Shown: positions 1 through 64,000 of the stretch, in pieces
Position numbering within the stretch: the first letter of the stretch is position 1
How the letters are laid out: every line of letters begins with the position of its first letter
Source: Sphaerisporangium siamense
GTDB taxonomy: Bacteria; Actinomycetota; Actinomycetes; Streptosporangiales; Streptosporangiaceae
Length of the DNA stretch: 64,000 nucleotides
Assembly: GCF_014205275.1 (NCBI RefSeq)
Contig: NZ_JACHND010000001.1
Location: 1,984,001-2,048,000 of the forward strand
Reading direction: 5' to 3'
Translations under genes and position numbers: made by a program
The notes under the pieces: generated by a model
What the model saw: only the letters and a program-made list of their open reading frames with translations
Database searches by the model: none
What the model was told of the DNA's origin: nothing

Positions 1-1
1 G

Positions 2-271
2 GAGCGCAGCTTCTCCGACACCCTGCGCGCGGCGCAGAACGTCGGCCTGCCGGCGCAGCGCGAGGAAGAGGAGGCGTGGCTGGTCTTCCAGAGCCTGCGC
101 ACCCGCTACGCGCCGCACGCGCACGCCATGGAGACGCACCTGCTGTACGAGGACGTCGACGTGGAGGACGACGAGGACGACGAGGACGTCGATCCCGGGC
201 CCGTCCCCGCCCCCGCGGAGGACGGCGAGATCCGCGGGCGGGTCCCGCACAAGGACGAGGCCCGCCGCTGA
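2..271 (+). CDS. C-terminal fragment of an unrecognised protein
   Basis: The frame is open from the left edge and stops with TGA at 269-271, so only the last 89 residues are visible. The fragment starts with a helical-looking stretch (ERSFSDTLRAAQNVGLPAQ, then a Glu run) and continues into a very acidic Asp/Glu-rich segment around the VEDDEDDEDVD motif, with a basic extreme C-terminus. Such acidic tails are common on actinobacterial membrane and cytosolic proteins and do not identify a family. I do not recognise the product. The frame is judged real because its bias is that of a coding frame and a strong hairpin follows the stop codon directly. Confidence 0.6.
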   Translation, partial: ERSFSDTLRAAQNVGLPAQREEEEAWLVFQSLRTRYAPHAHAMETHLLYEDVDVEDDEDDEDVDPGPVPAPAEDGEIRGRVPHKDEARR

Positions 272-276
272 ACGCC

Positions 277-302
277 TCCCCGCCCGGCGGCCCGGGCGGG
301 GA
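277..302. terminator. Bidirectional hairpin terminator between convergent genes
   Basis: Two perfect 11-base arms, tccccgcccgg (277-287) and ccgggcgggga (292-302), enclose a 4-base loop. It lies between the stop of the partial gene at 271 and the stop of the minus-strand gene at 323, so it can serve both. There is no U-tract, as is usual for actinobacterial terminators. Confidence 0.75.
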
Positions 303-322
303 TCGGCACGTCGGTCCCCACG

Positions 323-1609
323 TCAGTCCACGAGGTCGCCCACCGTGGTGAGCCGGGCGCCCGCGGGCACCTCGTCACCGCTGCGGACGGTCAGCCGGGG
401 GTCCACGGTGACGCCGGTCAGCCGCGTCCCCTCCTGGACGGTCGCCTCGTGGCCGAGCGCGGTGAAACCGTCCAGAACGGTGGCCGACTCCAGCGAGGAC
501 TCCACGGACGCCATCATCCCGACGTGCGTGTCGACCAGTCGCGCGCCCGCGCCGATGATCGCCCCGTCGAGGCACGCCACCCGTTCCAGGTGGCACCAGG
601 CGTGCAGGTCGACGCCGTCGCCCACATAGGAGTCGCGGATCACCACGCCGGGCCCGATCTCGACGTCCCTGCCGATCCAGGCGTTCGGGCCGACGCGCAC
701 CAGGCCGGCGGCCAGCTTGGCGGCCAGCGTCATGCCGCTGACCTCGTCGCGGCGTGCCAGCGAGGACGGGTGGATCGTCGGGGTGCCGGTGCCGCGCAGG
801 CTCGGGTACCCGCCCGACAGCGCGTCCACCAGCGTGATCAGGTACTCGCGGGGGTTGCCCAGGTCGCCGACCTTGGCGATCGGGCTGTGCCGCACCGGAT
901 GCCCGTGGGAGACCAGCCACGGCAGCAGGTCGCGGCCCCAGTCGAGCCGGAGCCGCGCGAGCGCGCCCAGCTCGGGGGTAGCGGCCAGCTCGCGCAGCCG
1001 CGCGCAGTCGACCACGTACAGGCCGGTGCTGATCGGCACCCGGGAGGGATCGGCCACCATGTCGTTGACCACCTGCAGCGGCGGCTTCTCCACGAACTCG
1101 CGGATCCGGCCCCGCTCGTCGGCGACCATCGTCCCGTACGTGCCCGCCACCTCGCGCGCGGTCCTGTGCACGGTCGCGACGGTGACCACGGCGCCGCTGC
1201 GCACATGGTCCGCGACGAGCGCGGTGAGGTCGAACTCGAACAGCGAGTCGGTGGGGAAGACGACCGCGACGCCGCGCAGGTCCCATTCCTCGGCGACGCT
1301 GAGAGTGGCCTGCCCGGAACCGGTGTTGAACCGGTCGGCGCGCGCCCTTGAATACTCGATTCGCACGCCGAGCGCGTCGCCGTAACCCAGTGCGTCCTTG
1401 ACCTGATAGCGATTCTCGCGGCCGTTGGCGGCGATATAGAAATTCCTGACGCCCTGCTGACTGAAAGAAGCCACCTGCCATTCGATGAGCGGGCGGCCGA
1501 TGAAAGGGACGGTGGCTTTGCTGCGCAGATGTCCCGGGCCTTCGAGTGTCAGCGGGCGGGCGCGCACGCCCCTGCCGCCCGCCAGGGCGATCGCGGCGAT
1601 GTCAGACAC
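323..1609 (-). CDS. NDP-sugar pyrophosphorylase (nucleotidyltransferase with left-handed beta-helix tail)
   Basis: The protein would transfer a nucleotidyl group from an NTP to a sugar 1-phosphate, supplying activated sugar for cell-surface or metabolite glycosylation. The N-terminus carries the nucleotide-binding signature LAGGRGVRARPLT, which matches GGxGxRxxPLT of the family, followed by a conserved Lys-Ala-x-x-Pro region (SKATVPFIGRPLIEW). The last third shows hexapeptide-like repeats (IGRDVEIGPGVVIRDSYVG, IIGAGARLVDTHVG) typical of a left-handed beta-helix. The frame is open upstream to 1783, but that extension is Pro/Arg-rich and unlike the family. I chose GTG at 1609, which places the nucleotide-binding motif about ten residues in, as in relatives. 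The sugar and nucleotide specificity cannot be told from sequence. Confidence 0.85.
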   Translation of the reverse strand: MSDIAAIALAGGRGVRARPLTLEGPGHLRSKATVPFIGRPLIEWQVASFSQQGVRNFYIAANGRENRYQVKDALGYGDALGVRIEYSRARADRFNTGSGQATLSVAEEWDLRGVAVVFPTDSLFEFDLTALVADHVRSGAVVTVATVHRTAREVAGTYGTMVADERGRIREFVEKPPLQVVNDMVADPSRVPISTGLYVVDCARLRELAATPELGALARLRLDWGRDLLPWLVSHGHPVRHSPIAKVGDLGNPREYLITLVDALSGGYPSLRGTGTPTIHPSSLARRDEVSGMTLAAKLAAGLVRVGPNAWIGRDVEIGPGVVIRDSYVGDGVDLHAWCHLERVACLDGAIIGAGARLVDTHVGMMASVESSLESATVLDGFTALGHEATVQEGTRLTGVTVDPRLTVRSGDEVPAGARLTTVGDLVD

Positions 1610-2021
1610 CCGTGCCCCAGGTGTGAAAGATGCCGTGACCGGGCGTTTCGTTGCGTCGATGAGTGGATGCGACGTCGGCGGGAGCGGCGCTCCGGCTCGG
1701 TGTGGACGTCGCTGCGGGCAGGTGCGCCATGGTGCCCCCTGAGAACGGTGATGAGGAGGACGCGCTTCATTGTTATCATTCACCGTTCGGCAGTCAGATC
1801 GGCCGTGACGAAATTCGGAAGCATTTCGTCATGTCGGGCGGGCGCTGATACAGGGGTTTATCGTGACCGGCGGCGGCGGCCCGCGGCTTTCCCCGTTGAA
1901 AGCCGCGGAAGTCCCTCCGCGCGTCGGTCACCTGATATACATTCGCGGTCGCGATAGCGACGCTGAAATGGGCCCGCGGCGGGCGCGGGCCGTGTGAATT
2001 GCCGATTCCCGGGGCGGGCCG
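1610..2021. other. Intergenic region, no gene seen
   Basis: This stretch of about 410 bases lies upstream of the pyrophosphorylase and downstream of a secreted-protein gene, both on the minus strand. Local AT-richer patches near 1765-1830 could hold the pyrophosphorylase promoter, but no convincing -35/-10 pair was found. The open frames in it look like shadows. Confidence 0.5.
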
Positions 2022-2522
2022 TCACTTGGACAGGTAGACGACCTTCCAGGTGCCGGCGTACAGGCAGTTCAGCGAGGGCTTGGCGGCCTTGGGCTCCGAG
2101 CACACCTTCAGCTCGACCTGGTAGACGTCGCGGTAGCCGAACGAGAAGGACTTGGGCGTGCCGTAGGAGCAGTCCAGCACGCTGTGGTGCCGGAACGGGA
2201 GCCCGCCCTTCTTGTCGAGGTAGGTGACGCGGAAGACCGCCCAGCCGCAGCCCTTCGTGCGGGTGAGGTCGGTCACCTTGCCGGAGATCCTGACGGAGTC
2301 GGCGGTCGGGATGTCGGCGTGGTCCTCCCCGGTGGCCACGAGCCCGCCGAGCGCCTTGGCGCGCTTGCCGGGGGCGTAGTAGGTCCCCCACTTGACGGTC
2401 TTGGCGGCGGTCGCGGAGGCGCTCGCGCCGGACGGGCCGGTGGCGGCCTGGGCGGCGACGGGGGCGAAGGAGACGAAGGCGGCGGCCGCGGCGAGGCCGG
2501 CGAGGGTGCGGGTGATCGTCAT
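2022..2522 (-). CDS. Small secreted protein of unknown function
   Basis: A 166-residue protein with a clear Sec signal peptide: a short basic start (MTITRT), a hydrophobic Ala/Leu-rich core and an Ala-x-Ala type site near AAQAATG. The mature part is about 135 residues and contains three or four Cys (KGCGWAVF, LDCSYG, KVCSEP, LNCLY), which suggests disulphides outside the cell. It has no catalytic motif that I recognise. The ATG is preceded at the right distance by an aaagg ribosome-binding site. It sits alone between the pyrophosphorylase and a MarR gene, all on the minus strand. Confidence 0.75.
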   Translation of the reverse strand: MTITRTLAGLAAAAAFVSFAPVAAQAATGPSGASASATAAKTVKWGTYYAPGKRAKALGGLVATGEDHADIPTADSVRISGKVTDLTRTKGCGWAVFRVTYLDKKGGLPFRHHSVLDCSYGTPKSFSFGYRDVYQVELKVCSEPKAAKPSLNCLYAGTWKVVYLSK

Positions 2523-2571
2523 CGGGGGGGCCTTTCTTGTCGTGATACCCGCAGTGTGGGGCGTACCGCTT

Positions 2572-3114
2572 TCAATCGGCTTGCGGGCGTTTCAATCCGC
2601 TTGCCGCCCCGCCGCCGCGCGGGTGTGACCGGCCCACGGCCGGCCGTTCGCGCGCCGCGATCGCCGCGCCGATGCCGGCGTCGAGGAACCTGCGGATCAC
2701 CCCGCGCTCCTCGTCGGTGAACCTGTCGAAGACGGAGGCGAGGCTGTCGGCCAGCGGCGCGAAGAACCGCTCGGCCAGCGCGACGGCCTGCGCGCGCAGG
2801 GTCAGCTCGACCTTGCGGCGGTCGGTCGCGCTGCGCCGCCGCTCGACGTGCCCGGCCCGCTCCAGGCGGTTGAGCAGCGCGGTGGTGGCCGGGGCGCTCA
2901 GGTTCAGCGCGCCCGCGAGGCTGCCGGGCGTCAGCGGCGCGCCTCCCCTGACCGCATCCATGATCACGACGACGGCGTTGAGGTCGGTGCGGTGCAGGCC
3001 GTGGTCGGAGGCGAACCGCTCGGCGAACCGGTCGAGCTCCACGGTCAGACGGCGCATCAGGGTGAGCAGGTCGGGTGCCGCCGCTCCGCCCTCTGCTGGT
3101 CGGTCCGCCGACAC
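2572..3114 (-). CDS. MarR-family transcriptional regulator
   Basis: A 180-residue protein with the winged-helix layout of MarR regulators: an N-terminal dimer helix (LLTLMRRLTVELDRFAERF), a recognition region (PLTPGSLAGALNLSAPATTA) and the wing motif (RRRSATDRRKVELTLRAQ), which contains the conserved DRR. The family binds palindromic operators as a dimer and responds to phenolic or oxidant ligands. Translation starts at GTG 3114 with a good ggagg site. The C-terminal 25 residues are Gly/Arg-rich and probably disordered. The neighbouring hydroquinone reductase-like gene upstream on the same strand would be a sensible target, but that is inference from proximity only. Confidence 0.9.
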   Translation of the reverse strand: MSADRPAEGGAAAPDLLTLMRRLTVELDRFAERFASDHGLHRTDLNAVVVIMDAVRGGAPLTPGSLAGALNLSAPATTALLNRLERAGHVERRRSATDRRKVELTLRAQAVALAERFFAPLADSLASVFDRFTDEERGVIRRFLDAGIGAAIAARERPAVGRSHPRGGGAASGLKRPQAD

Positions 3115-3269
3115 GTGCCCTCCTCCGGGTCGCCGGCAGCGCGGTTCCCTGTTCTCGACGGTGGAAGTCCATGGACTCTGGTGAAGTGCGTGGAGCTTTG
3201 ATCACGGGTGGGGGCCACCGTGCCAGGGCCGGAGGGGCCACCCGGAGAACGGGGGGTGCCGAGCCGTCG

Positions 3270-4259
3270 TCAGGACGACGGATTCTCCCGGCCGTGCGGG
3301 GCGTCCCAGTCGAGCACGGGCCCGGCCGGGACGATGCGCGTCGGGTTGATCTGCGGGTGCGTCGTGTAATAGTGGCGCTTGATGTGGTCGAAGTTCGTGG
3401 TGCCCCCGAACGCCGGGCGCTGGAACAGGTCCCTGGTGTACGCCCAGAGGTTGGGGTGGTCCGCGACGCGGCGCACGTTCGCCTTGAAGTGGGTGGCGTA
3501 CACCGTGTCGAACCGCACCAGCGTCACCCACAGGCGCACGTCCGCCTCGGTGAGCCGGTCGCCGAACAGGTACCGGCCGGTGCCCAGGCGCGCCTCCAGG
3601 TCGTCCAGCGTGGCGAACAGCGCCACGACGGCCTCGTCGTAGGCCTCCTGGCTCTTGGCGAACCCGCAGCGGTACACGCCGTTGTTGACGGTCGTGTAGA
3701 CGAGGTCGTTCAGCGCGTCGATCTCGGGCCGCAGGTCCACCGGGTAGAGATCGACGTCGGTGTTCGCCCATCGCTCGAACTGTGTGCCGAGGTCGATGGT
3801 GATGTCGGGGAAGTTGTTGCTGACGATGCGGCCCGTCTCGCGGTCCCACAGCACCGGCACCGACACGTGAGCGTCGTAGCCGGGGTCGCTCGCCTCGTAC
3901 GCCTCCCGCAGCAGCGCGAACCCGTTCACCGGGTCGGGGGTGTGCCCGGGCCCCTCGCGGAACGCCCACCCCCGGCCGTCGCGCACCGGGTCGACCACCG
4001 ACAGGGAGACCACGTCCTCCAGGCCCTTCAGGGCCCGCACGATCACCGAGCGGTGCGCCCATGGGCAGGCCAGCGACACGTACAGGTGGTAGCGCCCGGG
4101 TTCGGCCGGGTGGCCGCTGGAGCCGTCGGCGGTGATCCGGCCCCGGAAGGCGTACGCGGGCCGGCTGAACGCGCCTCCGGCGCCGGTCGACGCCTTGATC
4201 CCGTAGTCGCCGTGGACCTCGAAGTCCACCGGGCTCGCGACGGTCGCTGCGTTCGTCAC
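3270..4259 (-). CDS. Glutathione S-transferase-like (Xi-class, glutathionyl-hydroquinone reductase type)
   Basis: A 329-residue protein with the family length and the active-site motif CPWAHR near residue 69, inside YHLYVSLACPWAHRSVI. In the Xi class this Cys reductively removes thiol adducts from hydroquinones. The middle contains SNNFPDITIDL, matching the conserved S-N-x-S/F-x-x-I block that binds the thiol cofactor, and the C-terminal helical domain has the family motif GDRLTEADVRLWVTLVRFD. Actinobacteria use mycothiol rather than glutathione, so the physiological thiol partner is uncertain. Start is GTG at 4259. It probably acts in the cytoplasm in quinone or chlorinated-aromatic detoxification. 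Confidence 0.88.
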   Translation of the reverse strand: MTNAATVASPVDFEVHGDYGIKASTGAGGAFSRPAYAFRGRITADGSSGHPAEPGRYHLYVSLACPWAHRSVIVRALKGLEDVVSLSVVDPVRDGRGWAFREGPGHTPDPVNGFALLREAYEASDPGYDAHVSVPVLWDRETGRIVSNNFPDITIDLGTQFERWANTDVDLYPVDLRPEIDALNDLVYTTVNNGVYRCGFAKSQEAYDEAVVALFATLDDLEARLGTGRYLFGDRLTEADVRLWVTLVRFDTVYATHFKANVRRVADHPNLWAYTRDLFQRPAFGGTTNFDHIKRHYYTTHPQINPTRIVPAGPVLDWDAPHGRENPSS

Positions 4260-4386
4260 GGCTGCGTTCCTCCCCGCGCCACGACCCGCTCCTCCGCGGG
4301 TTCCCCTCCATCATCTCCGCCCGGCGGACCCCGCGCGCAACCGGGATCGCCTGGAACATGGCCGGATTCGCGGTAAAGGTCCGCCC

Positions 4387-4809
4387 ATGGGCGAGGATGG
4401 CGCCATGGACACCAGGGAAGCGGCCGAGCGCTTCGCGCGCACGTGGGAGCGCGGCTGGGCCGCGCACGACGCCGACCTCATCGGCGCCCTCTACGCCGAG
4501 GACGCCGTCCACCGCTCGATGCCCTTCCGCCCCGTTCACCGAGGGCGCACCGAGGTGCTGGAGTACATCCGGTGGTCGTTCGGCGCCGAGCGCGCCACCG
4601 ACGTCCGCTTCGGCGCCCCGATCGTGGACGGGGACCGCGCCTTCGCCGAATACCGCGCGTTCCTCGTCGAGAGCGAGGGCGGCAGGCCGGTCACGCTGGC
4701 CGGGTGCGTCGCCGTGCGCTTCGGCGCGGACGGGCTCGCGGTGGAGATCCGCGACTACTGGCACGTCTCCGACGGCCACCGGGAACCCGAGGGCGACCTG
4801 TTCCTGTGA
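4387..4809 (+). CDS. NTF2-like / SnoaL-fold protein
   Basis: A 140-residue protein with the pattern of the NTF2-like superfamily: an N-terminal helix (AAERFARTWERGWAAHDADL), the conserved LYAEDAVHRS strand, and a C-terminal sheet ending in EIRDYWHVSDG. Members are small cone-shaped barrels used as cyclases, isomerases or ligand-binding proteins, so no reaction can be assigned. Two starts are possible, ATG 4387 (aaagg seven bases upstream) and ATG 4405 (gagg eight bases upstream). I give the first. Confidence 0.75.
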   Translation: MGEDGAMDTREAAERFARTWERGWAAHDADLIGALYAEDAVHRSMPFRPVHRGRTEVLEYIRWSFGAERATDVRFGAPIVDGDRAFAEYRAFLVESEGGRPVTLAGCVAVRFGADGLAVEIRDYWHVSDGHREPEGDLFL

Positions 4810-5419
4810 CGGGCCGATCACGGTCCGGTGACAGGTGTGACGTAGGTGACGCCGTGCGCGTCCCGTCGAGGGGCGCGGACGGCATAGGCTGACGGGGAGT
4901 CCCCGGGCAGGTGAACCGCCGGGCGGCGCCCTGACCATATGGGCTCCCGCGCGCGGCGGCGTCACGTGTCGCCGTGACGCCGTGGCGTCCGACTCGGGCA
5001 GCGCCGGCGCTTTGCGTGGACCAGGTGGGTCAACCACTTGGCTCCTGTCATCGCGCAGCACTACGCTTTGTCGCAGATCATTCCGCCCTGTGTCCGCGGA
5101 GCTTCCTCACATGGAGGTGGCACCGCCATTGGCACGGGCGTTGACCATGCCAAGCGCATGTCAAGCGCGCTGTGGCTCCGCATATCGTCGGCCGCGCTCG
5201 CCGCGGCACGCCGTCCGCCGGACGGTGTGGGCGGCATGCCCGAGTCCCTCTTTTCGCTGCCCGGATCGCCGCGCGAGCCGGGCTTTTCGGCGTGCTCTCC
5301 CTCGCTGTCCGCGAAAAGTGGGACTAGCGTGCCCGATTTCGGGCAGATGGATGGCGGAAACGCATGCCTCTCCATGAACGCGCCGACGCTGGGGTGAGGG
5401 TTCAGCAAGAGGATGGAAT
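4810..5419. other. Intergenic region with a small inverted repeat
   Basis: About 610 bases lie between the NTF2-like gene and the ANTAR gene. I see no convincing coding frame on either strand. At 5330-5345 there is a perfect 7-base inverted repeat, tgcccga-tt-tcgggca, some 75 bases before the downstream start codon, which could be a regulator site or a small leader hairpin. Confidence 0.4.
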
Positions 5420-6124
5420 ATGACACGTATTGATCCGGAGGCCCTGATAGCAAGCCTGAGGGGCCTGCAGAAGGCCTCGGAGGCGACCGGGGTGGTCCAC
5501 CATTTGGAACGCATAGTGCGGGTGGTGGACCGCCTGTTCGGCTACGCCGGGGCGGGTCTCATGTTCGCCGACGAGGGCAAGACGCTGCGCTACCTCGTCA
5601 CGACCGATGAGGCCGGCCGAAGCCTGGAGCACGCGCAGGCCGCTCTCGGACGCGGGCCTTGCGTGTCGGCGTATTTCCACAACACGGCGGTGACCACCCG
5701 GGACGTCCAGCATGACCAGCGCTGGCCGGAACTGGCCGCGCTCCTTGACTCCCGGGTGCGCGCGGTGGCGGGGGTACCCGTCCGCCTGGGTGACGGGCCG
5801 GTGGGCACGCTGAACGTGTACCAGGCGGAACCGCACGATTGGGAAGAGTCCGACACGCAGGCGCTGCTCGCCTACGCGCATGTCATCGAGGAGGTGCTGG
5901 CCGCCGCGGTGAAGGCCGAGGAGAAGAGCGCCCTCGCCGACCAGTTGCAGTACGCCCTGGACTATCGAATAGTGATCGAGCGGGCGATCGGCTACCTCAT
6001 GGGCAAACACGACCTCACGGCCGCCCAGGCGTTCACGGGCCTGCGCAAACGGGCCCGCGACAGCCGGCGCCGCGTCGCCGACCTCGCCGCCGAGATCCTC
6101 GGCGAACAGGCGCCGCCCGCCTGA
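5420..6124 (+). CDS. GAF and ANTAR domain protein
   Basis: A 234-residue cytoplasmic signalling protein. Residues about 15-165 form a GAF sensor domain (LGRGPCVSAYFHNTAV, VPVRLGDGPVGTLNVYQ). Residues about 175-230 form an ANTAR RNA-binding domain, with the typical helices ALDYRIVIERAIGYLMGKH and AFTGLRKRARDSRRRVADLA. ANTAR proteins bind paired hexaloop hairpins in nascent RNA and prevent termination. The GAF part would gate that by a small ligand or partner. Start is ATG 5420, preceded by agagga. It stands alone, so its target is probably elsewhere. Confidence 0.9.
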   Translation: MTRIDPEALIASLRGLQKASEATGVVHHLERIVRVVDRLFGYAGAGLMFADEGKTLRYLVTTDEAGRSLEHAQAALGRGPCVSAYFHNTAVTTRDVQHDQRWPELAALLDSRVRAVAGVPVRLGDGPVGTLNVYQAEPHDWEESDTQALLAYAHVIEEVLAAAVKAEEKSALADQLQYALDYRIVIERAIGYLMGKHDLTAAQAFTGLRKRARDSRRRVADLAAEILGEQAPPA

Positions 6125-6533
6125 AGGGAACGCCGACCGTGATCACGCTGCCCCCGCACCCGCCTCCGCCGGGCCCGGCGCCCTCACCCAGCCCCCCCAC
6201 CACCGCCGGCCCCCCGGAGCGCGCCCTGGACGGTGCCGCCGCCGTTCCCCGCCCCTCGCCCTCCGCGGGGACCTCGACCTCGTCTGTGGCACGTTCCTCA
6301 CCTGCCCGGGCGCGCGCGTGCCGTGGTGGCCAGGCCGCCGCGCGCCGGCGGGACGGCACGGTCACGATCACCCGGCCCTCGCCCAGGGCGGCGCCCCCGC
6401 TCCGGGCGTCCGGGCGCTCGTTCCCCGGCGGGAGGTCCGCGTCCGCCCGCCGGCGAGCCGGCGCGTCGACCGGGCGCGGGCCGTCCGGCCGGGCCCCACA
6501 TAGAGCCCTTGCCGAACCCGGCTACGCTGACCC
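6125..6533. promoter_or_regulatory. Intergenic region with possible pyrD promoter at its right end
   Basis: Roughly 400 bases of Pro/Arg-type high-GC sequence show no supported gene. At the right end TACGCT (6523-6528) fits the TAnnnT -10 consensus and lies only five bases before GTG 6534 and eight before ATG 6537. A transcript made from it would begin at or next to the start codon, so pyrD may be leaderless. No -35 hexamer at the normal distance is obvious. Confidence 0.4.
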
Positions 6534-6536
6534 GTG

Positions 6537-7610
6537 ATGTATCGACTGCTCTTCGCGCAGGTGCTGCGGCGCTTCGACGCCGAGACCATGCACCACATGA
6601 CCATCCGGGCGCTCCGGGTCCTCTCCATGGCCCCGGTCGCCAAGCGGCGCCTGTACCGCCGCTTCGCGCCGCGGGACGAGGCCCTGCGGGTGCAGGCGTT
6701 CGGCGTCCACTTCCCGAGCCCCTTCGGGCTCGCGGCCGGCTTCGACAAGGACGCGGGCTGTGTGGAGGCCCTGGCCGCCTTCGGCTTCGGCCACGTGGAG
6801 GTCGGCACCATCACCGCCCACGCCCAGCCGGGCAACCCCCGCCCCCGGCTGTTCCGGCTGGTCGCCGACCACGCCATCGTCAACCGCATGGGCTTCAACA
6901 ACGCGGGCGCCGACGCGGCCGCGCGACGGCTGCGCCGCCCCCGCGGCGTCCCCGCGGTCGTCGGCGTGAACATCGGCAAGACCAAGGTCATCCCGGAGGA
7001 GCTGGCCGTACGCGACTACGTCGCCGCCGCCCGCAAGCTCGCGCCGCTGGCCGACTACCTCGTCGTCAACGTCAGCTCACCCAACACCCCGGGCCTGCGC
7101 GACTTCCAGGCCGTCGAGCTGCTCCGGCCCCTGCTGAAGGAAGTGCGGCGGGCGGCCGGGCGCACCCCGCTGCTCGTCAAGATCGCACCCGACCTGGCGG
7201 ACGAGGACGTCGACGCCGTCGCGGACCTCGCCGTCGAACTCGGCCTGTCCGGCGTCATCGCCACCAACACCACCATCGGCAGGCAGGGGCTCTCCAAGGC
7301 CGACGCCGGCGTGGCCGCCGAGACCGGCGGCCTGTCCGGCCGTCCGCTCAAGGCCCGCTCGCTGGAGGTCCTGCGCAGGCTCCGGGCCCGCGTCGGCGAC
7401 CAGGTCACGCTCGTCTCGGTCGGAGGCGTCGAGAACGTGGACGACGTCTGGGAGCGCCTCCTGGCCGGCGCCACCCTCGTCCAGGGCTACACCGGCTTCA
7501 TCTATGAGGGCCCCCTGTGGCCCTGGCGCATCAACCGCGCCCTCTCCCGCCGCCTGCGCCGCCACGGCTACACCTCGATCCGCGAGGTGATAGGCCGAGT
7601 GCCCACCTGA
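6537..7610 (+). CDS. pyrD: Dihydroorotate dehydrogenase (quinone), class 2
   Basis: The enzyme oxidises dihydroorotate to orotate in pyrimidine synthesis, passing electrons to membrane quinone. Class 2 is shown by the N-terminal amphipathic helix region ([20 protein letters not shown]) before the barrel. The FMN-barrel motifs are present: [60 protein letters not shown] (catalytic Ser region), ATNTTIGR, and the phosphate-binding [20 protein letters not shown]. Its 357 residues match the family. The start could be GTG 6534 or ATG 6537, and no Shine-Dalgarno is seen, which fits leaderless translation. Confidence 0.95.
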
Positions 7611-7624
7611 CCCTCGGCGGGAGG

Positions 7625-8044
7625 TCATTCGCAGGGGAGGCCGAGTTGGTCGCGGAGTTGTAGCTGGTCGAAGTAGAGGCGGAGGCTGACGATGAGGCCG
7701 TCCTCGACTGTGGTGAGGTAGAAGCAGCGCAGGGAGATCCGGCGGTACGTGGGCTCGACCACGCGGCCGCCGGGGGTCCGGTACGGTCCCAGATGGGTGC
7801 CCTGCATCAGCAGCTCGTCGATCGCCGTGTCGCCGTCGTCGTACGACTCCATGACCGTCGTGCGGACGTCAGGGAACGCCTCCCAGAACTCCCCTATGAC
7901 CGAGGCGAGCTCCTCGAACCCCTGGGTGACGCAGTCCGGGCTGATGGTCACCCCGTCGGGGCTCAGGGTGCGCACGAGGCTGTCCATGTCGTGGGCGTTC
8001 CACGCGGCGATGTACCTGTTGTGCACCTGCCGTGCCTCGGTCAT
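7625..8044 (-). CDS. SnoaL-like / ketosteroid-isomerase-fold protein
   Basis: A 139-residue NTF2-fold protein. The first helix VHNRYIAAWNAHDMDSLVRT and the following GVTISPDCVTQGFEELASVI are typical of the SnoaL-like polyketide cyclase subfamily, as is the mid-protein sequence EAFPDVRTTVMES. The family includes cyclases, hydrolases and many proteins of unknown role, and no polyketide genes are nearby. It faces pyrD tail to tail with only 14 bases between stops, so the two genes probably share a termination zone. Confidence 0.75.
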   Translation of the reverse strand: MTEARQVHNRYIAAWNAHDMDSLVRTLSPDGVTISPDCVTQGFEELASVIGEFWEAFPDVRTTVMESYDDGDTAIDELLMQGTHLGPYRTPGGRVVEPTYRRISLRCFYLTTVEDGLIVSLRLYFDQLQLRDQLGLPCE

Positions 8045-8141
8045 GGCGTCGCCCTCCCCGTAGGCGGATGCGCGAGAGGCGGCCGCGACGCCGGGCGCCT
8101 TCTCTCACCCCCCTACCCAGGGCGGATCGCGAGCGTGCCGC

Positions 8142-9854
8142 TCAGGTGAGGCTGGGGCGGGTGGAGTCGGCGTCGTGGGTGAGTTCTTCCACGTGGCGCA
8201 TGATGTCGCGCACCTTGACCTCGCCCGGGTGATGGGCGCGCAGCCCCGTGCCGCCGCGCTGCCAGGGGTGGGGGCCCGCGAGCGGGCGGTACTCGACCCC
8301 GTAGGCGTCCAGCCGGGCCAGGTGGGCGGGCAGGGCGGCGGTGAAGCCGTCGGCGTCGCCGGACCAGGTGAGCTGGGCCAGGGCGCAGCCGCGCGGCCAG
8401 GCGCGGTAGTCGAGGGCCCGGCCGTCGGGGATGCGCTCGGTCCAGAGCTGGAACTGCGCCCCGAGCACGCGCGGCGCCTCCTCGGGGGTGAGGGACTCCG
8501 GCACGGTCTCGAAGGCCAGGACGTCGTCCAGGGTGGTCGTGTCGCCGATCGCCAGGGGCTCCTCGGAGGAGGCCGCCTCGGCGTAGTCGAAGTACAGGGG
8601 GAAGACCGGCGTCGCCACGATGTCGTGACCGGCGGCCACCGCGCGCCGCCCGACCGGCATGCCGCGCCAGGGCATGACGATCGTGTCCTCGCGCAGGCGC
8701 CCGCTCACGAACGCCTCGTCCCACACGACCGCCCGTGAGCCGTGCTCGGCCAGGACGTCGGCCAGCCTGCGCAGGAACCAGGCGTGCAGGCCGGCCGGCG
8801 CGTCGAGCCCGAGCGAGCGCTGGTAGGCCGTGATCTCCTCGGAGGCGGCCCAGTCGTCGAGCACACACTCGTCGCCGCCGATGTGGAAGTACGGCACCGA
8901 GCCGAGCGCCTCGATGACCTCGGAGAACACCGTGGCCAGGAAGTCGACGGTCTCGGGCAGCGGCGACAGGATGACGGGGGAGATGCCCCAGCGGTCCAGG
9001 ACCTCGACGGGCGTGGACCGGTCCGCGCCGAGGTGCGGGTACGCCGCCACGATCGCGGAGGCGTGGCCCGGCACGTCGATCTCGGGGACGACCGTGACCG
9101 CGCGGGCGCGGGCGTAGGCGGCGATCTCCGCGAGGTCGGCCAGAGTGTAGTAGCCGCCGTGCGGCTTGCCGTCGAAGCCCTCCGGGCCGTCGCGGTACGG
9201 CTTGGTGGTGGTCTGCGCCCGATGGGAGCCGACCTCGTGGAGCAGCGGGTAGGCCCGGCTCTCGACGCGCCAGCCCTGGTCGTCGACCAGGTGGAGGTGC
9301 AGGCGGTTGAGCTTGTGCGCGGCGAGCAGGTCGATCATGCGCAGCACTTCGCGCTTGGGCATGAAGTGCCGGGCGACGTCCAGGTGGGCGCCCCGCCACG
9401 GGAAGCGAGGAGAGTCCTCGACGCGGCCGCAGGGGATGGACCAGCGGACGCCGGGCACGGCCACGGACCGGAACGCCTCGGGCGGGAGCAGCTGCCGCAG
9501 GGTCTGCCCGGCGTAGAGCGCGCCCGCCGCGCCGCCCGCGGTGATTCGGACGGCCTCAGAAGTCACTGTGACGGCGTAACTTTCCGCCCCTAGGCTTTCA
9601 TCCCGCTCGACGGTGATCGCCCCGGAACGCGGCTCTGAGGCCCCGCCGGGGCCGGACCGCGGGGCTTCCTGTGCCCCGCCCGCGAAGGACCCCGCCCCGG
9701 GAGCCGCGTCCTGGAGGTCGAGCACGGCCAGCGCCAGCCGTACGGCGTCCACGAGATCGGACGGACCGGACACCACGGCTCGCGGGACGAACTCAAACGA
9801 ACCGGAACTCTGATCGACGAGACGCGGACGCGGGATGAGGTCACTCATATCCAC
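8142..9854 (-). CDS. Beta-N-acetylhexosaminidase, glycoside hydrolase family 20
   Basis: The enzyme would remove terminal N-acetylglucosamine or N-acetylgalactosamine by substrate-assisted catalysis. The catalytic motif HIGGDECVLDDW (Asp-Glu pair) lies in the middle of a barrel domain that begins with PRFPWRGAHLDVARHFMPK and contains HLVDDQGWRVESRAYP and VVPEIDVPGHASAIVAAYP. Residues 1-150 form the small GH20b domain (TVTSEAVRITAGGAAGALYAG). At 570 residues it is complete. No signal peptide is seen, so it may be cytoplasmic, for example in chitobiose or muropeptide recycling. Starts at 9854 (ATG) or 9848 (ATG) are both possible. Confidence 0.93.
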   Translation of the reverse strand: MDMSDLIPRPRLVDQSSGSFEFVPRAVVSGPSDLVDAVRLALAVLDLQDAAPGAGSFAGGAQEAPRSGPGGASEPRSGAITVERDESLGAESYAVTVTSEAVRITAGGAAGALYAGQTLRQLLPPEAFRSVAVPGVRWSIPCGRVEDSPRFPWRGAHLDVARHFMPKREVLRMIDLLAAHKLNRLHLHLVDDQGWRVESRAYPLLHEVGSHRAQTTTKPYRDGPEGFDGKPHGGYYTLADLAEIAAYARARAVTVVPEIDVPGHASAIVAAYPHLGADRSTPVEVLDRWGISPVILSPLPETVDFLATVFSEVIEALGSVPYFHIGGDECVLDDWAASEEITAYQRSLGLDAPAGLHAWFLRRLADVLAEHGSRAVVWDEAFVSGRLREDTIVMPWRGMPVGRRAVAAGHDIVATPVFPLYFDYAEAASSEEPLAIGDTTTLDDVLAFETVPESLTPEEAPRVLGAQFQLWTERIPDGRALDYRAWPRGCALAQLTWSGDADGFTAALPAHLARLDAYGVEYRPLAGPHPWQRGGTGLRAHHPGEVKVRDIMRHVEELTHDADSTRPSLT

Positions 9855-9963
9855 AGCTCATCCCAAAAGCCTCCGCCCGAGCAATGCCACCACGATCAAA
9901 TGCTGCATCCTGGAACGATCTTCCGTACTCCGGCACGCCCGCCGCCGGCCCGATGCCGCTCGG

Positions 9964-10812
9964 TCAGGTCAGGTAGTTCTCGAGGCCCTTGACCAGGGAG
10001 TCGGCGATGCGCTGGCGGAAGGACGGGTCCTTCAGCTTGGCGGCGTCGCGCGGGTTGCGCATGTTGCCCGTCTCGACGAACACCTTGGGAACGGTCGACA
10101 GGTTCAGGCCGCCGAGGTCGCTGCGGTAGTCGAGCGCGTCCTTCCCGATGTAGGTCGAGTACGGGATGCCGGTGCCGGACTTGTAGGCGTCCCGCAGGGC
10201 GAGCCCGAGCTTGGCGGACTTGCCCACCACCGGGTCGACCGGGCCGCCGATCTTCTTCGGCATGATCACGTGGAAGCCCCTGGCCGAGGACGGCGCGCCG
10301 TCGGCGTGGACGGAGACCGCCGCGTTGGCGTGCGCCTTGTTGCCGATGGCGGCGCGCTGGGTGATGCACGGCCCGACGCCGGAGTTGTCGGCGCGGGTGA
10401 GCTTGACGGTCGCGCCCTTGGCCTTCAGCAGCTTGACCATGCGGTTGGCGACGTCCCAGGTGAAGGCGGCCTCGGAGTAGCCGTCGTTGGTGGCGGTGCC
10501 CGTGGTGTCGCAGGGCTTCCACTCGGTGAGGACGTTCACCTTCTTGTTGACGACCTCCGGGTGGCGGTAGTTGCCGCCGTTGTGGCCGGGGTCGATCACG
10601 ATGACCTTGCCGGCCAGCGGCTTGGCCGGCGTGGGGTCGGCCGCGCCGGCCGCGCGGACCTCGGTCGAGGGGGCGCGCCCGGGCGCGCTCTTCGCGTCGG
10701 CGGCACGCGGGGAGGCGGCGCCTTCGGCGCCGGAGGCGGAGACGGCCCCGCAGGCCGTGGCGCCCAGCCCGCACAAGGCCAGGAGCCCGGCGGCCAGTGC
10801 TCGACTGGTCAC
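9964..10812 (-). CDS. Secreted N-acetylmuramoyl-L-alanine amidase (Amidase_3)
   Basis: This zinc enzyme would cut the amide bond between muramic acid and the stem peptide. The four signature positions are visible: His in VIVIDPGHNGG, Glu in the YSEAAFTWDVANRM helix, His in AVSVHADG and the catalytic Glu in VFVETGNMRN. The N-terminus is a signal sequence (VTSRALAAGLLALCGLGATACG) with a Cys at the cleavage region, a weak lipobox, so it may be a lipoprotein. The frame is open much further upstream, but GTG 10812 has an aagggga site at ideal distance and gives the natural signal peptide. Length is 282 residues. Confidence 0.9.
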   Translation of the reverse strand: MTSRALAAGLLALCGLGATACGAVSASGAEGAASPRAADAKSAPGRAPSTEVRAAGAADPTPAKPLAGKVIVIDPGHNGGNYRHPEVVNKKVNVLTEWKPCDTTGTATNDGYSEAAFTWDVANRMVKLLKAKGATVKLTRADNSGVGPCITQRAAIGNKAHANAAVSVHADGAPSSARGFHVIMPKKIGGPVDPVVGKSAKLGLALRDAYKSGTGIPYSTYIGKDALDYRSDLGGLNLSTVPKVFVETGNMRNPRDAAKLKDPSFRQRIADSLVKGLENYLT

Positions 10813-10961
10813 GATGATCCCCTTCGCAGACGAAGTCTCGGCTTTCAACCTACGTGTACCGGAGAGGTGACCCGGCCGTTGTCCACAGAAGGCGAGAGTC
10901 CGCGACGTCGTCCACAGGCGCGAAGGAGGCGCGGGACCGGTCCACGACCGGCCCCGGAAGA

Positions 10962-11210
10962 TCACCAGGCGGGCTCGCCCAGATCCTGCCGCTGCAGGAG
11001 GGCGGCCAGCTCGCGGGCGTCCTCGGCGTCCAGACCGAGGACGACGCGGGGGCGTCCCCAGGGATGGTCGATCGAGTGGGCGACATAGCTGGCGACCGAC
11101 TCCGTGGTCCCCTCGTCGTCCTTGCCGCGGGTGGCCCTCCAGTGCGCCCAGGCACGTTCGAGCTCGGCCGCGGCGCGCTGGGCGCACGACACCAGTTCCG
11201 GATCACGCAT
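10962..11210 (-). CDS. Small conserved-looking protein of unknown function
   Basis: An 82-residue acidic protein starting MRDPELVSCAQRAAAELERAW, with a helical middle and a C-terminal half (DHPWGRPRVVLGLDAEDARELAALLQR) that reads like a folded alpha/beta unit. I do not recognise the family. It sits upstream of the amidase on the same strand, separated by 149 bases. ATG 11210 is preceded by a G-rich stretch, which is a poor ribosome-binding site. A longer start at 11279 is possible but adds Gly/Pro-rich sequence. Confidence 0.65.
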   Translation of the reverse strand: MRDPELVSCAQRAAAELERAWAHWRATRGKDDEGTTESVASYVAHSIDHPWGRPRVVLGLDAEDARELAALLQRQDLGEPAW

Positions 11211-11375
11211 GTCCAACCCCCAGGTCAGGCGCCGGCCGCCTGGCCCGGCGGGCATCGCCTGCCCGCCCGCCGCCCCCACGACAAGCGAGCGTCCCGGCTA
11301 CGGTCCGGCACGCCGGAGTGCCGGCGCCATGGTACGAGTCAACACGGGCGATGCGCCGATGCCGTGGATGTTGAC

Positions 11376-12479
11376 CTAGCCTTGGGGATCACTTGGAGCC
11401 GGGCCGGTGCTGTGCCGCACGACCAGCTTGGGCGTGACCTGCCGTAATCTGCCCACCTTCGCCGGGTCGCCGATGCGGTCGCTCAGCAGCGCGGCGGCCG
11501 ACCGCCCCATGGCCCTGCGGGGCTGGTCGAGGCTGGTCAGCGAGATGTGGTGGACGGCGGCCAGGTGCGTGTTGTCGTACCCCACCACCGACAGGTCCTC
11601 GGGGACGCGCAGCCCCAGCTCGCTCGCCGCCACGAGCACCCCGAGGGCGACGACGTCGTTGGCCGCGAAGATCGCCGTGGGCCGGGGGTCACGTTCCAGA
11701 AGCACGCGAGCCGCCCGCCTGCCGCCTTCTTCGGTGAAGTCGCCGTGCTCGACCATGATGTGCGGCGCCAGCCCGTGCCTGCGCATCGCCATCAGGTATC
11801 CCTCGCACCGGAACCGCGCCGAGGACGAGGGCGTGCCCTCGATGTGGGCGATGCGCCGGTGCCCGAGCTCGACCAGGTGGTCGACCGCGAGCCTGGCGCC
11901 GAGCTGGTCGTCGTCCACGACGATGTCGACGCTCTCCAGTTCGACGTCGCGCTCCCCGACCACCACCGTGGGGGTGTAGGCGGCGGCCTCGGCCAGCGTC
12001 TCGCTGCTGGGGGCCACGCCGAGCAGCACCAGGCCGTCGACCCGGAGCTCCAGGAAGGCCTCGACGGCCTCCTCCTCGAACGCGGGGTCCCAGCGCCCGC
12101 TCCCGATCAGCAGCCGCAGCCCGTCACCGTGCAGGCTCTCCTGGAGTCCGTCCAGGAACTCGGCGTAGAAAGGATTGTGCAGGTCGGCGACCAGCGCCCC
12201 GACCAGGTGGGTGCGGCCCTCGACCAGGCTGCGCGCCACCGCGTTGGGCCGGTAGCCGAGCTCCCTCGCCGCCTGGAGCACCGCCTCGCGGCGGTGTTCG
12301 CTGACGTGCGGGGACCCTCGCAGCACCAAGGACACCAGCGACTTTGAGACGCCCGCGCGTTCTGCAACGTTCCTAATCGTCGGCCGGGGACGCGGTCCGT
12401 GCGCGTCGCCGAGCGCGTGCTCGGCCGGGCCGACCTCGGATCGGTACCGGGCGGTCGTCTGGATGGACGGTCCTGACAT
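11376..12479 (-). CDS. LacI-family transcriptional regulator
   Basis: A 367-residue repressor. The N-terminal HTH is clear (TIRNVAERAGVSKSLVSLVL, then the hinge region GYRPNAVARSLVEGRT). The remaining 270 residues are a periplasmic-binding-protein-like sensor domain (VGALVADLHNPFYAEFLDGL, FAANDVVALGVLVAASELGL, VGYDNTHLAAVHHISLTSLD). The family usually controls sugar uptake or catabolism, with a sugar as ligand. ATG 12479 has a ggggag site at good spacing. The frame extends further upstream into the divergent promoter region, which I reject. It is divergent from a TetR gene, so the 140-base gap probably holds both promoters. Confidence 0.93.
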   Translation of the reverse strand: MSGPSIQTTARYRSEVGPAEHALGDAHGPRPRPTIRNVAERAGVSKSLVSLVLRGSPHVSEHRREAVLQAARELGYRPNAVARSLVEGRTHLVGALVADLHNPFYAEFLDGLQESLHGDGLRLLIGSGRWDPAFEEEAVEAFLELRVDGLVLLGVAPSSETLAEAAAYTPTVVVGERDVELESVDIVVDDDQLGARLAVDHLVELGHRRIAHIEGTPSSSARFRCEGYLMAMRRHGLAPHIMVEHGDFTEEGGRRAARVLLERDPRPTAIFAANDVVALGVLVAASELGLRVPEDLSVVGYDNTHLAAVHHISLTSLDQPRRAMGRSAAALLSDRIGDPAKVGRLRQVTPKLVVRHSTGPAPSDPQG

Positions 12480-12618
12480 GGTTCTCCCCACGCTGAGTGG
12501 ATGTGCACCTGTCAGACCAAACGATCGAGTCGCGCGAAGGGTACGGGTGTTTGTGCGCCTCGCTGGATGGTCCTCGGGGCCGCCCTTATTGGGCACGCCC
12601 TCAGATAGTGTGCGGATT

Positions 12619-13299
12619 GTGGGTGCGACATCAAGGGCCCCAGGTGAGCGCGAGGATTCGGGTAGGGGTGGCACGCGCCGGGCACGTCGCCGGCTCAGCG
12701 TGGACCGCCGCCGCGAGGAGTTGTTGGCCGCGGCGCTGGAACTCTTCAGCAAGTACGACGCCGAGGACGTCTCGATCGACGACGTCGCCGCGGCGGCGGG
12801 CGCGTCCCGGGCGCTGGTGTACCACTACTACGGGGGGAAGCAGGAGTTGTACGTCGCCGCCCTGCGCAGCGCGGCGGTGGAACTGGAGGCGCGGCTCACT
12901 CCGTCGGGGGACGGCACGGTGATCGAGGAGCTGCGGGCGGGCCTGGCCCGGTACTTCGACTTCGTGGAGGACCACGCGGCGGGGTTCGCGGCTCTGCTGC
13001 GCGGCGGCCCGGCCAACCGCGCGGGCGAGGTCGGAGAGATCATCGAGGGCGTCCGGCGGCGCCTCGTCAAGATGATCATGGGTCGGATGCGCGTCGGCGA
13101 GCCGAGCCCGGCGCTGCGCGTCACGCTGAGGTCCTGGATCGCGTGCGTCGAGACGGCGGGCCTGGACTGGCTGGAGAACCGCGACGTGGACCGCGCGGCG
13201 CTGGAGCGCCTGCTGGTGGAACAGATGGTGGCCCTGCTCGGCGTGGCGGCCCGCCATGACGGGCGTGTCGAGGGGCTGATCGCCGACTTCGGGCGGTGA
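12619..13299 (+). CDS. TetR-family transcriptional regulator
   Basis: The N-terminal HTH reads RREELLAAALELFSKYDAED, then the recognition helix ASRALVYHYYGGKQELYVAA, a standard TetR pattern with the aromatic YxY core. The C-terminal domain (GLARYFDFVEDHAAGFAALL, then VRRRLVKMIMGRM) resembles TetR regulators of lipid or efflux genes. The likely start is GTG 12619 or GTG 12610, with neither having a strong ribosome-binding site. An Arg/Gly-rich segment of about 25 residues precedes the HTH. It is divergent from the LacI gene. Confidence 0.88.
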   Translation: MGATSRAPGEREDSGRGGTRRARRRLSVDRRREELLAAALELFSKYDAEDVSIDDVAAAAGASRALVYHYYGGKQELYVAALRSAAVELEARLTPSGDGTVIEELRAGLARYFDFVEDHAAGFAALLRGGPANRAGEVGEIIEGVRRRLVKMIMGRMRVGEPSPALRVTLRSWIACVETAGLDWLENRDVDRAALERLLVEQMVALLGVAARHDGRVEGLIADFGR

Positions 13300-13716
13300 C
13301 CGCCGCGGGGTGACCCCCCGTGACGCCGCCTCCGGAGAGCGATCCGTGATGCTTCCCCGCGAGGTGTGGCGTCCTGGTGACGGCTTCGTATCGCCGCGGC
13401 CGGTCCGGCCGCGGGTGTACGTCTGCGGCACGCCGCCCCGGGCGGCGGATAGGGCCACCGTGCGGTGGAGGCCCTAGATCCGTTATCCACCGGGACTGTC
13501 CGCATGGCTTCTGTGGGCCGGCGCCGGGCGGGCGGCGCCTCCCACGCCAATCCCCATGACCTCGTCGCGATGTCCGCGACCCTTGGACGGGCGGGGGGAC
13601 CGTGCCCCTCCGTCATCCCCGGGCCGCTCCCACGCGGTCATGGGTGTGGTGGACGCGCTCACATACGGGACGCGAGCGCGCCGGTTCTCCCCCCTAGGTC
13701 CTTGACGGTTCCCGCG
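13300..13716. other. Intergenic region, no gene seen
   Basis: About 415 bases lie between the convergent TetR and bldC genes. The only open frames are Arg/Pro/Gly-rich and look like shadows. There is no strong long hairpin that I can mark with confidence. Confidence 0.4.
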
Positions 13717-13920
13717 TCACTCCGAACGCTGCTGCGGGATGCCCGCGAGCAGCGCACGGACCTCGGTCTCCCGGTACCGCCGGTGACCGCCAAGGGTGCG
13801 GATGGACGTCAACTTGCCCGCCTTCGCCCACCGAGTAACGGTCTTGGGGTCGACGCGGAACATGGTGGCGACCTCCGCCGGGGTGAGCAGTGGCTCGGCC
13901 TCGGGTGTACGAGCTGACAT
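13717..13920 (-). CDS. bldC: BldC, MerR-like developmental DNA-binding protein
   Basis: At 67 residues this reads almost exactly as the actinobacterial BldC that I know: EPLLTPAEVATMFRVDPKTV, then RWAKAGKLTSIRTLGGHRRY and the ending ALLAGIPQQRSE. BldC is a minimal winged-helix protein without a dimerisation or effector domain. It binds head to tail on variable numbers of direct repeats and delays sporulation while permitting vegetative growth and antibiotic production. The neighbourhood (conserved hypothetical, valine dehydrogenase, DUF3073, purM, purF) matches the Streptomyces locus. Confidence 0.97.
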   Translation of the reverse strand: MSARTPEAEPLLTPAEVATMFRVDPKTVTRWAKAGKLTSIRTLGGHRRYRETEVRALLAGIPQQRSE

Positions 13921-14241
13921 TTGTGCGGCCTCTCCTCCGTGGACCGGCGACAGCGATCCTGCGACTTGTGTTGGCGCTTGTCACGGATGTCCCGCAATGA
14001 TCCAGTTCGTACGGATTTTTCTGGACCATATGCGGTATCACCCGATGTGACCATACAGCCACGTAGAGCGATTGGCGAGCCCTCAAAGTACAACGCCTTG
14101 TCCACGGGTTGATGTCACGCTCGGTGATTCTAGCGACACGTTTCGTGGTATCGCAGTGAAAACGGCAAACTACTCAGTTCGCAGAAGCGAGCTGGTGACT
14201 CCCGTTACCTACTTTTGCAGGTCACGTGCATGATTTGCGGT
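13921..14241. promoter_or_regulatory. bldC upstream region
   Basis: About 320 bases lie between the 3' end of the upstream minus-strand gene and bldC. It is AT-richer than its surroundings (14000-14240), as expected of a regulated promoter. No coding frame is supported and I cannot place the transcription start. Confidence 0.4.
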
Positions 14242-15120
14242 TCAGTTCGCCGATTCGAGGGCTTGTATTGACTTCCAGCGCACGATCACCCGCTGATACA
14301 TGGCGTAGGCCAGTTCTTCTTGACCCGTGTCCAACCCCGTGAGCGCCGCCGCCAGCTCGGCCGCGGACTGGTCGGCCTGCAGCGTGGCGTCGTCCATGAC
14401 GTGGACCAGGCCGCCGTAGTCCAGCTCGACCAGCGAGTGCGGGTGGAACTCCTCCAGCCAGCGCCCCACTTCCTCGACCTCGGCCAGCGCGCCGACCTCG
14501 CCCACGTGCCTGCGGATCACGGCGAGCGCACGCGCGACCCTGCGCCTGGCCTGCGCCATCGACGTCACGTACAGCAGGTTCCGGGCCGGGGCCGTCGTGG
14601 TGGGCGCGGAAGGCTCGGCCGCCGGCTCCTCACGGTGACCGAGGACGAGCCACCGCTCCGCCGAGTCGAACGGCACGAACCACGACGTCGGCACGTGCCA
14701 CGTGCTCGTGCGGATGTGGGTGCGCAGCGCCGCGGCGCCGCCCTTCTGCTTGAAGCGGTCGAAGTCGTCGGCGGTCTGCTCGGCGATGGCGCGCGGCACG
14801 AAGCGGTCGGCGAGCTTCAGCGGCGTGGCGCCCCGGAACCGGGCGAAGGACAGCCAGGACCTGAGCCTGCTCTCCCACGGGCAGACGTACAAGGTCTCCT
14901 CGATGCGCCGCAGGTAGGCGTTGGTGCTCTCGGCTCCGGGGGCCGGCATCGGGGGCACGCCGAGAAGCCGCCTGACGGCCTCCGCGTGCTCGGCCTCCAG
15001 GGCGAAAGCGCGGCGCGGACGGTCCTTGCTGTCGGCGTACGCCGCCCAGAAGGTGCGCTCACGTTCGGTGAACGCGGACAACGGCTCGTAGACACGGAGA
15101 TAGGCGGCGTAGGGCAGCAC
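14242..15120 (-). CDS. Conserved actinobacterial protein of the bldC locus, unknown function
   Basis: A 292-residue soluble protein with no transmembrane segment. It starts with a GTG (PYAAYLRVYEPLSAFTERER) and contains ESRLRSWLSFARFRG, a Trp-rich section TSTWHVPTSWFVPFDSAERW, and a helical C-terminus (ELAYAMYQRVIVRWKSIQAL). A protein of this type occupies the same place between bldC and valine dehydrogenase in Streptomyces, so I infer orthology from synteny. No catalytic motif is recognisable. Confidence 0.85.
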   Translation of the reverse strand: MLPYAAYLRVYEPLSAFTERERTFWAAYADSKDRPRRAFALEAEHAEAVRRLLGVPPMPAPGAESTNAYLRRIEETLYVCPWESRLRSWLSFARFRGATPLKLADRFVPRAIAEQTADDFDRFKQKGGAAALRTHIRTSTWHVPTSWFVPFDSAERWLVLGHREEPAAEPSAPTTTAPARNLLYVTSMAQARRRVARALAVIRRHVGEVGALAEVEEVGRWLEEFHPHSLVELDYGGLVHVMDDATLQADQSAAELAAALTGLDTGQEELAYAMYQRVIVRWKSIQALESAN

Positions 15121-15366
15121 ATCTCGAATGGTGCCATGGAGCGGCGAGCCGACGCGAGCGAGCGAGGATCACCACGTTCAATGGCGTGGCGGCCCGTTCC
15201 TGGGCGCGCCGGGCCGTGCCCGCGGACGGCCCCGCACCGCCCGGTGGATGGGATGTGGGTTCCGACGCGTGGACGATCATGGTCCGGGCGTGGTCAGATG
15301 GATATGGTGGTTTTCCAGGATTCGCCGCGATGAGGCGGCGGACGATATGGACCGGGAGTCACCACA

Positions 15367-16470
15367 GTGACCGACGTCTTCGGGCCGTCCCACCAGGACA
15401 CGGGCCCCTCGATCGGACAGGCCAGACACGAGCAGGTCGTATTCTGCTCCGACGACCGCAGCGGCCTGCGCGCGATCATCGCCATCTACAACACCGCTCT
15501 CGGCCCCGGGCTCGGGGGCACCCGCTTCTACCCCTACGAGAACGAGCAGACGGCCCTCGCCGACGTGCTCAACCTCTCGCGGGCGATGGCGTACAAGAAC
15601 GCGCTGGCCGGACTGGACCTCGGCGGCGGGAAGGCCGTCATCATCGGGGACCCGGTCAAGGACAAGAGCGAGGCGCTCCTGCGCGCCTACGGCCGCTTCA
15701 TCCAATCGCTCGGCGGCCGGTACTTCACCGCCTGCGACGTGGGCACCTACAGCGAGGACATGGACGTCATCGCGAGGGAGACCTCCTTCGTGACCGGGCG
15801 CACCCCCGCGCACGGCGGCGCCGGCGACTCCTCGATCTGCACCGCGTTCGGCGTCTTCCAGGGCATGCGGGCCTCAGCCCAGCACGTCTACGGCTCTCCG
15901 ACCCTGCGCGGGAGGCGCGTGGGCGTGGAGGGCGTCGGGAAGGTCGGGTACCGGCTGGTCGACCACCTGGTGGCGGACGGCGCCGAGGTCGTGATCTGCG
16001 ACGTCAACGCCGGCGCCGTCGAGCGCGTGCGCGCGGCGCACCCGGGGGTGGAGGTCGTGGCGGACACCGCGGCGATGAAGCGGGCCGACATCGACGTGTA
16101 CGCGCCGTGCGCGCTGGGCGGCGTGCTCGACGACGAGGCGGTGACGACGCTCCGCGCGAAGATCGTCTGCGGAGGGGCCAACAACCAACTCGCCCATCCC
16201 GGCGTGGAGAAGCAGCTCGAAGAGCGGGGCATCCTTTACGCTCCGGACTACGTAGTCAACTCCGGAGGCGTGATCCAGGTGGCCGACGAGATCGAAGGCT
16301 TCAACATGGACCGCGCCAGGGCAAAGGCGACGCAGATCTTCGACACCACGTTGAAGATCTTTTCGATCGCCGAAGAGGAAGGTGTTCCACCAGCGGCGGC
16401 GGCCGATAGGCTGGCCGAGCGCAGAATGTCGGAAGTTGGTCGGCTTAGGGGTATTTGGCTGGGCCGCTGA
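15367..16470 (+). CDS. vdh: Valine (branched-chain amino acid) dehydrogenase
   Basis: The enzyme deaminates valine, leucine and isoleucine to 2-oxo acids with NAD, feeding branched-chain acyl-CoA precursors of fatty acids and polyketides. Family motifs seen: [13 protein letters not shown], the catalytic-lysine region [38 protein letters not shown], the Rossmann loop [26 protein letters not shown] and ANNQLAHPG. At 367 residues it has the expected length. Start is GTG 15367. The E1/E2 complex near 55-58 kb would process the 2-oxo acids it makes. Confidence 0.95.
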
Positions 16471-16620
16471 CTGTGGACGCCCATACGGCGTACCGAGAGG
16501 CGCGCAAAACAGGTACGGTTGTAGGCGAACGAGAGCTGACGCCGGAAGTCAGGCGGCATCAGCGCGTGATGCGTTAGCGACGAGGGGTCGGGCACGACCC
16601 CGCATGAGGGGGTCGAGCCG

Positions 16621-16842
16621 ATGGGGCGCGGCCGAGCCAAGGCCAAGCAGGTGAAGGTTGCTCGCCAGCTCAAGTACAACAGTGGCGGCACCGATCTTGA
16701 CCGTCTTCGCGAGGAGCTCGGAGTCAATCACGACTCCAACCGACACGATGTGGACGCCGTCGACGATGAACTGGCCGATCGGTACGCCGATTACGCCGAC
16801 ATCGACGACGACGAAGAGGACGACAGGTCTCGTCGCCGGTAG
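16621..16842 (+). CDS. DUF3073 protein
   Basis: A 73-residue protein beginning MGRGRAKAKQVKVARQLKYN, the hallmark of DUF3073, with a basic N-terminal half and an acidic C-terminus (DYADIDDDEEDD). The function is unknown. It is conserved in actinobacteria between vdh and purM, as here. A strong hairpin terminator follows. Confidence 0.93.
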   Translation: MGRGRAKAKQVKVARQLKYNSGGTDLDRLREELGVNHDSNRHDVDAVDDELADRYADYADIDDDEEDDRSRRR

Positions 16843-16912
16843 GCGATTTTCGGGTTGACGCCGGTGGGCACCCGGTGAGCGACGGCTCGCCGAGTGCCTC
16901 CTTCGCGCGCCT

Positions 16913-16951
16913 GAAGAGCTCCTTGCCATCCCTGATGGCAAGGAGCTCTTC
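16913..16951. terminator. Perfect 18-bp hairpin terminator
   Basis: Arms gaagagctccttgccatc (16913-16930) and its exact complement (16934-16951) enclose a 3-base loop cct. It terminates the DUF3073 transcript and may also act on the opposite strand. Confidence 0.9.
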
Positions 16952-17059
16952 GTCGTGCCCTGGGGCATCAAGGGCCCCCGCGGACACGCCGACGGTCCCG
17001 GCGTGGCGCCCACGCCGGACAGGTCAGGAGAAGCCGGGCAATGTGATAGAAGAGCATGC

Positions 17060-17113
17060 TCTCGCACGGCGTGCGAGACACAGGGCTCCGTGCCGGCCCG
17101 GCGGCCGGAGCCC
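17060..17113. terminator. Two tandem hairpins downstream of purM
   Basis: The first hairpin has perfect 8-base arms tctcgcac (17060-17067) and gtgcgaga (17071-17078). The second has gggctccg (17083-17090) and cggagccc (17106-17113). They lie just beyond the purM stop at 17121 on the minus strand and probably end the purF-purM operon. Confidence 0.75.
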
Positions 17114-17120
17114 GTGCCCG

Positions 17121-18173
17121 TCAGCTGGTGAATCGGGCCTGCCCTGAACCCGGCACGATCTCGCCCAGAATCCAAGCGTCCTGCCCGTGCTCGCGCAGGA
17201 GCCGCAGCGCCGGATCGGCAGCCTCCGCGGCCACGACCGCGCACATGCCCACCCCGAGGTTGAACGTGCGGTCCATCTCGGCGGCGGGCACCCGCCCGTG
17301 CCCGGCGATCACCTCGAAGATCGCCGGCGGCGTCCACGACCCGCGGTCGAGCAGGGCGTCCACCGTGCCCGGCAGCGAGCGCGCGAGGTTCGCCGCGAGC
17401 CCGCCCCCGGTGATGTGGGCGAACGCGTGGACCTCCACGCGGCGGGTCAGCTCCAGGCAGGCGAGCGAGTAGATGCGCGTCGGCTCCAGCAGCTCGTCGC
17501 CGAGACGGCGGCCGAGCTCGGGAAGCGAGGCGTCCAGCGCCAGGCCCGCCGTGCGCAACACGTGCCGTACCAGCGAGTAGCCGTTGGAGTGGACCCCGGA
17601 CGAGGCCAGGCCCAGCACGACGTCGCCCGCGCGCACCCGGGCCGGCCCGAGCAGCTCGGACGCCTCGACGACCCCGGTGCCCGCGCCCGCCAGATCGTAC
17701 TCGTCGGGGCCCATGGCGCCCGGATGCTCGGCGGTCTCGCCGCCCACCAGCGCGCACCCCGCCAGCCGGCAGCCCTCCGCCACCCCGCCGACGATCTCGG
17801 CGACGCGCTCGGGGACCACCTTGCCGCAGGCGATGTAGTCCGTCATGAACAGCGGCTCGGCCCCGCAGACCACCAGGTCGTCGACCACCATGCCGACCAG
17901 GTCGATGCCGATCGTGTCGTGCCTGCCGAGGGCCTGGGCCAGCATGACCTTGGTGCCCACCCCGTCGGTCGACGTCGCGAGCAACGGCCGCTTGTACCGC
18001 AGGAACGCCGAGGCGTCGAACAGCCCGGCGAACCCGCTGGCGTCGTCCACCACCTCCGGCCGCCGCGACCGCGCCACGCGCTCCTTCATCAGCGCGACCG
18101 CGCGGTCGCCCGCCTCGATGTCGACGCCCGCCGCGGCGTAACTCGCCCCGGACGTCTCGTTCCCGGCGGTCAC
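17121..18173 (-). CDS. purM: Phosphoribosylformylglycinamidine cyclo-ligase
   Basis: AIR synthetase of de novo purine synthesis, using ATP to close the imidazole ring. Motifs: SYAAAGVDIEAGDRAV at the start, PLLATSTDGVGTKVMLAQAL, GIDLVGMVVDDLVVCGAEPL, ALVGGETAEHPGAM, HITGGGLAANLARSLP, TFNLGVGMCAVV. The GTG start at 18173 overlaps the purF stop (GTGA), so the two are translationally coupled. The 350-residue length is normal. Confidence 0.96.
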   Translation of the reverse strand: MTAGNETSGASYAAAGVDIEAGDRAVALMKERVARSRRPEVVDDASGFAGLFDASAFLRYKRPLLATSTDGVGTKVMLAQALGRHDTIGIDLVGMVVDDLVVCGAEPLFMTDYIACGKVVPERVAEIVGGVAEGCRLAGCALVGGETAEHPGAMGPDEYDLAGAGTGVVEASELLGPARVRAGDVVLGLASSGVHSNGYSLVRHVLRTAGLALDASLPELGRRLGDELLEPTRIYSLACLELTRRVEVHAFAHITGGGLAANLARSLPGTVDALLDRGSWTPPAIFEVIAGHGRVPAAEMDRTFNLGVGMCAVVAAEAADPALRLLREHGQDAWILGEIVPGSGQARFTS

Positions 18174-19606
18174 GCCTTGGCCTCCAGGACGAACTTGCCC
18201 ACGTTGTCGCGGTCGATCGGGATCGGGTACGTGCCGTTGAAACAGGCCCGGCACAGGCGGTCGGCCGGCAGCGTGGTCGCCTCGGTGAGCCCCTCCAGCG
18301 AGATGAAGCCGAGGCTGTCGGCGCCGATGGACTCGCGGATCTCCTCGACCTCCTTCGACCCGGCGATCAGCTCCGCCTTGGTGGCGAAGTCGATGCCGTA
18401 GAAGCACGGCCACGACACCGGCGGCGAGGAGATGCGCACGTGCACCTCGGTCGCCCCGGCCTCGCGGAGCATCTTGACGATCGCCCGCTGGGTGTTGCCG
18501 CGCACGATCGAGTCGTCCACGACGATCAGGCGCTTGCCCGCGATCACCTCGCGCAGCGGGTTCAGCTTGAGCCGGATGCCGAGCTGGCGGATCGTCTGCG
18601 ACGGCTGGATGAACGTGCGGCCGACGTAGGAGTTCTTGACCAGCCCCTGGCCGTAGGGGATGCCGCTCGCCTCGGCGTAGCCGATCGCGGCGGGCGTCCC
18701 GGACTCGGGGGTCGGGATCACCAGGTCGGCCTCGATCGGGTGTTCGTGGGCCAGCCTGCGGCCCACCTCCACCCGGGTGGCCTGCACGCCGCGCCCCGCG
18801 ATCGTGGTGTCGGGACGGGCCAGGTAGACGTACTCGAACAGGCAGCCCTTCGGCTCGGCCAGCGCGAACCGGCGGGAACGCACGCCGCGCTCGTCGATCG
18901 TGAGCAGCTCGCCCGGCTCGATCTCGCGCAGGAACGTGGCGCCCACGATGTCCAGCGCCGCGGTCTCGGAGGCCACCACCCAGCCGCGCTCCAGCCGGCC
19001 GAGGACCAGCGGGCGGATGCCCTGCGGGTCGCGGGCGGCGTACAAGGTCTTCTCGTCCATGAAGACCAGGGAGTAGGCGCCCTTGACCTTGGGGAACAGG
19101 TCGGCCGCGGCGTCCTCGATGGACGTGCCGGGGTCGCGGGCGAGCAGGGAGGTGAGCACCTCGGTGTCGGTGGTCGCCCGGATGGTGCCCGCCGGAAGGC
19201 GGGCCATCAGCTCCGGGGTGTTGATCAGGTTGCCGTTGTGGGCGAGCGCCAGCCCGCCTCCGTCACTGGAGCTCAGCGTCGGCTGCGCGTTCTCCCACAC
19301 ACTGGAACCCGTGGTGGAGTAACGGCAGTGCCCGATCGCCAGGTGCCCGCGCAGCGTGCCGAGCACTGACTCGTCGAAGACCTGGGCCACCAGGCCCATG
19401 TCCTTGTAGACGAGGATTCTGCTGCCTTCGCTGACCGCGATGCCCGCGGACTCCTGTCCGCGGTGCTGCAGCGCGTACAGCCCGTAGTAGGTGAGCTTGG
19501 AGACATCCTCCCCAGGGGCCCACACTCCGAACACCCCGCAGGCATCCCGCGGTGCGTGGTCTTGAGGGTCAAGGTCATGTCCGAGCCGGCCGTCGCCCTT
19601 TAGCAC
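18170..19606 (-). CDS. purF: Amidophosphoribosyltransferase
   Basis: This is the first committed enzyme of purine synthesis, making phosphoribosylamine from PRPP and glutamine. The glutaminase nucleophile is Cys in RDACGVFGVWAPGE, exposed after removal of a short propeptide. The domain continues with YALQHRGQESAGIA and LALAHNGNLIN. The PRPP loop is IVVDDSIVRGNTQRAIV. Three Cys late in the protein (WPCFYGID, RLCRACFNG) fit the Fe-S type seen in Gram-positives. The frame is open to 19756, but GTG 19606 gives the N-terminus VLKGDGRLGHDL, as in relatives. Length is 478 residues. Confidence 0.95.
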   Translation of the reverse strand: MLKGDGRLGHDLDPQDHAPRDACGVFGVWAPGEDVSKLTYYGLYALQHRGQESAGIAVSEGSRILVYKDMGLVAQVFDESVLGTLRGHLAIGHCRYSTTGSSVWENAQPTLSSSDGGGLALAHNGNLINTPELMARLPAGTIRATTDTEVLTSLLARDPGTSIEDAAADLFPKVKGAYSLVFMDEKTLYAARDPQGIRPLVLGRLERGWVVASETAALDIVGATFLREIEPGELLTIDERGVRSRRFALAEPKGCLFEYVYLARPDTTIAGRGVQATRVEVGRRLAHEHPIEADLVIPTPESGTPAAIGYAEASGIPYGQGLVKNSYVGRTFIQPSQTIRQLGIRLKLNPLREVIAGKRLIVVDDSIVRGNTQRAIVKMLREAGATEVHVRISSPPVSWPCFYGIDFATKAELIAGSKEVEEIRESIGADSLGFISLEGLTEATTLPADRLCRACFNGTYPIPIDRDNVGKFVLEAKA

Positions 19607-19801
19607 GTGCTTCAGTCTAAGTTGGGCGTCTCGCCGCACGGTAATCCGGGTGCGGCCAGGGTCCGCCGAAGTCGTCCCAGGAGGCACGCTCCCGCCGGTC
19701 GCGGGCCGAATTTCGTGTCTTTTCGCCGTGTCGGGCGCGCGTGCGGCGAGGATCACAGGGAAGGCTTGTGATCAGGCATGCCCAGGTCGAAAGAGCGGAC
19801 C

Positions 19802-20452
19802 GTGACGACATCTGGCGATCCGAACGACTCCCGCGGGTGGGACGACCCGCAAGGCCGCCGCGACGGCGGCGGATCCTCCCCGGGCGAACGTCCCCCGAGC
19901 GACCGCCCTCCGTACGGCCAAGAGGGGCGGCCACCCGGCGGTGAGCCCCCGTACGGCCGGACGCCGGGTGGTGGGACGCCTTCCGGCCAGACACCCGGCG
20001 GTGGACCCCCCTACGGCCAGACACCCGGCGGTGGGCCGCCGTACGGCTGGCCGCCCGCGGGTGAAGGCCCTCCCGGCGGGCAGCCGCCTCCGTACGGCCC
20101 GCCGCCCTACGGCGCCGGCTACGGGCAGCCGCCGGGCGCGCGGGGCGGGCTCGGCACCGCGGCGATGGTGCTCGGCATCGTCAGCCTGTTCCTGCTGCTG
20201 ATCTGCGGCCTCGGCGTGCTCACGGCGATCGTCGCCATCATCCTCGGCATCATCGCCGTGGCGCGGAACACCAACAGGGGCCGCGGCATCGCCGGCATCG
20301 TCCTCGGCGCTCTGACGATCATCCTGGCGATCATCGGGTTCACCTGGTTCTACAGCAACTTCGAGGAGTGCTTCACGCTGCCGACCCAGGCCGAGGCCCA
20401 GCAGTGCGTGGAACGCAAACTCGGAGTGAACGTACAGTCGCCCTCCCCGTGA
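19802..20452 (+). CDS. Pro/Gly-rich DUF4190-type membrane protein
   Basis: About 216 residues. Residues 1-110 are a low-complexity tail rich in Pro, Gly and Tyr with repeated PPYG and TPGGG units. The C-terminal part has two membrane helices (TAAMVLGIVSLFLLLICGLG and GIAGIVLGALTIILAIIGF) separated by an Arg-containing loop (IAVARNTNRGRG), the DUF4190 layout. A short extracytoplasmic tail with two Cys follows. It is likely a small membrane-associated protein with a disordered cytoplasmic region, of unknown role. GTG 19802 gives VTTSGDPND. ATG 19778 is an alternative. Confidence 0.75.
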   Translation: MTTSGDPNDSRGWDDPQGRRDGGGSSPGERPPSDRPPYGQEGRPPGGEPPYGRTPGGGTPSGQTPGGGPPYGQTPGGGPPYGWPPAGEGPPGGQPPPYGPPPYGAGYGQPPGARGGLGTAAMVLGIVSLFLLLICGLGVLTAIVAIILGIIAVARNTNRGRGIAGIVLGALTIILAIIGFTWFYSNFEECFTLPTQAEAQQCVERKLGVNVQSPSP

Positions 20453-20457
20453 ACGAC

Positions 20458-20503
20458 GCCCGCCCGTCCGCCGGCCGTCTCAGGCGGTGCCGTCCGGGCG
20501 GGC
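20458..20503. terminator. Bidirectional terminator hairpin
   Basis: Perfect 9-base arms gcccgcccg (20458-20466) and cgggcgggc (20495-20503) enclose an inner partial stem. It lies between the convergent DUF4190-type gene and the SCP-like gene. Confidence 0.7.
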
Positions 20504-20547
20504 TCGCAGAGGGTGAAAGGGCAGAGGGGTCACATCGGTCACATTGG

Positions 20548-20985
20548 TCACAGGGGAAGGTACTCGGACAGGTCTGCGCGGGTGCCGCTCGCGCTGATCT
20601 TCCCGGCCTCCATGGCGTCGTCCCAGGTCATACGGCCCGTCGCCAGCTCCAGCCACGTACGGGGATCGGTCTCGACGACGTTCGGGGGAGTGCCCCGCGT
20701 GTGCCGGGGGCCGGGCACGCACTGCACCGCCGCGTACGGCGGCACGCGCACCTCGACCGTACGCCCGGGCGCCTTGTCGGCCAGACGGTCCAGCGACACC
20801 CGCACGGCGAGCCGCGCGAGATCCTTCTCCGGACGCAGCCCGCGCGCGTAGAGTCCGAGGATCACCTGGACGGCGGCGTCCGGGGCGGCCTGGGGAGGGC
20901 CGTCGTAGGGGTGCTCGCCCAGCTCGGCGAGCTGGGAGTCCAGCGCGGCGCGGATGCGTTCGGGGTCGATCTTGCGTGCGGGCAC
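20548..20985 (-). CDS. Sterol-carrier (SCP2-like) family protein of the pur locus
   Basis: A 145-residue protein. The centre VEVRVPPYAAVQCVPGPRHT and the C-terminus RTWLELATGRMTWDDAMEAG, then ISASGTRADLSEYLPL, match the maleylpyruvate-isomerase/SCP2-type fold found next to purF in actinobacteria. The motif P-x-x-W-L-x-L-x-x-G is typical. Members bind hydrophobic ligands, but the role here is unknown. Start is GTG 20985. Confidence 0.85.
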   Translation of the reverse strand: MPARKIDPERIRAALDSQLAELGEHPYDGPPQAAPDAAVQVILGLYARGLRPEKDLARLAVRVSLDRLADKAPGRTVEVRVPPYAAVQCVPGPRHTRGTPPNVVETDPRTWLELATGRMTWDDAMEAGKISASGTRADLSEYLPL

Positions 20986-21112
20986 GCCTCTATCCTGCCC
21001 CGCGCCCGGCCCGCGACGCGTTCATCCCGCTGGAAGGCGTCGTTCACCTCGCGTTGTGGTGGCGGCCGTACGGTCCGGACGAGGAACCTGTCGCACGATC
21101 TTGGAGGGTCCA

Positions 21113-23179
21113 GTGGCGAACCCCTCGCCGCGCAGAACGCTGCCGTTGATCTCCGTGCCCCCCACGGGCGGGCGAGACGCGATGACATGCCGGTTCAGGT
21201 GTGGCAACGCCTGCGCGCACGAAGTGCCGAACAGCAGTGACAATCCCTATTTCCAGGACATCCTGGCCGGTGTCCTGTCGCGCAGGGGCGCGCTGCGGGC
21301 CGGCGCCCTCGGCACCCTGGTCGCGACCGCAGGCGTCACCGGAGCCGTCCCCGCCCTCGCCGACCCCGCCGCCGAGACCTTCGGCGGTGGCCACCAGAGG
21401 GGCGGCCTGAAGTTCACGCCCGTCGCGCCCAACTCCGCCGACGCCCTCACCGTCGCCGACGGCTACGCCTCCGCGGTCGTCGTCCGCTGGGGCGACCCCG
21501 TCCTCCCCGACGCCCCGGCGTTCGACTTCGACAACCAGACCGCCGCCGCGCAGGCCGAGCAGTTCGGCTACAACTGCGACTTCGTCACCTTCTTCCCGCT
21601 CGGCCGCGACCGCGGCCTGCTGTGGGTCAACCACGAGTACACCGACGAGAACCTCATGTTCCGCGGCTGGACCAGCGGCGACACCGTCCCCCTGGAGCAG
21701 ATCAAGATCGGCCTCGCCGCGCACGGCGGGTCCGTCGTCGAGATCGAGCGCGAGGGCCGCACCGGGCAGTGGAAGCTCATCACCCGCGGCCGCCGCCGCT
21801 ACAACCGGCGCGTCACCGCCCAGACTCCGATCCGGATCTCCGGCCCGGCCGCCGGCTCGCCCCTGCTGCGCACCGCCGCCGACCCGCGCGGCGTCACCGC
21901 GTACGGCACGCTCAACAACTGCGCGGGCGGCACCACCCCGTGGCGCACCGTGCTCACCGGCGAGGAGAACTGGAACCAGTACTTCGTCGGCGGCAACGGC
22001 GTCCCCGAAGCCCAGAAGCCCTACCTCACGCGGTACGGCGTCAGCACGACCGTCGCCGTTCCCAGCGGCAACCGGCGCTTCGACCGGGTCGAGGAGCGCT
22101 TCGACCTCGCCAGGCACCCCAACGAAATCAACCGGTTCGGGTGGATCGTCGAAGTCGACCCCTTCGACTCCGACGCGCGCCCCGTCAAGCGCACCGCGCT
22201 CGGCCGCTTCGCCCACGAGGGCGCCACCACCACCCTCACCCGGGACGGCCGGGTCGCCGTCTACATGGGCGACGACGGGCGGTTCGAGTACATCTACAAG
22301 TTCGTGTCGGACGACCGCTACATCCCCGGCTTCGATCGGCACAACCGCGACCTGCTCGACGATGGCACGCTGTACGTGGCCGTGTTCACCGGCGACAGCC
22401 CGGCCGCCGAGATCGACGGCACCGGCAAGCTCCCCGCCGACGGCGGCTTCGACGGCACCGGCACATGGGTCCCCCTGGTCAGCGGCAAGAAGTCCTTCGT
22501 GGACGGTATGACCGCCGAAGAGGTTCTCGTCTACACCCGCGTCGCGGCCGACAAGGCCGGCGCCACCAAGATGGACCGCCCCGAGGACATCGAGCGCAAC
22601 CCCGTCAACGGCGCCGTCTACGCCGCCCTGACCAACAACACCAACCGGACCGCCGCCAACGCCGACGAGGCCAACCCCCGCGCCGCCAACCGCCACGGCC
22701 ACATCCTGGAGATCGCCGAGGACCGGAACGACGCGGGCGCCAAGACCTTCCGCTGGGCCCTGCCCCTCGTCTGCGGCGACCCCAACGATCCCTCGACGTA
22801 CTTCGCCGGGTACGACAAGACGAAGGTCTCCCCGATCTCCTGCCCCGACAACGTCACCTTCGACGCCGAGGGCAACCTGTGGATCGCCACGGACGGCAAT
22901 GCCCTCGGCAAGAACGACGGCCTCTTCGCCGTACCGCTCGCCGGCCCCGAACGCGGCCACGTCCGCCAGTTCCTCACCGTCCCCTACGGCGCCGAGACCT
23001 GCGGCCCCCTGATCGCCCCCGACCAACTGAGCGTCTTCGTCGCCGTCCAACACCCCGGCGAGATCACCGGCGCCACCCCCGACAACCCCGCCAGCCACTG
23101 GCCCGACGGCGGCACCACCCAGCCCCGCCCCTCCGTAGCCGTCGCCTGGCACAGACAGGGCAAGAAGATCGGCTCCTGA
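21113..23179 (+). CDS. PhoX family (DUF839) secreted phosphatase
   Basis: A 688-residue protein with a Tat signal: SRRGALRAGALGTLVATAGV followed by an Ala-rich cleavage region, preceded by about 55 residues including CRFRCGNACAHEVPNSSDNP, which is typical of actinobacterial PhoX. The mature domain has the PhoX order: RWGDPVLPDAPAFDFDNQTA, FGYNCDFVTFFPL, LLWVNHEYTDENLMF, NCAGGTTPWRTVLTGEENWN, GRFAHEGATTTLTRDGRVAV, YMGDDGRFEYIYKFV, MDRPEDIERNPVNGAVYAAL, CPDNVTFDAEGNLWIATDG. PhoX enzymes are Ca/Fe-dependent alkaline phosphatases active outside the cell under phosphate limitation. GTG 21113 has ggagg upstream. No PHO box was located. Confidence 0.93.
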   Translation: MANPSPRRTLPLISVPPTGGRDAMTCRFRCGNACAHEVPNSSDNPYFQDILAGVLSRRGALRAGALGTLVATAGVTGAVPALADPAAETFGGGHQRGGLKFTPVAPNSADALTVADGYASAVVVRWGDPVLPDAPAFDFDNQTAAAQAEQFGYNCDFVTFFPLGRDRGLLWVNHEYTDENLMFRGWTSGDTVPLEQIKIGLAAHGGSVVEIEREGRTGQWKLITRGRRRYNRRVTAQTPIRISGPAAGSPLLRTAADPRGVTAYGTLNNCAGGTTPWRTVLTGEENWNQYFVGGNGVPEAQKPYLTRYGVSTTVAVPSGNRRFDRVEERFDLARHPNEINRFGWIVEVDPFDSDARPVKRTALGRFAHEGATTTLTRDGRVAVYMGDDGRFEYIYKFVSDDRYIPGFDRHNRDLLDDGTLYVAVFTGDSPAAEIDGTGKLPADGGFDGTGTWVPLVSGKKSFVDGMTAEEVLVYTRVAADKAGATKMDRPEDIERNPVNGAVYAALTNNTNRTAANADEANPRAANRHGHILEIAEDRNDAGAKTFRWALPLVCGDPNDPSTYFAGYDKTKVSPISCPDNVTFDAEGNLWIATDGNALGKNDGLFAVPLAGPERGHVRQFLTVPYGAETCGPLIAPDQLSVFVAVQHPGEITGATPDNPASHWPDGGTTQPRPSVAVAWHRQGKKIGS

Positions 23180-23540
23180 CCCAGAAGCCAAAGCATCCCC
23201 GCCAGGGGCGAGCCCCAGCCCAAAGGGCCTCATCCTCGCCCCTGGCACCATTCCACCCGAAGGCTCGCAAACGCGCCCCCCCGGGAAGAGGCATGGGATA
23301 GCTCGCCGCCCTGGAAGAGACCCGATGAAGCTCACCACCCGAGAAATGGTCCCGCCCGAGAAGCGGTCCTCCCCTCCGGGCCCTGGGGGCCCTCCGGCTC
23401 GGGCTGCATTCCCCAGGGAACTCCGCCCCCCTCGCCCCCCGACGAGGGGCTGCCGCCCCTCGTACTCCCCGCCTCCAGGCCGCCCCAGGAGATCTCGCTC
23501 TCATCTCCACGAGGCCGTCAGGTGGAGCCCACAGTGACGA
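23180..23540. other. Intergenic region, no gene seen
   Basis: About 360 bases after phoX. They contain G/C-rich inverted segments around 23375-23400 (ccgggccct and gggccctccgg) that may terminate phoX, but no supported gene. Confidence 0.4.
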
Positions 23541-23831
23541 TCACCGGGCGCGTCCGAGGATGATCAGTTCCCACAGGTCCGCAATCTGCGCGTACCGCAT
23601 CCGGGACGTCTGCACTCTGACCCCACGAGGACCGGCTCGTTCGACATACCCGCGCCCGCCAGCCGTGATCAGGTAATACACCTCGTCCTTGCACTCGCAG
23701 GTCCACCGGAGAACCTTGCGCCGGTCCTCGGTCGCGACGGCGAGCTGCCAGACGATCGACTCGCAGCCAGGCTGCGCTTCAAGAACATGGATCCCATGTC
23801 CGGCACCACCCTCCGCCGCCTTCATCGTCAC
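23541..23831 (-). CDS. Small hypothetical protein
   Basis: A 96-residue protein. The middle WQLAVATEDRRKVLRWTCECKDEVYYLITAGG (positions about 28-59) reads like a beta-rich fold with a Cys pair (TCECK), and the C-terminus is amphipathic (YAQIADLWELIILGRAR). The family is not recognised. Its start codon overlaps the stop of the next upstream gene by ATGA, which implies coupled translation in a small operon of unknown genes (23541-24648). Confidence 0.6.
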   Translation of the reverse strand: MTMKAAEGGAGHGIHVLEAQPGCESIVWQLAVATEDRRKVLRWTCECKDEVYYLITAGGRGYVERAGPRGVRVQTSRMRYAQIADLWELIILGRAR

Positions 23832-24034
23832 CGCGCCCCTCGGGGCCTCTCACGTCCAGTGACGATGGCGGCGCACCCGTCGCACATCACCGGCCCCGGC
23901 GTCCAGATCAGCCGAGCCCCAAAGACATCCGCGACCGTCGCCTCGACCCCACATGCCGATTCGGCATCGACACGCGGCACGGCCACACTCCACGCCACGG
24001 CATGCTCGACCCGAGACGGAACCACATGCGCCAC
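23828..24034 (-). CDS. Small hypothetical protein with CxxC
   Basis: The convincing part is the last 69 residues: VAHVVPSRVEHAVAWSVAVP, then CGVEATVADVFGARLIWTPG and a CDGC pair that may bind metal. The frame is open back to 24364, where it would overlap the upstream gene by 25 bases, but that extension is Gly/Ser-rich and shadow-like. I chose the internal GTG 24034 and the true start is uncertain. If the short form is right, 24035-24339 is non-coding. Confidence 0.4.
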   Translation of the reverse strand: MAHVVPSRVEHAVAWSVAVPRVDAESACGVEATVADVFGARLIWTPGPVMCDGCAAIVTGRERPRGAR

Positions 24035-24339
24035 CGCGTACAACTGCCGCTCAGCACCACCGCCCCCCGCGCTCCGAGAGCTTCCCGAGGTCGCGCGACT
24101 TCCGGAGCCTTGAGACTCGTCCAGAACGGCTGTTTCCCACCCTCGGAAACGCCACCCCGACGCGCTCGGAAAGTAGCCCCCAACCGAGATCCGCGCCCAA
24201 GGGCCCAGCCCGTAGGGATCACACCACCCGTTTCCACGCTCGACGGGCTCCAGCCCTCCCGCGCTGGACCCATCTCCGCTCGCACCGGGATCACCGCTGC
24301 CGGTGCCGTCGCCGCTCAGTTCGTCGGCACCGATGCCGT

Positions 24340-24648
24340 TCACGCCACCCATGCCCGAGACCACCCTCCCGGGTTCGCCGAACCTGTAGATGTCGCCGAG
24401 CCGCTTTCAGCCTCACGCATGAGCTCCCGCAGCTCCTCGGCCGTCCGTGCCTCGACCCTGACCGGCACGGAAGCCCACCAGGTCCCGAACGCCACGAACC
24501 GCCGCGACCCCACCCCGTAGAAAACGAACCACCCGGGCTCCAGTTGGTTCAACTGGGCGGCCGCGGCGCGCTTGGCCTGATCCCAGCGGCGTGGGTCCAT
24601 CCGCGCCGGCTCGGCTCCGAGCCGGTGTCGTCCAGGAGTCCGGCTCAC
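24340..24648 (-). CDS. Small hypothetical protein
   Basis: A 102-residue protein. The core WDQAKRAAAAQLNQLEPGWF, then VFYGVGSRRFVAFGTWW and ARTAEELRELMREAE, reads like a real folded domain, with a helix, a beta-sheet and a terminal helix. The last 20 residues are low-complexity. Proteins of this look often sit beside HTH regulators in actinomycete accessory regions, but the function is unknown. It is first in a three-gene minus-strand set and divergent from the SLOG gene at 24778. Confidence 0.6.
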   Translation of the reverse strand: MSRTPGRHRLGAEPARMDPRRWDQAKRAAAAQLNQLEPGWFVFYGVGSRRFVAFGTWWASVPVRVEARTAEELRELMREAESGSATSTGSANPGGWSRAWVA

Positions 24649-24777
24649 GGCATCGCTCCCTTCCGCGGTATCGCGTTGGGCGGAGCGTCGATTGCGTTGG
24701 GCCTTTCCGGGGAGAAGGCGAAAGTGCGACGTTGACTCATACGAGCAGTAGATGATGCAACGGCATCGGAGAGGGAG

Positions 24778-25272
24778 ATGACATTCGATGACACGGCGGT
24801 GCCGCTAATGGCCGGCACGCTGACGATCACTGGTGCCAGATCGACCGGACATCGTCCAATAGAGGACTATTGGCGGCTTTTTGTGGACTATCTTGGGCCA
24901 TTCGCCAGGCCGACTGTGGACATCTACCTGGGAGGGGCCTCGGGAATCGACTCGATCGCGCTGCTGTGGCTCGCTACGGAGACCGACACCGCGCTTCATG
25001 TCGTCGTTCCAGGGACCGTACAGTCCCAACCATCGGACGCCCGGCACGCCATCCAGGAGACAAGAGCACTTGGGCGACTTGTCGAGGTGGTCGAGTTGAA
25101 GCACCCTACGCATCCTTCGCCCGCGAGTTATCATCAACGTAATCGCTGGATGGTCGATCACAGCGAATTCGTCATCGGATTTCCACGAGGGTCGGACCCG
25201 TCGAGCGGAACGTGGTACACCCTCGAATACGCGGCACAGCAGAGCAGAACACGGCTGATCATCCCCATATAG
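24778..25272 (+). CDS. SLOG-fold (DprA/LOG-like) nucleotide-binding protein
   Basis: A 164-residue Rossmann-like protein. It has an N-terminal strand LTITGARSTGHR, a glycine-rich phosphate-type loop YLGGASGIDSIALLWL, and the late block RNRWMVDHSEFVIGFPRG followed by SGTWYTLEYAAQ and the terminal strand RLIIPI. This order (N-x-x-M-x-x-x-S/A-D ... SGTW-x-T) is that of DprA/Smf-type and SLOG proteins, which bind nucleotides, ssDNA or NAD-like ligands. ATG 24778 has a gaggga site. The next gene starts 22 bases later, so the two are probably co-transcribed. Confidence 0.75.
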   Translation: MTFDDTAVPLMAGTLTITGARSTGHRPIEDYWRLFVDYLGPFARPTVDIYLGGASGIDSIALLWLATETDTALHVVVPGTVQSQPSDARHAIQETRALGRLVEVVELKHPTHPSPASYHQRNRWMVDHSEFVIGFPRGSDPSSGTWYTLEYAAQQSRTRLIIPI

Positions 25273-25294
25273 GACGCTACGTTTGGATTGGTTC

Positions 25295-26638
25295 ATGGCC
25301 GAACCGGCGCGACGAACCGCTGCCCGATCTCTTCGAATCCTCCGCGAGCGCCGGGGGTGGTCATGGGCTGACGAGGCTCGTGCCATCAAGCACGCCGCCC
25401 GCGTGCTCTCCGTCAGTGCAGTCGCGCAGACTGCTCTCGCGAGCCTCGTACGTACCATCGCGCGTTGGGAACGCGAAGAGAAGTCGATAGTGCCAGGAGA
25501 GCGCTACCGGTTTCTCCTCGGATATGTGTACGCATGTCACGGAGATGACGTTCTGACAGGCCCAGGCTCGGACTTCGACGAATTGATGTCCGCTTTTGCC
25601 GGCTATGGCGTCTCCGATGAACGAATTTCGGAGCTACGCGACCAGATCGCATCGATGCCCAGTCGTTGCCAAAGCACATCGATCTTCCTGCCGCCGGGCT
25701 TGGCGCGTGACGTCTCGCGAACGCTGGCGGCACCGGAAACGCTCTCCGATGAACTGGTCGCCCGGATCCACCAGTCAGTCCTCGAGGTGAACTCGCGGAT
25801 CGGGGACGTCCCTTTCACGCGGTTGCAGCTCGCTCTCGCCCCTGCGGTGGAGGCAAGCCGCCTTCTGGTCGCCGTCAAACCGCCCGGGCCCATACGAACA
25901 CGGTTGGCGCGAACAGCGGCGAATACCTTCATGATCGCCGCTCGAATCGCCTTCGAGGTCCGCGATGACGATGTATCCACGGAAATGTACGCGCGGGCTC
26001 TCGGCGCCGGCCGTTCGCTGCCCTTGTGGGAACAGGCGGCCATCCGTACCAGCCAGGCGCTCGTGACGCTGTATTCCACACGAGACGTGTCCGCGGCGCG
26101 CGCGGTCGCGGATCTTGCTGTGCGCGATGCCGGTCGAAGCGACAGCCGGATCATGCGCTCCCGCGCTCATGCGTTGCAAGCGGAGATGGCCGCTCGGTCG
26201 CGGCGGGAAAAGCATGCGCTGGCGGGCCTGAATCTCGCATGGTGCGAGGCCCAGGCCACCGCCGACGCGGACCCCGCCGCCGGACGCTTCACCATCGGCT
26301 ATCTGGAGGGTTTCGAAGGGGCCTGCAACCTGCACCTAGGACGAACAACGGAGGCCGAGCCGCAGTTGCTCCGATCCGTAACTTCGCTGGATCATCCCCG
26401 ACAGATCGTGCAACGAGCGATCGTCACGGCCGATCTCGCTCTCGCGCGCCTCCGGAACGGCGCTCCGGACTCAGCGGCCGAGTTGCTCCACGACTGCGTG
26501 AACATGGCCGCCACCGCAAGGGCGCGAGTCTCATGCCTCCGAATCGCCCAGACCCGGAGAGAACTACGCCCCTGGCGCACAGAACCTTTCGTCGCCGACC
26601 TCGACGACCACATCAACGAAACCCTCCTGAACGCATGA
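25295..26638 (+). CDS. HTH (XRE-like) regulator with helical TPR-like repeats
   Basis: About 447 residues. The N-terminus TAARSLRILRERRGWSWADE and the following VRTIARWEREEKSIVPGERY give an XRE-type HTH with the usual W-E-R-E-x-K motif. The remaining 350 residues are helical repeats (EMYARALGAGRSLPLWEQAA, GYLEGFEGACNLHLGRTTEA, AIVTADLALARLRNGAPDSA) like the TPR arrays of actinobacterial XRE/TPR regulators, which read peptides or protein partners. The start could be ATG 25295 or TTG 25283. A short piece of a second copy lies at 28030-28115. Targets are unknown, but the SLOG, HD and ATPase genes around it are plausible. Confidence 0.8.
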   Translation: MAEPARRTAARSLRILRERRGWSWADEARAIKHAARVLSVSAVAQTALASLVRTIARWEREEKSIVPGERYRFLLGYVYACHGDDVLTGPGSDFDELMSAFAGYGVSDERISELRDQIASMPSRCQSTSIFLPPGLARDVSRTLAAPETLSDELVARIHQSVLEVNSRIGDVPFTRLQLALAPAVEASRLLVAVKPPGPIRTRLARTAANTFMIAARIAFEVRDDDVSTEMYARALGAGRSLPLWEQAAIRTSQALVTLYSTRDVSAARAVADLAVRDAGRSDSRIMRSRAHALQAEMAARSRREKHALAGLNLAWCEAQATADADPAAGRFTIGYLEGFEGACNLHLGRTTEAEPQLLRSVTSLDHPRQIVQRAIVTADLALARLRNGAPDSAAELLHDCVNMAATARARVSCLRIAQTRRELRPWRTEPFVADLDDHINETLLNA

Positions 26639-26705
26639 CCATCCGCAGGGAAGCGAAATATCACGAGCTGGGCTGACCACGTGGTTGAACATTGACGGAG
26701 TACTC

Positions 26706-27290
26706 ATGCCCGAAGAGCTGACCAGGCTCATGTGCTTTCTGTACGAAGTTGGCCTGCTCAAGCGCTACAAGCGCACGGGGTGGCTGGTCGCCGGGGTGCG
26801 CGATCCGGAGAGCGTCGCTGACCACTCTTTTCGGACCGCGATCATCGCGGTGGCCATCACCGCCCTCGAAGGGGGCAACGTAGAACGTGCGGCACTCCTG
26901 AGTCTCCTGCACGATACTCAGGAGACACGGACCACCGACATTCCTTACGTCGGCAAGCGTTATCTGAAAACGACGCCGAATGAAGTGGTGACGGCCGACC
27001 AGTTGAACGGTGTCCCGGAGCAGGTGAGGGCGATCATCGGTGCGGCGGTCGGCGAGTACGAGGAGAAGGAAAGCCTTGAGGCCGTCTGTGCACGGGACGC
27101 CGACAAACTTGAGTGTTTGATACAAGCCATTGAGTACCGAGAGCAGGGGAACCGGAACACGCAACCTTGGATCGACAGCTCCCTGGCTGCTCTCAAGACC
27201 ACATCCGCCAAGCGCCTTGCCGAAGAGGCGCTGCGTACAGGGTCTATCGAGTGGATGACCCGCATCCTAGGCGCAGACGAGAGCACCTGA
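26706..27290 (+). CDS. HD-domain phosphohydrolase, YfbR-like 5'-deoxynucleotidase type
   Basis: A 194-residue HD protein. The metal and catalytic motifs are ordered as in YfbR: VADHSFRTAIIAVAI, LLSLLHDTQETRTTDIPYVG and CARDADKLECLIQAIEY. YfbR-type enzymes remove the phosphate from dNMPs. The family also includes other HD phosphatases, so the substrate is unproven. ATG 26706 with ggag upstream is preferred to an earlier TTG at 26685. It follows the regulator by 67 bases on the same strand. Confidence 0.85.
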   Translation: MPEELTRLMCFLYEVGLLKRYKRTGWLVAGVRDPESVADHSFRTAIIAVAITALEGGNVERAALLSLLHDTQETRTTDIPYVGKRYLKTTPNEVVTADQLNGVPEQVRAIIGAAVGEYEEKESLEAVCARDADKLECLIQAIEYREQGNRNTQPWIDSSLAALKTTSAKRLAEEALRTGSIEWMTRILGADEST

Positions 27291-27319
27291 CTCCGAATGG
27301 TGACGTTGGGGAGGCGAGT

Positions 27320-27871
27320 TCACGAGTTCGCGAGGCGGGAGATCGCCGCGCAGATCGTGGTTATGCGTTCTGGGAGGGGGCCGGCGGGGATGTCGATGAG
27401 GTTGTAGCCGAAGGATTGGTAGGTCTGCTCGTGGAGGTGTTCGAACGTCAGGGAGTCTTCGAAGCTGATCTGGCGGGCGTTGCTGGGTTCGCAGAAGCCT
27501 AGGTTGCGGATGAAGAACACATGTCGGTCGTAGACCTGCTCTTGGGTGATGCGTTCGATCTCGGCGGAAAGGGTCGGCGGGATCGGGTGGCCGACGTAGG
27601 TGCTGAGGGCGTGGGTGCAGACCGGGGAGCGGTCGAAGAACTGGACGGACGGGGCGGTGGTGCTCGATGCCATCTGCCGCTGTCGTTGCAGGGCCACGAT
27701 CTTGTCGATGAAGGCCGGGCGGGTCCACGGCTCGGCGTCGCCGCTTGCCTGTTCGTCCGCGATGATCGCCGTGGCCGCCTCCTCGACCGTCGCGTATCCC
27801 AGCGTTGCCAGCCGCCGCAGGATCGTGGTCTTGCCCGAGCCCGGGGTGCCGGTGAGGATGTAGCGCTTCAT
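27320..27871 (-). CDS. P-loop ATPase / kinase-like protein (AAA_28 type)
   Basis: A 183-residue protein with a Walker A motif at the N-terminus (MKRYILTGTPGSGKTTILRR), a Walker B-like QFFDRSPVC, and an Arg-containing lid region (HVFFIRNLGFCEPSNARQIS). The size and order fit small AAA_28 or nucleotide-kinase-like proteins, some of which phosphorylate small molecules or tRNA. It converges on the HD gene with 29 bases between stops. The ATG is preceded by aaagg at a long distance. The frame is open another 144 codons upstream, but that part has no family resemblance and contains the decayed repeat. Confidence 0.75.
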   Translation of the reverse strand: MKRYILTGTPGSGKTTILRRLATLGYATVEEAATAIIADEQASGDAEPWTRPAFIDKIVALQRQRQMASSTTAPSVQFFDRSPVCTHALSTYVGHPIPPTLSAEIERITQEQVYDRHVFFIRNLGFCEPSNARQISFEDSLTFEHLHEQTYQSFGYNLIDIPAGPLPERITTICAAISRLANS

Positions 27872-28029
27872 AGCGGTCTGGTCGCCTTTCGGGCGGGTCG
27901 CGGCGTCGTGATCATTCGAGAGGGGATGGCGGCTGTTTCGCGGCCTGCTCCTGGGAGCGTCGAGGCGATCGTCGGCGTGGTCGACGGTCCAGATGGCGAG
28001 GGCGTTCATCGGGCCGTCCACCAGCACCC

Positions 28030-28115
28030 CTATGGGAACAGGCCGCCGTCCGTACCAGCCAGACGCTCGTGGCACTGTATTCCACACGAGATATGTGTCC
28101 GCGGCGGCCGCGCAT
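28030..28115 (+). pseudogene. Decayed fragment of the XRE/TPR regulator gene
   Basis: The stretch starting tgggaacaggccgccgtccg reproduces 26027-26100 of the regulator gene on the same strand, with about nine of ten bases identical over roughly 70 bases by eye. A 2-base insertion (cgagatatgtgtcc versus cgagacgtgtcc) breaks the frame, and nothing recognisable of the rest of the gene remains on either side. It looks like the relic of a tandem or paralogous copy. Confidence 0.75.
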
Positions 28116-28340
28116 GAGCCGGCCAGGTTACGCAGCAGCACCAGCCTGGTACAAGCGGCGGCTCGGCTCCCTTTCGGCGTTTCCTCCCGAGTGACGCCGA
28201 GGCCGTGGGGAACTCGCGGAGCATCGGTACATGTACATCGAGCATCGGGCCGAGTTGGCTGGGATCTTGCCGTGCGAGCGGGACCCGGCTGTCGGCGCGT
28301 CACAGCCTGACGGTCTCACCCGGTCACGGCAGGTGACGTT

Positions 28341-28394
28341 ATGATGCAGCGCATGTGTGACGTGTCGTGGCTGGGCTGGTGGCGCTCCCCGTAG
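28341..28394 (+). CDS. Trp-rich leader peptide of the trpS attenuator
   Basis: A 17-codon frame reads MMQRMCDVSWLGWWRSP and stops at TAG 28392-28394. It has three Trp codons, two of them adjacent (28377-28382), in a very short peptide. Aggtg lies five bases before the first ATG, and internal ATG starts at 28344 and 28353 are alternatives. Ribosome stalling at the Trp codons when charged tRNA-Trp is scarce would prevent the downstream terminator from folding. This is how the auxiliary TrpRS gene of Streptomyces coelicolor is known to be controlled. Confidence 0.85.
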   Translation: MMQRMCDVSWLGWWRSP

Positions 28395-28419
28395 AAGCGG
28401 CCGCCTCTTAGACATGACC

Positions 28420-28446
28420 GGGCCGTTCGGATGGACGGCCCTTTTT
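28420..28446 (+). terminator. Attenuator terminator of the trpS leader
   Basis: Arms gggccgt (28420-28426) and acggccc (28435-28441) close an 8-base loop and run directly into ttttt (28442-28446), a classical intrinsic terminator and unusual in this GC-rich window. The upstream segment gcggccgcc (28397-28405) has the complementarity expected of a competing antiterminator, although I did not fold it. Confidence 0.85.
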
Positions 28447-28504
28447 CGTCCCCTGGACCAGGGCTTGTTCATCTTCCCGGCCAGACAACCCACCAGGAGA
28501 TCTT

Positions 28505-29620
28505 GTGAACACCAACCCCCAGACGGCAGGCCCCGATGCCTCTGTCTCAGGTCCCTTCCCCGACACGCTCGGGGTGTCTGCCGCACAAGCCCGCAGCGCG
28601 GTGCTGGAGGAGCTCATCCTCAAGGACCCCGGGCGGTTCCGTGTGCTGACGGGCGACCGCCCTACCGGTCGCCTGCACCTGGGGCACTACTTCGGCACGC
28701 TGCACAACCGAGTGCGTCTTCAGGACCTCGGAGTAGAGATGTTCGTGGTCATCGCGGACTACCAGGTTCTGACCGACCGCGACGTAGCGGACAACCTGAC
28801 CGGGTACGTCGAGGAACTGGTACTGGACTACCTCGCCATCGGGGTGGACCCGGCGCGCAGCACGATCTTCACGCACAGCGCCGTCCCCGCCCTGAACCAG
28901 CTGATGCTGCCCTTCCTCAGCCTCGTCTCCGTCGCCGAGCTCAACCGCAATCCCACCGTCAAGGATGAAATCAGCAACTCGCGCCAGTCCGCTGTCAGCG
29001 GCCTGATGTTCACCTATCCCGTTCACCAGGCCGCCGACATTCTCTTCTGCAAGGGCAACCTGGTTCCGGTCGGCCAGGACCAACTCCCTCACATCGAGAT
29101 CACCCGCGCCATCGCCCGCCGCTTCAACGACCGCTATGGCGGCGGCACCGCGGTATTCCCCCAGCCCGATGCCCTGCTGTCGAGCGCGGCACTGCTGCTC
29201 GGCACGGACGGAACCAAGATGAGCAAGAGCCGCCGCAACGCCATCACCCTGGCTGCCGACGAGGACGAGACCGCCCGCCTGATCAAGGGCGCCAAGACCG
29301 ACTCCGAGCGCCACATCACCTACGACCCGAGCACCCGCCCCGAGGTGTCTTCCCTCCTCCTGCTGGCAGGTCTCTGCCAGAACCGAACTCCCCAACAGGT
29401 GGCCGCCGACATCGGCTCCGCGGGAGCCGCCGCGCTGAAGAAGACCGTGACCGAGGCGGTCAACGAGTACTTGGCCCCGATCAGGGCCCGCCGAACCGAG
29501 TACGCACAGGACCCTGCCTTCCTCCGCCAGACGCTGCACGAGGGCAACGAGCGAGCCAGGGCTGTGGCTGATGCCACGCTCGCCGAGGTGCGTGCCGCCA
29601 TGAACAGCCATTACTACTGA
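28505..29620 (+). CDS. trpS: Auxiliary tryptophanyl-tRNA synthetase
   Basis: This class I synthetase charges tRNA-Trp. HIGH-type motif: PTGRLHLGHYFGTLHNRV. KMSKS motif: LLGTDGTKMSKSRRNAI. The Trp pocket region ISNSRQSAVSGLMFTYPVHQ and AADILFCKGNLVPVGQDQ is typical of the divergent actinobacterial branch that resists indolmycin and chuangxinmycin. At 371 residues it is slightly long, owing to about 25 extra N-terminal residues. GTG 28505 has aggaga upstream. The Trp attenuator in front and the adjoining indole-alkaloid cluster suggest an inducible resistant copy beside a housekeeping enzyme encoded elsewhere. Confidence 0.93.
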   Translation: MNTNPQTAGPDASVSGPFPDTLGVSAAQARSAVLEELILKDPGRFRVLTGDRPTGRLHLGHYFGTLHNRVRLQDLGVEMFVVIADYQVLTDRDVADNLTGYVEELVLDYLAIGVDPARSTIFTHSAVPALNQLMLPFLSLVSVAELNRNPTVKDEISNSRQSAVSGLMFTYPVHQAADILFCKGNLVPVGQDQLPHIEITRAIARRFNDRYGGGTAVFPQPDALLSSAALLLGTDGTKMSKSRRNAITLAADEDETARLIKGAKTDSERHITYDPSTRPEVSSLLLLAGLCQNRTPQQVAADIGSAGAAALKKTVTEAVNEYLAPIRARRTEYAQDPAFLRQTLHEGNERARAVADATLAEVRAAMNSHYY

Positions 29621-29632
29621 CAACCCCGGACC

Positions 29633-29675
29633 GGTGAGACACCGCCGTCCTGGTGTGACGGATCGGTGTCTCACC
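29633..29675. terminator. Bidirectional terminator hairpin
   Basis: Perfect 11-base arms ggtgagacacc (29633-29643) and ggtgtctcacc (29665-29675) contain an inner 5-base stem (ccgtc, gacgg). It separates the convergent trpS and LysR genes. Confidence 0.85.
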
Positions 29676-29697
29676 AACCAGCTCCTCCGCCCGCCTG

Positions 29698-30612
29698 TCA
29701 GGTCCTCCGAAGAGCGTTCTGAACGGCGGGATCCTGGGCTACGGCCTGGGCGCACCTGACGGCGAGACGCACCAGTTCGGAATCGGAGCCCTCGCGCCAT
29801 GCGAGGGACAACCGGGCCGCAGGCACATCCGCCACGGGTATGAAGACGATGTCCTGACGGTGCTGGACGGTCATGACGGTGGCGGGGACGAGGACGGCTG
29901 CGTTCTCGAGGGCCACGAGGTCGATGGCCTCGTCGATGCGAGTTGCGGTCGGATGTTCCTTCCATACGGGATTGCCGGGGCGCACCCCACCCCAGAAGTC
30001 GGACGACTCGGGTGACCCTCCAGCGGGTCGGATGATCGGAACCTCGTTCAGATCGTCGATCAACACGGAGTCACGGCCGGCCAGCCTGTGGGTGGACCGC
30101 AGACAGACGACCCGCGGCAACATGGCGACGGTGGCGCTGTCGAGGCCGGCGTAGTCCGCGGGGTCCAGCACGAAGGACACATCAGCATCCCCTCCACGCA
30201 AGCATGCTGTCTGGTCTGTCCACTGCACGTGCCTCGGCACTACCTGATACTCCGAGTGTTCTTCGCGAATGCGTTCGATGGTCCGGTGTGCCAGAGGGTG
30301 GCAGACGGCTGGCCGGAAGGCGACGACGAGCCGTTCGATCTCCTGCCCTCCTGCCTGCCGCGCACTGTCGACCGCCACCTGCCAATGCCGCAGCAAGCTC
30401 TTCGCGTGAGCCAAGAAGTCGCGGCCGGCCGACGTGAGTTCGACCCTATTACCGGTTCTGTCCAGGAGTTGGAGACCCAGCCCTCTTTCGAGTTGACGAA
30501 TCGCCACGCTCAACGGCGGCTGCGTCAGGTGTAGGCGGGAGGCGGCTCGGGTGAAGCCGCCTTCCTCGGCTACCGCAACGAAGTACCTCAGATGCCGTAA
30601 GCCCAGTTCCAT
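29698..30612 (-). CDS. LysR-family regulator of the sulfur-indole cluster
   Basis: A 304-residue LysR regulator. The HTH is MELGLRHLRYFVAVAEEGGF, then TRAASRLHLTQPPLSVAIRQ and RTGNRVELTSAG. The effector domain carries CLRGGDADVSFVLDP and ALENAAVLVPATVMTV. LysR proteins bind T-N11-A sites and answer to a pathway intermediate or product. It is divergent from the MFS gene with an AT-rich gap between them, so it most likely controls the exporter and the operon behind it. ATG 30612 gives the normal N-terminus. Confidence 0.93.
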   Translation of the reverse strand: MELGLRHLRYFVAVAEEGGFTRAASRLHLTQPPLSVAIRQLERGLGLQLLDRTGNRVELTSAGRDFLAHAKSLLRHWQVAVDSARQAGGQEIERLVVAFRPAVCHPLAHRTIERIREEHSEYQVVPRHVQWTDQTACLRGGDADVSFVLDPADYAGLDSATVAMLPRVVCLRSTHRLAGRDSVLIDDLNEVPIIRPAGGSPESSDFWGGVRPGNPVWKEHPTATRIDEAIDLVALENAAVLVPATVMTVQHRQDIVFIPVADVPAARLSLAWREGSDSELVRLAVRCAQAVAQDPAVQNALRRT

Positions 30613-30737
30613 ACATATATTATATCGTCCCATTCACAGTGTGTATTGGACTGCATGGATATATCTCACGTATGTTCATGTATGCGCGCCGCCTCCATCG
30701 AATCCTCGGCTCTTTTACGGGAACCGTGGAAATTCCC
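30613..30737. promoter_or_regulatory. AT-rich divergent promoter region (LysR / exporter)
   Basis: The stretch is strikingly AT-rich for this window (for example tacatatattatat near 30612-30625 and ggatatatctcacgtatg near 30657-30674). Placed between divergent LysR and MFS genes, it probably holds both promoters and the LysR-binding sites. I could not assign single elements. Confidence 0.6.
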
Positions 30738-32252
30738 ATGGGAGGTCCGTCTTTGTCGCATGGAGTGGATTTCAAGGCATCACGGTCGAGTGGGATGGCG
30801 CTTTCGGGCTCACGGCTCACAGGCGTGAATTCGCAGTCGACGGGCATGACGATGACGCTGATCGCCACCGGTGTCTCCATGCTGTCGTACGCACTCATGC
30901 AGACCATGGTGGTCCCGGCCCTGCATGTGCTGCAGGTACAGCTCCGCACGACCCCGACGTGGTCGGCATGGATCCTGAGCGTGTTCCTGCTGACCAGTGC
31001 GGCGAGCACGCCCGTGCTGAGCAAGCTCGGAGACCGCTACAGCAAACGCAATGTTCTGTTGCTGGTTCTCGCCGCCTACCTGATCGGTACGCTCGGTTGT
31101 GCCGCGGCAGGCAATATCGGGGTTCTGATCGCGTGTCGTGCAGTGCAGGGAGTCAGCCTCGCGGCCCTTCCCCTGTCATTCGGCATCCTGCGCGACGCGC
31201 TTCCCGAGCATCGGCTGCGTTCGGGACTCGGGCTGGTTTCAGGGACCATCGGTGTGGGTGCCGGTATCGGACTGGTCGTGGGAGGTCTGGTCGTCGACCA
31301 CCAGTCATGGCGCTGGCTCTTCGCGATCGCCGCGGTACTGATCCTGGCGGCGATGGTCCTCGTCGCGAAGTACGTTCCGGACCAGCGGAACGGATCCAGC
31401 GAGCCGGTGGACGTGCCCGGGGCGGTGCTCCTGGCCCTGGTCCTCGTGGCGCTACTGCTCGCGCTGACTCAGGGCACCTCGTGGGGGTGGACGGCCAAAG
31501 GAACCCTGGCTCTGTACGGGGCCGCCGTGGTTCTCACGGGATTGCTGGTCATCGTCGAACGGAAGTCGGTCGCCCCCCTGATCGACCCCGCAGTCGTGGC
31601 CGGCCGCTCCCTGCTCTCGGTTCACGGTGCGGCGTGCCTGTTCGGCGTGGCCTCGTTCCTGTTCTACGTCCTGCTACCGGCGTATGCCCAGACCTCGCCA
31701 GACCAGGGGCTGCCGGGAGGCGGGACGGTTGGCTACGGGCTGGGAACCGATGTCACCGTGGCGGGTTTGCTCCTTCTGCCCGGCTCATTGGCACTGTTAC
31801 CGGCGGGACAACTCGCGGGTTTGATGCAACGCCTCACGTCTGTGCGTGCGACGCTCGCATCAGGCTTTGCCGCCATGGCTGTCGGGGCGATTTCGCTGTG
31901 CTTGTGGAACGGCAACGGGTGGCAACTGGCGGCCGGGTACCTGGTCACCGGAATAGGTTCCGGACTGGTGCTGAGTGGCCTCCCGTCGGCGATCAGCGGT
32001 TTGACGGAGGTGAAACGAACCGCAACCGCCAACGGCGTGAACACGGTCGTTCGCACGGCAGGCGGCGTTGTGGGCAGTCAGCTGGCGGCCGCCTTGCTGG
32101 CTGTGTGGCACATCTCCGGTTCCGGCATACCGGCGCGGAACGGTTTCATTACCGCCTTCTGGATCGCTGCCGCTGTAGCGGCGTCCGGGGCGCTGTTGTG
32201 CTTGGCCGGCATCAAGACCAGGACATCGCAGGAGAGGGACCAACAGGCGTGA
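30738..32252 (+). CDS. MFS exporter (DHA2 / EmrB-like) of the cluster
   Basis: About 504 residues with some 14 membrane helices. Signature loops: LSKLGDRYSKRNVLLLVLAA between helices 2 and 3, RAVQGVSLAALPLSFGILRD, and the motif GTIGVGAGIGLVVGGLVVDH. The organisation fits DHA2 drug:H+ antiporters, so it likely exports the cluster product and contributes to self-resistance. The start is uncertain: ATG 30738, TTG 30753 after ggagg, or ATG 30846 are all possible. Its stop overlaps the next start by GTGA, so the exporter heads the operon. Confidence 0.88.
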   Translation: MGGPSLSHGVDFKASRSSGMALSGSRLTGVNSQSTGMTMTLIATGVSMLSYALMQTMVVPALHVLQVQLRTTPTWSAWILSVFLLTSAASTPVLSKLGDRYSKRNVLLLVLAAYLIGTLGCAAAGNIGVLIACRAVQGVSLAALPLSFGILRDALPEHRLRSGLGLVSGTIGVGAGIGLVVGGLVVDHQSWRWLFAIAAVLILAAMVLVAKYVPDQRNGSSEPVDVPGAVLLALVLVALLLALTQGTSWGWTAKGTLALYGAAVVLTGLLVIVERKSVAPLIDPAVVAGRSLLSVHGAACLFGVASFLFYVLLPAYAQTSPDQGLPGGGTVGYGLGTDVTVAGLLLLPGSLALLPAGQLAGLMQRLTSVRATLASGFAAMAVGAISLCLWNGNGWQLAAGYLVTGIGSGLVLSGLPSAISGLTEVKRTATANGVNTVVRTAGGVVGSQLAAALLAVWHISGSGIPARNGFITAFWIAAAVAASGALLCLAGIKTRTSQERDQQA

Positions 32253-32959
32253 ACCGTGCCCCGCGTGTGACTTCTACTACGGATGACGGCTTGGCCAGAA
32301 CGGCAGCAGACGGCGCAGCACCGTTCGGCGACCTGCCGGCGACCGTCCGCTTTGCGGTCAAGCCCGTCATCCGTTTCATCGGCGATGCGCTGCGAGAATA
32401 CCAAGAATGTCTGGACAGCCGCGACGCCGACGGAGTGCCGAGCCATCTGCCGCGTGCCTCGGCTTTGCTGTTCGGACAGGCGGACGGCGACGAGATAGCG
32501 ATCAGCGATATCGAGTTCGTACCGAATGTTCGCGACAGCGACGAGAGCGTCATGGCCGAATTCGAAGCGACGATCGTTCCACGGTTCGGCGAGGTCTACA
32601 GGAACCCGAAGCGAGGGTTCTGGTCAGACGAAAAGGGCGTCCTGCAGGCGATTATGAAACAGTCCGCGAACGGCCTGGAGCTGATGGGCTCCATACATTC
32701 ACATCCGAACTGGCATGAAATCGGCCCGCGGCACGAACGATACCAGAGGCTGAGTGAGAAACCGACGAAGATCGATGACTATCTCTTCCGTCAGTCGTGC
32801 TGGCCGGTGAACGTCATCTGGTATGTGCATGAGAGCGGTGGCGGTATCGCGCATCGGGTTGCGGGCTGGCGACCAGGGCCGGATCAGTGCGACAGGCTTG
32901 ACATAAGGATTCCGCCGGCGATCCATGAGCAGTTCGACGTCCGCATCGAGGAGGAATAA
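32249..32959 (+). CDS. JAMM/MPN-type protein, likely sulfur-transfer partner of the CysO-like domain
   Basis: A 236-residue protein with the metal-binding HxH core in MGSIHSHPNWHEIGPRHERY. The preceding LFGQADGDEIAISDIEFVPN resembles the first half of MPN domains. The usual SxxD ligand a few residues after HSHP is not at the canonical spacing. A Ser and Asp occur later, in LSEKPTKIDDYLF. JAMM proteins of this kind (Mec+, QbsD) act on -GlyGly sulfur carriers, and in chuangxinmycin biosynthesis such a protein transfers the sulfur itself. The GTG start overlaps the exporter stop, and the carrier-P450 gene begins three bases after its stop. Confidence 0.8.
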   Translation: MNRAPRVTSTTDDGLARTAADGAAPFGDLPATVRFAVKPVIRFIGDALREYQECLDSRDADGVPSHLPRASALLFGQADGDEIAISDIEFVPNVRDSDESVMAEFEATIVPRFGEVYRNPKRGFWSDEKGVLQAIMKQSANGLELMGSIHSHPNWHEIGPRHERYQRLSEKPTKIDDYLFRQSCWPVNVIWYVHESGGGIAHRVAGWRPGPDQCDRLDIRIPPAIHEQFDVRIEEE

Positions 32960-32962
32960 GAG

Positions 32963-34474
32963 ATGCCCGATGTCAAACTTCCCGCAGCGTTCCATACCCT
33001 GACCGGCGGACGACGGTTGTTGCCCGTCGAGGGCGGCAATGTCCGGGAGGTGCTGGTCAGGCTCGACCAGGCTTGCCCCGGTGTCCTTGAGCGACTCATG
33101 GACCTGGACGGGTCGGTGAAACGCTGCGTCAACGTCTACAGAAACGACAGCGACATCAGGAGCCTCGACGGCCTCGAAACGAAAGTTCAGCACCACGACG
33201 TCATCTGGATAGTGCCGGCGGTGGCGGGTGGCAGCGAAGTCACGAGCCGAGGAGTCACGATGACGGAGGTCATTCCCACCGAATTCTTCACCGAGCCCGG
33301 CTCGAATCCACACGCGGTGGCCGCGGAGTACAGGTCCAGGTGCCCGGTTCATCGGATCAATGTTCCCCCCGGCGCCGACGCGTACGCGGTCCTCGGAAAC
33401 AGAGTCGTCGAGGAAGCGCTCGGCGACTCGCGCCTGTCCAAGCAAGTCGAGAATCTGCCCGCCCGGTACCGGGACAAGGCCGTGGCCAACAGTCTTCTCG
33501 TGGCCGGAAACCTGGGGTTCGCCGACGATCCCAAGCACGCCCGGCTGAAGAAGCCCATCAGCCGGGCGTTTCTGCCGGCCACGGTCGCCCGGCTGCGCCC
33601 GCGCATCCAGGACATCGTCGATGACCTCATCGACGCCTTCCCTGAGAATGGTGAAATCGACCTGCTGAGCGCCTTCGCTCTTCCGATGCCGCTTACCGTG
33701 ATCTGCGAGTACCTAGGGATACCGGTAACGGACAGGCCGCTGTTTCTGGAGTGGAGTTACATCCTCAGCCAGGATCCGCTCCAGCATGACGAGGCCGAAC
33801 TGAAGGCAGCGAGCGAAGAGTTCACGGACTATTTCACCGAACTCGTGGCTGAACGCCGTAAGGACCTGGGGGACGACCTGCTGAGCGAGATCATCAGGGC
33901 CAGGGACGCCGGCGCGTACAGCGAAAGAGAGCTGCTGTCGACGCTCCTCCTGCTGATCATCGCCGGCCACAAGACGGTCGCCAACATGATCGGTAACGGA
34001 ACAGCGCTGTTGCTCCGCCATCCCGAGCAGCTCGAGATGATCCGAGCCACCCCCGAGCTCATTCCCTCGGCGATCGAGGAGATCCTGCGCTACGAAGGGT
34101 CGGCGGCTTGGGCCTCGCTGCGGGTCGCGGCGGAGGACATGCGGCTCGGCGGAGTGAACATACCCAAGGGCAGCTTCGTGCACCTGTCGCTGTCCAGCGC
34201 GGGTCGTGATCCGGACGTGTACGACGACCCGGACCGTTTCGATGTCACCCGGTCCCCGAACCGCCATCTGTCCTTCGGCCACGGCCCCCACTTCTGCATC
34301 GGCGCTCCGCTGGGCCGGCTCCAGGGCGAGATCGCCTTCTCCTCGCTGCTGCGGCGACTGCCGCGGTTCGAACTCGCCGTGCCTCCGGAGGAGGTCACCT
34401 GGCTCGGTGACAGCTCGCTCAGCCGGGGCCTTGAGGCCCTCCCCATTCGTGTAGGGGGGAGGTTACCGCGATGA
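32963..34474 (+). CDS. Fusion of a CysO-like ubiquitin-fold sulfur carrier and a cytochrome P450
   Basis: A single 503-codon frame. Residues 1-90 form a ThiS/MoaD/CysO beta-grasp domain ending in VPAVAGG, with the di-glycine at 89-90 whose C-terminus would carry a thiocarboxylate. Ten linker codons follow, then Met100 (ATG 33260) begins a complete P450. This has the I-helix LLLIIAGHKTVANMIG, the ExxR motif EEILRYE and the haem loop SFGHGPHFCIGAPLGR. A gaggag site sits five bases before ATG 33260, so a separate P450 may also be made by internal initiation. The carrier would need cleavage after Gly90 to work. The P450 is inferred to close the C-S ring. Confidence 0.88.
   Translation: MPDVKLPAAFHTLTGGRRLLPVEGGNVREVLVRLDQACPGVLERLMDLDGSVKRCVNVYRNDSDIRSLDGLETKVQHHDVIWIVPAVAGGSEVTSRGVTMTEVIPTEFFTEPGSNPHAVAAEYRSRCPVHRINVPPGADAYAVLGNRVVEEALGDSRLSKQVENLPARYRDKAVANSLLVAGNLGFADDPKHARLKKPISRAFLPATVARLRPRIQDIVDDLIDAFPENGEIDLLSAFALPMPLTVICEYLGIPVTDRPLFLEWSYILSQDPLQHDEAELKAASEEFTDYFTELVAERRKDLGDDLLSEIIRARDAGAYSERELLSTLLLLIIAGHKTVANMIGNGTALLLRHPEQLEMIRATPELIPSAIEEILRYEGSAAWASLRVAAEDMRLGGVNIPKGSFVHLSLSSAGRDPDVYDDPDRFDVTRSPNRHLSFGHGPHFCIGAPLGRLQGEIAFSSLLRRLPRFELAVPPEEVTWLGDSSLSRGLEALPIRVGGRLPR
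33249..33262 (+). promoter_or_regulatory. Internal ribosome-binding site and start codon for the P450 moiety
   Basis: Gaggag (33249-33254), five bases of spacer and ATG (33260-33262) lie in frame within the fused gene, exactly between the sulfur-carrier and P450 domains. The site is as strong as those of ordinary genes in the window, so the P450 is probably also, or mainly, made alone. Confidence 0.65.
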
Positions 34475-35427
34475 CGGTAGCGGGCGGCCCGAGCATTGCC
34501 GTGGTGGGAGCCGGCGCGGTAGGCGGCTATTTCGGCGGCCGGCTCGCCGCAGCCGGGTACGACGTGCGATTCCTGGCCCGCGGCGAAAACCTCGCCTCGG
34601 TGAAGCGAGATGGGTTGCGCATCACCAACGGCTCAGATGACTGGCGTGTGCCCAAGGTGCGGGCGTCCGCCGATCCGGAGCGCCTGGGCGAGGTCGACTT
34701 CGTGCTGTTCTGCGTCAAGACCTCGCAGTTGCCGCCGGCCCTCGACGCACTGGGCCCGCTGGTCGGCGAGAACACCGCCGTGGTCACGGTGCAGAACGGG
34801 GTGGAAGCCCCTGAGCAGGTCGCAGCCAGGATCGGCCGCGGACGGGTGTTACCCGGGGCCGCCAGGATCGTTGCCTCGATGGCAGGTCCGGGCGAGGTAC
34901 GGCACGTGGGCCCGCCCGGTGCACTGGGCTTCGCAGAGTGGGACAGCACCGTGTCCGACCGGGTGACACGACTACGCGCCGTGCTGCGCGAGGCTTCGGT
35001 GACGGTGCTGGAGCCGAGCGATGTCTGGGTCGGCCTGTGGGCGAAATTCCTGTTGGTGGTGCCGATCGGCAGCCTTGGAGCCGCCACCGGCGGGGCGACC
35101 ATCGGGGAGCTGCGGTCGCGAACCGGCACTCGGAACATGATGATCGCCGGAATGCGGGAGATATACGAGACCGGGATCAAGCTCGGGATCGAGCTGCCGG
35201 GAGATGCGGTGGACACCGCGATAGAACTCATGGACCGGCAGTCGGCCGACGTCACCTCCTCCCTGCAACGGGACATCCTGGCGGGACGGCCGTCAGAGCT
35301 GGAAGCGTGGACCGGGGCCGTGGTCCGCCTGGCCGGCCGAGGAGGCGTGACCGTCCCGGTCCACGAGCTCCTTTACGAGCTGCTCGCCATGCTCGAATCA
35401 CGGACAACGAGGAGTTTCCATCCGTGA
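34471..35427 (+). CDS. Ketopantoate reductase-like (ApbA/PanE) 2-oxo acid reductase
   Basis: A 318-residue NADPH enzyme. The Rossmann motif is IAVVGAGAVGGYFGGRLAAA. The substrate domain has the conserved VQNGVEAPEQVA, the catalytic Lys in VWVGLWAKFLLVVPIG and the late block LQRDILAGRPSELEAW. PanE reduces ketopantoate, but in this cluster the natural substrate is more likely an indolyl 2-oxo acid (methylated indolepyruvate) reduced to a hydroxy acid before sulfur substitution. That is inferred from context. The start overlaps the P450 stop by ATGA and the stop overlaps the aminotransferase start by GTGA. Confidence 0.9.
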   Translation: MTVAGGPSIAVVGAGAVGGYFGGRLAAAGYDVRFLARGENLASVKRDGLRITNGSDDWRVPKVRASADPERLGEVDFVLFCVKTSQLPPALDALGPLVGENTAVVTVQNGVEAPEQVAARIGRGRVLPGAARIVASMAGPGEVRHVGPPGALGFAEWDSTVSDRVTRLRAVLREASVTVLEPSDVWVGLWAKFLLVVPIGSLGAATGGATIGELRSRTGTRNMMIAGMREIYETGIKLGIELPGDAVDTAIELMDRQSADVTSSLQRDILAGRPSELEAWTGAVVRLAGRGGVTVPVHELLYELLAMLESRTTRSFHP

Positions 35428-36512
35428 ATGTGGGATTCGCAGAACGTAGCACCCTTCGGGACGTGAGCGCCTACCGGGACAAGGAGTCGTCGAACGCTGA
35501 AGGTGGCTCGGACATCACCTTCGACCTGTCCAGCAACGAGCTGGTTCTCTCCCCACTGCCCACCGTGCTCGCCGCCATCGAAGAAGGGCTGCCGCGGCTT
35601 GCTCGTTACCCTGACCCCACAGCGCGGGACCTCACCAGAGCGATCGCCGGGCACTTATGCGTCTCCGCAGACGAGGTGGCAGTCGGCCCGGGAAGCGCGG
35701 GCGTGCTCCAGCAGATCCTTCTCGCGCTGTGCGGCAGGGGGGACGAAGTCGTCTACGCATGGCCGGGATTCGATGCGTATCCCCTGTTGGTCGCCATTTC
35801 GGGTGCGACCAGCGTCCACGTGCCGCTGACCGTGTCCGGAGGCCACGATCTCGATGAGATCCGCACCCGGGTGAACGCGCGGACCAGGGTGGTGATCCTT
35901 TGTTCCCCCCACAATCCGACCGGAGTCGTGATCGATCACGGCGAGTTGTGCGGCTTTCTGCGTTCGCTGCCGGATCACGTGGTCGCGGTCATCGACGAGG
36001 CGTACGTGGAGTTCCATCGGAACAGCGATCCTGCGGGCATGCCAAAGGTGCTGCGCGAGCACAGCAACGCCGTGGTACTCCGGACCTTCTCCAAGGCCCA
36101 CGGGCTTGCGGGCCTGCGGGTCGGCTATGCGGCAGGTCCACGGGAGGTCGTGGCCACCGTCCGCAAGACGGCCATACCCTTCGGAGTGACGCGCTTCGCG
36201 GAACAAGCCGCGATGCTCTCTCTGCGCAGTGAGGATGAACTGCGTGAACGTATGGCAGCGGTGACCGCGGCGCGCGACGAACTGACGGCGGATCTCGTGG
36301 ACATGGGCCTGCCCGTCCTGCCTTCCCGAGCCAACTTCGTCTGGCTACCGCTCGCCTCGGCCGCCGAGTCCTTCGCACGTGCCGCGGCTACCGCAGGGGT
36401 CAAGGTTCGCGCCTGTCCGGGACATGGTGTGCGGATCTCGGTAGGCGACGCAGAAGCACATCGAACGTTGCTGGCGGCGCTCGGCCAGAAGGACCGTGGA
36501 AACCGGCTCTGA
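35424..36512 (+). CDS. PLP-dependent aminotransferase, HisC/aromatic class
   Basis: A 362-residue fold-type I aminotransferase. The PLP lysine lies in RTFSKAHGLAGLRVGYA. Other motifs are FDLSSNELVLSPLP, GPGSAGVLQQILLALCG, SPHNPTGVVIDHGEL and VIDEAYVEF, as in histidinol-phosphate and aromatic aminotransferases. In this cluster it would convert tryptophan to indole-3-pyruvate, the presumed substrate of the methyltransferase, or act in reverse later. Start is GTG 35424 with gaggag upstream, overlapping the previous stop. Confidence 0.9.
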   Translation: MNVGFAERSTLRDVSAYRDKESSNAEGGSDITFDLSSNELVLSPLPTVLAAIEEGLPRLARYPDPTARDLTRAIAGHLCVSADEVAVGPGSAGVLQQILLALCGRGDEVVYAWPGFDAYPLLVAISGATSVHVPLTVSGGHDLDEIRTRVNARTRVVILCSPHNPTGVVIDHGELCGFLRSLPDHVVAVIDEAYVEFHRNSDPAGMPKVLREHSNAVVLRTFSKAHGLAGLRVGYAAGPREVVATVRKTAIPFGVTRFAEQAAMLSLRSEDELRERMAAVTAARDELTADLVDMGLPVLPSRANFVWLPLASAAESFARAAATAGVKVRACPGHGVRISVGDAEAHRTLLAALGQKDRGNRL

Positions 36513-36563
36513 GAACTCCGGGTCCGCCCTCACACAGATCAAGACACCGAAGGTGAGAATTCC

Positions 36564-38435
36564 GTGAGAATCTTGATGATCGCCATGCCGTGGCAAGGGC
36601 TCGACACACCCTCCAGCGCACTGGGAATACTGGGTCCGTGCATCCGCAGGAATGCTGTCGACTGGACCGTCGAGGAGTTATACGCCAACCTCCGATGGGC
36701 CGAACGGCTGATGCGTGAGAGCGACGGATCCATCACGTGCGAGGATTACGGGAATGTCGCGGATCAGGTCTTCCACGGCGTAGGCGACTGGATATTCACC
36801 CCAGCGCTGTACGATGTCGACAGCTATCAGGTCGTCGAGTACTCGCGGTTTCTCGAACAGCGGGACATAGATCCGGCGCTCCCGGTTAGAATGCAGAAGT
36901 TCGCCCGCGGATTCATCCAGGATCTCGCTGCCGAGATCGTCGCCGATCCACCCGACGTAGTCGGGTTCACGAGCACCTTCATGCAGAATGTGCCGTCGCT
37001 TGCTCTGGCAAGGGCGCTGAAGAAGCTCGCACCGGGCATCCTCACGGTGCTGGGCGGCAGCAACTGCGACGGAGCGCAGGGCCCCGCCCTGCACCGGAGT
37101 TTCGAGCAACTCGACTTCGTGATCAGCGGTGAGGGTGAACGGGCACTGCCCGCGTTGCTGAATCGCGTGGCCAAGGGCGAGAGCCTCGCCGACGTCGCAG
37201 GGCTCAGCTGGCGGGGGGACGACGGGCAGACGGTGGTGAATCCACCGTCCAAGGCGGCATTGCCGTTCGCCATGGTGCCCGCACCCGGTTACGACAGCTA
37301 CTTTCAGGCACTCGAAAGGTCACCCGTCCGGCATCATGTCCGTCCCATGCTGGTGCTGGAGACCTCCCGAGGCTGCTGGTGGGGAGAAGCTCATCAGTGC
37401 ACGTTCTGCGGCCTGAACGGATCGAACATCGACTTCCGGAGCAAGGCCCCTGAGCGCATCGCCCAGGAAGTTCGGGAACTGGCCGAGCGACACCGGATTC
37501 TCGATCTGGTCATGGTGGACAACATCCTCGACATGAAGTATCTCAATACGGCCATGCCTGAGTTGGCCGCCCTCGACTGCGATCTGAGAATCCACTACGA
37601 GATCAAGTCCAATATGAACCGGGAGCAGCTGAAGAAGCTCAAGGAGGCGAACGTCCTCTTCGTGCAGCCCGGTATCGAGAGCCTGAGCAGTCACGTGCTG
37701 CGGCTCATGGACAAGGGCGTCAGTGCCGCGCACAACGTGCGCATGCTGCGTGACGGACAGGATCTCGGACTCAACGTGACATGGAGCATTCTCTACGGAT
37801 TCCCCGGAGAGACCGAGGACGACTACCGCGGACTGCTCAGGAAAATGACCACACTCGAGCATCTGGAGCCGCCGACCGGGGCCTGGCGCATAGCGCTGGA
37901 GCGGTTCAGTCCCTACTTCGAGGATCCCACCCAGGGGTTCATGTTCCGCCGTCCGTCGGAAATATACGACTTCATCTACCAGATCCCACGGGATCAGCTG
38001 TACGACATGGTGTTCTTCTTCGACACCAGCATCCAGGGGATTTCGGGGCCCATCGAGGACGAAATGAAGCAGGCGTGCGGGGAATGGGCCAAGGCATATC
38101 CGCGGAGCACCCTCTGCTACTGGACCGGCGACCGAGGCCGGGTCATCATCGAGGACCGCCGTGCCAGCTGGCCGGAGGAGGTGATCGAGCTGGACGACGT
38201 CCAGAGCAACATGTACCTCGGCATGTTTCAGTGCGCCGCCCGCGAGGGCATACGCCGGCGGCTCGCCGACAGCGGGCACGTAGTCCGCGACGAGGAACTC
38301 GAGGAAATACTTCGCTACTTCATCGACCGGGGCCTGGCGTTCGAGGACGAGGGGCGTTACGTCAGCGTCGCCCTTGAGGTCGACCCGTATCGCCGAAAGC
38401 TGGTCAGCGGCAAGGAGGTGGAGGCGTCGCTATGA
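36564..38435 (+). CDS. Cobalamin-binding radical SAM C-methyltransferase
   Basis: A 623-residue class B radical SAM enzyme. Residues about 125-200 form a B12-binding Rossmann domain (DVVGFTSTFMQNVPSLALAR, LTVLGGSNCDGAQG). The Fe-S cluster motif is RGCWWGEAHQCTFCGLNG (Cys 271, 279 and 282). The CX7CX2C spacing instead of CX3CX2C is the hallmark of the family named RiPP maturation radical SAM protein 1. No precursor peptide is near, so a small-molecule substrate is likely. In chuangxinmycin biosynthesis an enzyme of this type puts the methyl group on the side-chain carbon. Start is GTG 36564. It overlaps the next gene by ATGA. Confidence 0.92.
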   Translation: MRILMIAMPWQGLDTPSSALGILGPCIRRNAVDWTVEELYANLRWAERLMRESDGSITCEDYGNVADQVFHGVGDWIFTPALYDVDSYQVVEYSRFLEQRDIDPALPVRMQKFARGFIQDLAAEIVADPPDVVGFTSTFMQNVPSLALARALKKLAPGILTVLGGSNCDGAQGPALHRSFEQLDFVISGEGERALPALLNRVAKGESLADVAGLSWRGDDGQTVVNPPSKAALPFAMVPAPGYDSYFQALERSPVRHHVRPMLVLETSRGCWWGEAHQCTFCGLNGSNIDFRSKAPERIAQEVRELAERHRILDLVMVDNILDMKYLNTAMPELAALDCDLRIHYEIKSNMNREQLKKLKEANVLFVQPGIESLSSHVLRLMDKGVSAAHNVRMLRDGQDLGLNVTWSILYGFPGETEDDYRGLLRKMTTLEHLEPPTGAWRIALERFSPYFEDPTQGFMFRRPSEIYDFIYQIPRDQLYDMVFFFDTSIQGISGPIEDEMKQACGEWAKAYPRSTLCYWTGDRGRVIIEDRRASWPEEVIELDDVQSNMYLGMFQCAAREGIRRRLADSGHVVRDEELEEILRYFIDRGLAFEDEGRYVSVALEVDPYRRKLVSGKEVEASL

Positions 38436-39160
38436 GCGCGTTGATGGGCATCGACGAACTCAGGGACCGAGGTTCGGACGAGCGACGGGTACCGGCCGGC
38501 CGGCCCGCGACACTGACGCTGACCCTCGGATCCGACTGGGCTGAACTCCCGGCCGCCACCGAACTGGCGGCTCTACTGCGCCGGGTGCCTGTCGCTGGGG
38601 TGTGGCTGGCGGAGGCGGTCGACTTCTCGGCACTCCCCAGTCACGTGATCGTGCGAATCGTCGCGCTGCTTCGCGAATGTTCCTCGATCGGTGCCAGGGT
38701 CACCTGGTCGCTGATCCTGGGCGCCGAACAGCTCGGCCTGGTCCCGCGGCTCGATCATCTGCCCGCCCCCGACAGCGTCACGGTGGTGGGGGAAGGAACT
38801 CCGTCCGTCGGAGAATGGCGGTCGGCCGGCAATTTTGGCCTCTTCTACTTCCGCAAGGGTCCGAACTTCCTGTTCGTCGTCGATCAGCGCCCCGAATCCA
38901 GCCGCGAGATCGTTATGGACGATCCCATTCTGAGGGATGTATTCCTCGAAGCCGTGGAGGGATGTGCGTGGTCCGAGGTGGCCCGGAGTTCGCGATACGC
39001 CGCCGCCGCGCGGGATCTGGTGGATAAGGGCCTTGTGATGCGCGTCGGGGATCATTGCGTGGCGCTACCAGTGCGCATGCGTTCATGGCCCCTGGGCGTG
39101 GCTCTCCTAGGGGGGACCCTGGCTTCAGCTGGGAAGAAGTCGGAAGATGTTACTTCGTGA
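38432..39160 (+). CDS. DUF5825-like partner of the radical SAM methyltransferase
   Basis: A 242-residue soluble protein, translationally coupled to the methyltransferase (ATGA). It has a STAS-like N-terminal half (VAGVWLAEAVDFSALPSHVI, RIVALLRECSSIGARVTWSL) and then FGLFYFRKGPNFLFVVDQRP and AARDLVDKGLVMRVGDH. The assignment to DUF5825 rests on the pairing and on my memory that DUF5825 proteins accompany this radical SAM family. As a partner it may be needed for activity or stability of the methyltransferase. No catalytic residues are evident. Confidence 0.7.
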   Translation: MSALMGIDELRDRGSDERRVPAGRPATLTLTLGSDWAELPAATELAALLRRVPVAGVWLAEAVDFSALPSHVIVRIVALLRECSSIGARVTWSLILGAEQLGLVPRLDHLPAPDSVTVVGEGTPSVGEWRSAGNFGLFYFRKGPNFLFVVDQRPESSREIVMDDPILRDVFLEAVEGCAWSEVARSSRYAAAARDLVDKGLVMRVGDHCVALPVRMRSWPLGVALLGGTLASAGKKSEDVTS

Positions 39161-39289
39161 CCGGCTCGGTCTCAGTGTGCGTTCAGGTGTGACACGCATG
39201 GTTACGTCGCCATTGCCGACCGAATCGACCGTCTCGCCGGATGCCGATTCACCGATCGACTCACCCCGCGCGTGCCGTCCCCGGGGCGT

Positions 39290-39957
39290 GAACCCGGTCA
39301 CGACGAGCCGAACAGCCCGCCGAGCACCATCGGGTTGCCCCAGTCGGTCGCGCCGCCGCCGTACGCTGGATTCCGTACGTGATCGCGGCCAGCAGGGCGC
39401 CGGCGCCGGCCGCGAACGTGATGTTGCCGAACCAGTCGATCCTGCCGCCACGCTGGCCGGACACGGTCTCGCGCAGGCTCAGGTACGACCAGATCGTGCC
39501 CGCCACGCTGATCGGCACGCTCACCCAGAACACCGCGCGCCAGTCGATGACGGCGCGCAGGCCGCCGGCGAGCAGGCCGAGGAACTGCCCGGCGAGCGCG
39601 GTGATCTGGTTGACGCCGAGCGCCATGCCGCGCTGGCGGGCCGGGAACGCGTCGGTCAGGATGGCGGCGGAGTTGGCGGTGAGCATGGACCCGCCGAACG
39701 CCTGGACGATGCGCCACAAGATCAGCCACAGCGCCCGCGCCCTCCCTGAACGGGTCGAGCGACAGGGCGATCGACGCGCACGCGAAGATCAGGAAGCCGA
39801 GGTTGTAGATCCTGACCCGGCCGGACATGTCGCCGAGCCTGCCGAGGACCACCACGAACACGGCCGACACCAGCAGATAGCCGAGGATCATCCAGAGCAT
39901 CCAGCGGTGACCCAGACCGGCACGCGGCCATCCCCGCCGCTTCACCCCCGGACGCAC
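39290..39957 (-). pseudogene. Broken MFS (EmrB/QacA-like) transporter remnant
   Basis: Read in three frames it recovers one transporter. First comes LGHRWMLWMILGYLLVSAVF and VVLGRLGDMSGRVRIYNLGF. After a frameshift near 39740 there is WRIVQAFGGSMLTANSAAIL and GMALGVNQITALAGQFLGLL. After a second shift near 39360 there is YGGGATDWGNPMVLGGLFGS. Both the first 40-50 residues and the C-terminal half are missing. It lies just past the end of the biosynthetic cluster and is probably a relic of rearrangement there. Confidence 0.85.
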
Positions 39958-39965
39958 CTGCGAGA

Positions 39966-40004
39966 CCTGGGGCGCCTCGTGACGGTCACGTCGGGCGCCC
40001 CAGG
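39966..40004. terminator. Long hairpin terminator downstream of the CdtB-like gene
   Basis: Perfect 11-base arms cctggggcgcc (39966-39976) and ggcgccccagg (39994-40004) with an inner stem cgtgac/gtcacg. It follows the minus-strand stop at 40065. Confidence 0.85.
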
Positions 40005-40064
40005 CATGCTCCTCGGTCCATCGCGCGGTGACCTCACCGGTCCCGGCGCCGCGTGGGAGCGCGG

Positions 40065-43000
40065 TCAGGGGTGGAAGGTCTTGAAGTAGTCGGCAGGGAG
40101 TTGGTTGAGCCAGGCGTGGGTGACGCCGGTCCAGCCGATGCGCACGAAGTCGGCCTTGCCGTCGCCGTCCATGTCGGCGAACTGGACGTCCTGGGGCGGC
40201 ACGTCGGCGTCATCGGCGATCTTGCCGATGTCGCGGTAGGTGCCTCCGAGGCCCTTGGGCCCTTCGTTGATCCAGGCCCGGGCGCCGCCGTTGGCGGTGA
40301 TCAGGATACGGTCGGCGCGCTTGTCACCGTTGATGTCGGCGTATCTGATCTCCCGGGGGAGGAGCAGAGCACCGCTGATCGTTTGAGGGGAATCCCATTT
40401 CAGGTACTGGCGGGTGCGCTCGACCGTGTACCCCTGGTTGTACCAGGCGGTCGTCGTGCCGTCCGGCTCGATCAGCAGGTAGTCGTCCCGCCCCCCTCCG
40501 GTGACGTCGGCGAACCGGATTTTGGTGGCGGGGTCGATGTCCAGCTTGGATCCCGCGGAACCTTCGGTGCGGACACTCGCTCCGCCGGCGAACTTCTCCT
40601 TGTCCATGCACATCCGTGAACCGGAAGGGTTGTCGTCCTTCCAGGTGTAGGCGGACACACCCCCTTGGAGGTCGACGACCATGCAGTCGGGGAAGCCGTC
40701 CCCGTCGACGTCGCCGAAACGCAACTGGTTGCCGACGGCCCCGGCCCTGGGCTCGTAGGAGTTCTGGCCCTCCACCATCGGGATCCAGTCATCCCCGGAC
40801 GGGCCGCCGTTCCACCAGAACCGGAAGTTCTGGTCCTTGTCCACGACCACGAACTCGGCCTTGCGGTCCTTGTTGACGTCCGTCAGCCAGAACCGGCTGC
40901 TGGAGGGGAACTGCCGGGCCTGGATGACGCCCCGGTCGTCCCATCCCTCGCCCAGCTTGTTGTTCCCGTCCACGGGCAGGCCCGCGCCGTCGTCCTTGGA
41001 GCCGCACGGGCTGGAGCCCACGTTGGCGGCCGGCGGGTTCGGTTCCTGGATCCATCCGTGGTCGTTGGCCTCTTCGGCCGCCTTGCCGAACGCCTCGGCG
41101 ATCTTGTCGTAGCCCGCGTCGGTGGGATGGACGCCGTCAGAGCGCATCTCGGACAGTTTCAGCGCACTGATGTCGGTGTACACCACCCGCAGGCCTCGTG
41201 CCACGAGCCGGTCCACCATCCCGGGGATCTGGGCGGTGAAGGCCTCGCCCCGCGCGTTCGCGTTGGGATTGTCCTTCGGCTTGAGGGGCTGTATTCCCGA
41301 CACCAGGACGGTGACGCCTGGAGAGTCCTTGCTGACCTGGTCGATCAGTGCCTCCAGTCGCCCGATCGCGGTGTCCATCTGGACGTTGAAGACGACGTCG
41401 TTACCACCCGCGATCAGGGTGATGAGGTTGGGCCGGTAGGTCGGGACCGCGCATCCGGCCTTGTCGGCGATCTGACTGATCGTGAAACCGCGCCAGCCTT
41501 CGATGTCACGGTCGTCCATCGTCCCTACGCGCACCGAACCGACCCAGTCCACTCTGGGGGTGTCGTCGGCGGCGCCGGCGACCGCCTTACCCGCGGCCTT
41601 CTTGCCGATGTTCTCCTCCGCGGCAGCGGAGAAGATGGCCTTCTGGTTGAACCTGCCAAGTCCGTGGAACCTGTATTCAGCGGAGTCCCGGAAACCGTTG
41701 CCGTCCGAACTGCCCTCGCCATAAGTGGTGGACGACCCCAGACCCATCACGCTCAGACTCGGCCACGGTTTGAGGTCCCACACCCCGGACGAGGTAGGCG
41801 GGCCGAGTTTCATGGGCGACTCAGGGGTTCCCGATGAGGGGAGCATCTCCTCTTGATCGTCAGGTCCCGGGGTGAGAACCTGTGACCGCGTCAGCTCCCA
41901 CTGCTGATCCGGATTGTCGGGATCACACTCACCGGTCCACACCTCGGCAGTCCCTCGCGGGATGCGCATGAGACAAAGGCTCCCCGCGCCGGAGAGGCGA
42001 TCAGACAGCAGGTACGTGTTCTGCCTGGAGGCGAAGCGCGGCACCAACTGCTCGCGGGGGCTTTCGGTCGGCGGGAAGAGCATCGGGATGACGCCGCCGA
42101 GAGTCTCCACGTTGGTCCATTTCAGCACCAGGGAATGATCACCTCCGACGAAAAGGCGGTACATCTGTCCGGGCACGGGTGCCCTGCAGTCCGGCTCCGC
42201 GGCGGCCCGCAGGCCCCACGGCGGCTGCTGACCACAGCCCGGAAGCAGGCGGATGTTCAGGCCCCAGTGGTCGGAGTCGCGTCCGAAGCGCTCGACGTGA
42301 CCGGTGCGCTGGTCCGCGTCACTCATCCAGGTCCAGTCCAGTTCGCTACCACCCTGGTGAGTGGGCTGAAACGAACGCACGATGTGCCGCTGAAAATGTT
42401 CCGGCATCCTGGCGGGGTTGGCGTTGAGGTCGGCCATCATTCTGGCGCGCTCGTGAACCGGCCGGTGATGCATGAACTGGCGGATCGTTTCCAGCACGTC
42501 TTCGGCGCCGTTGTCGCGATTTCGGCCGAGGGACGGCGCGTGGGCGTTGAACAGCCAGACGGCGCCGAATCGCACGCCCATCATCGGCCGGGGGTCGAGA
42601 TTGTCATTGTCGGCGACGTGCAGAGGGAGCTGAACGGCCTCGTCGGCGGCCTGTGGGGTCGCGATGGCCAGGCCGTTGCGTTGCTGGCCCGAATCCATGA
42701 AGTAGATGTTGACGGGCACGTGCTGGCCGCGGTCACTTCCTTGGTCCCAGCGGAACTCGGTGACCAGGCCGCCGTTGGCGCTGCGCAGTTCCCGCGTCTC
42801 GAAGGCCCTGGGCGGCGGCTCGGTGCCCGCCTCCTGGATGACCACCGCGTCCCGCCCCGCACGGATCATGGGCTGGACGACGAACGTCCAGCGGCTCTCC
42901 GTCCGCGGCCGGCCGGTTCCGGGGGCCGAGCCGGGGCCTCCCATCTGGCCGTTCATGTTCCAGGACGCGACGTCGTCCATGGGCGGGTCGTCAACCGCGG

Positions 43001-43226
43001 CGTAGGCGGGCGCGGTGGCCGGGCCGGCGGCCGTGGCGGCGGTGACGCCCGTGGTGAGCGTGGTCACGACCACCAGCGCCAGGAGCATCGAACCCCAGCG
43101 GCGTAAGGCCGGCGGCGGACCCAGGGAACGCGACCGCGCGGTCCGCGCGGCATATAACGCTCTTTTCAAGGAACCCTCCGAAACTCGTTTCTCCGTGAAA
43201 ACCTTCGCACCGTCTGACAGGCGCAA
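40065..43226 (-). CDS. Secreted multidomain protein: CdtB-like nuclease, SGNH hydrolase and VCBS repeats
   Basis: A 1053-residue exported protein (hydrophobic core around residues 47-65, Ala-rich cleavage near 75). Residues 84-328 form an endonuclease/exonuclease/phosphatase domain with the CdtB order: ASWNMNGQ, QEAG (Glu132), RNGLAIATPQAADEA, MGVRFGAVWLFNAHA (His229), MADLNANP (Asp266), QPTHQGGSELDW, SDH (Asp319, His320). A short Cys-containing stretch with a QxW-type motif follows. About 490-720 is an SGNH hydrolase (GLGSST, GGND, DGVHP). About 770-1053 has five VCBS/FG-GAP-like repeats (FGDVDGDGFPD, ADINGDKRAD, ADMDGDGKAD). Substrate and target are unknown. Confidence 0.88.
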   Translation of the reverse strand: MRLSDGAKVFTEKRVSEGSLKRALYAARTARSRSLGPPPALRRWGSMLLALVVVTTLTTGVTAATAAGPATAPAYAAVDDPPMDDVASWNMNGQMGGPGSAPGTGRPRTESRWTFVVQPMIRAGRDAVVIQEAGTEPPPRAFETRELRSANGGLVTEFRWDQGSDRGQHVPVNIYFMDSGQQRNGLAIATPQAADEAVQLPLHVADNDNLDPRPMMGVRFGAVWLFNAHAPSLGRNRDNGAEDVLETIRQFMHHRPVHERARMMADLNANPARMPEHFQRHIVRSFQPTHQGGSELDWTWMSDADQRTGHVERFGRDSDHWGLNIRLLPGCGQQPPWGLRAAAEPDCRAPVPGQMYRLFVGGDHSLVLKWTNVETLGGVIPMLFPPTESPREQLVPRFASRQNTYLLSDRLSGAGSLCLMRIPRGTAEVWTGECDPDNPDQQWELTRSQVLTPGPDDQEEMLPSSGTPESPMKLGPPTSSGVWDLKPWPSLSVMGLGSSTTYGEGSSDGNGFRDSAEYRFHGLGRFNQKAIFSAAAEENIGKKAAGKAVAGAADDTPRVDWVGSVRVGTMDDRDIEGWRGFTISQIADKAGCAVPTYRPNLITLIAGGNDVVFNVQMDTAIGRLEALIDQVSKDSPGVTVLVSGIQPLKPKDNPNANARGEAFTAQIPGMVDRLVARGLRVVYTDISALKLSEMRSDGVHPTDAGYDKIAEAFGKAAEEANDHGWIQEPNPPAANVGSSPCGSKDDGAGLPVDGNNKLGEGWDDRGVIQARQFPSSSRFWLTDVNKDRKAEFVVVDKDQNFRFWWNGGPSGDDWIPMVEGQNSYEPRAGAVGNQLRFGDVDGDGFPDCMVVDLQGGVSAYTWKDDNPSGSRMCMDKEKFAGGASVRTEGSAGSKLDIDPATKIRFADVTGGGRDDYLLIEPDGTTTAWYNQGYTVERTRQYLKWDSPQTISGALLLPREIRYADINGDKRADRILITANGGARAWINEGPKGLGGTYRDIGKIADDADVPPQDVQFADMDGDGKADFVRIGWTGVTHAWLNQLPADYFKTFHP

Positions 43227-43323
43227 TGACTAATGAGTTCTTATTCGGGATAAATAACGTTTAGTCATGGCTTTCACGCGATGACGATCGCTCGATGGGC
43301 CCGCTTGCGGCTCCGCGCGTGCC

Positions 43324-43364
43324 GGGCGGGCGCCGGCCGGGGGCGTGACCGGCGGCGCTCGCCC
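43324..43364. terminator. Hairpin between lectin and CdtB-like genes
   Basis: Arms gggcgggcgccg (43324-43335) and cggcgctcgccc (43353-43364) pair at 11 of 12 positions. It follows the lectin stop (43380), so the lectin and CdtB-like genes may be separate transcripts. Confidence 0.6.
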
Positions 43365-43379
43365 GAGTGGGACAGGGAA

Positions 43380-43940
43380 CTACCAGGTGGCGCCGTCGGC
43401 GAGGAAGCGCCACAGGCGGTCGTTGCTGTTCTGGTCGCGGTCGAGGTAGAGGGTGTTCCAGCTTCCGGAGCCCTGGTAGACGGCGAGGGTGATGGCGAGG
43501 CCGGGCGAGCCCTTGGGGCGGAGGCTGAACCAGTTGGCGCTGGCGCCGCCGGTCTCCTCCCAGCGGTACGTCCAGTTCTGCGCGTCGGAGCCGTCGCACG
43601 TGCGCACCACGATGGTGTCGCCGGCCTTCGGGGCCGCGGTCGAGGGTTGCAGGCACTTGTTCGTGTAGACGTTCTTGATCACGATGCTCTCGTCGGCATT
43701 GCTGGTGTACGTCCACTTGACGCTCTTGTACTGCCAGCCGGGGGAGCGCAGCGAGATGATCTGGGCACCCTCGCCGAGGCTGTCGGACAGCACGGCGACG
43801 CGGCTGCCGTCGGTGCGGTTGATGAGCTGACGCTCGTCGGCCGCCGTCCGGGCGTGCGCCGTGGGGGTAGTCGCGCCGAAGACGCCGACGGAGGTCAGCG
43901 CCAGGGTGGAGCACGCGAGAGCCCGCTTCGTGAAGGCCAT
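43380..43940 (-). CDS. Secreted ricin-type beta-trefoil lectin
   Basis: A 186-residue protein with a clear signal peptide (MAFTKRALACSTLALTSVGV, cleavage after AHA). The rest is one beta-trefoil-like domain: INRTDGSRVAVLSDSLGEGA, NVYTNKCLQPSTAAPKAGDT and the QxW box in CDGSDAQNWTYRW, with a second W-R-F near the end (DRLWRFLADGATW). Ricin-type domains bind carbohydrates. CdtA and CdtC of cytolethal distending toxin are lectins of this fold, which makes its place 153 bases upstream of the CdtB-like gene on the same strand notable. ATG 43940 is the right start. Confidence 0.85.
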   Translation of the reverse strand: MAFTKRALACSTLALTSVGVFGATTPTAHARTAADERQLINRTDGSRVAVLSDSLGEGAQIISLRSPGWQYKSVKWTYTSNADESIVIKNVYTNKCLQPSTAAPKAGDTIVVRTCDGSDAQNWTYRWEETGGASANWFSLRPKGSPGLAITLAVYQGSGSWNTLYLDRDQNSNDRLWRFLADGATW

Positions 43941-44072
43941 GAACTGGCACCCTTCTTCTCGGTGTGGGCGGCCTCCCTGCCGGAGACCGCCCACCCCACG
44001 GTGCCTGGTGATCACTCAACGGAGTTGAATGATCGTCCCTATAAATGATCAACGCCGTGGGCGCGAACCCGC

Positions 44073-45500
44073 TCAGCCCACGGGTTCGGGGACTTTCGGG
44101 ACGTCCACCTGGCTGGGCGGCGCCGTGCGCCGGGCGCGGAGGGTGACGAGGCTGACCGGCACCCCGACCGCCACGATGACGCCCGCGACGACCAGCGCGA
44201 GCTGGTACCCCTGCAGGAACGCGGGCAGGGGCCCGGCGCCGTCGGCGATGGCCGCGCTCTGCCGCGCGCTCAGGATCGCGCCCAGGATAGTGACGCCGAG
44301 CAGGCCGAAGACCTCGCGCGAGACGTTCAGCACACCCGACGCGACGCCCCCGCGGCCCGCCGGAAGTGCTCCGAGAATGGCGTTGGTGAGCGGGACGAGC
44401 AGGCCCGCGCCCAGCCCGTACAGCATCAGCCAGGGGAAGATCTGCCCGTAGGTGCCGTGCTCGCCGACGAAGGACAGGGCGACCACCGCGGCGGCCATCA
44501 GGCCGAGGCCCGCGGCGACGGTCGGGCCGGTGCCGAGGCGGGCGGCGAGGCGCGGGGCGACGGTCGCCAGCGCGGCCATCAGCAGCGCCATGGGAACGAA
44601 GGCCGCGCCCGCCTGGGTGGGGGTGAAGCCGAGGACGTTCTGCAGCCACAGAGCCGTGAAGAAGTAGATGCCGAAGATGCCGAACGCCCACAGGCCCATG
44701 GACAGCAGGCCGCCGCTGAAGACGCGCTCACGGAACAGCGACAGGTCGATCATCGGCTCGGCGGCGCGGCTCTCGATCACCACGAAGACCGCGGCGGCGA
44801 GGGCGGCGACCGCGAAGGATCCGAGGATCAGCCCGGACGTCCAGCCCCGGCTCTCGCCCTCGATCAGCGCGAAGGTGAGCGCGAAGAGCCCGAGTGAGGA
44901 GACGAGCAGGCCGGGCACGTCGAGGCGGTGCCGGACGCCGGGGGCGGAGCGGCGGATCGCCCACGCGGCGAGGGCGAAGGTGACGACCCCGATCGGGACG
45001 TTGATCAGGTAGATCCAGCCCCAGTGCCAGTTCTCGCTGATGAACCCGCCGGTCACCGGGCCGAGGGCGAGCGCGAGCCCGCCGATCGCGCTCCAGACGC
45101 CGACGGCGGTGCCCCGCTCGCGCGGGTCGGGGAAGACCTGCGGGATCAGCGCGAGCGCCGTCGGTGTCAGCAGCGCCGCGCCCACCCCCTGCAACCCCCG
45201 GCTGACGATCAGCGTCGCGCCGTCCCCCGACAGGCCCGCCGCCGCCGAGGCGATCGTGAACACGCCGAGGCCGGTCAGGAACACCCGCCGCTGCCCGAAG
45301 ACGTCGGCGAGCCGCCCGCCGGCCATGAGCAGCCCGGCGAACACCAGCATGTAGCAACTGACGATCCACTCAAGGCCCGAGATGGACAGCCCCAGATCGC
45401 GCTGGATGGTCGGGAGCGCCACGTTGACCACGTTGTTGTCCAGATACGTCATGAAAGTGGCCAGCGAGACGGCCACCAGAGCCCACCATCGGCGGTTCAC
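44073..45500 (-). CDS. MFS drug exporter, DHA2 (14-helix) type
   Basis: A 475-residue transporter. Motif A is GGRLADVFGQRRVFLTGLGV, motif C is GPVTGGFISENWHWGWIYLI, and the N-terminus is FMTYLDNNVVNVALPTIQRD (motif D1), all of EmrB/QacA exporters. GTG 45500 has gagggga upstream. It is divergent from a TetR gene, with a long palindrome overlapping both start regions, so it is almost certainly under TetR repression and induced by its substrate. Confidence 0.93.
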   Translation of the reverse strand: MNRRWWALVAVSLATFMTYLDNNVVNVALPTIQRDLGLSISGLEWIVSCYMLVFAGLLMAGGRLADVFGQRRVFLTGLGVFTIASAAAGLSGDGATLIVSRGLQGVGAALLTPTALALIPQVFPDPRERGTAVGVWSAIGGLALALGPVTGGFISENWHWGWIYLINVPIGVVTFALAAWAIRRSAPGVRHRLDVPGLLVSSLGLFALTFALIEGESRGWTSGLILGSFAVAALAAAVFVVIESRAAEPMIDLSLFRERVFSGGLLSMGLWAFGIFGIYFFTALWLQNVLGFTPTQAGAAFVPMALLMAALATVAPRLAARLGTGPTVAAGLGLMAAAVVALSFVGEHGTYGQIFPWLMLYGLGAGLLVPLTNAILGALPAGRGGVASGVLNVSREVFGLLGVTILGAILSARQSAAIADGAGPLPAFLQGYQLALVVAGVIVAVGVPVSLVTLRARRTAPPSQVDVPKVPEPVG

Positions 45501-45514
45501 ATCAAGTTCCCCTC

Positions 45515-45549
45515 TACGACGTACACGTACGGCGTACATGTACGTCGTA
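45515..45549. promoter_or_regulatory. 35-bp near-perfect palindrome, TetR operator
   Basis: Arms tacgacgtacacgtac (45515-45530) and gtacatgtacgtcgta (45534-45549) are complementary at 15 of 16 positions around the centre ggc. The site lies 15 bases from the exporter start and 32 from the TetR start. Two TetR dimers on one site of this length would be typical. Confidence 0.85.
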
Positions 45550-45580
45550 CAGGAGAACCTGTACCGCGTATAGTTGTCAA

Positions 45581-46252
45581 GTGGCCGCAGAGAAGCTGAC
45601 CCGCGAGAGCGTGGTCGAACGGGCCCTTGAGCTCGCCAACGAAGAGGGCGTCGAGTCGCTGACGATCCGGCGGCTCGCCGGTCGGCTCGGCGTCACGCCC
45701 ATGGCGCTGTACTGGCATTTCAAGAACAAGGACGAGATGGTGTGGGCGCTCGCCGACCACCTGCTCTCCAGCGTGACCGCGGACATCTCCCCGGACGATC
45801 CCTGGCAGGTCCGCCTGCGCGGCATGGTCGAGGCGCTCGTCGCCGCCATGCGCGAACATCCGTCGCTGCCCGATTTCCTCGCCACCGTCGAGGCGAAGCA
45901 CGATCTGGAGAGCTTCAAGCGGGCCACGGAGGCGGCCCTGGAGGCTCTCACGGCGGCGGGCTTCTCGGTGAGCGAGGGCTACTACATCTCGTCCTACCTG
46001 CTCAACGGAACGATCGCGCTGGTCAAGTACCATCCGGGTTGCCCGGCGGGCATGTCGGAGGCCGACGAGGCCGAGGCGCGGCGGCTGCGGCGGCTGCACA
46101 TCGAGTCCCTCCCGCCCGACCGCTTCCCCCGCATGATCGACTACGGCGCCACGTTGGCCTGCGCGCCGGACGTCGACCACTATTTCGCGTTCGGCGTCGA
46201 CCTCCTGATGGCGGGCGTGGAGGACATGGCGCGGCGCCGCGCCGCCGGTTAA
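45581..46252 (+). CDS. TetR-family repressor with TetR_C-type domain
   Basis: A 223-residue regulator. HTH: LTRESVVERALELANEEGVE, then LTIRRLAGRLGVTPMALYWH with FKNKDEM. The C-terminal domain (VDHYFAFGVDLLMAGVEDMA) is of the tetracycline-repressor type. GTG 45581 is the start. It probably represses the divergent exporter and itself via the palindrome. Its TAA stop overlaps the stop of the next minus-strand exporter. Confidence 0.93.
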   Translation: MAAEKLTRESVVERALELANEEGVESLTIRRLAGRLGVTPMALYWHFKNKDEMVWALADHLLSSVTADISPDDPWQVRLRGMVEALVAAMREHPSLPDFLATVEAKHDLESFKRATEAALEALTAAGFSVSEGYYISSYLLNGTIALVKYHPGCPAGMSEADEAEARRLRRLHIESLPPDRFPRMIDYGATLACAPDVDHYFAFGVDLLMAGVEDMARRRAAG

Positions 46253-47751
46253 CCGGCCTTTTCCTCTCCGGCCGGACGGCCGGGGTCCGGGCGGGCGCAG
46301 GCCGCGGTGACCAGCCCGGCGAGCGCCAGCACGGTCAGCACCAGGTACGTCCGCTGGAAGCCCGACAGGAGCTGCTGGACGGCCGTGGGGGACAGGCGGG
46401 CGAGCGTGCCCGCGTACACGAGGTTCCTGAGCGGTGGGGCCAGCGTGCTCGTCAGCACGCTCAAGCTCATCGCCACGCTCAGCACGATCCCCGCGTTCAT
46501 GATCATGAGCCGGAAGCCGTTGACGACGCCCAGGCCGCCGGGCGGCAGCGCGCTCATCACCTGCGTGGTGTTGCCGGTGAGGAAGGCGCCGTTGCCGCAT
46601 CCCGCCAGGAACAGGCCGGTCCCGATGACCCAGTACGGCGTGGCGGCCCCCGCCGACAGCGTGAGGCAGACCAGGCCGGCGAAGTTCAGCGCGCCCCCGC
46701 CGACCGACAGCGCGTACGGCGACACCCGGCGGCCGAGCGCGCCCGCCGTCGGGGAGGCCAGCGCCATGCCGACGGGCACCGGCAGCACGCCGAGCGCCGC
46801 CTCGAACGCGTCCATGCCGCGCGCGGCCTGGAAGTACAGGGCGATGAGCAGGACCAGCGCCGACCGCGACAGCGCCGTGCAGAACGACGCCAGGTTCGCG
46901 AACGCCAGCATGCGCCGGCCGAACAGGCGCGGGTCCAGCACCGGATGGGAGGCGCGGCCCTCGACGACGATCAGCACGGGCAGCAGGACCAGGAAGAGCA
47001 GCGTGCCCGCGATCACCACGGGGCCGGACAGGCCGTGCGAGCCCGCGTCCGAGAGGGCGACGAGGATCGCCGACAGCGCGGCGAAGACGATGACGTTCCC
47101 CGCGACGTCCAGTGAGGTGCGCGGGCCCGCGGGCACGCGGCGCAGCGTCGTCCAGCCCCAGAGCAGCCCGACCACGCCGGCGGGGACGTTGACCCAGAAC
47201 ACCCACTGCCAGCCCGCGGCCTGGGCGATGAGGCCGCCGAGCGTGGGGCCGGCGAGCTGGGCCACCGACAGGGTGCCGATGTAGACGCCCATGCCCTGGC
47301 TGAGGCGGTCGGGCGGGAAGGCCACGGTGATGATCACGGTGCCGTTCGCCAGGATCATCGCCGCGCCCAGGGCCTGGACGCCGCGCATGACGATCAGGAA
47401 CGCGACGGTCGGGGAGAACCCGGCCAGCAGGGACGCGGTGACGAACAAGGCGAACCCGGCGAGGTAGATCTCGCGCCGCCCGAGCAGGTCGGCGACGCGC
47501 CCGAAGAAGACCAGCGTCGCGGTGATGATCAGCAGGTACGAGACGAGGATCCACGAGGACGCCAGGGCGCCGGCCTGGAAGTGCCGCACGACGGCGGGGA
47601 GCGCCACGTTCAGGGTGCTGCCGTTGATGCCGATGAGGATGAGGCCGAGGCTGGTGACCGAGCACACCCGCCAGGCGTATCGAAGCTGCTTCGCGTACTC
47701 CGGCGTCCCGGGCGGGACGGGGGCGGCCTGATCAAGCGGATGGGCGACCAT
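46249..47751 (-). CDS. MFS drug exporter, DHA2 type
   Basis: A 500-residue transporter, second of the pair at this locus. Motifs: INGSTLNVALPAVVRHFQAG, FFGRVADLLGRREIYLAGFA, RGVQALGAAMILANGTVIIT, and LAGPTLGGLIAQAAGWQWVF (motif C). About 14 helices. The start is ATG/GTG 47751. It converges with the TetR gene. The substrate is unknown. Confidence 0.92.
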   Translation of the reverse strand: MVAHPLDQAAPVPPGTPEYAKQLRYAWRVCSVTSLGLILIGINGSTLNVALPAVVRHFQAGALASSWILVSYLLIITATLVFFGRVADLLGRREIYLAGFALFVTASLLAGFSPTVAFLIVMRGVQALGAAMILANGTVIITVAFPPDRLSQGMGVYIGTLSVAQLAGPTLGGLIAQAAGWQWVFWVNVPAGVVGLLWGWTTLRRVPAGPRTSLDVAGNVIVFAALSAILVALSDAGSHGLSGPVVIAGTLLFLVLLPVLIVVEGRASHPVLDPRLFGRRMLAFANLASFCTALSRSALVLLIALYFQAARGMDAFEAALGVLPVPVGMALASPTAGALGRRVSPYALSVGGGALNFAGLVCLTLSAGAATPYWVIGTGLFLAGCGNGAFLTGNTTQVMSALPPGGLGVVNGFRLMIMNAGIVLSVAMSLSVLTSTLAPPLRNLVYAGTLARLSPTAVQQLLSGFQRTYLVLTVLALAGLVTAACARPDPGRPAGEEKAG

Positions 47752-47898
47752 CCCCCAAGTCTGATGTAAGCCTTAGATCCGCATTTGTCACCCAGCCGCG
47801 CGCCCCCCGCCCCGACGAGCCGCACACAACGTTAACCACCAACCCCCGTCACACCCCCGCGAACGCCCCCACCACGCGCTCGTGCGCGGGGTCGCCCC

Positions 47899-48573
47899 TC
47901 AGCGGGCGCGTCTGCGGAGGGAGTCGAGGTCGTAGATGGTCACGCGGCGGCGGCCGGTCTCGATGAGGCCGCGGTCGCGGAGGGAGCGCAGGGCCTTGCT
48001 GACCGCCTCGCGCGAGGCGCCGGTCCAGCCCGCCAGCTCGTCCTGCGAGAGGGGCAGGGCGACCTTGACGCCGCCATCGGTGGGCTCTCCGAAGCGCTCG
48101 GCCAGCTCGACCAGGCGGGTCGCCACGCGGCCGGTGGTGTCGAACGCGCCGTACTCGACGCGCTTGCGGTCGGCGTCGCGCAGGCGCTCCATGACGAGCT
48201 GTAACAGAAGAACCGCGACGCGGCCGTGGCCGTTCAGGAACCCGGGGAAATCGTGGATCACGAGCCCCTCGACGGGCTCCAGCGCGGTGATCGTGCCCGA
48301 GCGGGGCTCGCCGCTGATGGCCGACATGTCGCCGAGCAGCGCACCGGGCCCGCGGATGGCCAGCACGACCTCGGTGCCCCCGGCGGTGTGCGAGGAGACC
48401 TTCACCCGGCCCGAGGTGAGGACGAGGGCCCAGCCGGAGGTGTCGCCCTCGGACATGACGGTCGCGCCGCGCCGCCACCGGCGACCGCGAGCCGCGGCGG
48501 TGAGATCGGCGATCTCGTCCGGGGTGAGCCGGGAAAGGAACTCGCCGGGCTCCAGGGACGGGCTGGGCGTCAT
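47899..48573 (-). CDS. Crp/Fnr-family cyclic-nucleotide-binding regulator
   Basis: A 224-residue regulator. The N-terminal cNMP-binding barrel is seen in RRGATVMSEGDTSGWALVLT, then VVLAIRGPGALLGDMSAISG and EPRSGTITALEP. The C-terminal HTH reads LPLSQDELAGWTGASREAVS, then KALRSLRDRGLIETGRRRV. The phosphate-binding cassette is only partly standard (GDMSAISGEPRSG where GE-x-A/L is common), so cAMP binding is probable but not certain. A nucleotide cyclase gene lies 110 bases upstream on the same strand. Confidence 0.92.
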   Translation of the reverse strand: MTPSPSLEPGEFLSRLTPDEIADLTAAARGRRWRRGATVMSEGDTSGWALVLTSGRVKVSSHTAGGTEVVLAIRGPGALLGDMSAISGEPRSGTITALEPVEGLVIHDFPGFLNGHGRVAVLLLQLVMERLRDADRKRVEYGAFDTTGRVATRLVELAERFGEPTDGGVKVALPLSQDELAGWTGASREAVSKALRSLRDRGLIETGRRRVTIYDLDSLRRRAR

Positions 48574-48683
48574 CGCTCCTCCAAACGGCGCGGCCGGGCA
48601 ACGCTCCGATTATCACCGCCCGCCCGCCACCCGTTCCCGGTCGTTCTCCCCACCTGTGGAAAACGCCCGCAAGCGTGCGCGGC

Positions 48684-50735
48684 TCAGTCCAGGGCGGTGA
48701 GGACGAACGCCTCGACGCTCTGCTCCTTGCCCTTCAGCACGAGCGGTCCGAGCGGACGTACGGTCGCCCCGGGCCCCAGCTGGTCGCGTGTCGTCGCACC
48801 GATCACCACCGTGCCGGGCTCGGCCAGTGACTCCAGGCGGGCGGCGACGTTGACGGCGTCGCCCATCGCGTTGAACCCGCGCAGCTCCGGCGCGCCGATG
48901 TTGCCGACCAGCGCGAGCCCGGTGTTGATCCCCACCCGGAACCGCGGGTACCCGGGGTTGCCGGCCGCGATCTCCTCGGCCGCCTCCTGCATGGCGAGGC
49001 CCGCCCGCGCCGCCTGGGCCGCGTGTCTCTCCTGGGCGGCGGGGGCGTTGAAGAGCGCCAGCAGGGCGTCCCCGACGAACTGCACGATCGTCCCACCGTT
49101 GCGCAGCACGCACGGGACGGCCGCCGCGTGGTAGCGGTTCAGCATCTCGACGATCTCGCCGGGCGCCACCCGCTCGGAGAAGGTCGTGAACCCCTTGAGG
49201 TCGGCGAACAGGGCCGTCAGCTCGACCAGCGACCCGCCGAGCGCGGCCTGGCCGGGGTCGGCCAGCAGCGACGCGGCGACGTCGGGCGACATGTACTGCC
49301 GGAACAGCGTCTCCAGCTCCCGGTACAGGCGGGCGTTCTCCAGCGCGATGGAGAGCTGGCTCGCCAGGGTCGCCGCCAGCGCCTCGTCCTGGGGCGTGGC
49401 GCCGACGGGCACCTCAAGCGCCCCGGCGAGCTTCCCCTTGACGGTCAGGGCGTGCACCACCGACCCGCCGAAGGGGATCACCTCGACCCCTTTGAAATCG
49501 TCCGCGCCGAACCGCCGCCCGCCGACCGTCACCTCCCCGTCGGACACCAGCCCGATGCGGACCTCCCCGTACGCCTGCCGCACGCGCTGCAGCGCCCCGG
49601 CCAGCAGATCCTCCTCGCCGAGGCCGACCCGCGCGCGGCGGCCGACGTCGGCGAGCGCCCCGAGCCGGGCCGACAGCTCCCGCTCGGCGGCCAGGGCCCG
49701 CCCGGCGCGGTCCAGCACGGCCGCCTGGCCCTCGTTGAGGCGGAACTTGCCCGCCAGCCTGGTCGCGACCGGCGGGCCGGACGGCGACCCGCTCTCGCCC
49801 ATGCGCCGCAGATGGCCGACCAGCTCCTCCAGCGCCTCGTCGTACCGGGCCTGGATACGGCGCACGGTCGCCGCGAGCGCGACCGAGTCGAAGAGCCCCT
49901 GGCTGGAGCCCTCGTGCCGGAACTGGACGTAGGCGCTGTAGGCCACGAACACGAAGGCCAGCGTGAGCAGCAGATGCCACTCCCACCACGACATGAGCCA
50001 GTTCGGCCGGAAGAACCCCGCGATCATGGCCTCGCCGAGCAGCGCGTACGCCGTGACCAGGCTGACCAGCATCGCCGAGGGCCGCCGCCGGTGGACGCGG
50101 AACATGAGCGCGGCGGCCAGGGCGTAGAGCGCGGCGCCGACCCAGGAGACGAAGCCGATCGTGGCCCCGCCGGGGGGCGGCGGCGCGCTGAGCGGCGTCA
50201 GCCCCTCGACCAGCGAGGCCCACCCCCACCCCACCAGGACGACCACCAGCCCGGCGCGCAGCAAATCCGCCCGCGCCAGCACCGCGGCGGCGGCCCGCTC
50301 GCCGAGCGGCAGGGACGAGACGAACGCGAGCACCGCCGCCACGGTCAGGCCGACCGGCTGGCCGATGTCGAAGCCGTGGCTGCCCCGGGGGAGGATCACG
50401 GTGGGCGTGGCGAGGCCGTGCAGGAGGAAGAACCCGGCGCCGGCGAGGAAGACCAGCGAGACGAGCAGCAGCCGGGCGTCCTGCCGCCGGGTGGCGGCCC
50501 GGCCGACCAGCAGGCCCAGCCCGACGTTGACGCCGGCCACGGCGACGACCAGCAGGAAGTGGCTCGGCGGATGCTCCCAGCGGATGTTCAGCCGCTCGGG
50601 GTTGCTCAGGAGCAGCCAGAGGCCGAGCAGCGGCGCCGCGAGGTGGAGCGCCCACACGACGGCGCGGACCGGCTGCGTCGCCGGGGGTAAGTAGGGCTCG
50701 CCGGCGGATGCCTCCGCGTGGTCGTTCGACGGCAC
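48684..50735 (-). CDS. Membrane-bound class III adenylate/guanylate cyclase with GAF domain
   Basis: A 683-residue protein. Residues about 25-270 contain seven or more membrane helices, about 290-480 include a coiled/GAF sensor (VGVTPQD-type end of GAF, ASQLSIALENARLYRELETL), and about 510-660 form the catalytic CHD: ALFADLKGFTTFSERVAPGE (metal Asp), TIVQFVGDALLALFNAPAAQ (second Asp), NAMGDAVNVAARLESLAEPG (Asn, Arg). The purine-specifying Lys before GD is Gln here. Catalysis is therefore expected, but base preference is open. It would pair with the adjacent Crp-type regulator. Confidence 0.92.
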   Translation of the reverse strand: MPSNDHAEASAGEPYLPPATQPVRAVVWALHLAAPLLGLWLLLSNPERLNIRWEHPPSHFLLVVAVAGVNVGLGLLVGRAATRRQDARLLLVSLVFLAGAGFFLLHGLATPTVILPRGSHGFDIGQPVGLTVAAVLAFVSSLPLGERAAAAVLARADLLRAGLVVVLVGWGWASLVEGLTPLSAPPPPGGATIGFVSWVGAALYALAAALMFRVHRRRPSAMLVSLVTAYALLGEAMIAGFFRPNWLMSWWEWHLLLTLAFVFVAYSAYVQFRHEGSSQGLFDSVALAATVRRIQARYDEALEELVGHLRRMGESGSPSGPPVATRLAGKFRLNEGQAAVLDRAGRALAAERELSARLGALADVGRRARVGLGEEDLLAGALQRVRQAYGEVRIGLVSDGEVTVGGRRFGADDFKGVEVIPFGGSVVHALTVKGKLAGALEVPVGATPQDEALAATLASQLSIALENARLYRELETLFRQYMSPDVAASLLADPGQAALGGSLVELTALFADLKGFTTFSERVAPGEIVEMLNRYHAAAVPCVLRNGGTIVQFVGDALLALFNAPAAQERHAAQAARAGLAMQEAAEEIAAGNPGYPRFRVGINTGLALVGNIGAPELRGFNAMGDAVNVAARLESLAEPGTVVIGATTRDQLGPGATVRPLGPLVLKGKEQSVEAFVLTALD

Positions 50736-50788
50736 GGTGCCCTCCAGCCGATCGGATTCCGCCGGACGTGCCGATTATCCCGCCGTGG

Positions 50789-50831
50789 CCCGGCGTCCCG
50801 GAGAGTTGTGCACAACCTCCGGGACGCCGGG
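50789..50831. terminator. 15-bp hairpin terminator of the pur operon
   Basis: Perfect arms cccggcgtcccggag (50789-50803) and ctccgggacgccggg (50817-50831) enclose agttgtgcacaac, which is itself nearly palindromic. It follows the purL stop at 50837. Confidence 0.9.
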
Positions 50832-50836
50832 GACGG

Positions 50837-53092
<2,256 letters not shown>

Positions 53093-53124
53093 GTGTGCTC
53101 CTCGCGGCGCGCTCGTGGCGTCGG

Positions 53125-53808
53125 TCACAGGTTGACGAACCTCTTCAGGATCGAGGTGAAGAACCCTCGGCCGTCCACGCTGGGGGCTCCGGTGAGCTCC
53201 TCGACGGCGTGCTCGGGGTGCGGCATCAGGCCGACGACGTTGCCGGCCTCGTTGGAGACGCCCGCGATGTCGTTGATCGAGCCGTTCGGGTTGCCGCCGA
53301 GGTAGCGGAAGACGACCTGGCCGCCGGCCTCCAGCGCGGCGACGGTGGCCTCGTCGGCGACGTACCGGCCCTCGCCGTGCTTGATCGGCAGCAGGATCTC
53401 CTGGCCGGAGGTGTAGCCGCCGGTCCAGGCGGTGGCGGCGTTCTCCACACGGATGCGCTGGTCGCGGCAGACGTAGTGCAGCCCCTGGTTGCGGGTGAGC
53501 GCGCCGGGCAGCAGGTGGGCCTCGCAGAGGATCTGGAAGCCGTTGCAGGTGCCGAGCACGGGAAGCCCCGCGCGGGCCGCGGGGATCAGTTCCTCCATCA
53601 GCGGCGCGAACCGGGAGATGGCCCCGCACCGCAGATAGTCGCCGTAGGAGAAACCGCCGGGCAGGAAGACGGCGTCCACGCCCCGCAGGTCGCGGTCGGC
53701 GTGCCACAGCGGCACCGCCTCGGCGCCCGCGTGCCGGACGGCTCTGGCGGCGTCCTGGTCGTCAAGAGTGCCCGGGAATGTGACCACGCCCACACGGGCA
53801 GCGCTCAT
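53125..53808 (-). CDS. purQ: Phosphoribosylformylglycinamidine synthase subunit PurQ
   Basis: The glutaminase subunit of FGAM synthetase, 227 residues. It has the class I amidotransferase triad: Cys in [15 protein letters not shown], His and Glu in [13 protein letters not shown]. The N-terminus is [19 protein letters not shown] and the family motif [20 protein letters not shown] is present. ATG 53808 is the start. Confidence 0.96.
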
Positions 53809-54028
53809 GGTTTCGTACCCCTCCACATGCGAACGCCGCGCCGACGTCTCACACACAATCGGACGGCGGTCTCGCGGCGGTACATTCAGGCTACCTGCCG
53901 ACCGGGACGGGGAGCACCGGGTTACGGACGTACGGCGCGTGCCGCGGACGGGGCGGGCGCCGTTTTCGGCCGTCGGCCGGGCGCGGGAGGAGGGGAAGCC
54001 GATGCGAGTCCTGTGGCGGGCGGGGCGG

Positions 54029-54469
54029 TCAGACGGCGGCCAGCTCGCGGTCGTGGCGGGCCAGGAAGTCCTCGTCCCAGTCCAGTTCCTTGCGCAGCAG
54101 GACGGTGGTGCCGCTGCCGGGGGTGATGTCGAAGAAGATCTCGTCGACCACCGACTGCATGATCAGGATGCCACGCCCGTGCTCGGCGTCGCCCGGGGGG
54201 TACTGCCGGGGGACGGCCCCGATGCCGAGGCCGTTGTCGACGACGCGCAGCTCGCAACGGCCCTGGCCGATGGCCGCGGTGACCTCGTAGCGCTTGGACG
54301 GCCCGCCGTGCCTGACGGCGTTGGCGCAGGCTTCGGAGGTCGCCAGGAGGACGTCGGACACGCAGTTCTCGCTGACGCCGATGCAGCGAAGGGTGTCCCC
54401 AAGCACCCGCCGGACCATCGGGATGCCTATGGCGTCCCGAGGCAAGGCCAACGAGAACTCAATATCCAC
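54029..54469 (-). CDS. RsbW/SpoIIAB-type GHKL ATPase (anti-sigma or serine kinase)
   Basis: A 146-residue GHKL-fold ATPase of the actinobacterial HATPase_c_2 group. N-box: [21 protein letters not shown]1 box: [19 protein letters not shown]2: [16 protein letters not shown]-terminal [11 protein letters not shown]. Such proteins phosphorylate anti-anti-sigma factors and bind a sigma factor, controlling stress or development. No cognate STAS or sigma gene is here. It is inserted between purS and purQ on the same strand. The start is ATG 54469 and no strong ribosome-binding site is seen. Confidence 0.9.
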
Positions 54470-54643
54470 CGGACCCCTCCGTGGTGCCGAAAGTCACGTT
54501 GGAGAGGTTTCCCCGATGAATCAGGGCTAACCGCAAAATCACGCTGTTGTTATTTACTGTTGGTCAGACGCTTGCTTTCTCGTCAGCCCAAAGTTACTTT
54601 TGCGGTGATTTGCGAAGCCTTGGCGACGCCCGCGCGGCGCTCC

Positions 54644-54889
54644 CTACGGCTCGACCCGCACAGCGTAGTCTTCGATCACCGTGTTGGCCAGCAGGGTTTC
54701 CGCCATCTTGCGGACATCCGAAAGCGCGGCCTCGTCGGCCGGCCCGTCCAGCTCGATCTCGAACCTCTTGCCCTGCCGCACCCCGGCGACCCCGGAGAAA
54801 CCGAGACGGGGAAGCGCCCGGGCGATCGCCTGGCCCTGCGGATCGAGGATCTCCGGCTTGAGCATGACATCGACGATGACCCGTGCCAC
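54644..54889 (-). CDS. purS: Phosphoribosylformylglycinamidine synthase subunit PurS
   Basis: An 81-residue PurS, the ammonia-channel bridging subunit of the PurLQS complex. Sequence: VARVIVDVMLKPEILDPQGQ, then GFSGVAGVRQGKRFEIELDG and MAETLLANTVIEDYAV. These are standard for the family. GTG 54889 has gggagg upstream. It is upstream of the GHKL ATPase, purQ and purL. Confidence 0.95.
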   Translation of the reverse strand: MARVIVDVMLKPEILDPQGQAIARALPRLGFSGVAGVRQGKRFEIELDGPADEAALSDVRKMAETLLANTVIEDYAVRVEP

Positions 54890-55104
54890 GTGTTCCTCCC
54901 TGTTCGTGTCCGGCCGCACCAGCCTAACGGTGGCGGCGCGGCCGTCCGTCCCCCGGGCGGCTCTCGATCACCTGCCGCGTGTGCGAAGGGGCGCATCGGG
55001 AACGGGAGAAGTGTGGATAAGACGGTGGTACCGCCTTGCGCAATGGCCTGTGAGGTCTGCCACGATGTCCCCAGGCGCATGCGTACCACCACCAGAAGGG
55101 ACGC

Positions 55105-56274
55105 ATGCGTGTCAACTGGCCGAACGTGGATGGCGACCCCATCGGCACGGCCCCGAACGCACAGGAGCGGCACGTGACATTCGACGCCTCTCATGGTGCC
55201 GAGGCACCGCCCGAACTCGTACAGCTGCTCACCCCCGAGGGCGAGCGCGTGCACCACCCCGTCTATGACATCGATCTCACCGCAGAAGAGGTGCGCGCGC
55301 TGTACCGCGACCTCGTGCTCGTACGACGCGTCGACATGGAGGCCGTGGCCCTGCAGAGACAGGGAGAACTGGGCATCTGGGCGTCCCTGCTCGGCCAGGA
55401 GGCCGCCCAGATCGGGTCGGGACGTGCCCTGACCGACGCCGACATGGCGTTCCCCACCTACCGCGAGCACGGCGTGGCGTGGTGCCGCGGCGTCGACCCG
55501 GTCAACCTGCTCGGGCTGTTCCGGGGCGTCAACCACGGCGGCTGGGACCCCGCGGAGCACAACTTCCACCTCTACACGATCGTCATCGGCAGCCAGACCC
55601 TGCACGCGGTCGGGTACGCGATGGGGATCCAGCGCGACGGCGCCGAGGCCGCGTCCATCGTCTACTTCGGCGACGGCGCGACCTCCCAGGGCGACGTCAA
55701 CGAGGCGTTCATCTGGGCGTCGGTGTTCAACGCGCCGATCGTGTTCTTCTGCCAGAACAACCAGTGGGCCATCTCCGAGCCGCTGGAGAAGCAGTCGAGG
55801 ATCCCCCTGTACCGGCGCGCCAGCGGTTTCGGCTTCCCCGGCGTCCGCGTGGACGGCAACGACGTGTTCGCCTGTCTCGCGGTCACCCGCCAGGCGCTCA
55901 AGAACGCCCGCGAAGGCCAGGGCCCCACCCTGGTCGAGGCGTTCACCTACCGCATGGGCGCCCACACCACCTCCGACGACCCGACACGGTACCGGGTCGC
56001 CGGTGAGCTGGAGGCGTGGAAGCTCAAGGACCCGATCGAGCGCGTGAAGGCCTACCTGTTCAAAAACCAGCTCGCGGACCAGGACTTCTTCGACAAGGTC
56101 GACGCCGAGGCCACGGACCTCGGCCGCGACGTGCGCAAACGTTGCCTGGAAATGCCCGATCCCCATCCCTTGGAAATGTTCGATCACGTGTATGCCGAGC
56201 CGCACTCCCTGCTGACAGAAGAGCGGGAGCAGTACGCCGCCTATCTCGCGACCTTCGAGGGAGGCGTGCGATGA
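55105..56274 (+). CDS. 2-oxoacid (branched-chain/pyruvate) dehydrogenase E1 alpha
   Basis: The thiamine-diphosphate subunit decarboxylating branched-chain 2-oxo acids or pyruvate. The ThDP motif begins YFGDGATSQGDVNEAF and ends QNNQWAISEP. The phosphorylation-loop region YRMGAHTTSDDPTRYR and the N-terminal LLGQEAAQIGSGRAL fit the branched-chain type E1 alpha. It has 389 residues from ATG 55105 (aaggga upstream). A GTG at 55174 is a possible alternative. Its stop overlaps the E1 beta start (ATGA). Confidence 0.93.
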   Translation: MRVNWPNVDGDPIGTAPNAQERHVTFDASHGAEAPPELVQLLTPEGERVHHPVYDIDLTAEEVRALYRDLVLVRRVDMEAVALQRQGELGIWASLLGQEAAQIGSGRALTDADMAFPTYREHGVAWCRGVDPVNLLGLFRGVNHGGWDPAEHNFHLYTIVIGSQTLHAVGYAMGIQRDGAEAASIVYFGDGATSQGDVNEAFIWASVFNAPIVFFCQNNQWAISEPLEKQSRIPLYRRASGFGFPGVRVDGNDVFACLAVTRQALKNAREGQGPTLVEAFTYRMGAHTTSDDPTRYRVAGELEAWKLKDPIERVKAYLFKNQLADQDFFDKVDAEATDLGRDVRKRCLEMPDPHPLEMFDHVYAEPHSLLTEEREQYAAYLATFEGGVR

Positions 56275-57245
56275 GCACCCTCACCCTCGCCAAGGCGATC
56301 AACGAAGGGCTGCGCGCCGCCATGGAGGAGGACCCGAAGGTCCTCATCATGGGAGAGGACGTCGGCAAGCTCGGCGGAGTCTTCCGGGTGACCGACGGCC
56401 TCCAGAAGGACTTCGGCGAGAGCCGCGTCATCGACACCCCGCTGGCCGAGTCCGGGATCATCGGCACGGCCATCGGGCTGGCGCTGCGCGGCTACCGCCC
56501 GGTCTGCGAGATCCAGTTCGACGGCTTCGTCTTCCCCGCGGCCGACCAGATCATCACGCAGCTCGCCAAGATGCCCCTGCGCTCGCTCGGCAAGCTCAAG
56601 CTCCCCGTCGTCGTGCGCATCCCCTGCGGCGGCGGCATCGGCGCCGTCGAGCACCACAGCGAGTCCCCCGAGGCGTACTTCACCCACACCGGCGGCCTGC
56701 GCGTCGTCGCCTGCTCCAACCCCGCCGACGCCTACCACATGATCCGGCAGGCGATCCGGAGCGACGACCCGGTGATCTTCTTCGAGCCCAAGCGCCGCTA
56801 CTGGGAGAAGGCCGAGGTCGACAAGAACGCCACGCCGCTGCCGTTCGACCGCGGCCAGATCGTGCGGCCGGGCACGGACGTCACCGTCCTCGCCTACGGG
56901 CCCATGGTGAAGACGTGCCTGGAGGTCGCGGCCGCCGCGGAGGAGGAGGGCCGCTCGCTGGAGGTCGTGGACCTGCGCACGCTGTCGCCGCTGGACACCG
57001 ACCTCATCTACGAGTCGGTCAGGAGGACGGGACGCTGCGTGGTCGCCCACGAGGCGCCCGTCTACTCCGGCCTCGGCGCCGAGATCGCCGCCCGGGTCAC
57101 CGAGGCGTGCTTCTACAGCCTGGAGGCGCCCGTGCTGCGGGTCGGCGGCTTCTCCACGCCGTACCCGCCGTCCCGGCTGGAGGACCACTACCTGCCCGAC
57201 CTCGACCGCGTGCTCGACGCCGTCGACCGCGCCTTCGCCTTCTAG
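56271..57245 (+). CDS. 2-oxoacid dehydrogenase E1 beta
   Basis: A 324-residue transketolase-like beta subunit forming the E1 heterotetramer. Motifs: MGEDVGKLGGVFRVTDGL, DTPLAESGIIGTAIGLALRG, EIQFDGFVFPAADQI, PCGGGIGAVEHHSESPEAYF. The C-terminal transketolase domain has VAHEAPVYSGLGAEIAARVT. Start ATG 56271 couples with the alpha subunit stop. The E2 gene follows after 8 bases. Confidence 0.95.
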   Translation: MSTLTLAKAINEGLRAAMEEDPKVLIMGEDVGKLGGVFRVTDGLQKDFGESRVIDTPLAESGIIGTAIGLALRGYRPVCEIQFDGFVFPAADQIITQLAKMPLRSLGKLKLPVVVRIPCGGGIGAVEHHSESPEAYFTHTGGLRVVACSNPADAYHMIRQAIRSDDPVIFFEPKRRYWEKAEVDKNATPLPFDRGQIVRPGTDVTVLAYGPMVKTCLEVAAAAEEEGRSLEVVDLRTLSPLDTDLIYESVRRTGRCVVAHEAPVYSGLGAEIAARVTEACFYSLEAPVLRVGGFSTPYPPSRLEDHYLPDLDRVLDAVDRAFAF

Positions 57246-57253
57246 GAGAGGCC

Positions 57254-58588
57254 GTGCTTCGCGAGTTCAAGCTGCCCGACGTCGGCGAAGGCCTGACCGA
57301 GGCCGAGATCATCAAGTGGCACGTCTCGGCGGGCGACCCGGTGACGATCAACCAGACGATCGTCGAGATCGAGACCGCCAAGGCCGTCGTGGAGCTGCCC
57401 TGCCCCTTCGAGGGCGTGGTCGCCTCGCTGATGGCCGCCGAGGGCGAGACGGTGGACGTCGGCAAGCCGATCATCGCCGTCGACACCGGCGAGGGCGCGG
57501 ACACCACGCGCGAGACCGCGCTGGCCGACGACATGGTGCCCGCGCCGCGGCCCGAGCCGGTCAAGGACAAGCCCGAGCGCCAGCCCGTGCTGGTCGGGTA
57601 CGGCGTCAAGACCGGCCCCACCACCCGCCGTCCCCGCAAGGCCGCGGCGTCCGCGCCCGCGGCCGTCCCCGCCGCTCCGGCGTCCCCGCCGCCGGTCGAG
57701 GCCCCTCCGCCCCCCGCGCCCGCCGCAGGCAGGGTGGCCGTCCTGGCCAAGCCGCCCGTGCGCAAGCTCGCCAAGGACCTCGGGGTGAACCTGGCGGAGA
57801 TCTCCGGGACCGGCCCGAACGGCTCCATCACCCGCGAGGACGTCCACGCGGCGGCGTCGCCGCAGGAGGCGGCCCCGGCCGCTGTGCCGGGCGTCCGCGA
57901 GGAGCGCATCGCGGTGAAGGGCGTGCGCAAGGCCACCGCGGCGGCGATGGTCGCCTCCGCCTTCACCGCGCCGCACGTCACCGAGTTCCTGCAGGTGGAC
58001 GTCACCGCCACCATGGACGCCGTGCGCCGGCTGCGCCAGATGCCCGACTTCGCCGAGGTCAAGGTGTCGCCGCTGCTGCTCGTCGCCAAGGCGCTCCTGA
58101 CGGCGGCCAGGCGCTACCCGCTGGTCAATTCGAGCTGGGCCGGCGAGGAGATCGTGGTCAAGCACTACGTGAACCTCGGCATCGCCGCCGCCACCCAGCG
58201 CGGCCTGATCGTCCCGAACATCAAGGACGCCCAGGCGCTGTCGCTTCCCGGCCTGGCCAGGGCGCTGGCCGCGCTGACCGAGGCCGCACGCGCCGGGAAG
58301 GCCCAGCCCGCCGACCTGACCGGCGGCACGATCACCATCACCAACGTCGGCGTCTTCGGCATCGACGCGGGAACGCCCATCATCAACCCCGGCGAGGCGG
58401 CGATCCTGGCGTTCGGCCAGATCCGCGACCTCCCCTGGGTGGTGGACGGCGAGATCGTCCCCCGCAAGGTCACCACCCTCGCCCTGTCCTTCGACCATCG
58501 AATCATCGACGGCGAACTCGGCTCCTACGTCCTGCGCGACGTGGGCGCCATGCTCGAAGACCCCTTGCGCATGCTCGCCTGGGGCTGA
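57254..58588 (+). CDS. Dihydrolipoamide acyltransferase E2
   Basis: A 444-residue core of the complex. One lipoyl domain (residues 3-77) has the lipoylated Lys in VEIETAKAVVELP. An Ala/Pro linker runs about 100-160. The E1/E3-binding domain is VRKLAKDLGVNLAEISGTGP with ITREDV. The catalytic domain ends with LSFDHRIIDGELGSYVLRD (His and Asp). The branched-chain type is most likely, given E1 and valine dehydrogenase in the window. No E3 gene is here, so it is supplied elsewhere. GTG 57254 has aggagag upstream. Confidence 0.95.
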   Translation: MLREFKLPDVGEGLTEAEIIKWHVSAGDPVTINQTIVEIETAKAVVELPCPFEGVVASLMAAEGETVDVGKPIIAVDTGEGADTTRETALADDMVPAPRPEPVKDKPERQPVLVGYGVKTGPTTRRPRKAAASAPAAVPAAPASPPPVEAPPPPAPAAGRVAVLAKPPVRKLAKDLGVNLAEISGTGPNGSITREDVHAAASPQEAAPAAVPGVREERIAVKGVRKATAAAMVASAFTAPHVTEFLQVDVTATMDAVRRLRQMPDFAEVKVSPLLLVAKALLTAARRYPLVNSSWAGEEIVVKHYVNLGIAAATQRGLIVPNIKDAQALSLPGLARALAALTEAARAGKAQPADLTGGTITITNVGVFGIDAGTPIINPGEAAILAFGQIRDLPWVVDGEIVPRKVTTLALSFDHRIIDGELGSYVLRDVGAMLEDPLRMLAWG

Positions 58589-58605
58589 CGCCCCGGCCTG
58601 TACCC

Positions 58606-58640
58606 GTGGCCCGGTGGGTGATCCACACCTGCCGGGCCAC
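58606..58640. terminator. Bidirectional hairpin terminator
   Basis: Perfect arms gtggcccgg (58606-58614) and ccgggccac (58632-58640) lie between the convergent E2 gene and a nucleotidyltransferase-like gene. Confidence 0.75.
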
Positions 58641-58645
58641 AGGGC

Positions 58646-59497
58646 CTAACAGGCCTTGGCGATGAAGGCGCGGGCGAGAGCGCGGACACGAACTTCTGGG
58701 ACGTCACCGCGCAGAGCGTCGACGGCCATTCCGACTCCGGGCGACGAGCCCCGCCCGAAAAGCTCGCGGAGCAGGACGACTCCTTGGGCTGCGACGTATC
58801 CGACGCGCGGGTCCTCGCGCAGGGCGGCGAAGGTCGTGGCCACTTGGCCGGCGGGAATGGTCATCATGATGCGCAGGATGTCGCCCGCGTCTTTGTCGGC
58901 GAGGCGGTCCGGGCGGGTGGCGGCGTCCGCGAGACGGTCCCGGATCTTGAACGCCTTCGCGACCAGAAGGGCGGCCGGACCGGCCACATTCACGACGATC
59001 TCACGCGGGTCGCCCGGTTCAAGGCTTGTGACCCGCATAGGGGAGTGGTCGACGGCCGCGACCTCCAGCCCGGGAATCCAGCGTGCGGACATCGCGCCGT
59101 GCGGCGGCACCCTGGCGCTCCGTCTCCCGTTTCTTGGGGAGAGCGTCTCCGGGATGAGAAGGTCCAGTTCAACGGGGACGATCTGGTCGCCGATGACTTC
59201 AGAACGTTCCCATAGACCAGGCTCGTTCTCCTTCCTCAACGTGAAGCCCGCTGCTCGGAGGGTCTCGTCGAGCAGCGGGCGGTCGCCGAGGAGGAGCGGG
59301 TCGATGCTGAGGTCGCCATCGGAGGTGAAGGGAGCGTTCCGTACAGCGGCGTTCGGAGTGCGCAGGTAGACGGCCTGGGCGCCGACCACGGTGATCGCGT
59401 CGAGATGCCGCTCGAGTGCGGTGAGTCCGTCGAGGAGCACGCGTCGGGCCACCATGGTGAGCTGTCGCTGGTCGATACCTTGAGGAACCTTCGCCAC
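58646..59497 (-). CDS. Nucleotidyltransferase-fold protein (AbiEii-like toxin candidate)
   Basis: A 283-residue protein. The first strand-helix ITVVGAQAVYLRTPNAAV and the acidic pair in FTSDGDLSID resemble the G-[GS]-x-x-A and D-x-D block of the polymerase-beta-type nucleotidyltransferases, such as AbiEii. VPVELDLLIPETL follows as a third acidic position. It lies 39 bases downstream of the HTH gene at 59537-60703, which is the order of AbiE systems (antitoxin then toxin). Toxicity is not proven. The start is GTG 59497. Confidence 0.65.
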   Translation of the reverse strand: MAKVPQGIDQRQLTMVARRVLLDGLTALERHLDAITVVGAQAVYLRTPNAAVRNAPFTSDGDLSIDPLLLGDRPLLDETLRAAGFTLRKENEPGLWERSEVIGDQIVPVELDLLIPETLSPRNGRRSARVPPHGAMSARWIPGLEVAAVDHSPMRVTSLEPGDPREIVVNVAGPAALLVAKAFKIRDRLADAATRPDRLADKDAGDILRIMMTIPAGQVATTFAALREDPRVGYVAAQGVVLLRELFGRGSSPGVGMAVDALRGDVPEVRVRALARAFIAKAC

Positions 59498-59536
59498 TTG
59501 GATTTCCTCGCCTTGACGCGGGGGAGACAGGTGATC

Positions 59537-60703
59537 CTATGGCGACATGTTCTTCCCCAGGGCTGGAATGCCGGATGCGCGCCAAAGCTGTTGGTGCTCC
59601 AGCATGTGACGAAGAACGGCCTCACCTTCTGCGGGCATCCGGCCAGGTCCGGACAGACAGTCGAGGACCAGTTGGCTGAGCGCGACTTGGGGGAGGTCGT
59701 CGATCACACGCGTCCGCTCGAAGACGACCTCGTCGCGGGGTTCCAGTAGCAGCACGTCGGCCCCCTCTGCCACGGGGAGCAACCCGAGGATGTCGCCCAA
59801 GGTCTCCGCGTCCGGCACGGCGGCGGGGAGGTAGAGCATCAACTGGCCACCGACGGCCACGGGGGCGACCAGACGTGCGGCGTGGGAGCCGGTCACGACC
59901 AAGCGCCTTTCCCTGGGCCAGGAACCCTGGAGATCACGCAGCGCCGCCCAGACCTGGGCGGTGCCGTTGGGGGCGAGCATGCCGACATAGCGGTTCTGAC
60001 GGAGGAGGTTCAGCGTCTCGGCACGCGCGCGCAATAGGCCGGGCCAGTCCACATCGGTGATGACGCGTCCGTCTCGTCGGATCAGGAGGTGATCTTCAAG
60101 AGCGTCCAGGAGGCGGGAGACGTACGGAAGGCTGAGGCCGGCGGCTTCGGCGAGTTCCCCCGCACGGTACGGCGGCGCGGCGTCTACCAGCAGCCGCACG
60201 AGCCGACCGGCCTTCGGACCGGCCAACGTCGCCTTCGCTCGGGGTACGGCCGCCCCGCGGGGTGCCCGTGTCCGCCCTTGGGTGTAGATCGCGACGGCCG
60301 GCCGGGGAACGCGCAGGGAGATGTTGCCGGTCAGGTCGAGGTAGTTGACGCCATGCTCGCGGAGCATTCCCTGAGTACGTGGAGAGATCCAGGGAGCCAT
60401 GACGAGCACGTGCGTGAAGGCACTGACCTGGCGGACGAGGGCGAACTTGGGCAACACGATCTCTTCCACGGTACGAGGGGAGACGTCGCTCCTCAGGTCG
60501 GTCAGCAATTCGGCGTAGGTGCCGTCGTCGGACCTCAGTTCCACAAGGGCATCGAGAGCGCCGCTCTGACGATTCCCAGGTGCGGACACCACCGCTCCCT
60601 CACGAACCCGTCGCTCAACGTGCCAGGTCGGCCCGAGAAGGTCACGAAGTGCTTGCAACCCCTGCTCGAGCAGTACGTCGCGGGACGGTTCACGCCTCTC
60701 CAT
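59537..60703 (-). CDS. Winged-helix protein (AbiEi-like antitoxin / regulator candidate)
   Basis: A 388-residue protein. The N-terminal part contains LHGVNYLDLTGNISLRVPRP-like sequence (REHGVNYLDLTGNISLR), typical of a nuclease-like fold. The middle PYRAGELAEAAGLSLPYVSR, then LLDALEDHLLIRRDG, is a winged helix. The C-terminus is globular. It is the first gene of a two-gene minus-strand unit. The regulator-then-nucleotidyltransferase order suggests a type IV toxin-antitoxin-like pair, with this as DNA-binding antitoxin. It could instead be an ordinary regulator. Confidence 0.6.
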   Translation of the reverse strand: MERREPSRDVLLEQGLQALRDLLGPTWHVERRVREGAVVSAPGNRQSGALDALVELRSDDGTYAELLTDLRSDVSPRTVEEIVLPKFALVRQVSAFTHVLVMAPWISPRTQGMLREHGVNYLDLTGNISLRVPRPAVAIYTQGRTRAPRGAAVPRAKATLAGPKAGRLVRLLVDAAPPYRAGELAEAAGLSLPYVSRLLDALEDHLLIRRDGRVITDVDWPGLLRARAETLNLLRQNRYVGMLAPNGTAQVWAALRDLQGSWPRERRLVVTGSHAARLVAPVAVGGQLMLYLPAAVPDAETLGDILGLLPVAEGADVLLLEPRDEVVFERTRVIDDLPQVALSQLVLDCLSGPGRMPAEGEAVLRHMLEHQQLWRASGIPALGKNMSP

Positions 60704-60973
60704 TTTCCTAGGATGGCATCGGCCGCCGTGTCATCCAAGAAAACTTGCCTTGATTCCCAACTTTTCTGAATCAGGCAACTGGGCTAACGAGGCAACTATG
60801 TGCCAACGTACCGGTTGCGCGGGGCGGACAAGCCCTGGTGAGAGGCAAGTCGGCGCCCTGCCCCGGAAGCATCTCTGGTCGGCGAGGTGATCGATCGGCC
60901 GGAGTGATGACGTGATGGTCGATCAATTGAGAGAGGTCGTACGCTGGCGGCGCAGGCCAGATAAGGAGTGATC

Positions 60974-61267
60974 ATGTTTCGGCACATCGTGCTGTTGAGC
61001 TGGGTCGAGGGCGCCACCGAAGCGCAGAAGGCCGCCGTCGAGGCCGGGCTGAAGGGGCTTCCGGGGGTGATCCCCGAGTTGCGGAGGTACGAGATCGGGC
61101 CGGACGCCGGGGTCAACGAGGGCAACCACGACTTCGCGGTGGTGGCCGACTTCGACTCCGAGGAGGACTACCTCGTCTACCGCGACCATCCCACGCACCA
61201 GGCCGTGATCGCCGACGCCATCAAGCCGATCCTGGCCGGTCGCGCCGCGGTGCAGTACCGGCTCTGA
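60974..61267 (+). CDS. Dabb-family (stress-responsive alpha/beta barrel) protein
   Basis: A 97-residue protein beginning MFRHIVLLSWVEGATEAQKA and continuing with YEIGPDAGVNEGNHDFAVVA, then YLVYRDHPTHQAVIADAIKP. This is the Dabb ferredoxin-like fold. Members include olivetolic acid cyclase-like enzymes and many of unknown function. ATG 60974 follows an aggag site. An alternative GTG lies at 60968. Confidence 0.9.
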   Translation: MFRHIVLLSWVEGATEAQKAAVEAGLKGLPGVIPELRRYEIGPDAGVNEGNHDFAVVADFDSEEDYLVYRDHPTHQAVIADAIKPILAGRAAVQYRL

Positions 61268-61316
61268 GCGCACGGCGAGGGCGGCGCTCCCGGGGGAAGC
61301 GCCGCTTTCCCGGGGC

Positions 61317-61541
61317 TCAGATCGCCGGGGGGTTCTGCTCGTGGTCCAGGAGGTCGTTCTCGGAGGTGCGCCCGCGCCGGGACATGAAGAAGAAGCTCAG
61401 CAGCAGGCCGAGGGCGCCCACCACCATGAAGATCACGCCGATGACGTCGATGTGCACGCTCTCGCCGAGCACGTCCGGATCGATCGCGAACTTGAGGATC
61501 GCACCGATGGTCATGAGGAAAAGGCTGACCCCGATGCCCAT
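61317..61541 (-). CDS. Small two-helix membrane protein, DUF6458-like
   Basis: A 74-residue protein: MGIGVSLFLMTIGAILKFAI, a short loop (DPDVLGESVHIDVIG), then a second membrane helix VIFMVVGALGLLLSFFFM and a charged tail (SRRGRTSENDLLDHEQ). This matches the small actinobacterial membrane proteins annotated DUF6458. The ATG has ggagg upstream. Function unknown. Confidence 0.85.
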   Translation of the reverse strand: MGIGVSLFLMTIGAILKFAIDPDVLGESVHIDVIGVIFMVVGALGLLLSFFFMSRRGRTSENDLLDHEQNPPAI

Positions 61542-61689
61542 GGAGACCTCCGGAGCTCGATGTTGTCGGTAAAGAGCGCTTCGCGGCAGGGTCATACCCA
61601 CCCACAGCCACTCGATCACCGATTCAGCCGGACAGGCGTAGATATCGGCGTACCGCCAGCGGCAGGAACACCACGATCAGCAGGCGAGG

Positions 61690-61907
61690 CCGAACGGCTG
61701 CTGTCGCGGCACGCGTGGGGCGACGAGGACGCACGCGCGCGGTGGCAGGCCGCCCACGCCGCCTACGTCGGCGACCTGCTCGCCACCGGCCGCTATCCCT
61801 ATCTCGGCCGCGTCGTCGTCGAGGCCGAGCACCCCCCGATCGAGTCGAGCTTCGCCTTCGGCCTGGACATCCTTCTCGACGGCATCGCCGCCCGCCTCGC
61901 GCGGTGA
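61690..61907 (+). pseudogene. C-terminal remnant of a TetR regulator
   Basis: About 70 residues: LLSRHAWGDEDARARWQAAH, then VGDLLATGRYPYLGRVVVEA and FAFGLDILLDGIAARLAR with a TGA at 61905-61907. This is the end of a TetR_C domain. There is no HTH or start upstream, only the DUF6458-like gene on the other strand, so only the tail of the gene has survived. Confidence 0.7.
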
Positions 61908-61974
61908 CGCGCCCGGACACGCCGGCGGGGAAGGCGGTCCGCCCCGCCTTCCCCGCCGGCCCCGGGATCTCCGG

Positions 61975-63798
61975 TCAGAACGCGTCCTCCGGAAGCTCCA
62001 TGAGGCTCTGGTCGGTGGCCGCCAGCGTGCGGCGCTCGGCGCCGAGGCGCGGGAGCACCGTGTGGGCGAAGAACGAGGCCGCGCCCACCTTGCCCTGGTA
62101 GAACGCCTTGTCCCGGTCGGAGTCGCCGAGCGCGGCGAGCGCCACCTCGGCCTGGCGGAGCAGGAGCCAGCCGATCACCAGGTCACCGAGGGCCAGCAGG
62201 AAACGGGTCGTGTTGAGCCCGACCCTGTAGACCTCCTCGGGCGACTCCAGCGACGCGATCGCCCATCCGGCCATGGTGTCGGCCATCGCCTTGACGTCGT
62301 CGGCGGCCGCGTCCAGCAGCCCGCGCTCCTCCTTGAGCCTGCCGTTGCCGGCCTCGGAGGCGGCGAACCGCTTGACGTCCCCGACCAGCGTGCCGAGCGC
62401 GGCGCCCTGGTTGCGCAGCACCTTGCGGAAGAACAGGTCCTGCCCCTGGATCGCCGTCGTGCCCTCGTACAGCGAGTCGATCTTGGCGTCCCTGATGTAC
62501 TGCTCGATCGGATAGTCCTGCAGGTAGCCGGAGCCGCCGAGCGTCTGCAGCGAGCGGGCGAGCATCTCGTACGACCGCTCGGATCCGACGCCCTTGACCA
62601 GCGGCAGCAGCAGGTCGTTCATCGCCTCGGCGTCGGCGTCCCGGGCGCCCTGATGCGTCGCGATCTGCACGGCGTCCTGGAAGGTGGCCGTGTAGAGGAC
62701 GAGCGCGCGCATGCCCTCGGCGTACGCCTTCTGCAGCATCAGCTCGCGGCGGACGTCCGGGTGGTGGGTGATGGTCACCCGCGGGGCGGACTTGTCGGCC
62801 ATCGTGGTCAGGTCGGCGCCCTGCACCCGCTGCTTGGCGTAGGCCAGGGCGTTGAGGTAGCCGGTGGACAGGGTGGCGATCGCCTTGGTGCCGACCATCA
62901 TGCGGGCGTGCTCGATGATCATGAACATCTGCTTGATGCCCTGGTGGACGTCGCCGACCAGGGTGCCGACGGCCGGGTGCTTCTCGCCGAAGGTCAGCTC
63001 GCAGGTCGTGGACGCCTTCAGGCCCATCTTGTGCTCGACGTTGGTCACGTAGACGCCGTTGCGCGGGCCCAGCTCGCCGGTCTCGACGTCCACGAGGTAC
63101 TTGGGCACGAGGAACATCGACAGGCCCTTGGTGCCGGGGCCCGCGCCCTCGGGGCGGGCGAGCACGAGGTGGAAGATGTTCTCGGTCATGTCGTGCTCGG
63201 CGCTGGTGATGAACCGCTTGACGCCCTCGATGTGCCAGGTGCCGTCCGGCTGCTCCACGGCGCGGGTCCGGCCGGCGCCGACGTCGGAGCCCGCGTCGGG
63301 CTCGGTCAGCACCATCGTGGCGCCCCACTGCCGCTCGATGGCCAGCGCGGCGAAGCGCCGCTGCTCCTCGGTGCCGATGACGTCCAGCACGTGGGCGAAG
63401 GCCGGGCCGCTGGAGTACATCCAGATGGCGGGGTTGGCGCCGAGGACCATCTCGGCCACCGCCCAGGCCACCGACCGGGGGAGTCCGGGGCCGCCGAGCT
63501 CCTCGGGCAGGTCCAGGTTGGTCCACCCGGCGTCGCGGAAGGTCTCGAAGGACTTCCTGAAGCGGGGCGGCATGGTCACCGACCCGGTGGCGGGGTCGAA
63601 CACCGGGGGATTGCGGTCGCCCTCCTCGAAGGAGTCGGCCAGCGCGCCGGTGGCCAGCCGGTTCACCTCGTCGAGAACGCTGCGCACGGTGTCCTCGTCG
63701 ATCTCGGCGAACCTCCCGGCGCCGAGGATCTCACGCCGGCCGAACACCTCGAAGAGGTTGAACTCCAGATCCCGGACATTGCTCTTGTAGTGGCCCAT
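61975..63798 (-). CDS. Acyl-CoA dehydrogenase (long form)
   Basis: A 607-residue FAD enzyme catalysing the first oxidation of fatty acyl-CoA. Motifs: [89 protein letters not shown]. The extra N-terminal domain (residues 1-75, [14 protein letters not shown]) and about 120-residue helical C-terminus are as in the long actinobacterial FadE type. The start ATG 63798 is conventional. No partner gene is visible before the window edge. Confidence 0.94.
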
Positions 63799-64000
63799 GG
63801 CTGCGTCACTCCTCGAACCGGCATGGCGGCGTCAGAAACGTACTCGTCAGTAACCTTACCTCCTATGCTACCCGCGAGTAACCCCTAAGAACCTGGATGA
63901 ACCCGCTCTTCGTGACGTGTGCGGGGCCACGACGGTGCCATGGCGCGCCGTGATGTTTGCTAGCTTCTCCGAGTGAGGCTCCGGACCCCGGGCCTCCCGG

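What the first reader, a model, noticed from the sequence alone, without database searches (positions are those of the whole stretch)
28341..39160. Chuangxinmycin-type sulfur-indole biosynthetic cluster
Seen: in one contiguous block, resistant-type TrpRS with Trp attenuator, LysR, exporter, JAMM protein, CysO-like domain plus P450, PanE-like reductase, aromatic aminotransferase, cobalamin radical SAM with CX7CX2C cluster, and a DUF5825-like partner, mostly coupled by 4-base overlaps. Known: chuangxinmycin biosynthesis uses indolepyruvate C-methylation by a radical SAM enzyme, sulfur from a JAMM/ubiquitin-like carrier pair, and a P450 to close the C-S ring. The product inhibits TrpRS. Inference: this organism makes chuangxinmycin or a close analogue.
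Basis: partly seen in the sequence, partly recalled or inferred. Interest (0 to 1): 0.92.

Follow-up and report, generated by a model that had tools for sequence, protein, structure and literature searches.

The report
Chuangxinmycin cluster with fused sulfur carrier
This soil-type bacterium carries a set of genes for the sulfur-containing antibiotic chuangxinmycin, in which the small ubiquitin-like protein that carries the sulfur is encoded as one chain with the ring-closing enzyme, so it should have to be cut free before it can work.

Summary
In detail: 28341-39160 encodes a complete chuangxinmycin-type cluster. Its P450 is 376 of 403 residues identical to CxnD of Actinoplanes tsinanensis, and every enzyme class of the published pathway is present. 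I found six more clusters in other actinobacteria. A relative in the same genus lacks the block and has an intact transporter gene where the window has scraps of it, so the cluster was probably gained.

In five of seven clusters the genes are separate, and the carrier always ends in a 6-10 residue cap starting with Ser. In two (window, Labedaea), on opposite sides of a fully supported split, the cap has become the whole P450. I infer cleavage at GG|S, as in MoaX. The cluster's JAMM-like protein has Arg where JAMM proteases have Glu (7 of 7; weak alignment), so the housekeeping JAMM protease may be the cutter.

A new variant of a known cluster. Product, cleavage and cutter are untested.

The parts
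28025..39265 (.). segment that carries the whole cluster and is absent from sister genome G612
   Evidence: left flank 27501-28024 (88%) and right scraps 39266-39307 and 39307-39899 align to G612, this segment does not
28341..28394 (+). Trp leader peptide MMQRMCDVSWLGWWRSP
   Evidence: same WWRS-x-stop ending in L003, L004, L142
28420..28446 (+). intrinsic terminator of the attenuator (7-bp stem, T5)
   Evidence: a competing antiterminator fold at -13.0 kcal/mol when the leader side is masked and the second arm not yet made
28505..29620 (+). second tryptophanyl-tRNA synthetase, presumed self-resistance
   Evidence: TIGR00233; 34% identical to the housekeeping copy; His45 to Gln
29698..30633 (-). 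LysR-family regulator
   Evidence: PF00126, PF03466; no homologue at E 1e-4 in the stretches held of the six other clusters
30795..32252 (+). DHA2-type MFS exporter (start uncertain; longest ORF from 30639)
   Evidence: PF07690; no homologue at E 1e-4 in the stretches held of the six other clusters
32249..32959 (+). JAMM-like sulfurtransferase (CxnF/Cxm3 type)
   Evidence: Prok-JAB matched by 7 of 7 homologues at E up to 1 (best 6.2e-5; window 0.0057, below the curated cut-off); HxHP and later T-x2-D conserved, residue at the usual Glu is Arg
32963..33232 (+). ubiquitin-like sulfur carrier domain ending in Gly-Gly (CxnE type)
   Evidence: PF02597; aligns with chain 3dwg_C up to AVAGG
33233..33259 (+). 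junction SEVTSRGVT after Gly-Gly; proposed cut between Gly90 and Ser91
33260..34474 (+). P450 domain (CxnD), with an internal ATG and GAGGAG upstream
   Evidence: 376/403 identical to 6kfw CxnD
34471..35427 (+). PanE/ApbA-like reductase (CxnC type)
   Evidence: PF02558, PF08546
35424..36512 (+). HisC-like PLP aminotransferase (CxnB type)
   Evidence: PF00155, NF002878
36564..38435 (+). [quoted passage not shown]
   Evidence: TIGR03975 562 bits, PF02310, PF04055
38432..39160 (+). DUF5825 partner protein (CxnA1 type)
   Evidence: PF19142
39266..39899 (-). scraps of a DHA2 MFS gene (outside the cluster)
   Evidence: intact 584-aa gene at the same site in sister G612 (L150:9415-11169-)

Best explanation
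The block is a chuangxinmycin/norchuangxinmycin cluster, probably acquired horizontally. Pathway by homology: the aminotransferase turns Trp into indolepyruvate; a thiocarboxylated ubiquitin-like carrier plus the JAMM-like protein put sulfur on it; the PanE-like enzyme reduces the thione; the P450 closes the C-S ring; the B12 radical SAM enzyme with DUF5825 adds the methyl. A second TrpRS behind a Trp attenuator protects the producer: when the drug starves the cell of Trp-tRNA, the ribosome stalls on the Trp codons of the leader and the terminator is avoided. The carrier is encoded only as the N-terminal part of a carrier-P450 fusion. It must be cut after Gly-Gly (GG|S) before a housekeeping E1 (MoeZ-like) can charge it. 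The cut frees both the carrier and the P450. Shown: gene content, homology, fusion, conservation. Inferred: product, horizontal gain, cleavage, the cutter, resistance, attenuation.
For: P450 376/403 identical to CxnD; families of all genes; published pathway (PMC12087186 passages). Block absent from G612. Fusion: one ORF in the window and in Labedaea L003, where GG-S runs straight into the P450 sequence DVLPTEFF with no Met left. Caps in the 5 unfused clusters: SGTARIEESR, SATVRS, SGEPGGRGSR, SGEPRS, SEPGSAREAR, all starting with Ser. L101's separate P450 starts MSDVLPTEYF, so a GG|S cut in Labedaea would give nearly the native end. Carrier domain under purifying selection in the fused genes (window-L004 dN 0.128, dS 0.879; L003-L101 0.231, 0.813). 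A ThiF-family E1 and a Prok-JAB protease beside a CysO-type carrier are in the window's genome. Precedents: MoaX is cut at Gly82/Ser83 and needs it (PMC4326299 abstract); DRJAMM cuts MoaD-MoaE (PMC8832034 passages); capped carriers need a JAMM protease (PMC6006322 section 7). Tree favours two separate fusions.
Against: No product, transcript or protein data. The window fusion rests on one assembly; a 2-base error would unfuse it, though there is no run of three equal bases between Gly-Gly and the ATG. The window keeps an internal ATG with a GAGGAG, so free P450 may be made anyway. The cluster JAMM-like protein does not align significantly with housekeeping JAMM by profile (0.15% probability). 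Housekeeping CysO-type carriers could in principle serve instead. The attenuator's leader is missing in 3 of 7 clusters, its fold energy is not exceptional, and once the second terminator arm is made the terminator is the best fold even with the leader side masked (-20.2 kcal/mol), so antitermination would depend on timing. Low GC is not confined to the block.
Confidence: 0.78

Rival explanations
1. The fusion is cut by the cluster's own JAMM-like protein, which then also acts as the sulfurtransferase.
For: It sits next to the carrier in 7 of 7 clusters; it keeps the zinc-ligand pattern H, H, D; QbsD does this job in thioquinolobactin synthesis according to PMC6006322.
Against: The residue aligned to the JAMM Glu is Arg in 7 of 7 and Ser is Thr in 7 of 7 by three alignment modes, which suggests a weak or lost peptidase.
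Confidence: 0.4
2. The fusion is cut by the housekeeping JAMM protease (Mec+ type), and the cluster protein is only a sulfurtransferase.
For: A Prok-JAB protease with intact Glu and HSH...S-x2-D is present in all 5 genomes looked at; the CysO-type carrier beside it is itself capped in 4 of 5; PtmS1, such a protease, is needed for thioplatensimycin (PMC6006322 section 7).
Against: JAMM proteases can be partner-specific (CsRpn11 and CsJAMM, PMC6043591 passages).
Confidence: 0.4
3. The window fusion is a sequencing or assembly error and the organism has separate genes with an ATGA overlap, as L004 does.
For: The junction is 2 bases shorter than in L004, and the start signal of the P450 is kept.
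Against: No run of three equal bases in the junction; a separate, linker-free fusion exists in Labedaea, from another genome project.
Confidence: 0.12
4. The cluster makes a different thio-indole, or norchuangxinmycin only, or is silent.
For: Methylation is incomplete even in the known producer (PMC12087186). Only the P450 could be compared with a characterised enzyme of the pathway.
Against: All pathway classes present, rSAM and DUF5825 ORFs intact, P450 93% identical.
Confidence: 0.15

Closest known systems
cxn/cxm cluster of Actinoplanes tsinanensis CPCC 200056 (chuangxinmycin)
   Same: same enzyme classes; P450 376/403 identical to CxnD; the names A1, A, B, C, D, E, F fit the window order read backwards (F, E-D, C, B, A, A1), if they follow position
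   Different: window carrier and P450 are one ORF; PMC12087186 treats CxnE and CxnD as separate proteins. Different host family (inferred)
MoaX of Mycobacterium tuberculosis and MoaD-MoaE of Deinococcus radiodurans
   Same: ubiquitin-like sulfur carrier fused at Gly-Gly to its partner enzyme; MoaX is cut at GG|S and the cut is needed
   Different: partner is a cytochrome P450 of a natural-product pathway, not MoaE; the carrier is CysO-like; cleavage not shown here
Capped sulfur carriers: QbsE/QbsD and PtmS2/PtmS1
   Same: carrier with residues after Gly-Gly, paired with a JAMM protein
   Different: PtmS2 and PtmS3 caps are two and one residues; here 6-10 residues or a whole enzyme
Attenuator-controlled auxiliary TrpRS (Vecchione and Sello 2010, title seen in a reference list)
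   Same: second, drug-resistant TrpRS gene behind a ribosome-mediated attenuator
   Different: here part of a producer's own cluster; resistance and induction untested

Membership tests
chuangxinmycin (cxn) cluster | P450 CxnD that closes the C-S ring | tested here: met
   376/403 identical to 6kfw
chuangxinmycin (cxn) cluster | ubiquitin-like carrier with Gly-Gly and JAMM-like sulfurtransferase | tested here: met
   the JAMM match is weak (window E 0.0057) but 7 of 7 homologues hit Prok-JAB at E up to 1
chuangxinmycin (cxn) cluster | aminotransferase, NAD(P)H reductase, B12 radical SAM methylase and partner | tested here: met
   family level only
chuangxinmycin (cxn) cluster | second, resistant TrpRS | tested here: inconclusive
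   second TrpRS present, pocket residue His45 changed; resistance not measured
chuangxinmycin (cxn) cluster | makes chuangxinmycin | not testable with these tools
   needs LC-MS
JAMM/MPN+ metalloprotease | E...HxHP...S-x2-D active-site set (motif recalled) | tested here: not met
   HxHP and D kept, Ser is Thr, Glu aligns with Arg in 7 of 7; the alignment itself is weak, so I call the protein JAMM-like only
sulfur-carrier fusion that needs cutting (MoaX kind) | carrier fused in frame after Gly-Gly to an enzyme | tested here: met
   window and L003
sulfur-carrier fusion that needs cutting (MoaX kind) | cleavage at Gly-Gly required for function | not testable with these tools
   needs protein work
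ribosome-mediated Trp attenuator | leader peptide with tandem Trp codons | tested here: met
   window, L003, L004, L142 of 7 clusters
ribosome-mediated Trp attenuator | competing antiterminator and terminator hairpins | tested here: inconclusive
   terminator passes the filter in 2 of 5 screened; antiterminator best only before the second arm is made; window energy z -1.22

The most novel reading that the evidence does not exclude
A bacterial counterpart of ubiquitin-ribosomal protein precursors in antibiotic synthesis: the 'cap' of a ubiquitin-like sulfur carrier has twice, independently, become the pathway's own P450, so that one cut at GG|S matures the carrier and releases the enzyme in equal amounts. 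The cluster's JAMM-like protein has given up peptidase chemistry (Glu to Arg) for sulfur transfer, and the cell's housekeeping JAMM protease does the cutting.
Probability: 0.35. Interest if true: 0.68.

Novelty: new variant of a known kind. Interest (0 to 1): 0.5.

Why it matters
Chuangxinmycin is an old antibiotic with antitubercular activity (PMC12087186 abstract). Seven clusters in what appear to be four actinobacterial families give enzyme variants for making analogues. The fusion gives a clean, testable case of how a ubiquitin-like carrier is matured in bacteria, and of how a protease fold may have become a sulfurtransferase. The empty site in a close relative suggests a fairly recent gain.

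Tried and rejected
Structure prediction of the JAMM-like protein was switched off, so the fold could not be checked. Profile comparison of it with housekeeping JAMM proteins gave no significant match; the residue mapping rests on three MAFFT modes. PDB sequence searches found no JAMM relative and only distant radical SAM relatives. Plasmid searches at E 1e-60 gave only matches below 60% identity (37 and 44 records). Four further hits at the E-value cuts are P450s at 48-60% identity: G453 and G701 (neighbours not looked at), and G746 and G776, which have no other cluster gene at E 1e-4 within about 9 kb either side (L103, L104). The 68 other loci match the P450 half only, and I did not look at their neighbours. 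Rfam found nothing in the window at its gathering scores. GC content was considered as a mark of the insert and dropped: the near flanks are low too. First alignments A2 and A4 were misaligned or on the wrong strand and were replaced by A3 and A5.

The tree lacks JAMM rows for L003 and L142 and PanE rows for L101, L102, L139 and L142, because my patterns missed them. L102's P450 is missing from the P450 dN/dS table for the same reason. L139 and L142 were not in the TrpRS residue table, and were not screened for a terminator. The empty site was looked at in one relative only (G612); the stretch held of G611 shares just one flanking gene.
Full report
What is there. The P450 half of ORF 32963-34474 is 376 of 403 residues identical to the solved CxnD of Actinoplanes tsinanensis. 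The published pathway (PMC12087186: abstract, passages and one section read) needs an aminotransferase CxnB, a carrier CxnE with sulfurtransferase CxnF, a reductase CxnC, P450 CxnD and a B12 radical SAM methylase CxnA with CxnA1. All have a counterpart here, in the order F, E-D, C, B, A, A1.

Where it came from. The window lies in an 8.5-Mb genome of two contigs. Its MoeZ-like protein is closest to Nonomuraea among nine named comparisons (90.1%), so I take the host to be Streptosporangiaceae-like; no Actinoplanes was among the nine. A relative in the same genus, G612, aligns with about 41.5 of the 64 kb in 12 pieces of 150 bases or more, at 80-97% DNA identity, but 28025-39265 is missing there. 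In its place G612 has about 2 kb, including most of a HxlR-like regulator, a short oxidoreductase and part of an intact 584-aa MFS gene (the first two named by eye). The window keeps only scraps of that MFS gene (39266-39307 and 39307-39899), so a gain in the window fits better than a loss in G612. The region is variable in general: 24634-26705 and 39900-43308 also fail to align. GC is 62-68% in the bins of the block, but 64% at 24-28 kb and 66% at 40-42 kb too, against 67-76% elsewhere, so GC does not mark the block's ends.

How common it is. With the fusion protein as query I found the cluster in 1 of 396 genomes of a phylum sample (the window's own), 1 of 341 of the window's family (own; two other matches are P450s at 48%), 2 of 354 of a Micromonosporaceae-like family (two other matches have no other cluster gene nearby), 2 of 390 of Labedaea's family and 2 of 392 of a sample of Streptomyces MMG1121's genus. 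The genome-contig scan returned 70 loci, of which 2 cover both halves of the query and are clusters: Labedaea rhizosphaerae L003 and Streptomyces sp. MMG1121 L004; these recur. That makes seven clusters with the window. Two layouts exist: TrpRS upstream and an aminotransferase present (window, L004, L142), or radical SAM first and no aminotransferase at E 1e-4 in the stretch held (L003, L101, L102, L139). LysR and MFS were found only in the window's cluster.

The fusion. In the window the carrier's AVAGG is followed in frame by SEVTSRGVT-MTEVIPTEFF, the start of CxnD. In Labedaea it is followed by SDVLPTEFF with no Met. On a tree of concatenated proteins the two fused clusters fall on opposite sides of a split with 100% support, which favours two separate fusions. 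The fused carrier domains are still under purifying selection. Thiocarboxylation needs a free C-terminal Gly (PMC3227635 passages; PMC6006322 section 7), so the fusion should have to be cut. MoaX is cut at exactly GG|S and needs it (PMC4326299 abstract), and a JAMM protease cuts the Deinococcus MoaD-MoaE fusion (PMC8832034 passages). The window keeps an ATG with GAGGAG in front of the P450, so some free P450 may also be made directly.

Who cuts. All seven cluster JAMM-like proteins keep H-x-H-P and the later Asp, but have Thr for Ser, a longer gap between them, and Arg where the five housekeeping JAMM proteins have Glu. The profile comparison is not significant, so this is a lead, not a result. 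That this Glu is the catalytic general base, and the name Mec+, are recalled. A CysO-type carrier beside a Prok-JAB gene is present in all five genomes looked at. Of the 17 other ThiS-fold carriers in those genomes, the 10 ThiS- or MoaD-like ones end at Gly-Gly; of 7 CysO-like ones 5 are capped, and of the 5 beside a Prok-JAB gene 4 are capped (Labedaea's is not). This fits cells that routinely trim capped CysO-like carriers. I hold the two cutters about equally likely.

Self-protection. The extra TrpRS sits behind a leader with three Trp codons and a terminator. With the leader side masked and the second terminator arm not yet made, a 38-nt stretch folds as an antiterminator at -13.0 kcal/mol; once that arm is there the terminator is the best fold in every case I computed (-18 to -20 kcal/mol with masking), so antitermination would depend on timing. 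The leader peptide is present in window, L003, L004 and L142, and not found in L101, L102 or L139. A terminator passing my filter was found in 2 of the 5 screened (window, L003). Of the drug-contact residues listed in PMC12093056 (passages), His45 is Gln in 5 of 5 cluster enzymes aligned but His in the window genome's housekeeping copy; Leu7, Ala42 and Gln132 are shared with that copy and so do not explain resistance. Attenuation of an auxiliary TrpRS gene is known (title only).

Novelty. The cluster is a known kind. In the listings of the searches I made and the passages I opened I saw no carrier-P450 fusion and no chuangxinmycin producer other than A. tsinanensis and engineered hosts; the library lacks the key subscription papers, so this is weak evidence. 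The fusion is a new variant whose logic has precedent in MoaX.

Noticed in passing
L102:10602-12932 (-): In one Micromonosporaceae-like cluster DUF5825 and the JAMM-like protein lie in one open frame of 777 codons stop to stop, a second possible fusion.
   Followed up: partly
39266-39899: Scraps of a DHA2 MFS gene that is intact in sister G612 (L150:9415-11169).
   Followed up: yes
L109, L110, L111, L112: CysO-type carriers beside a Prok-JAB gene carry residues after Gly-Gly (AR, MA, longer AFGF... tails), whereas the ThiS and MoaD types read end at Gly-Gly.
   Followed up: partly
L004:7991-9930 and L142:7806-9629: In two Streptomyces-type clusters the leader-TrpRS unit lies about 0.2 and 0.1 kb upstream of the JAMM gene on the same strand, so an attenuator there might also control the biosynthetic genes.
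   Followed up: no
40065-43226 (-): 1053-aa secreted-looking protein with lipase-like and FG-GAP-like stretches (named by eye), found at E 1e-50 in 1 of 11 genomes of the genus (own); a 70% relative of its C-terminal half lies elsewhere in the same genome.
   Followed up: partly
L103, L104: P450s 54-60% identical to CxnD in two Micromonosporaceae-like genomes without the other cluster genes nearby; possible relatives with other substrates.
   Followed up: no
25283-26638: NsdA-family TPR-like regulator (NF053720); the stretch 24634-26705 around it does not align with sister G612.
   Followed up: no
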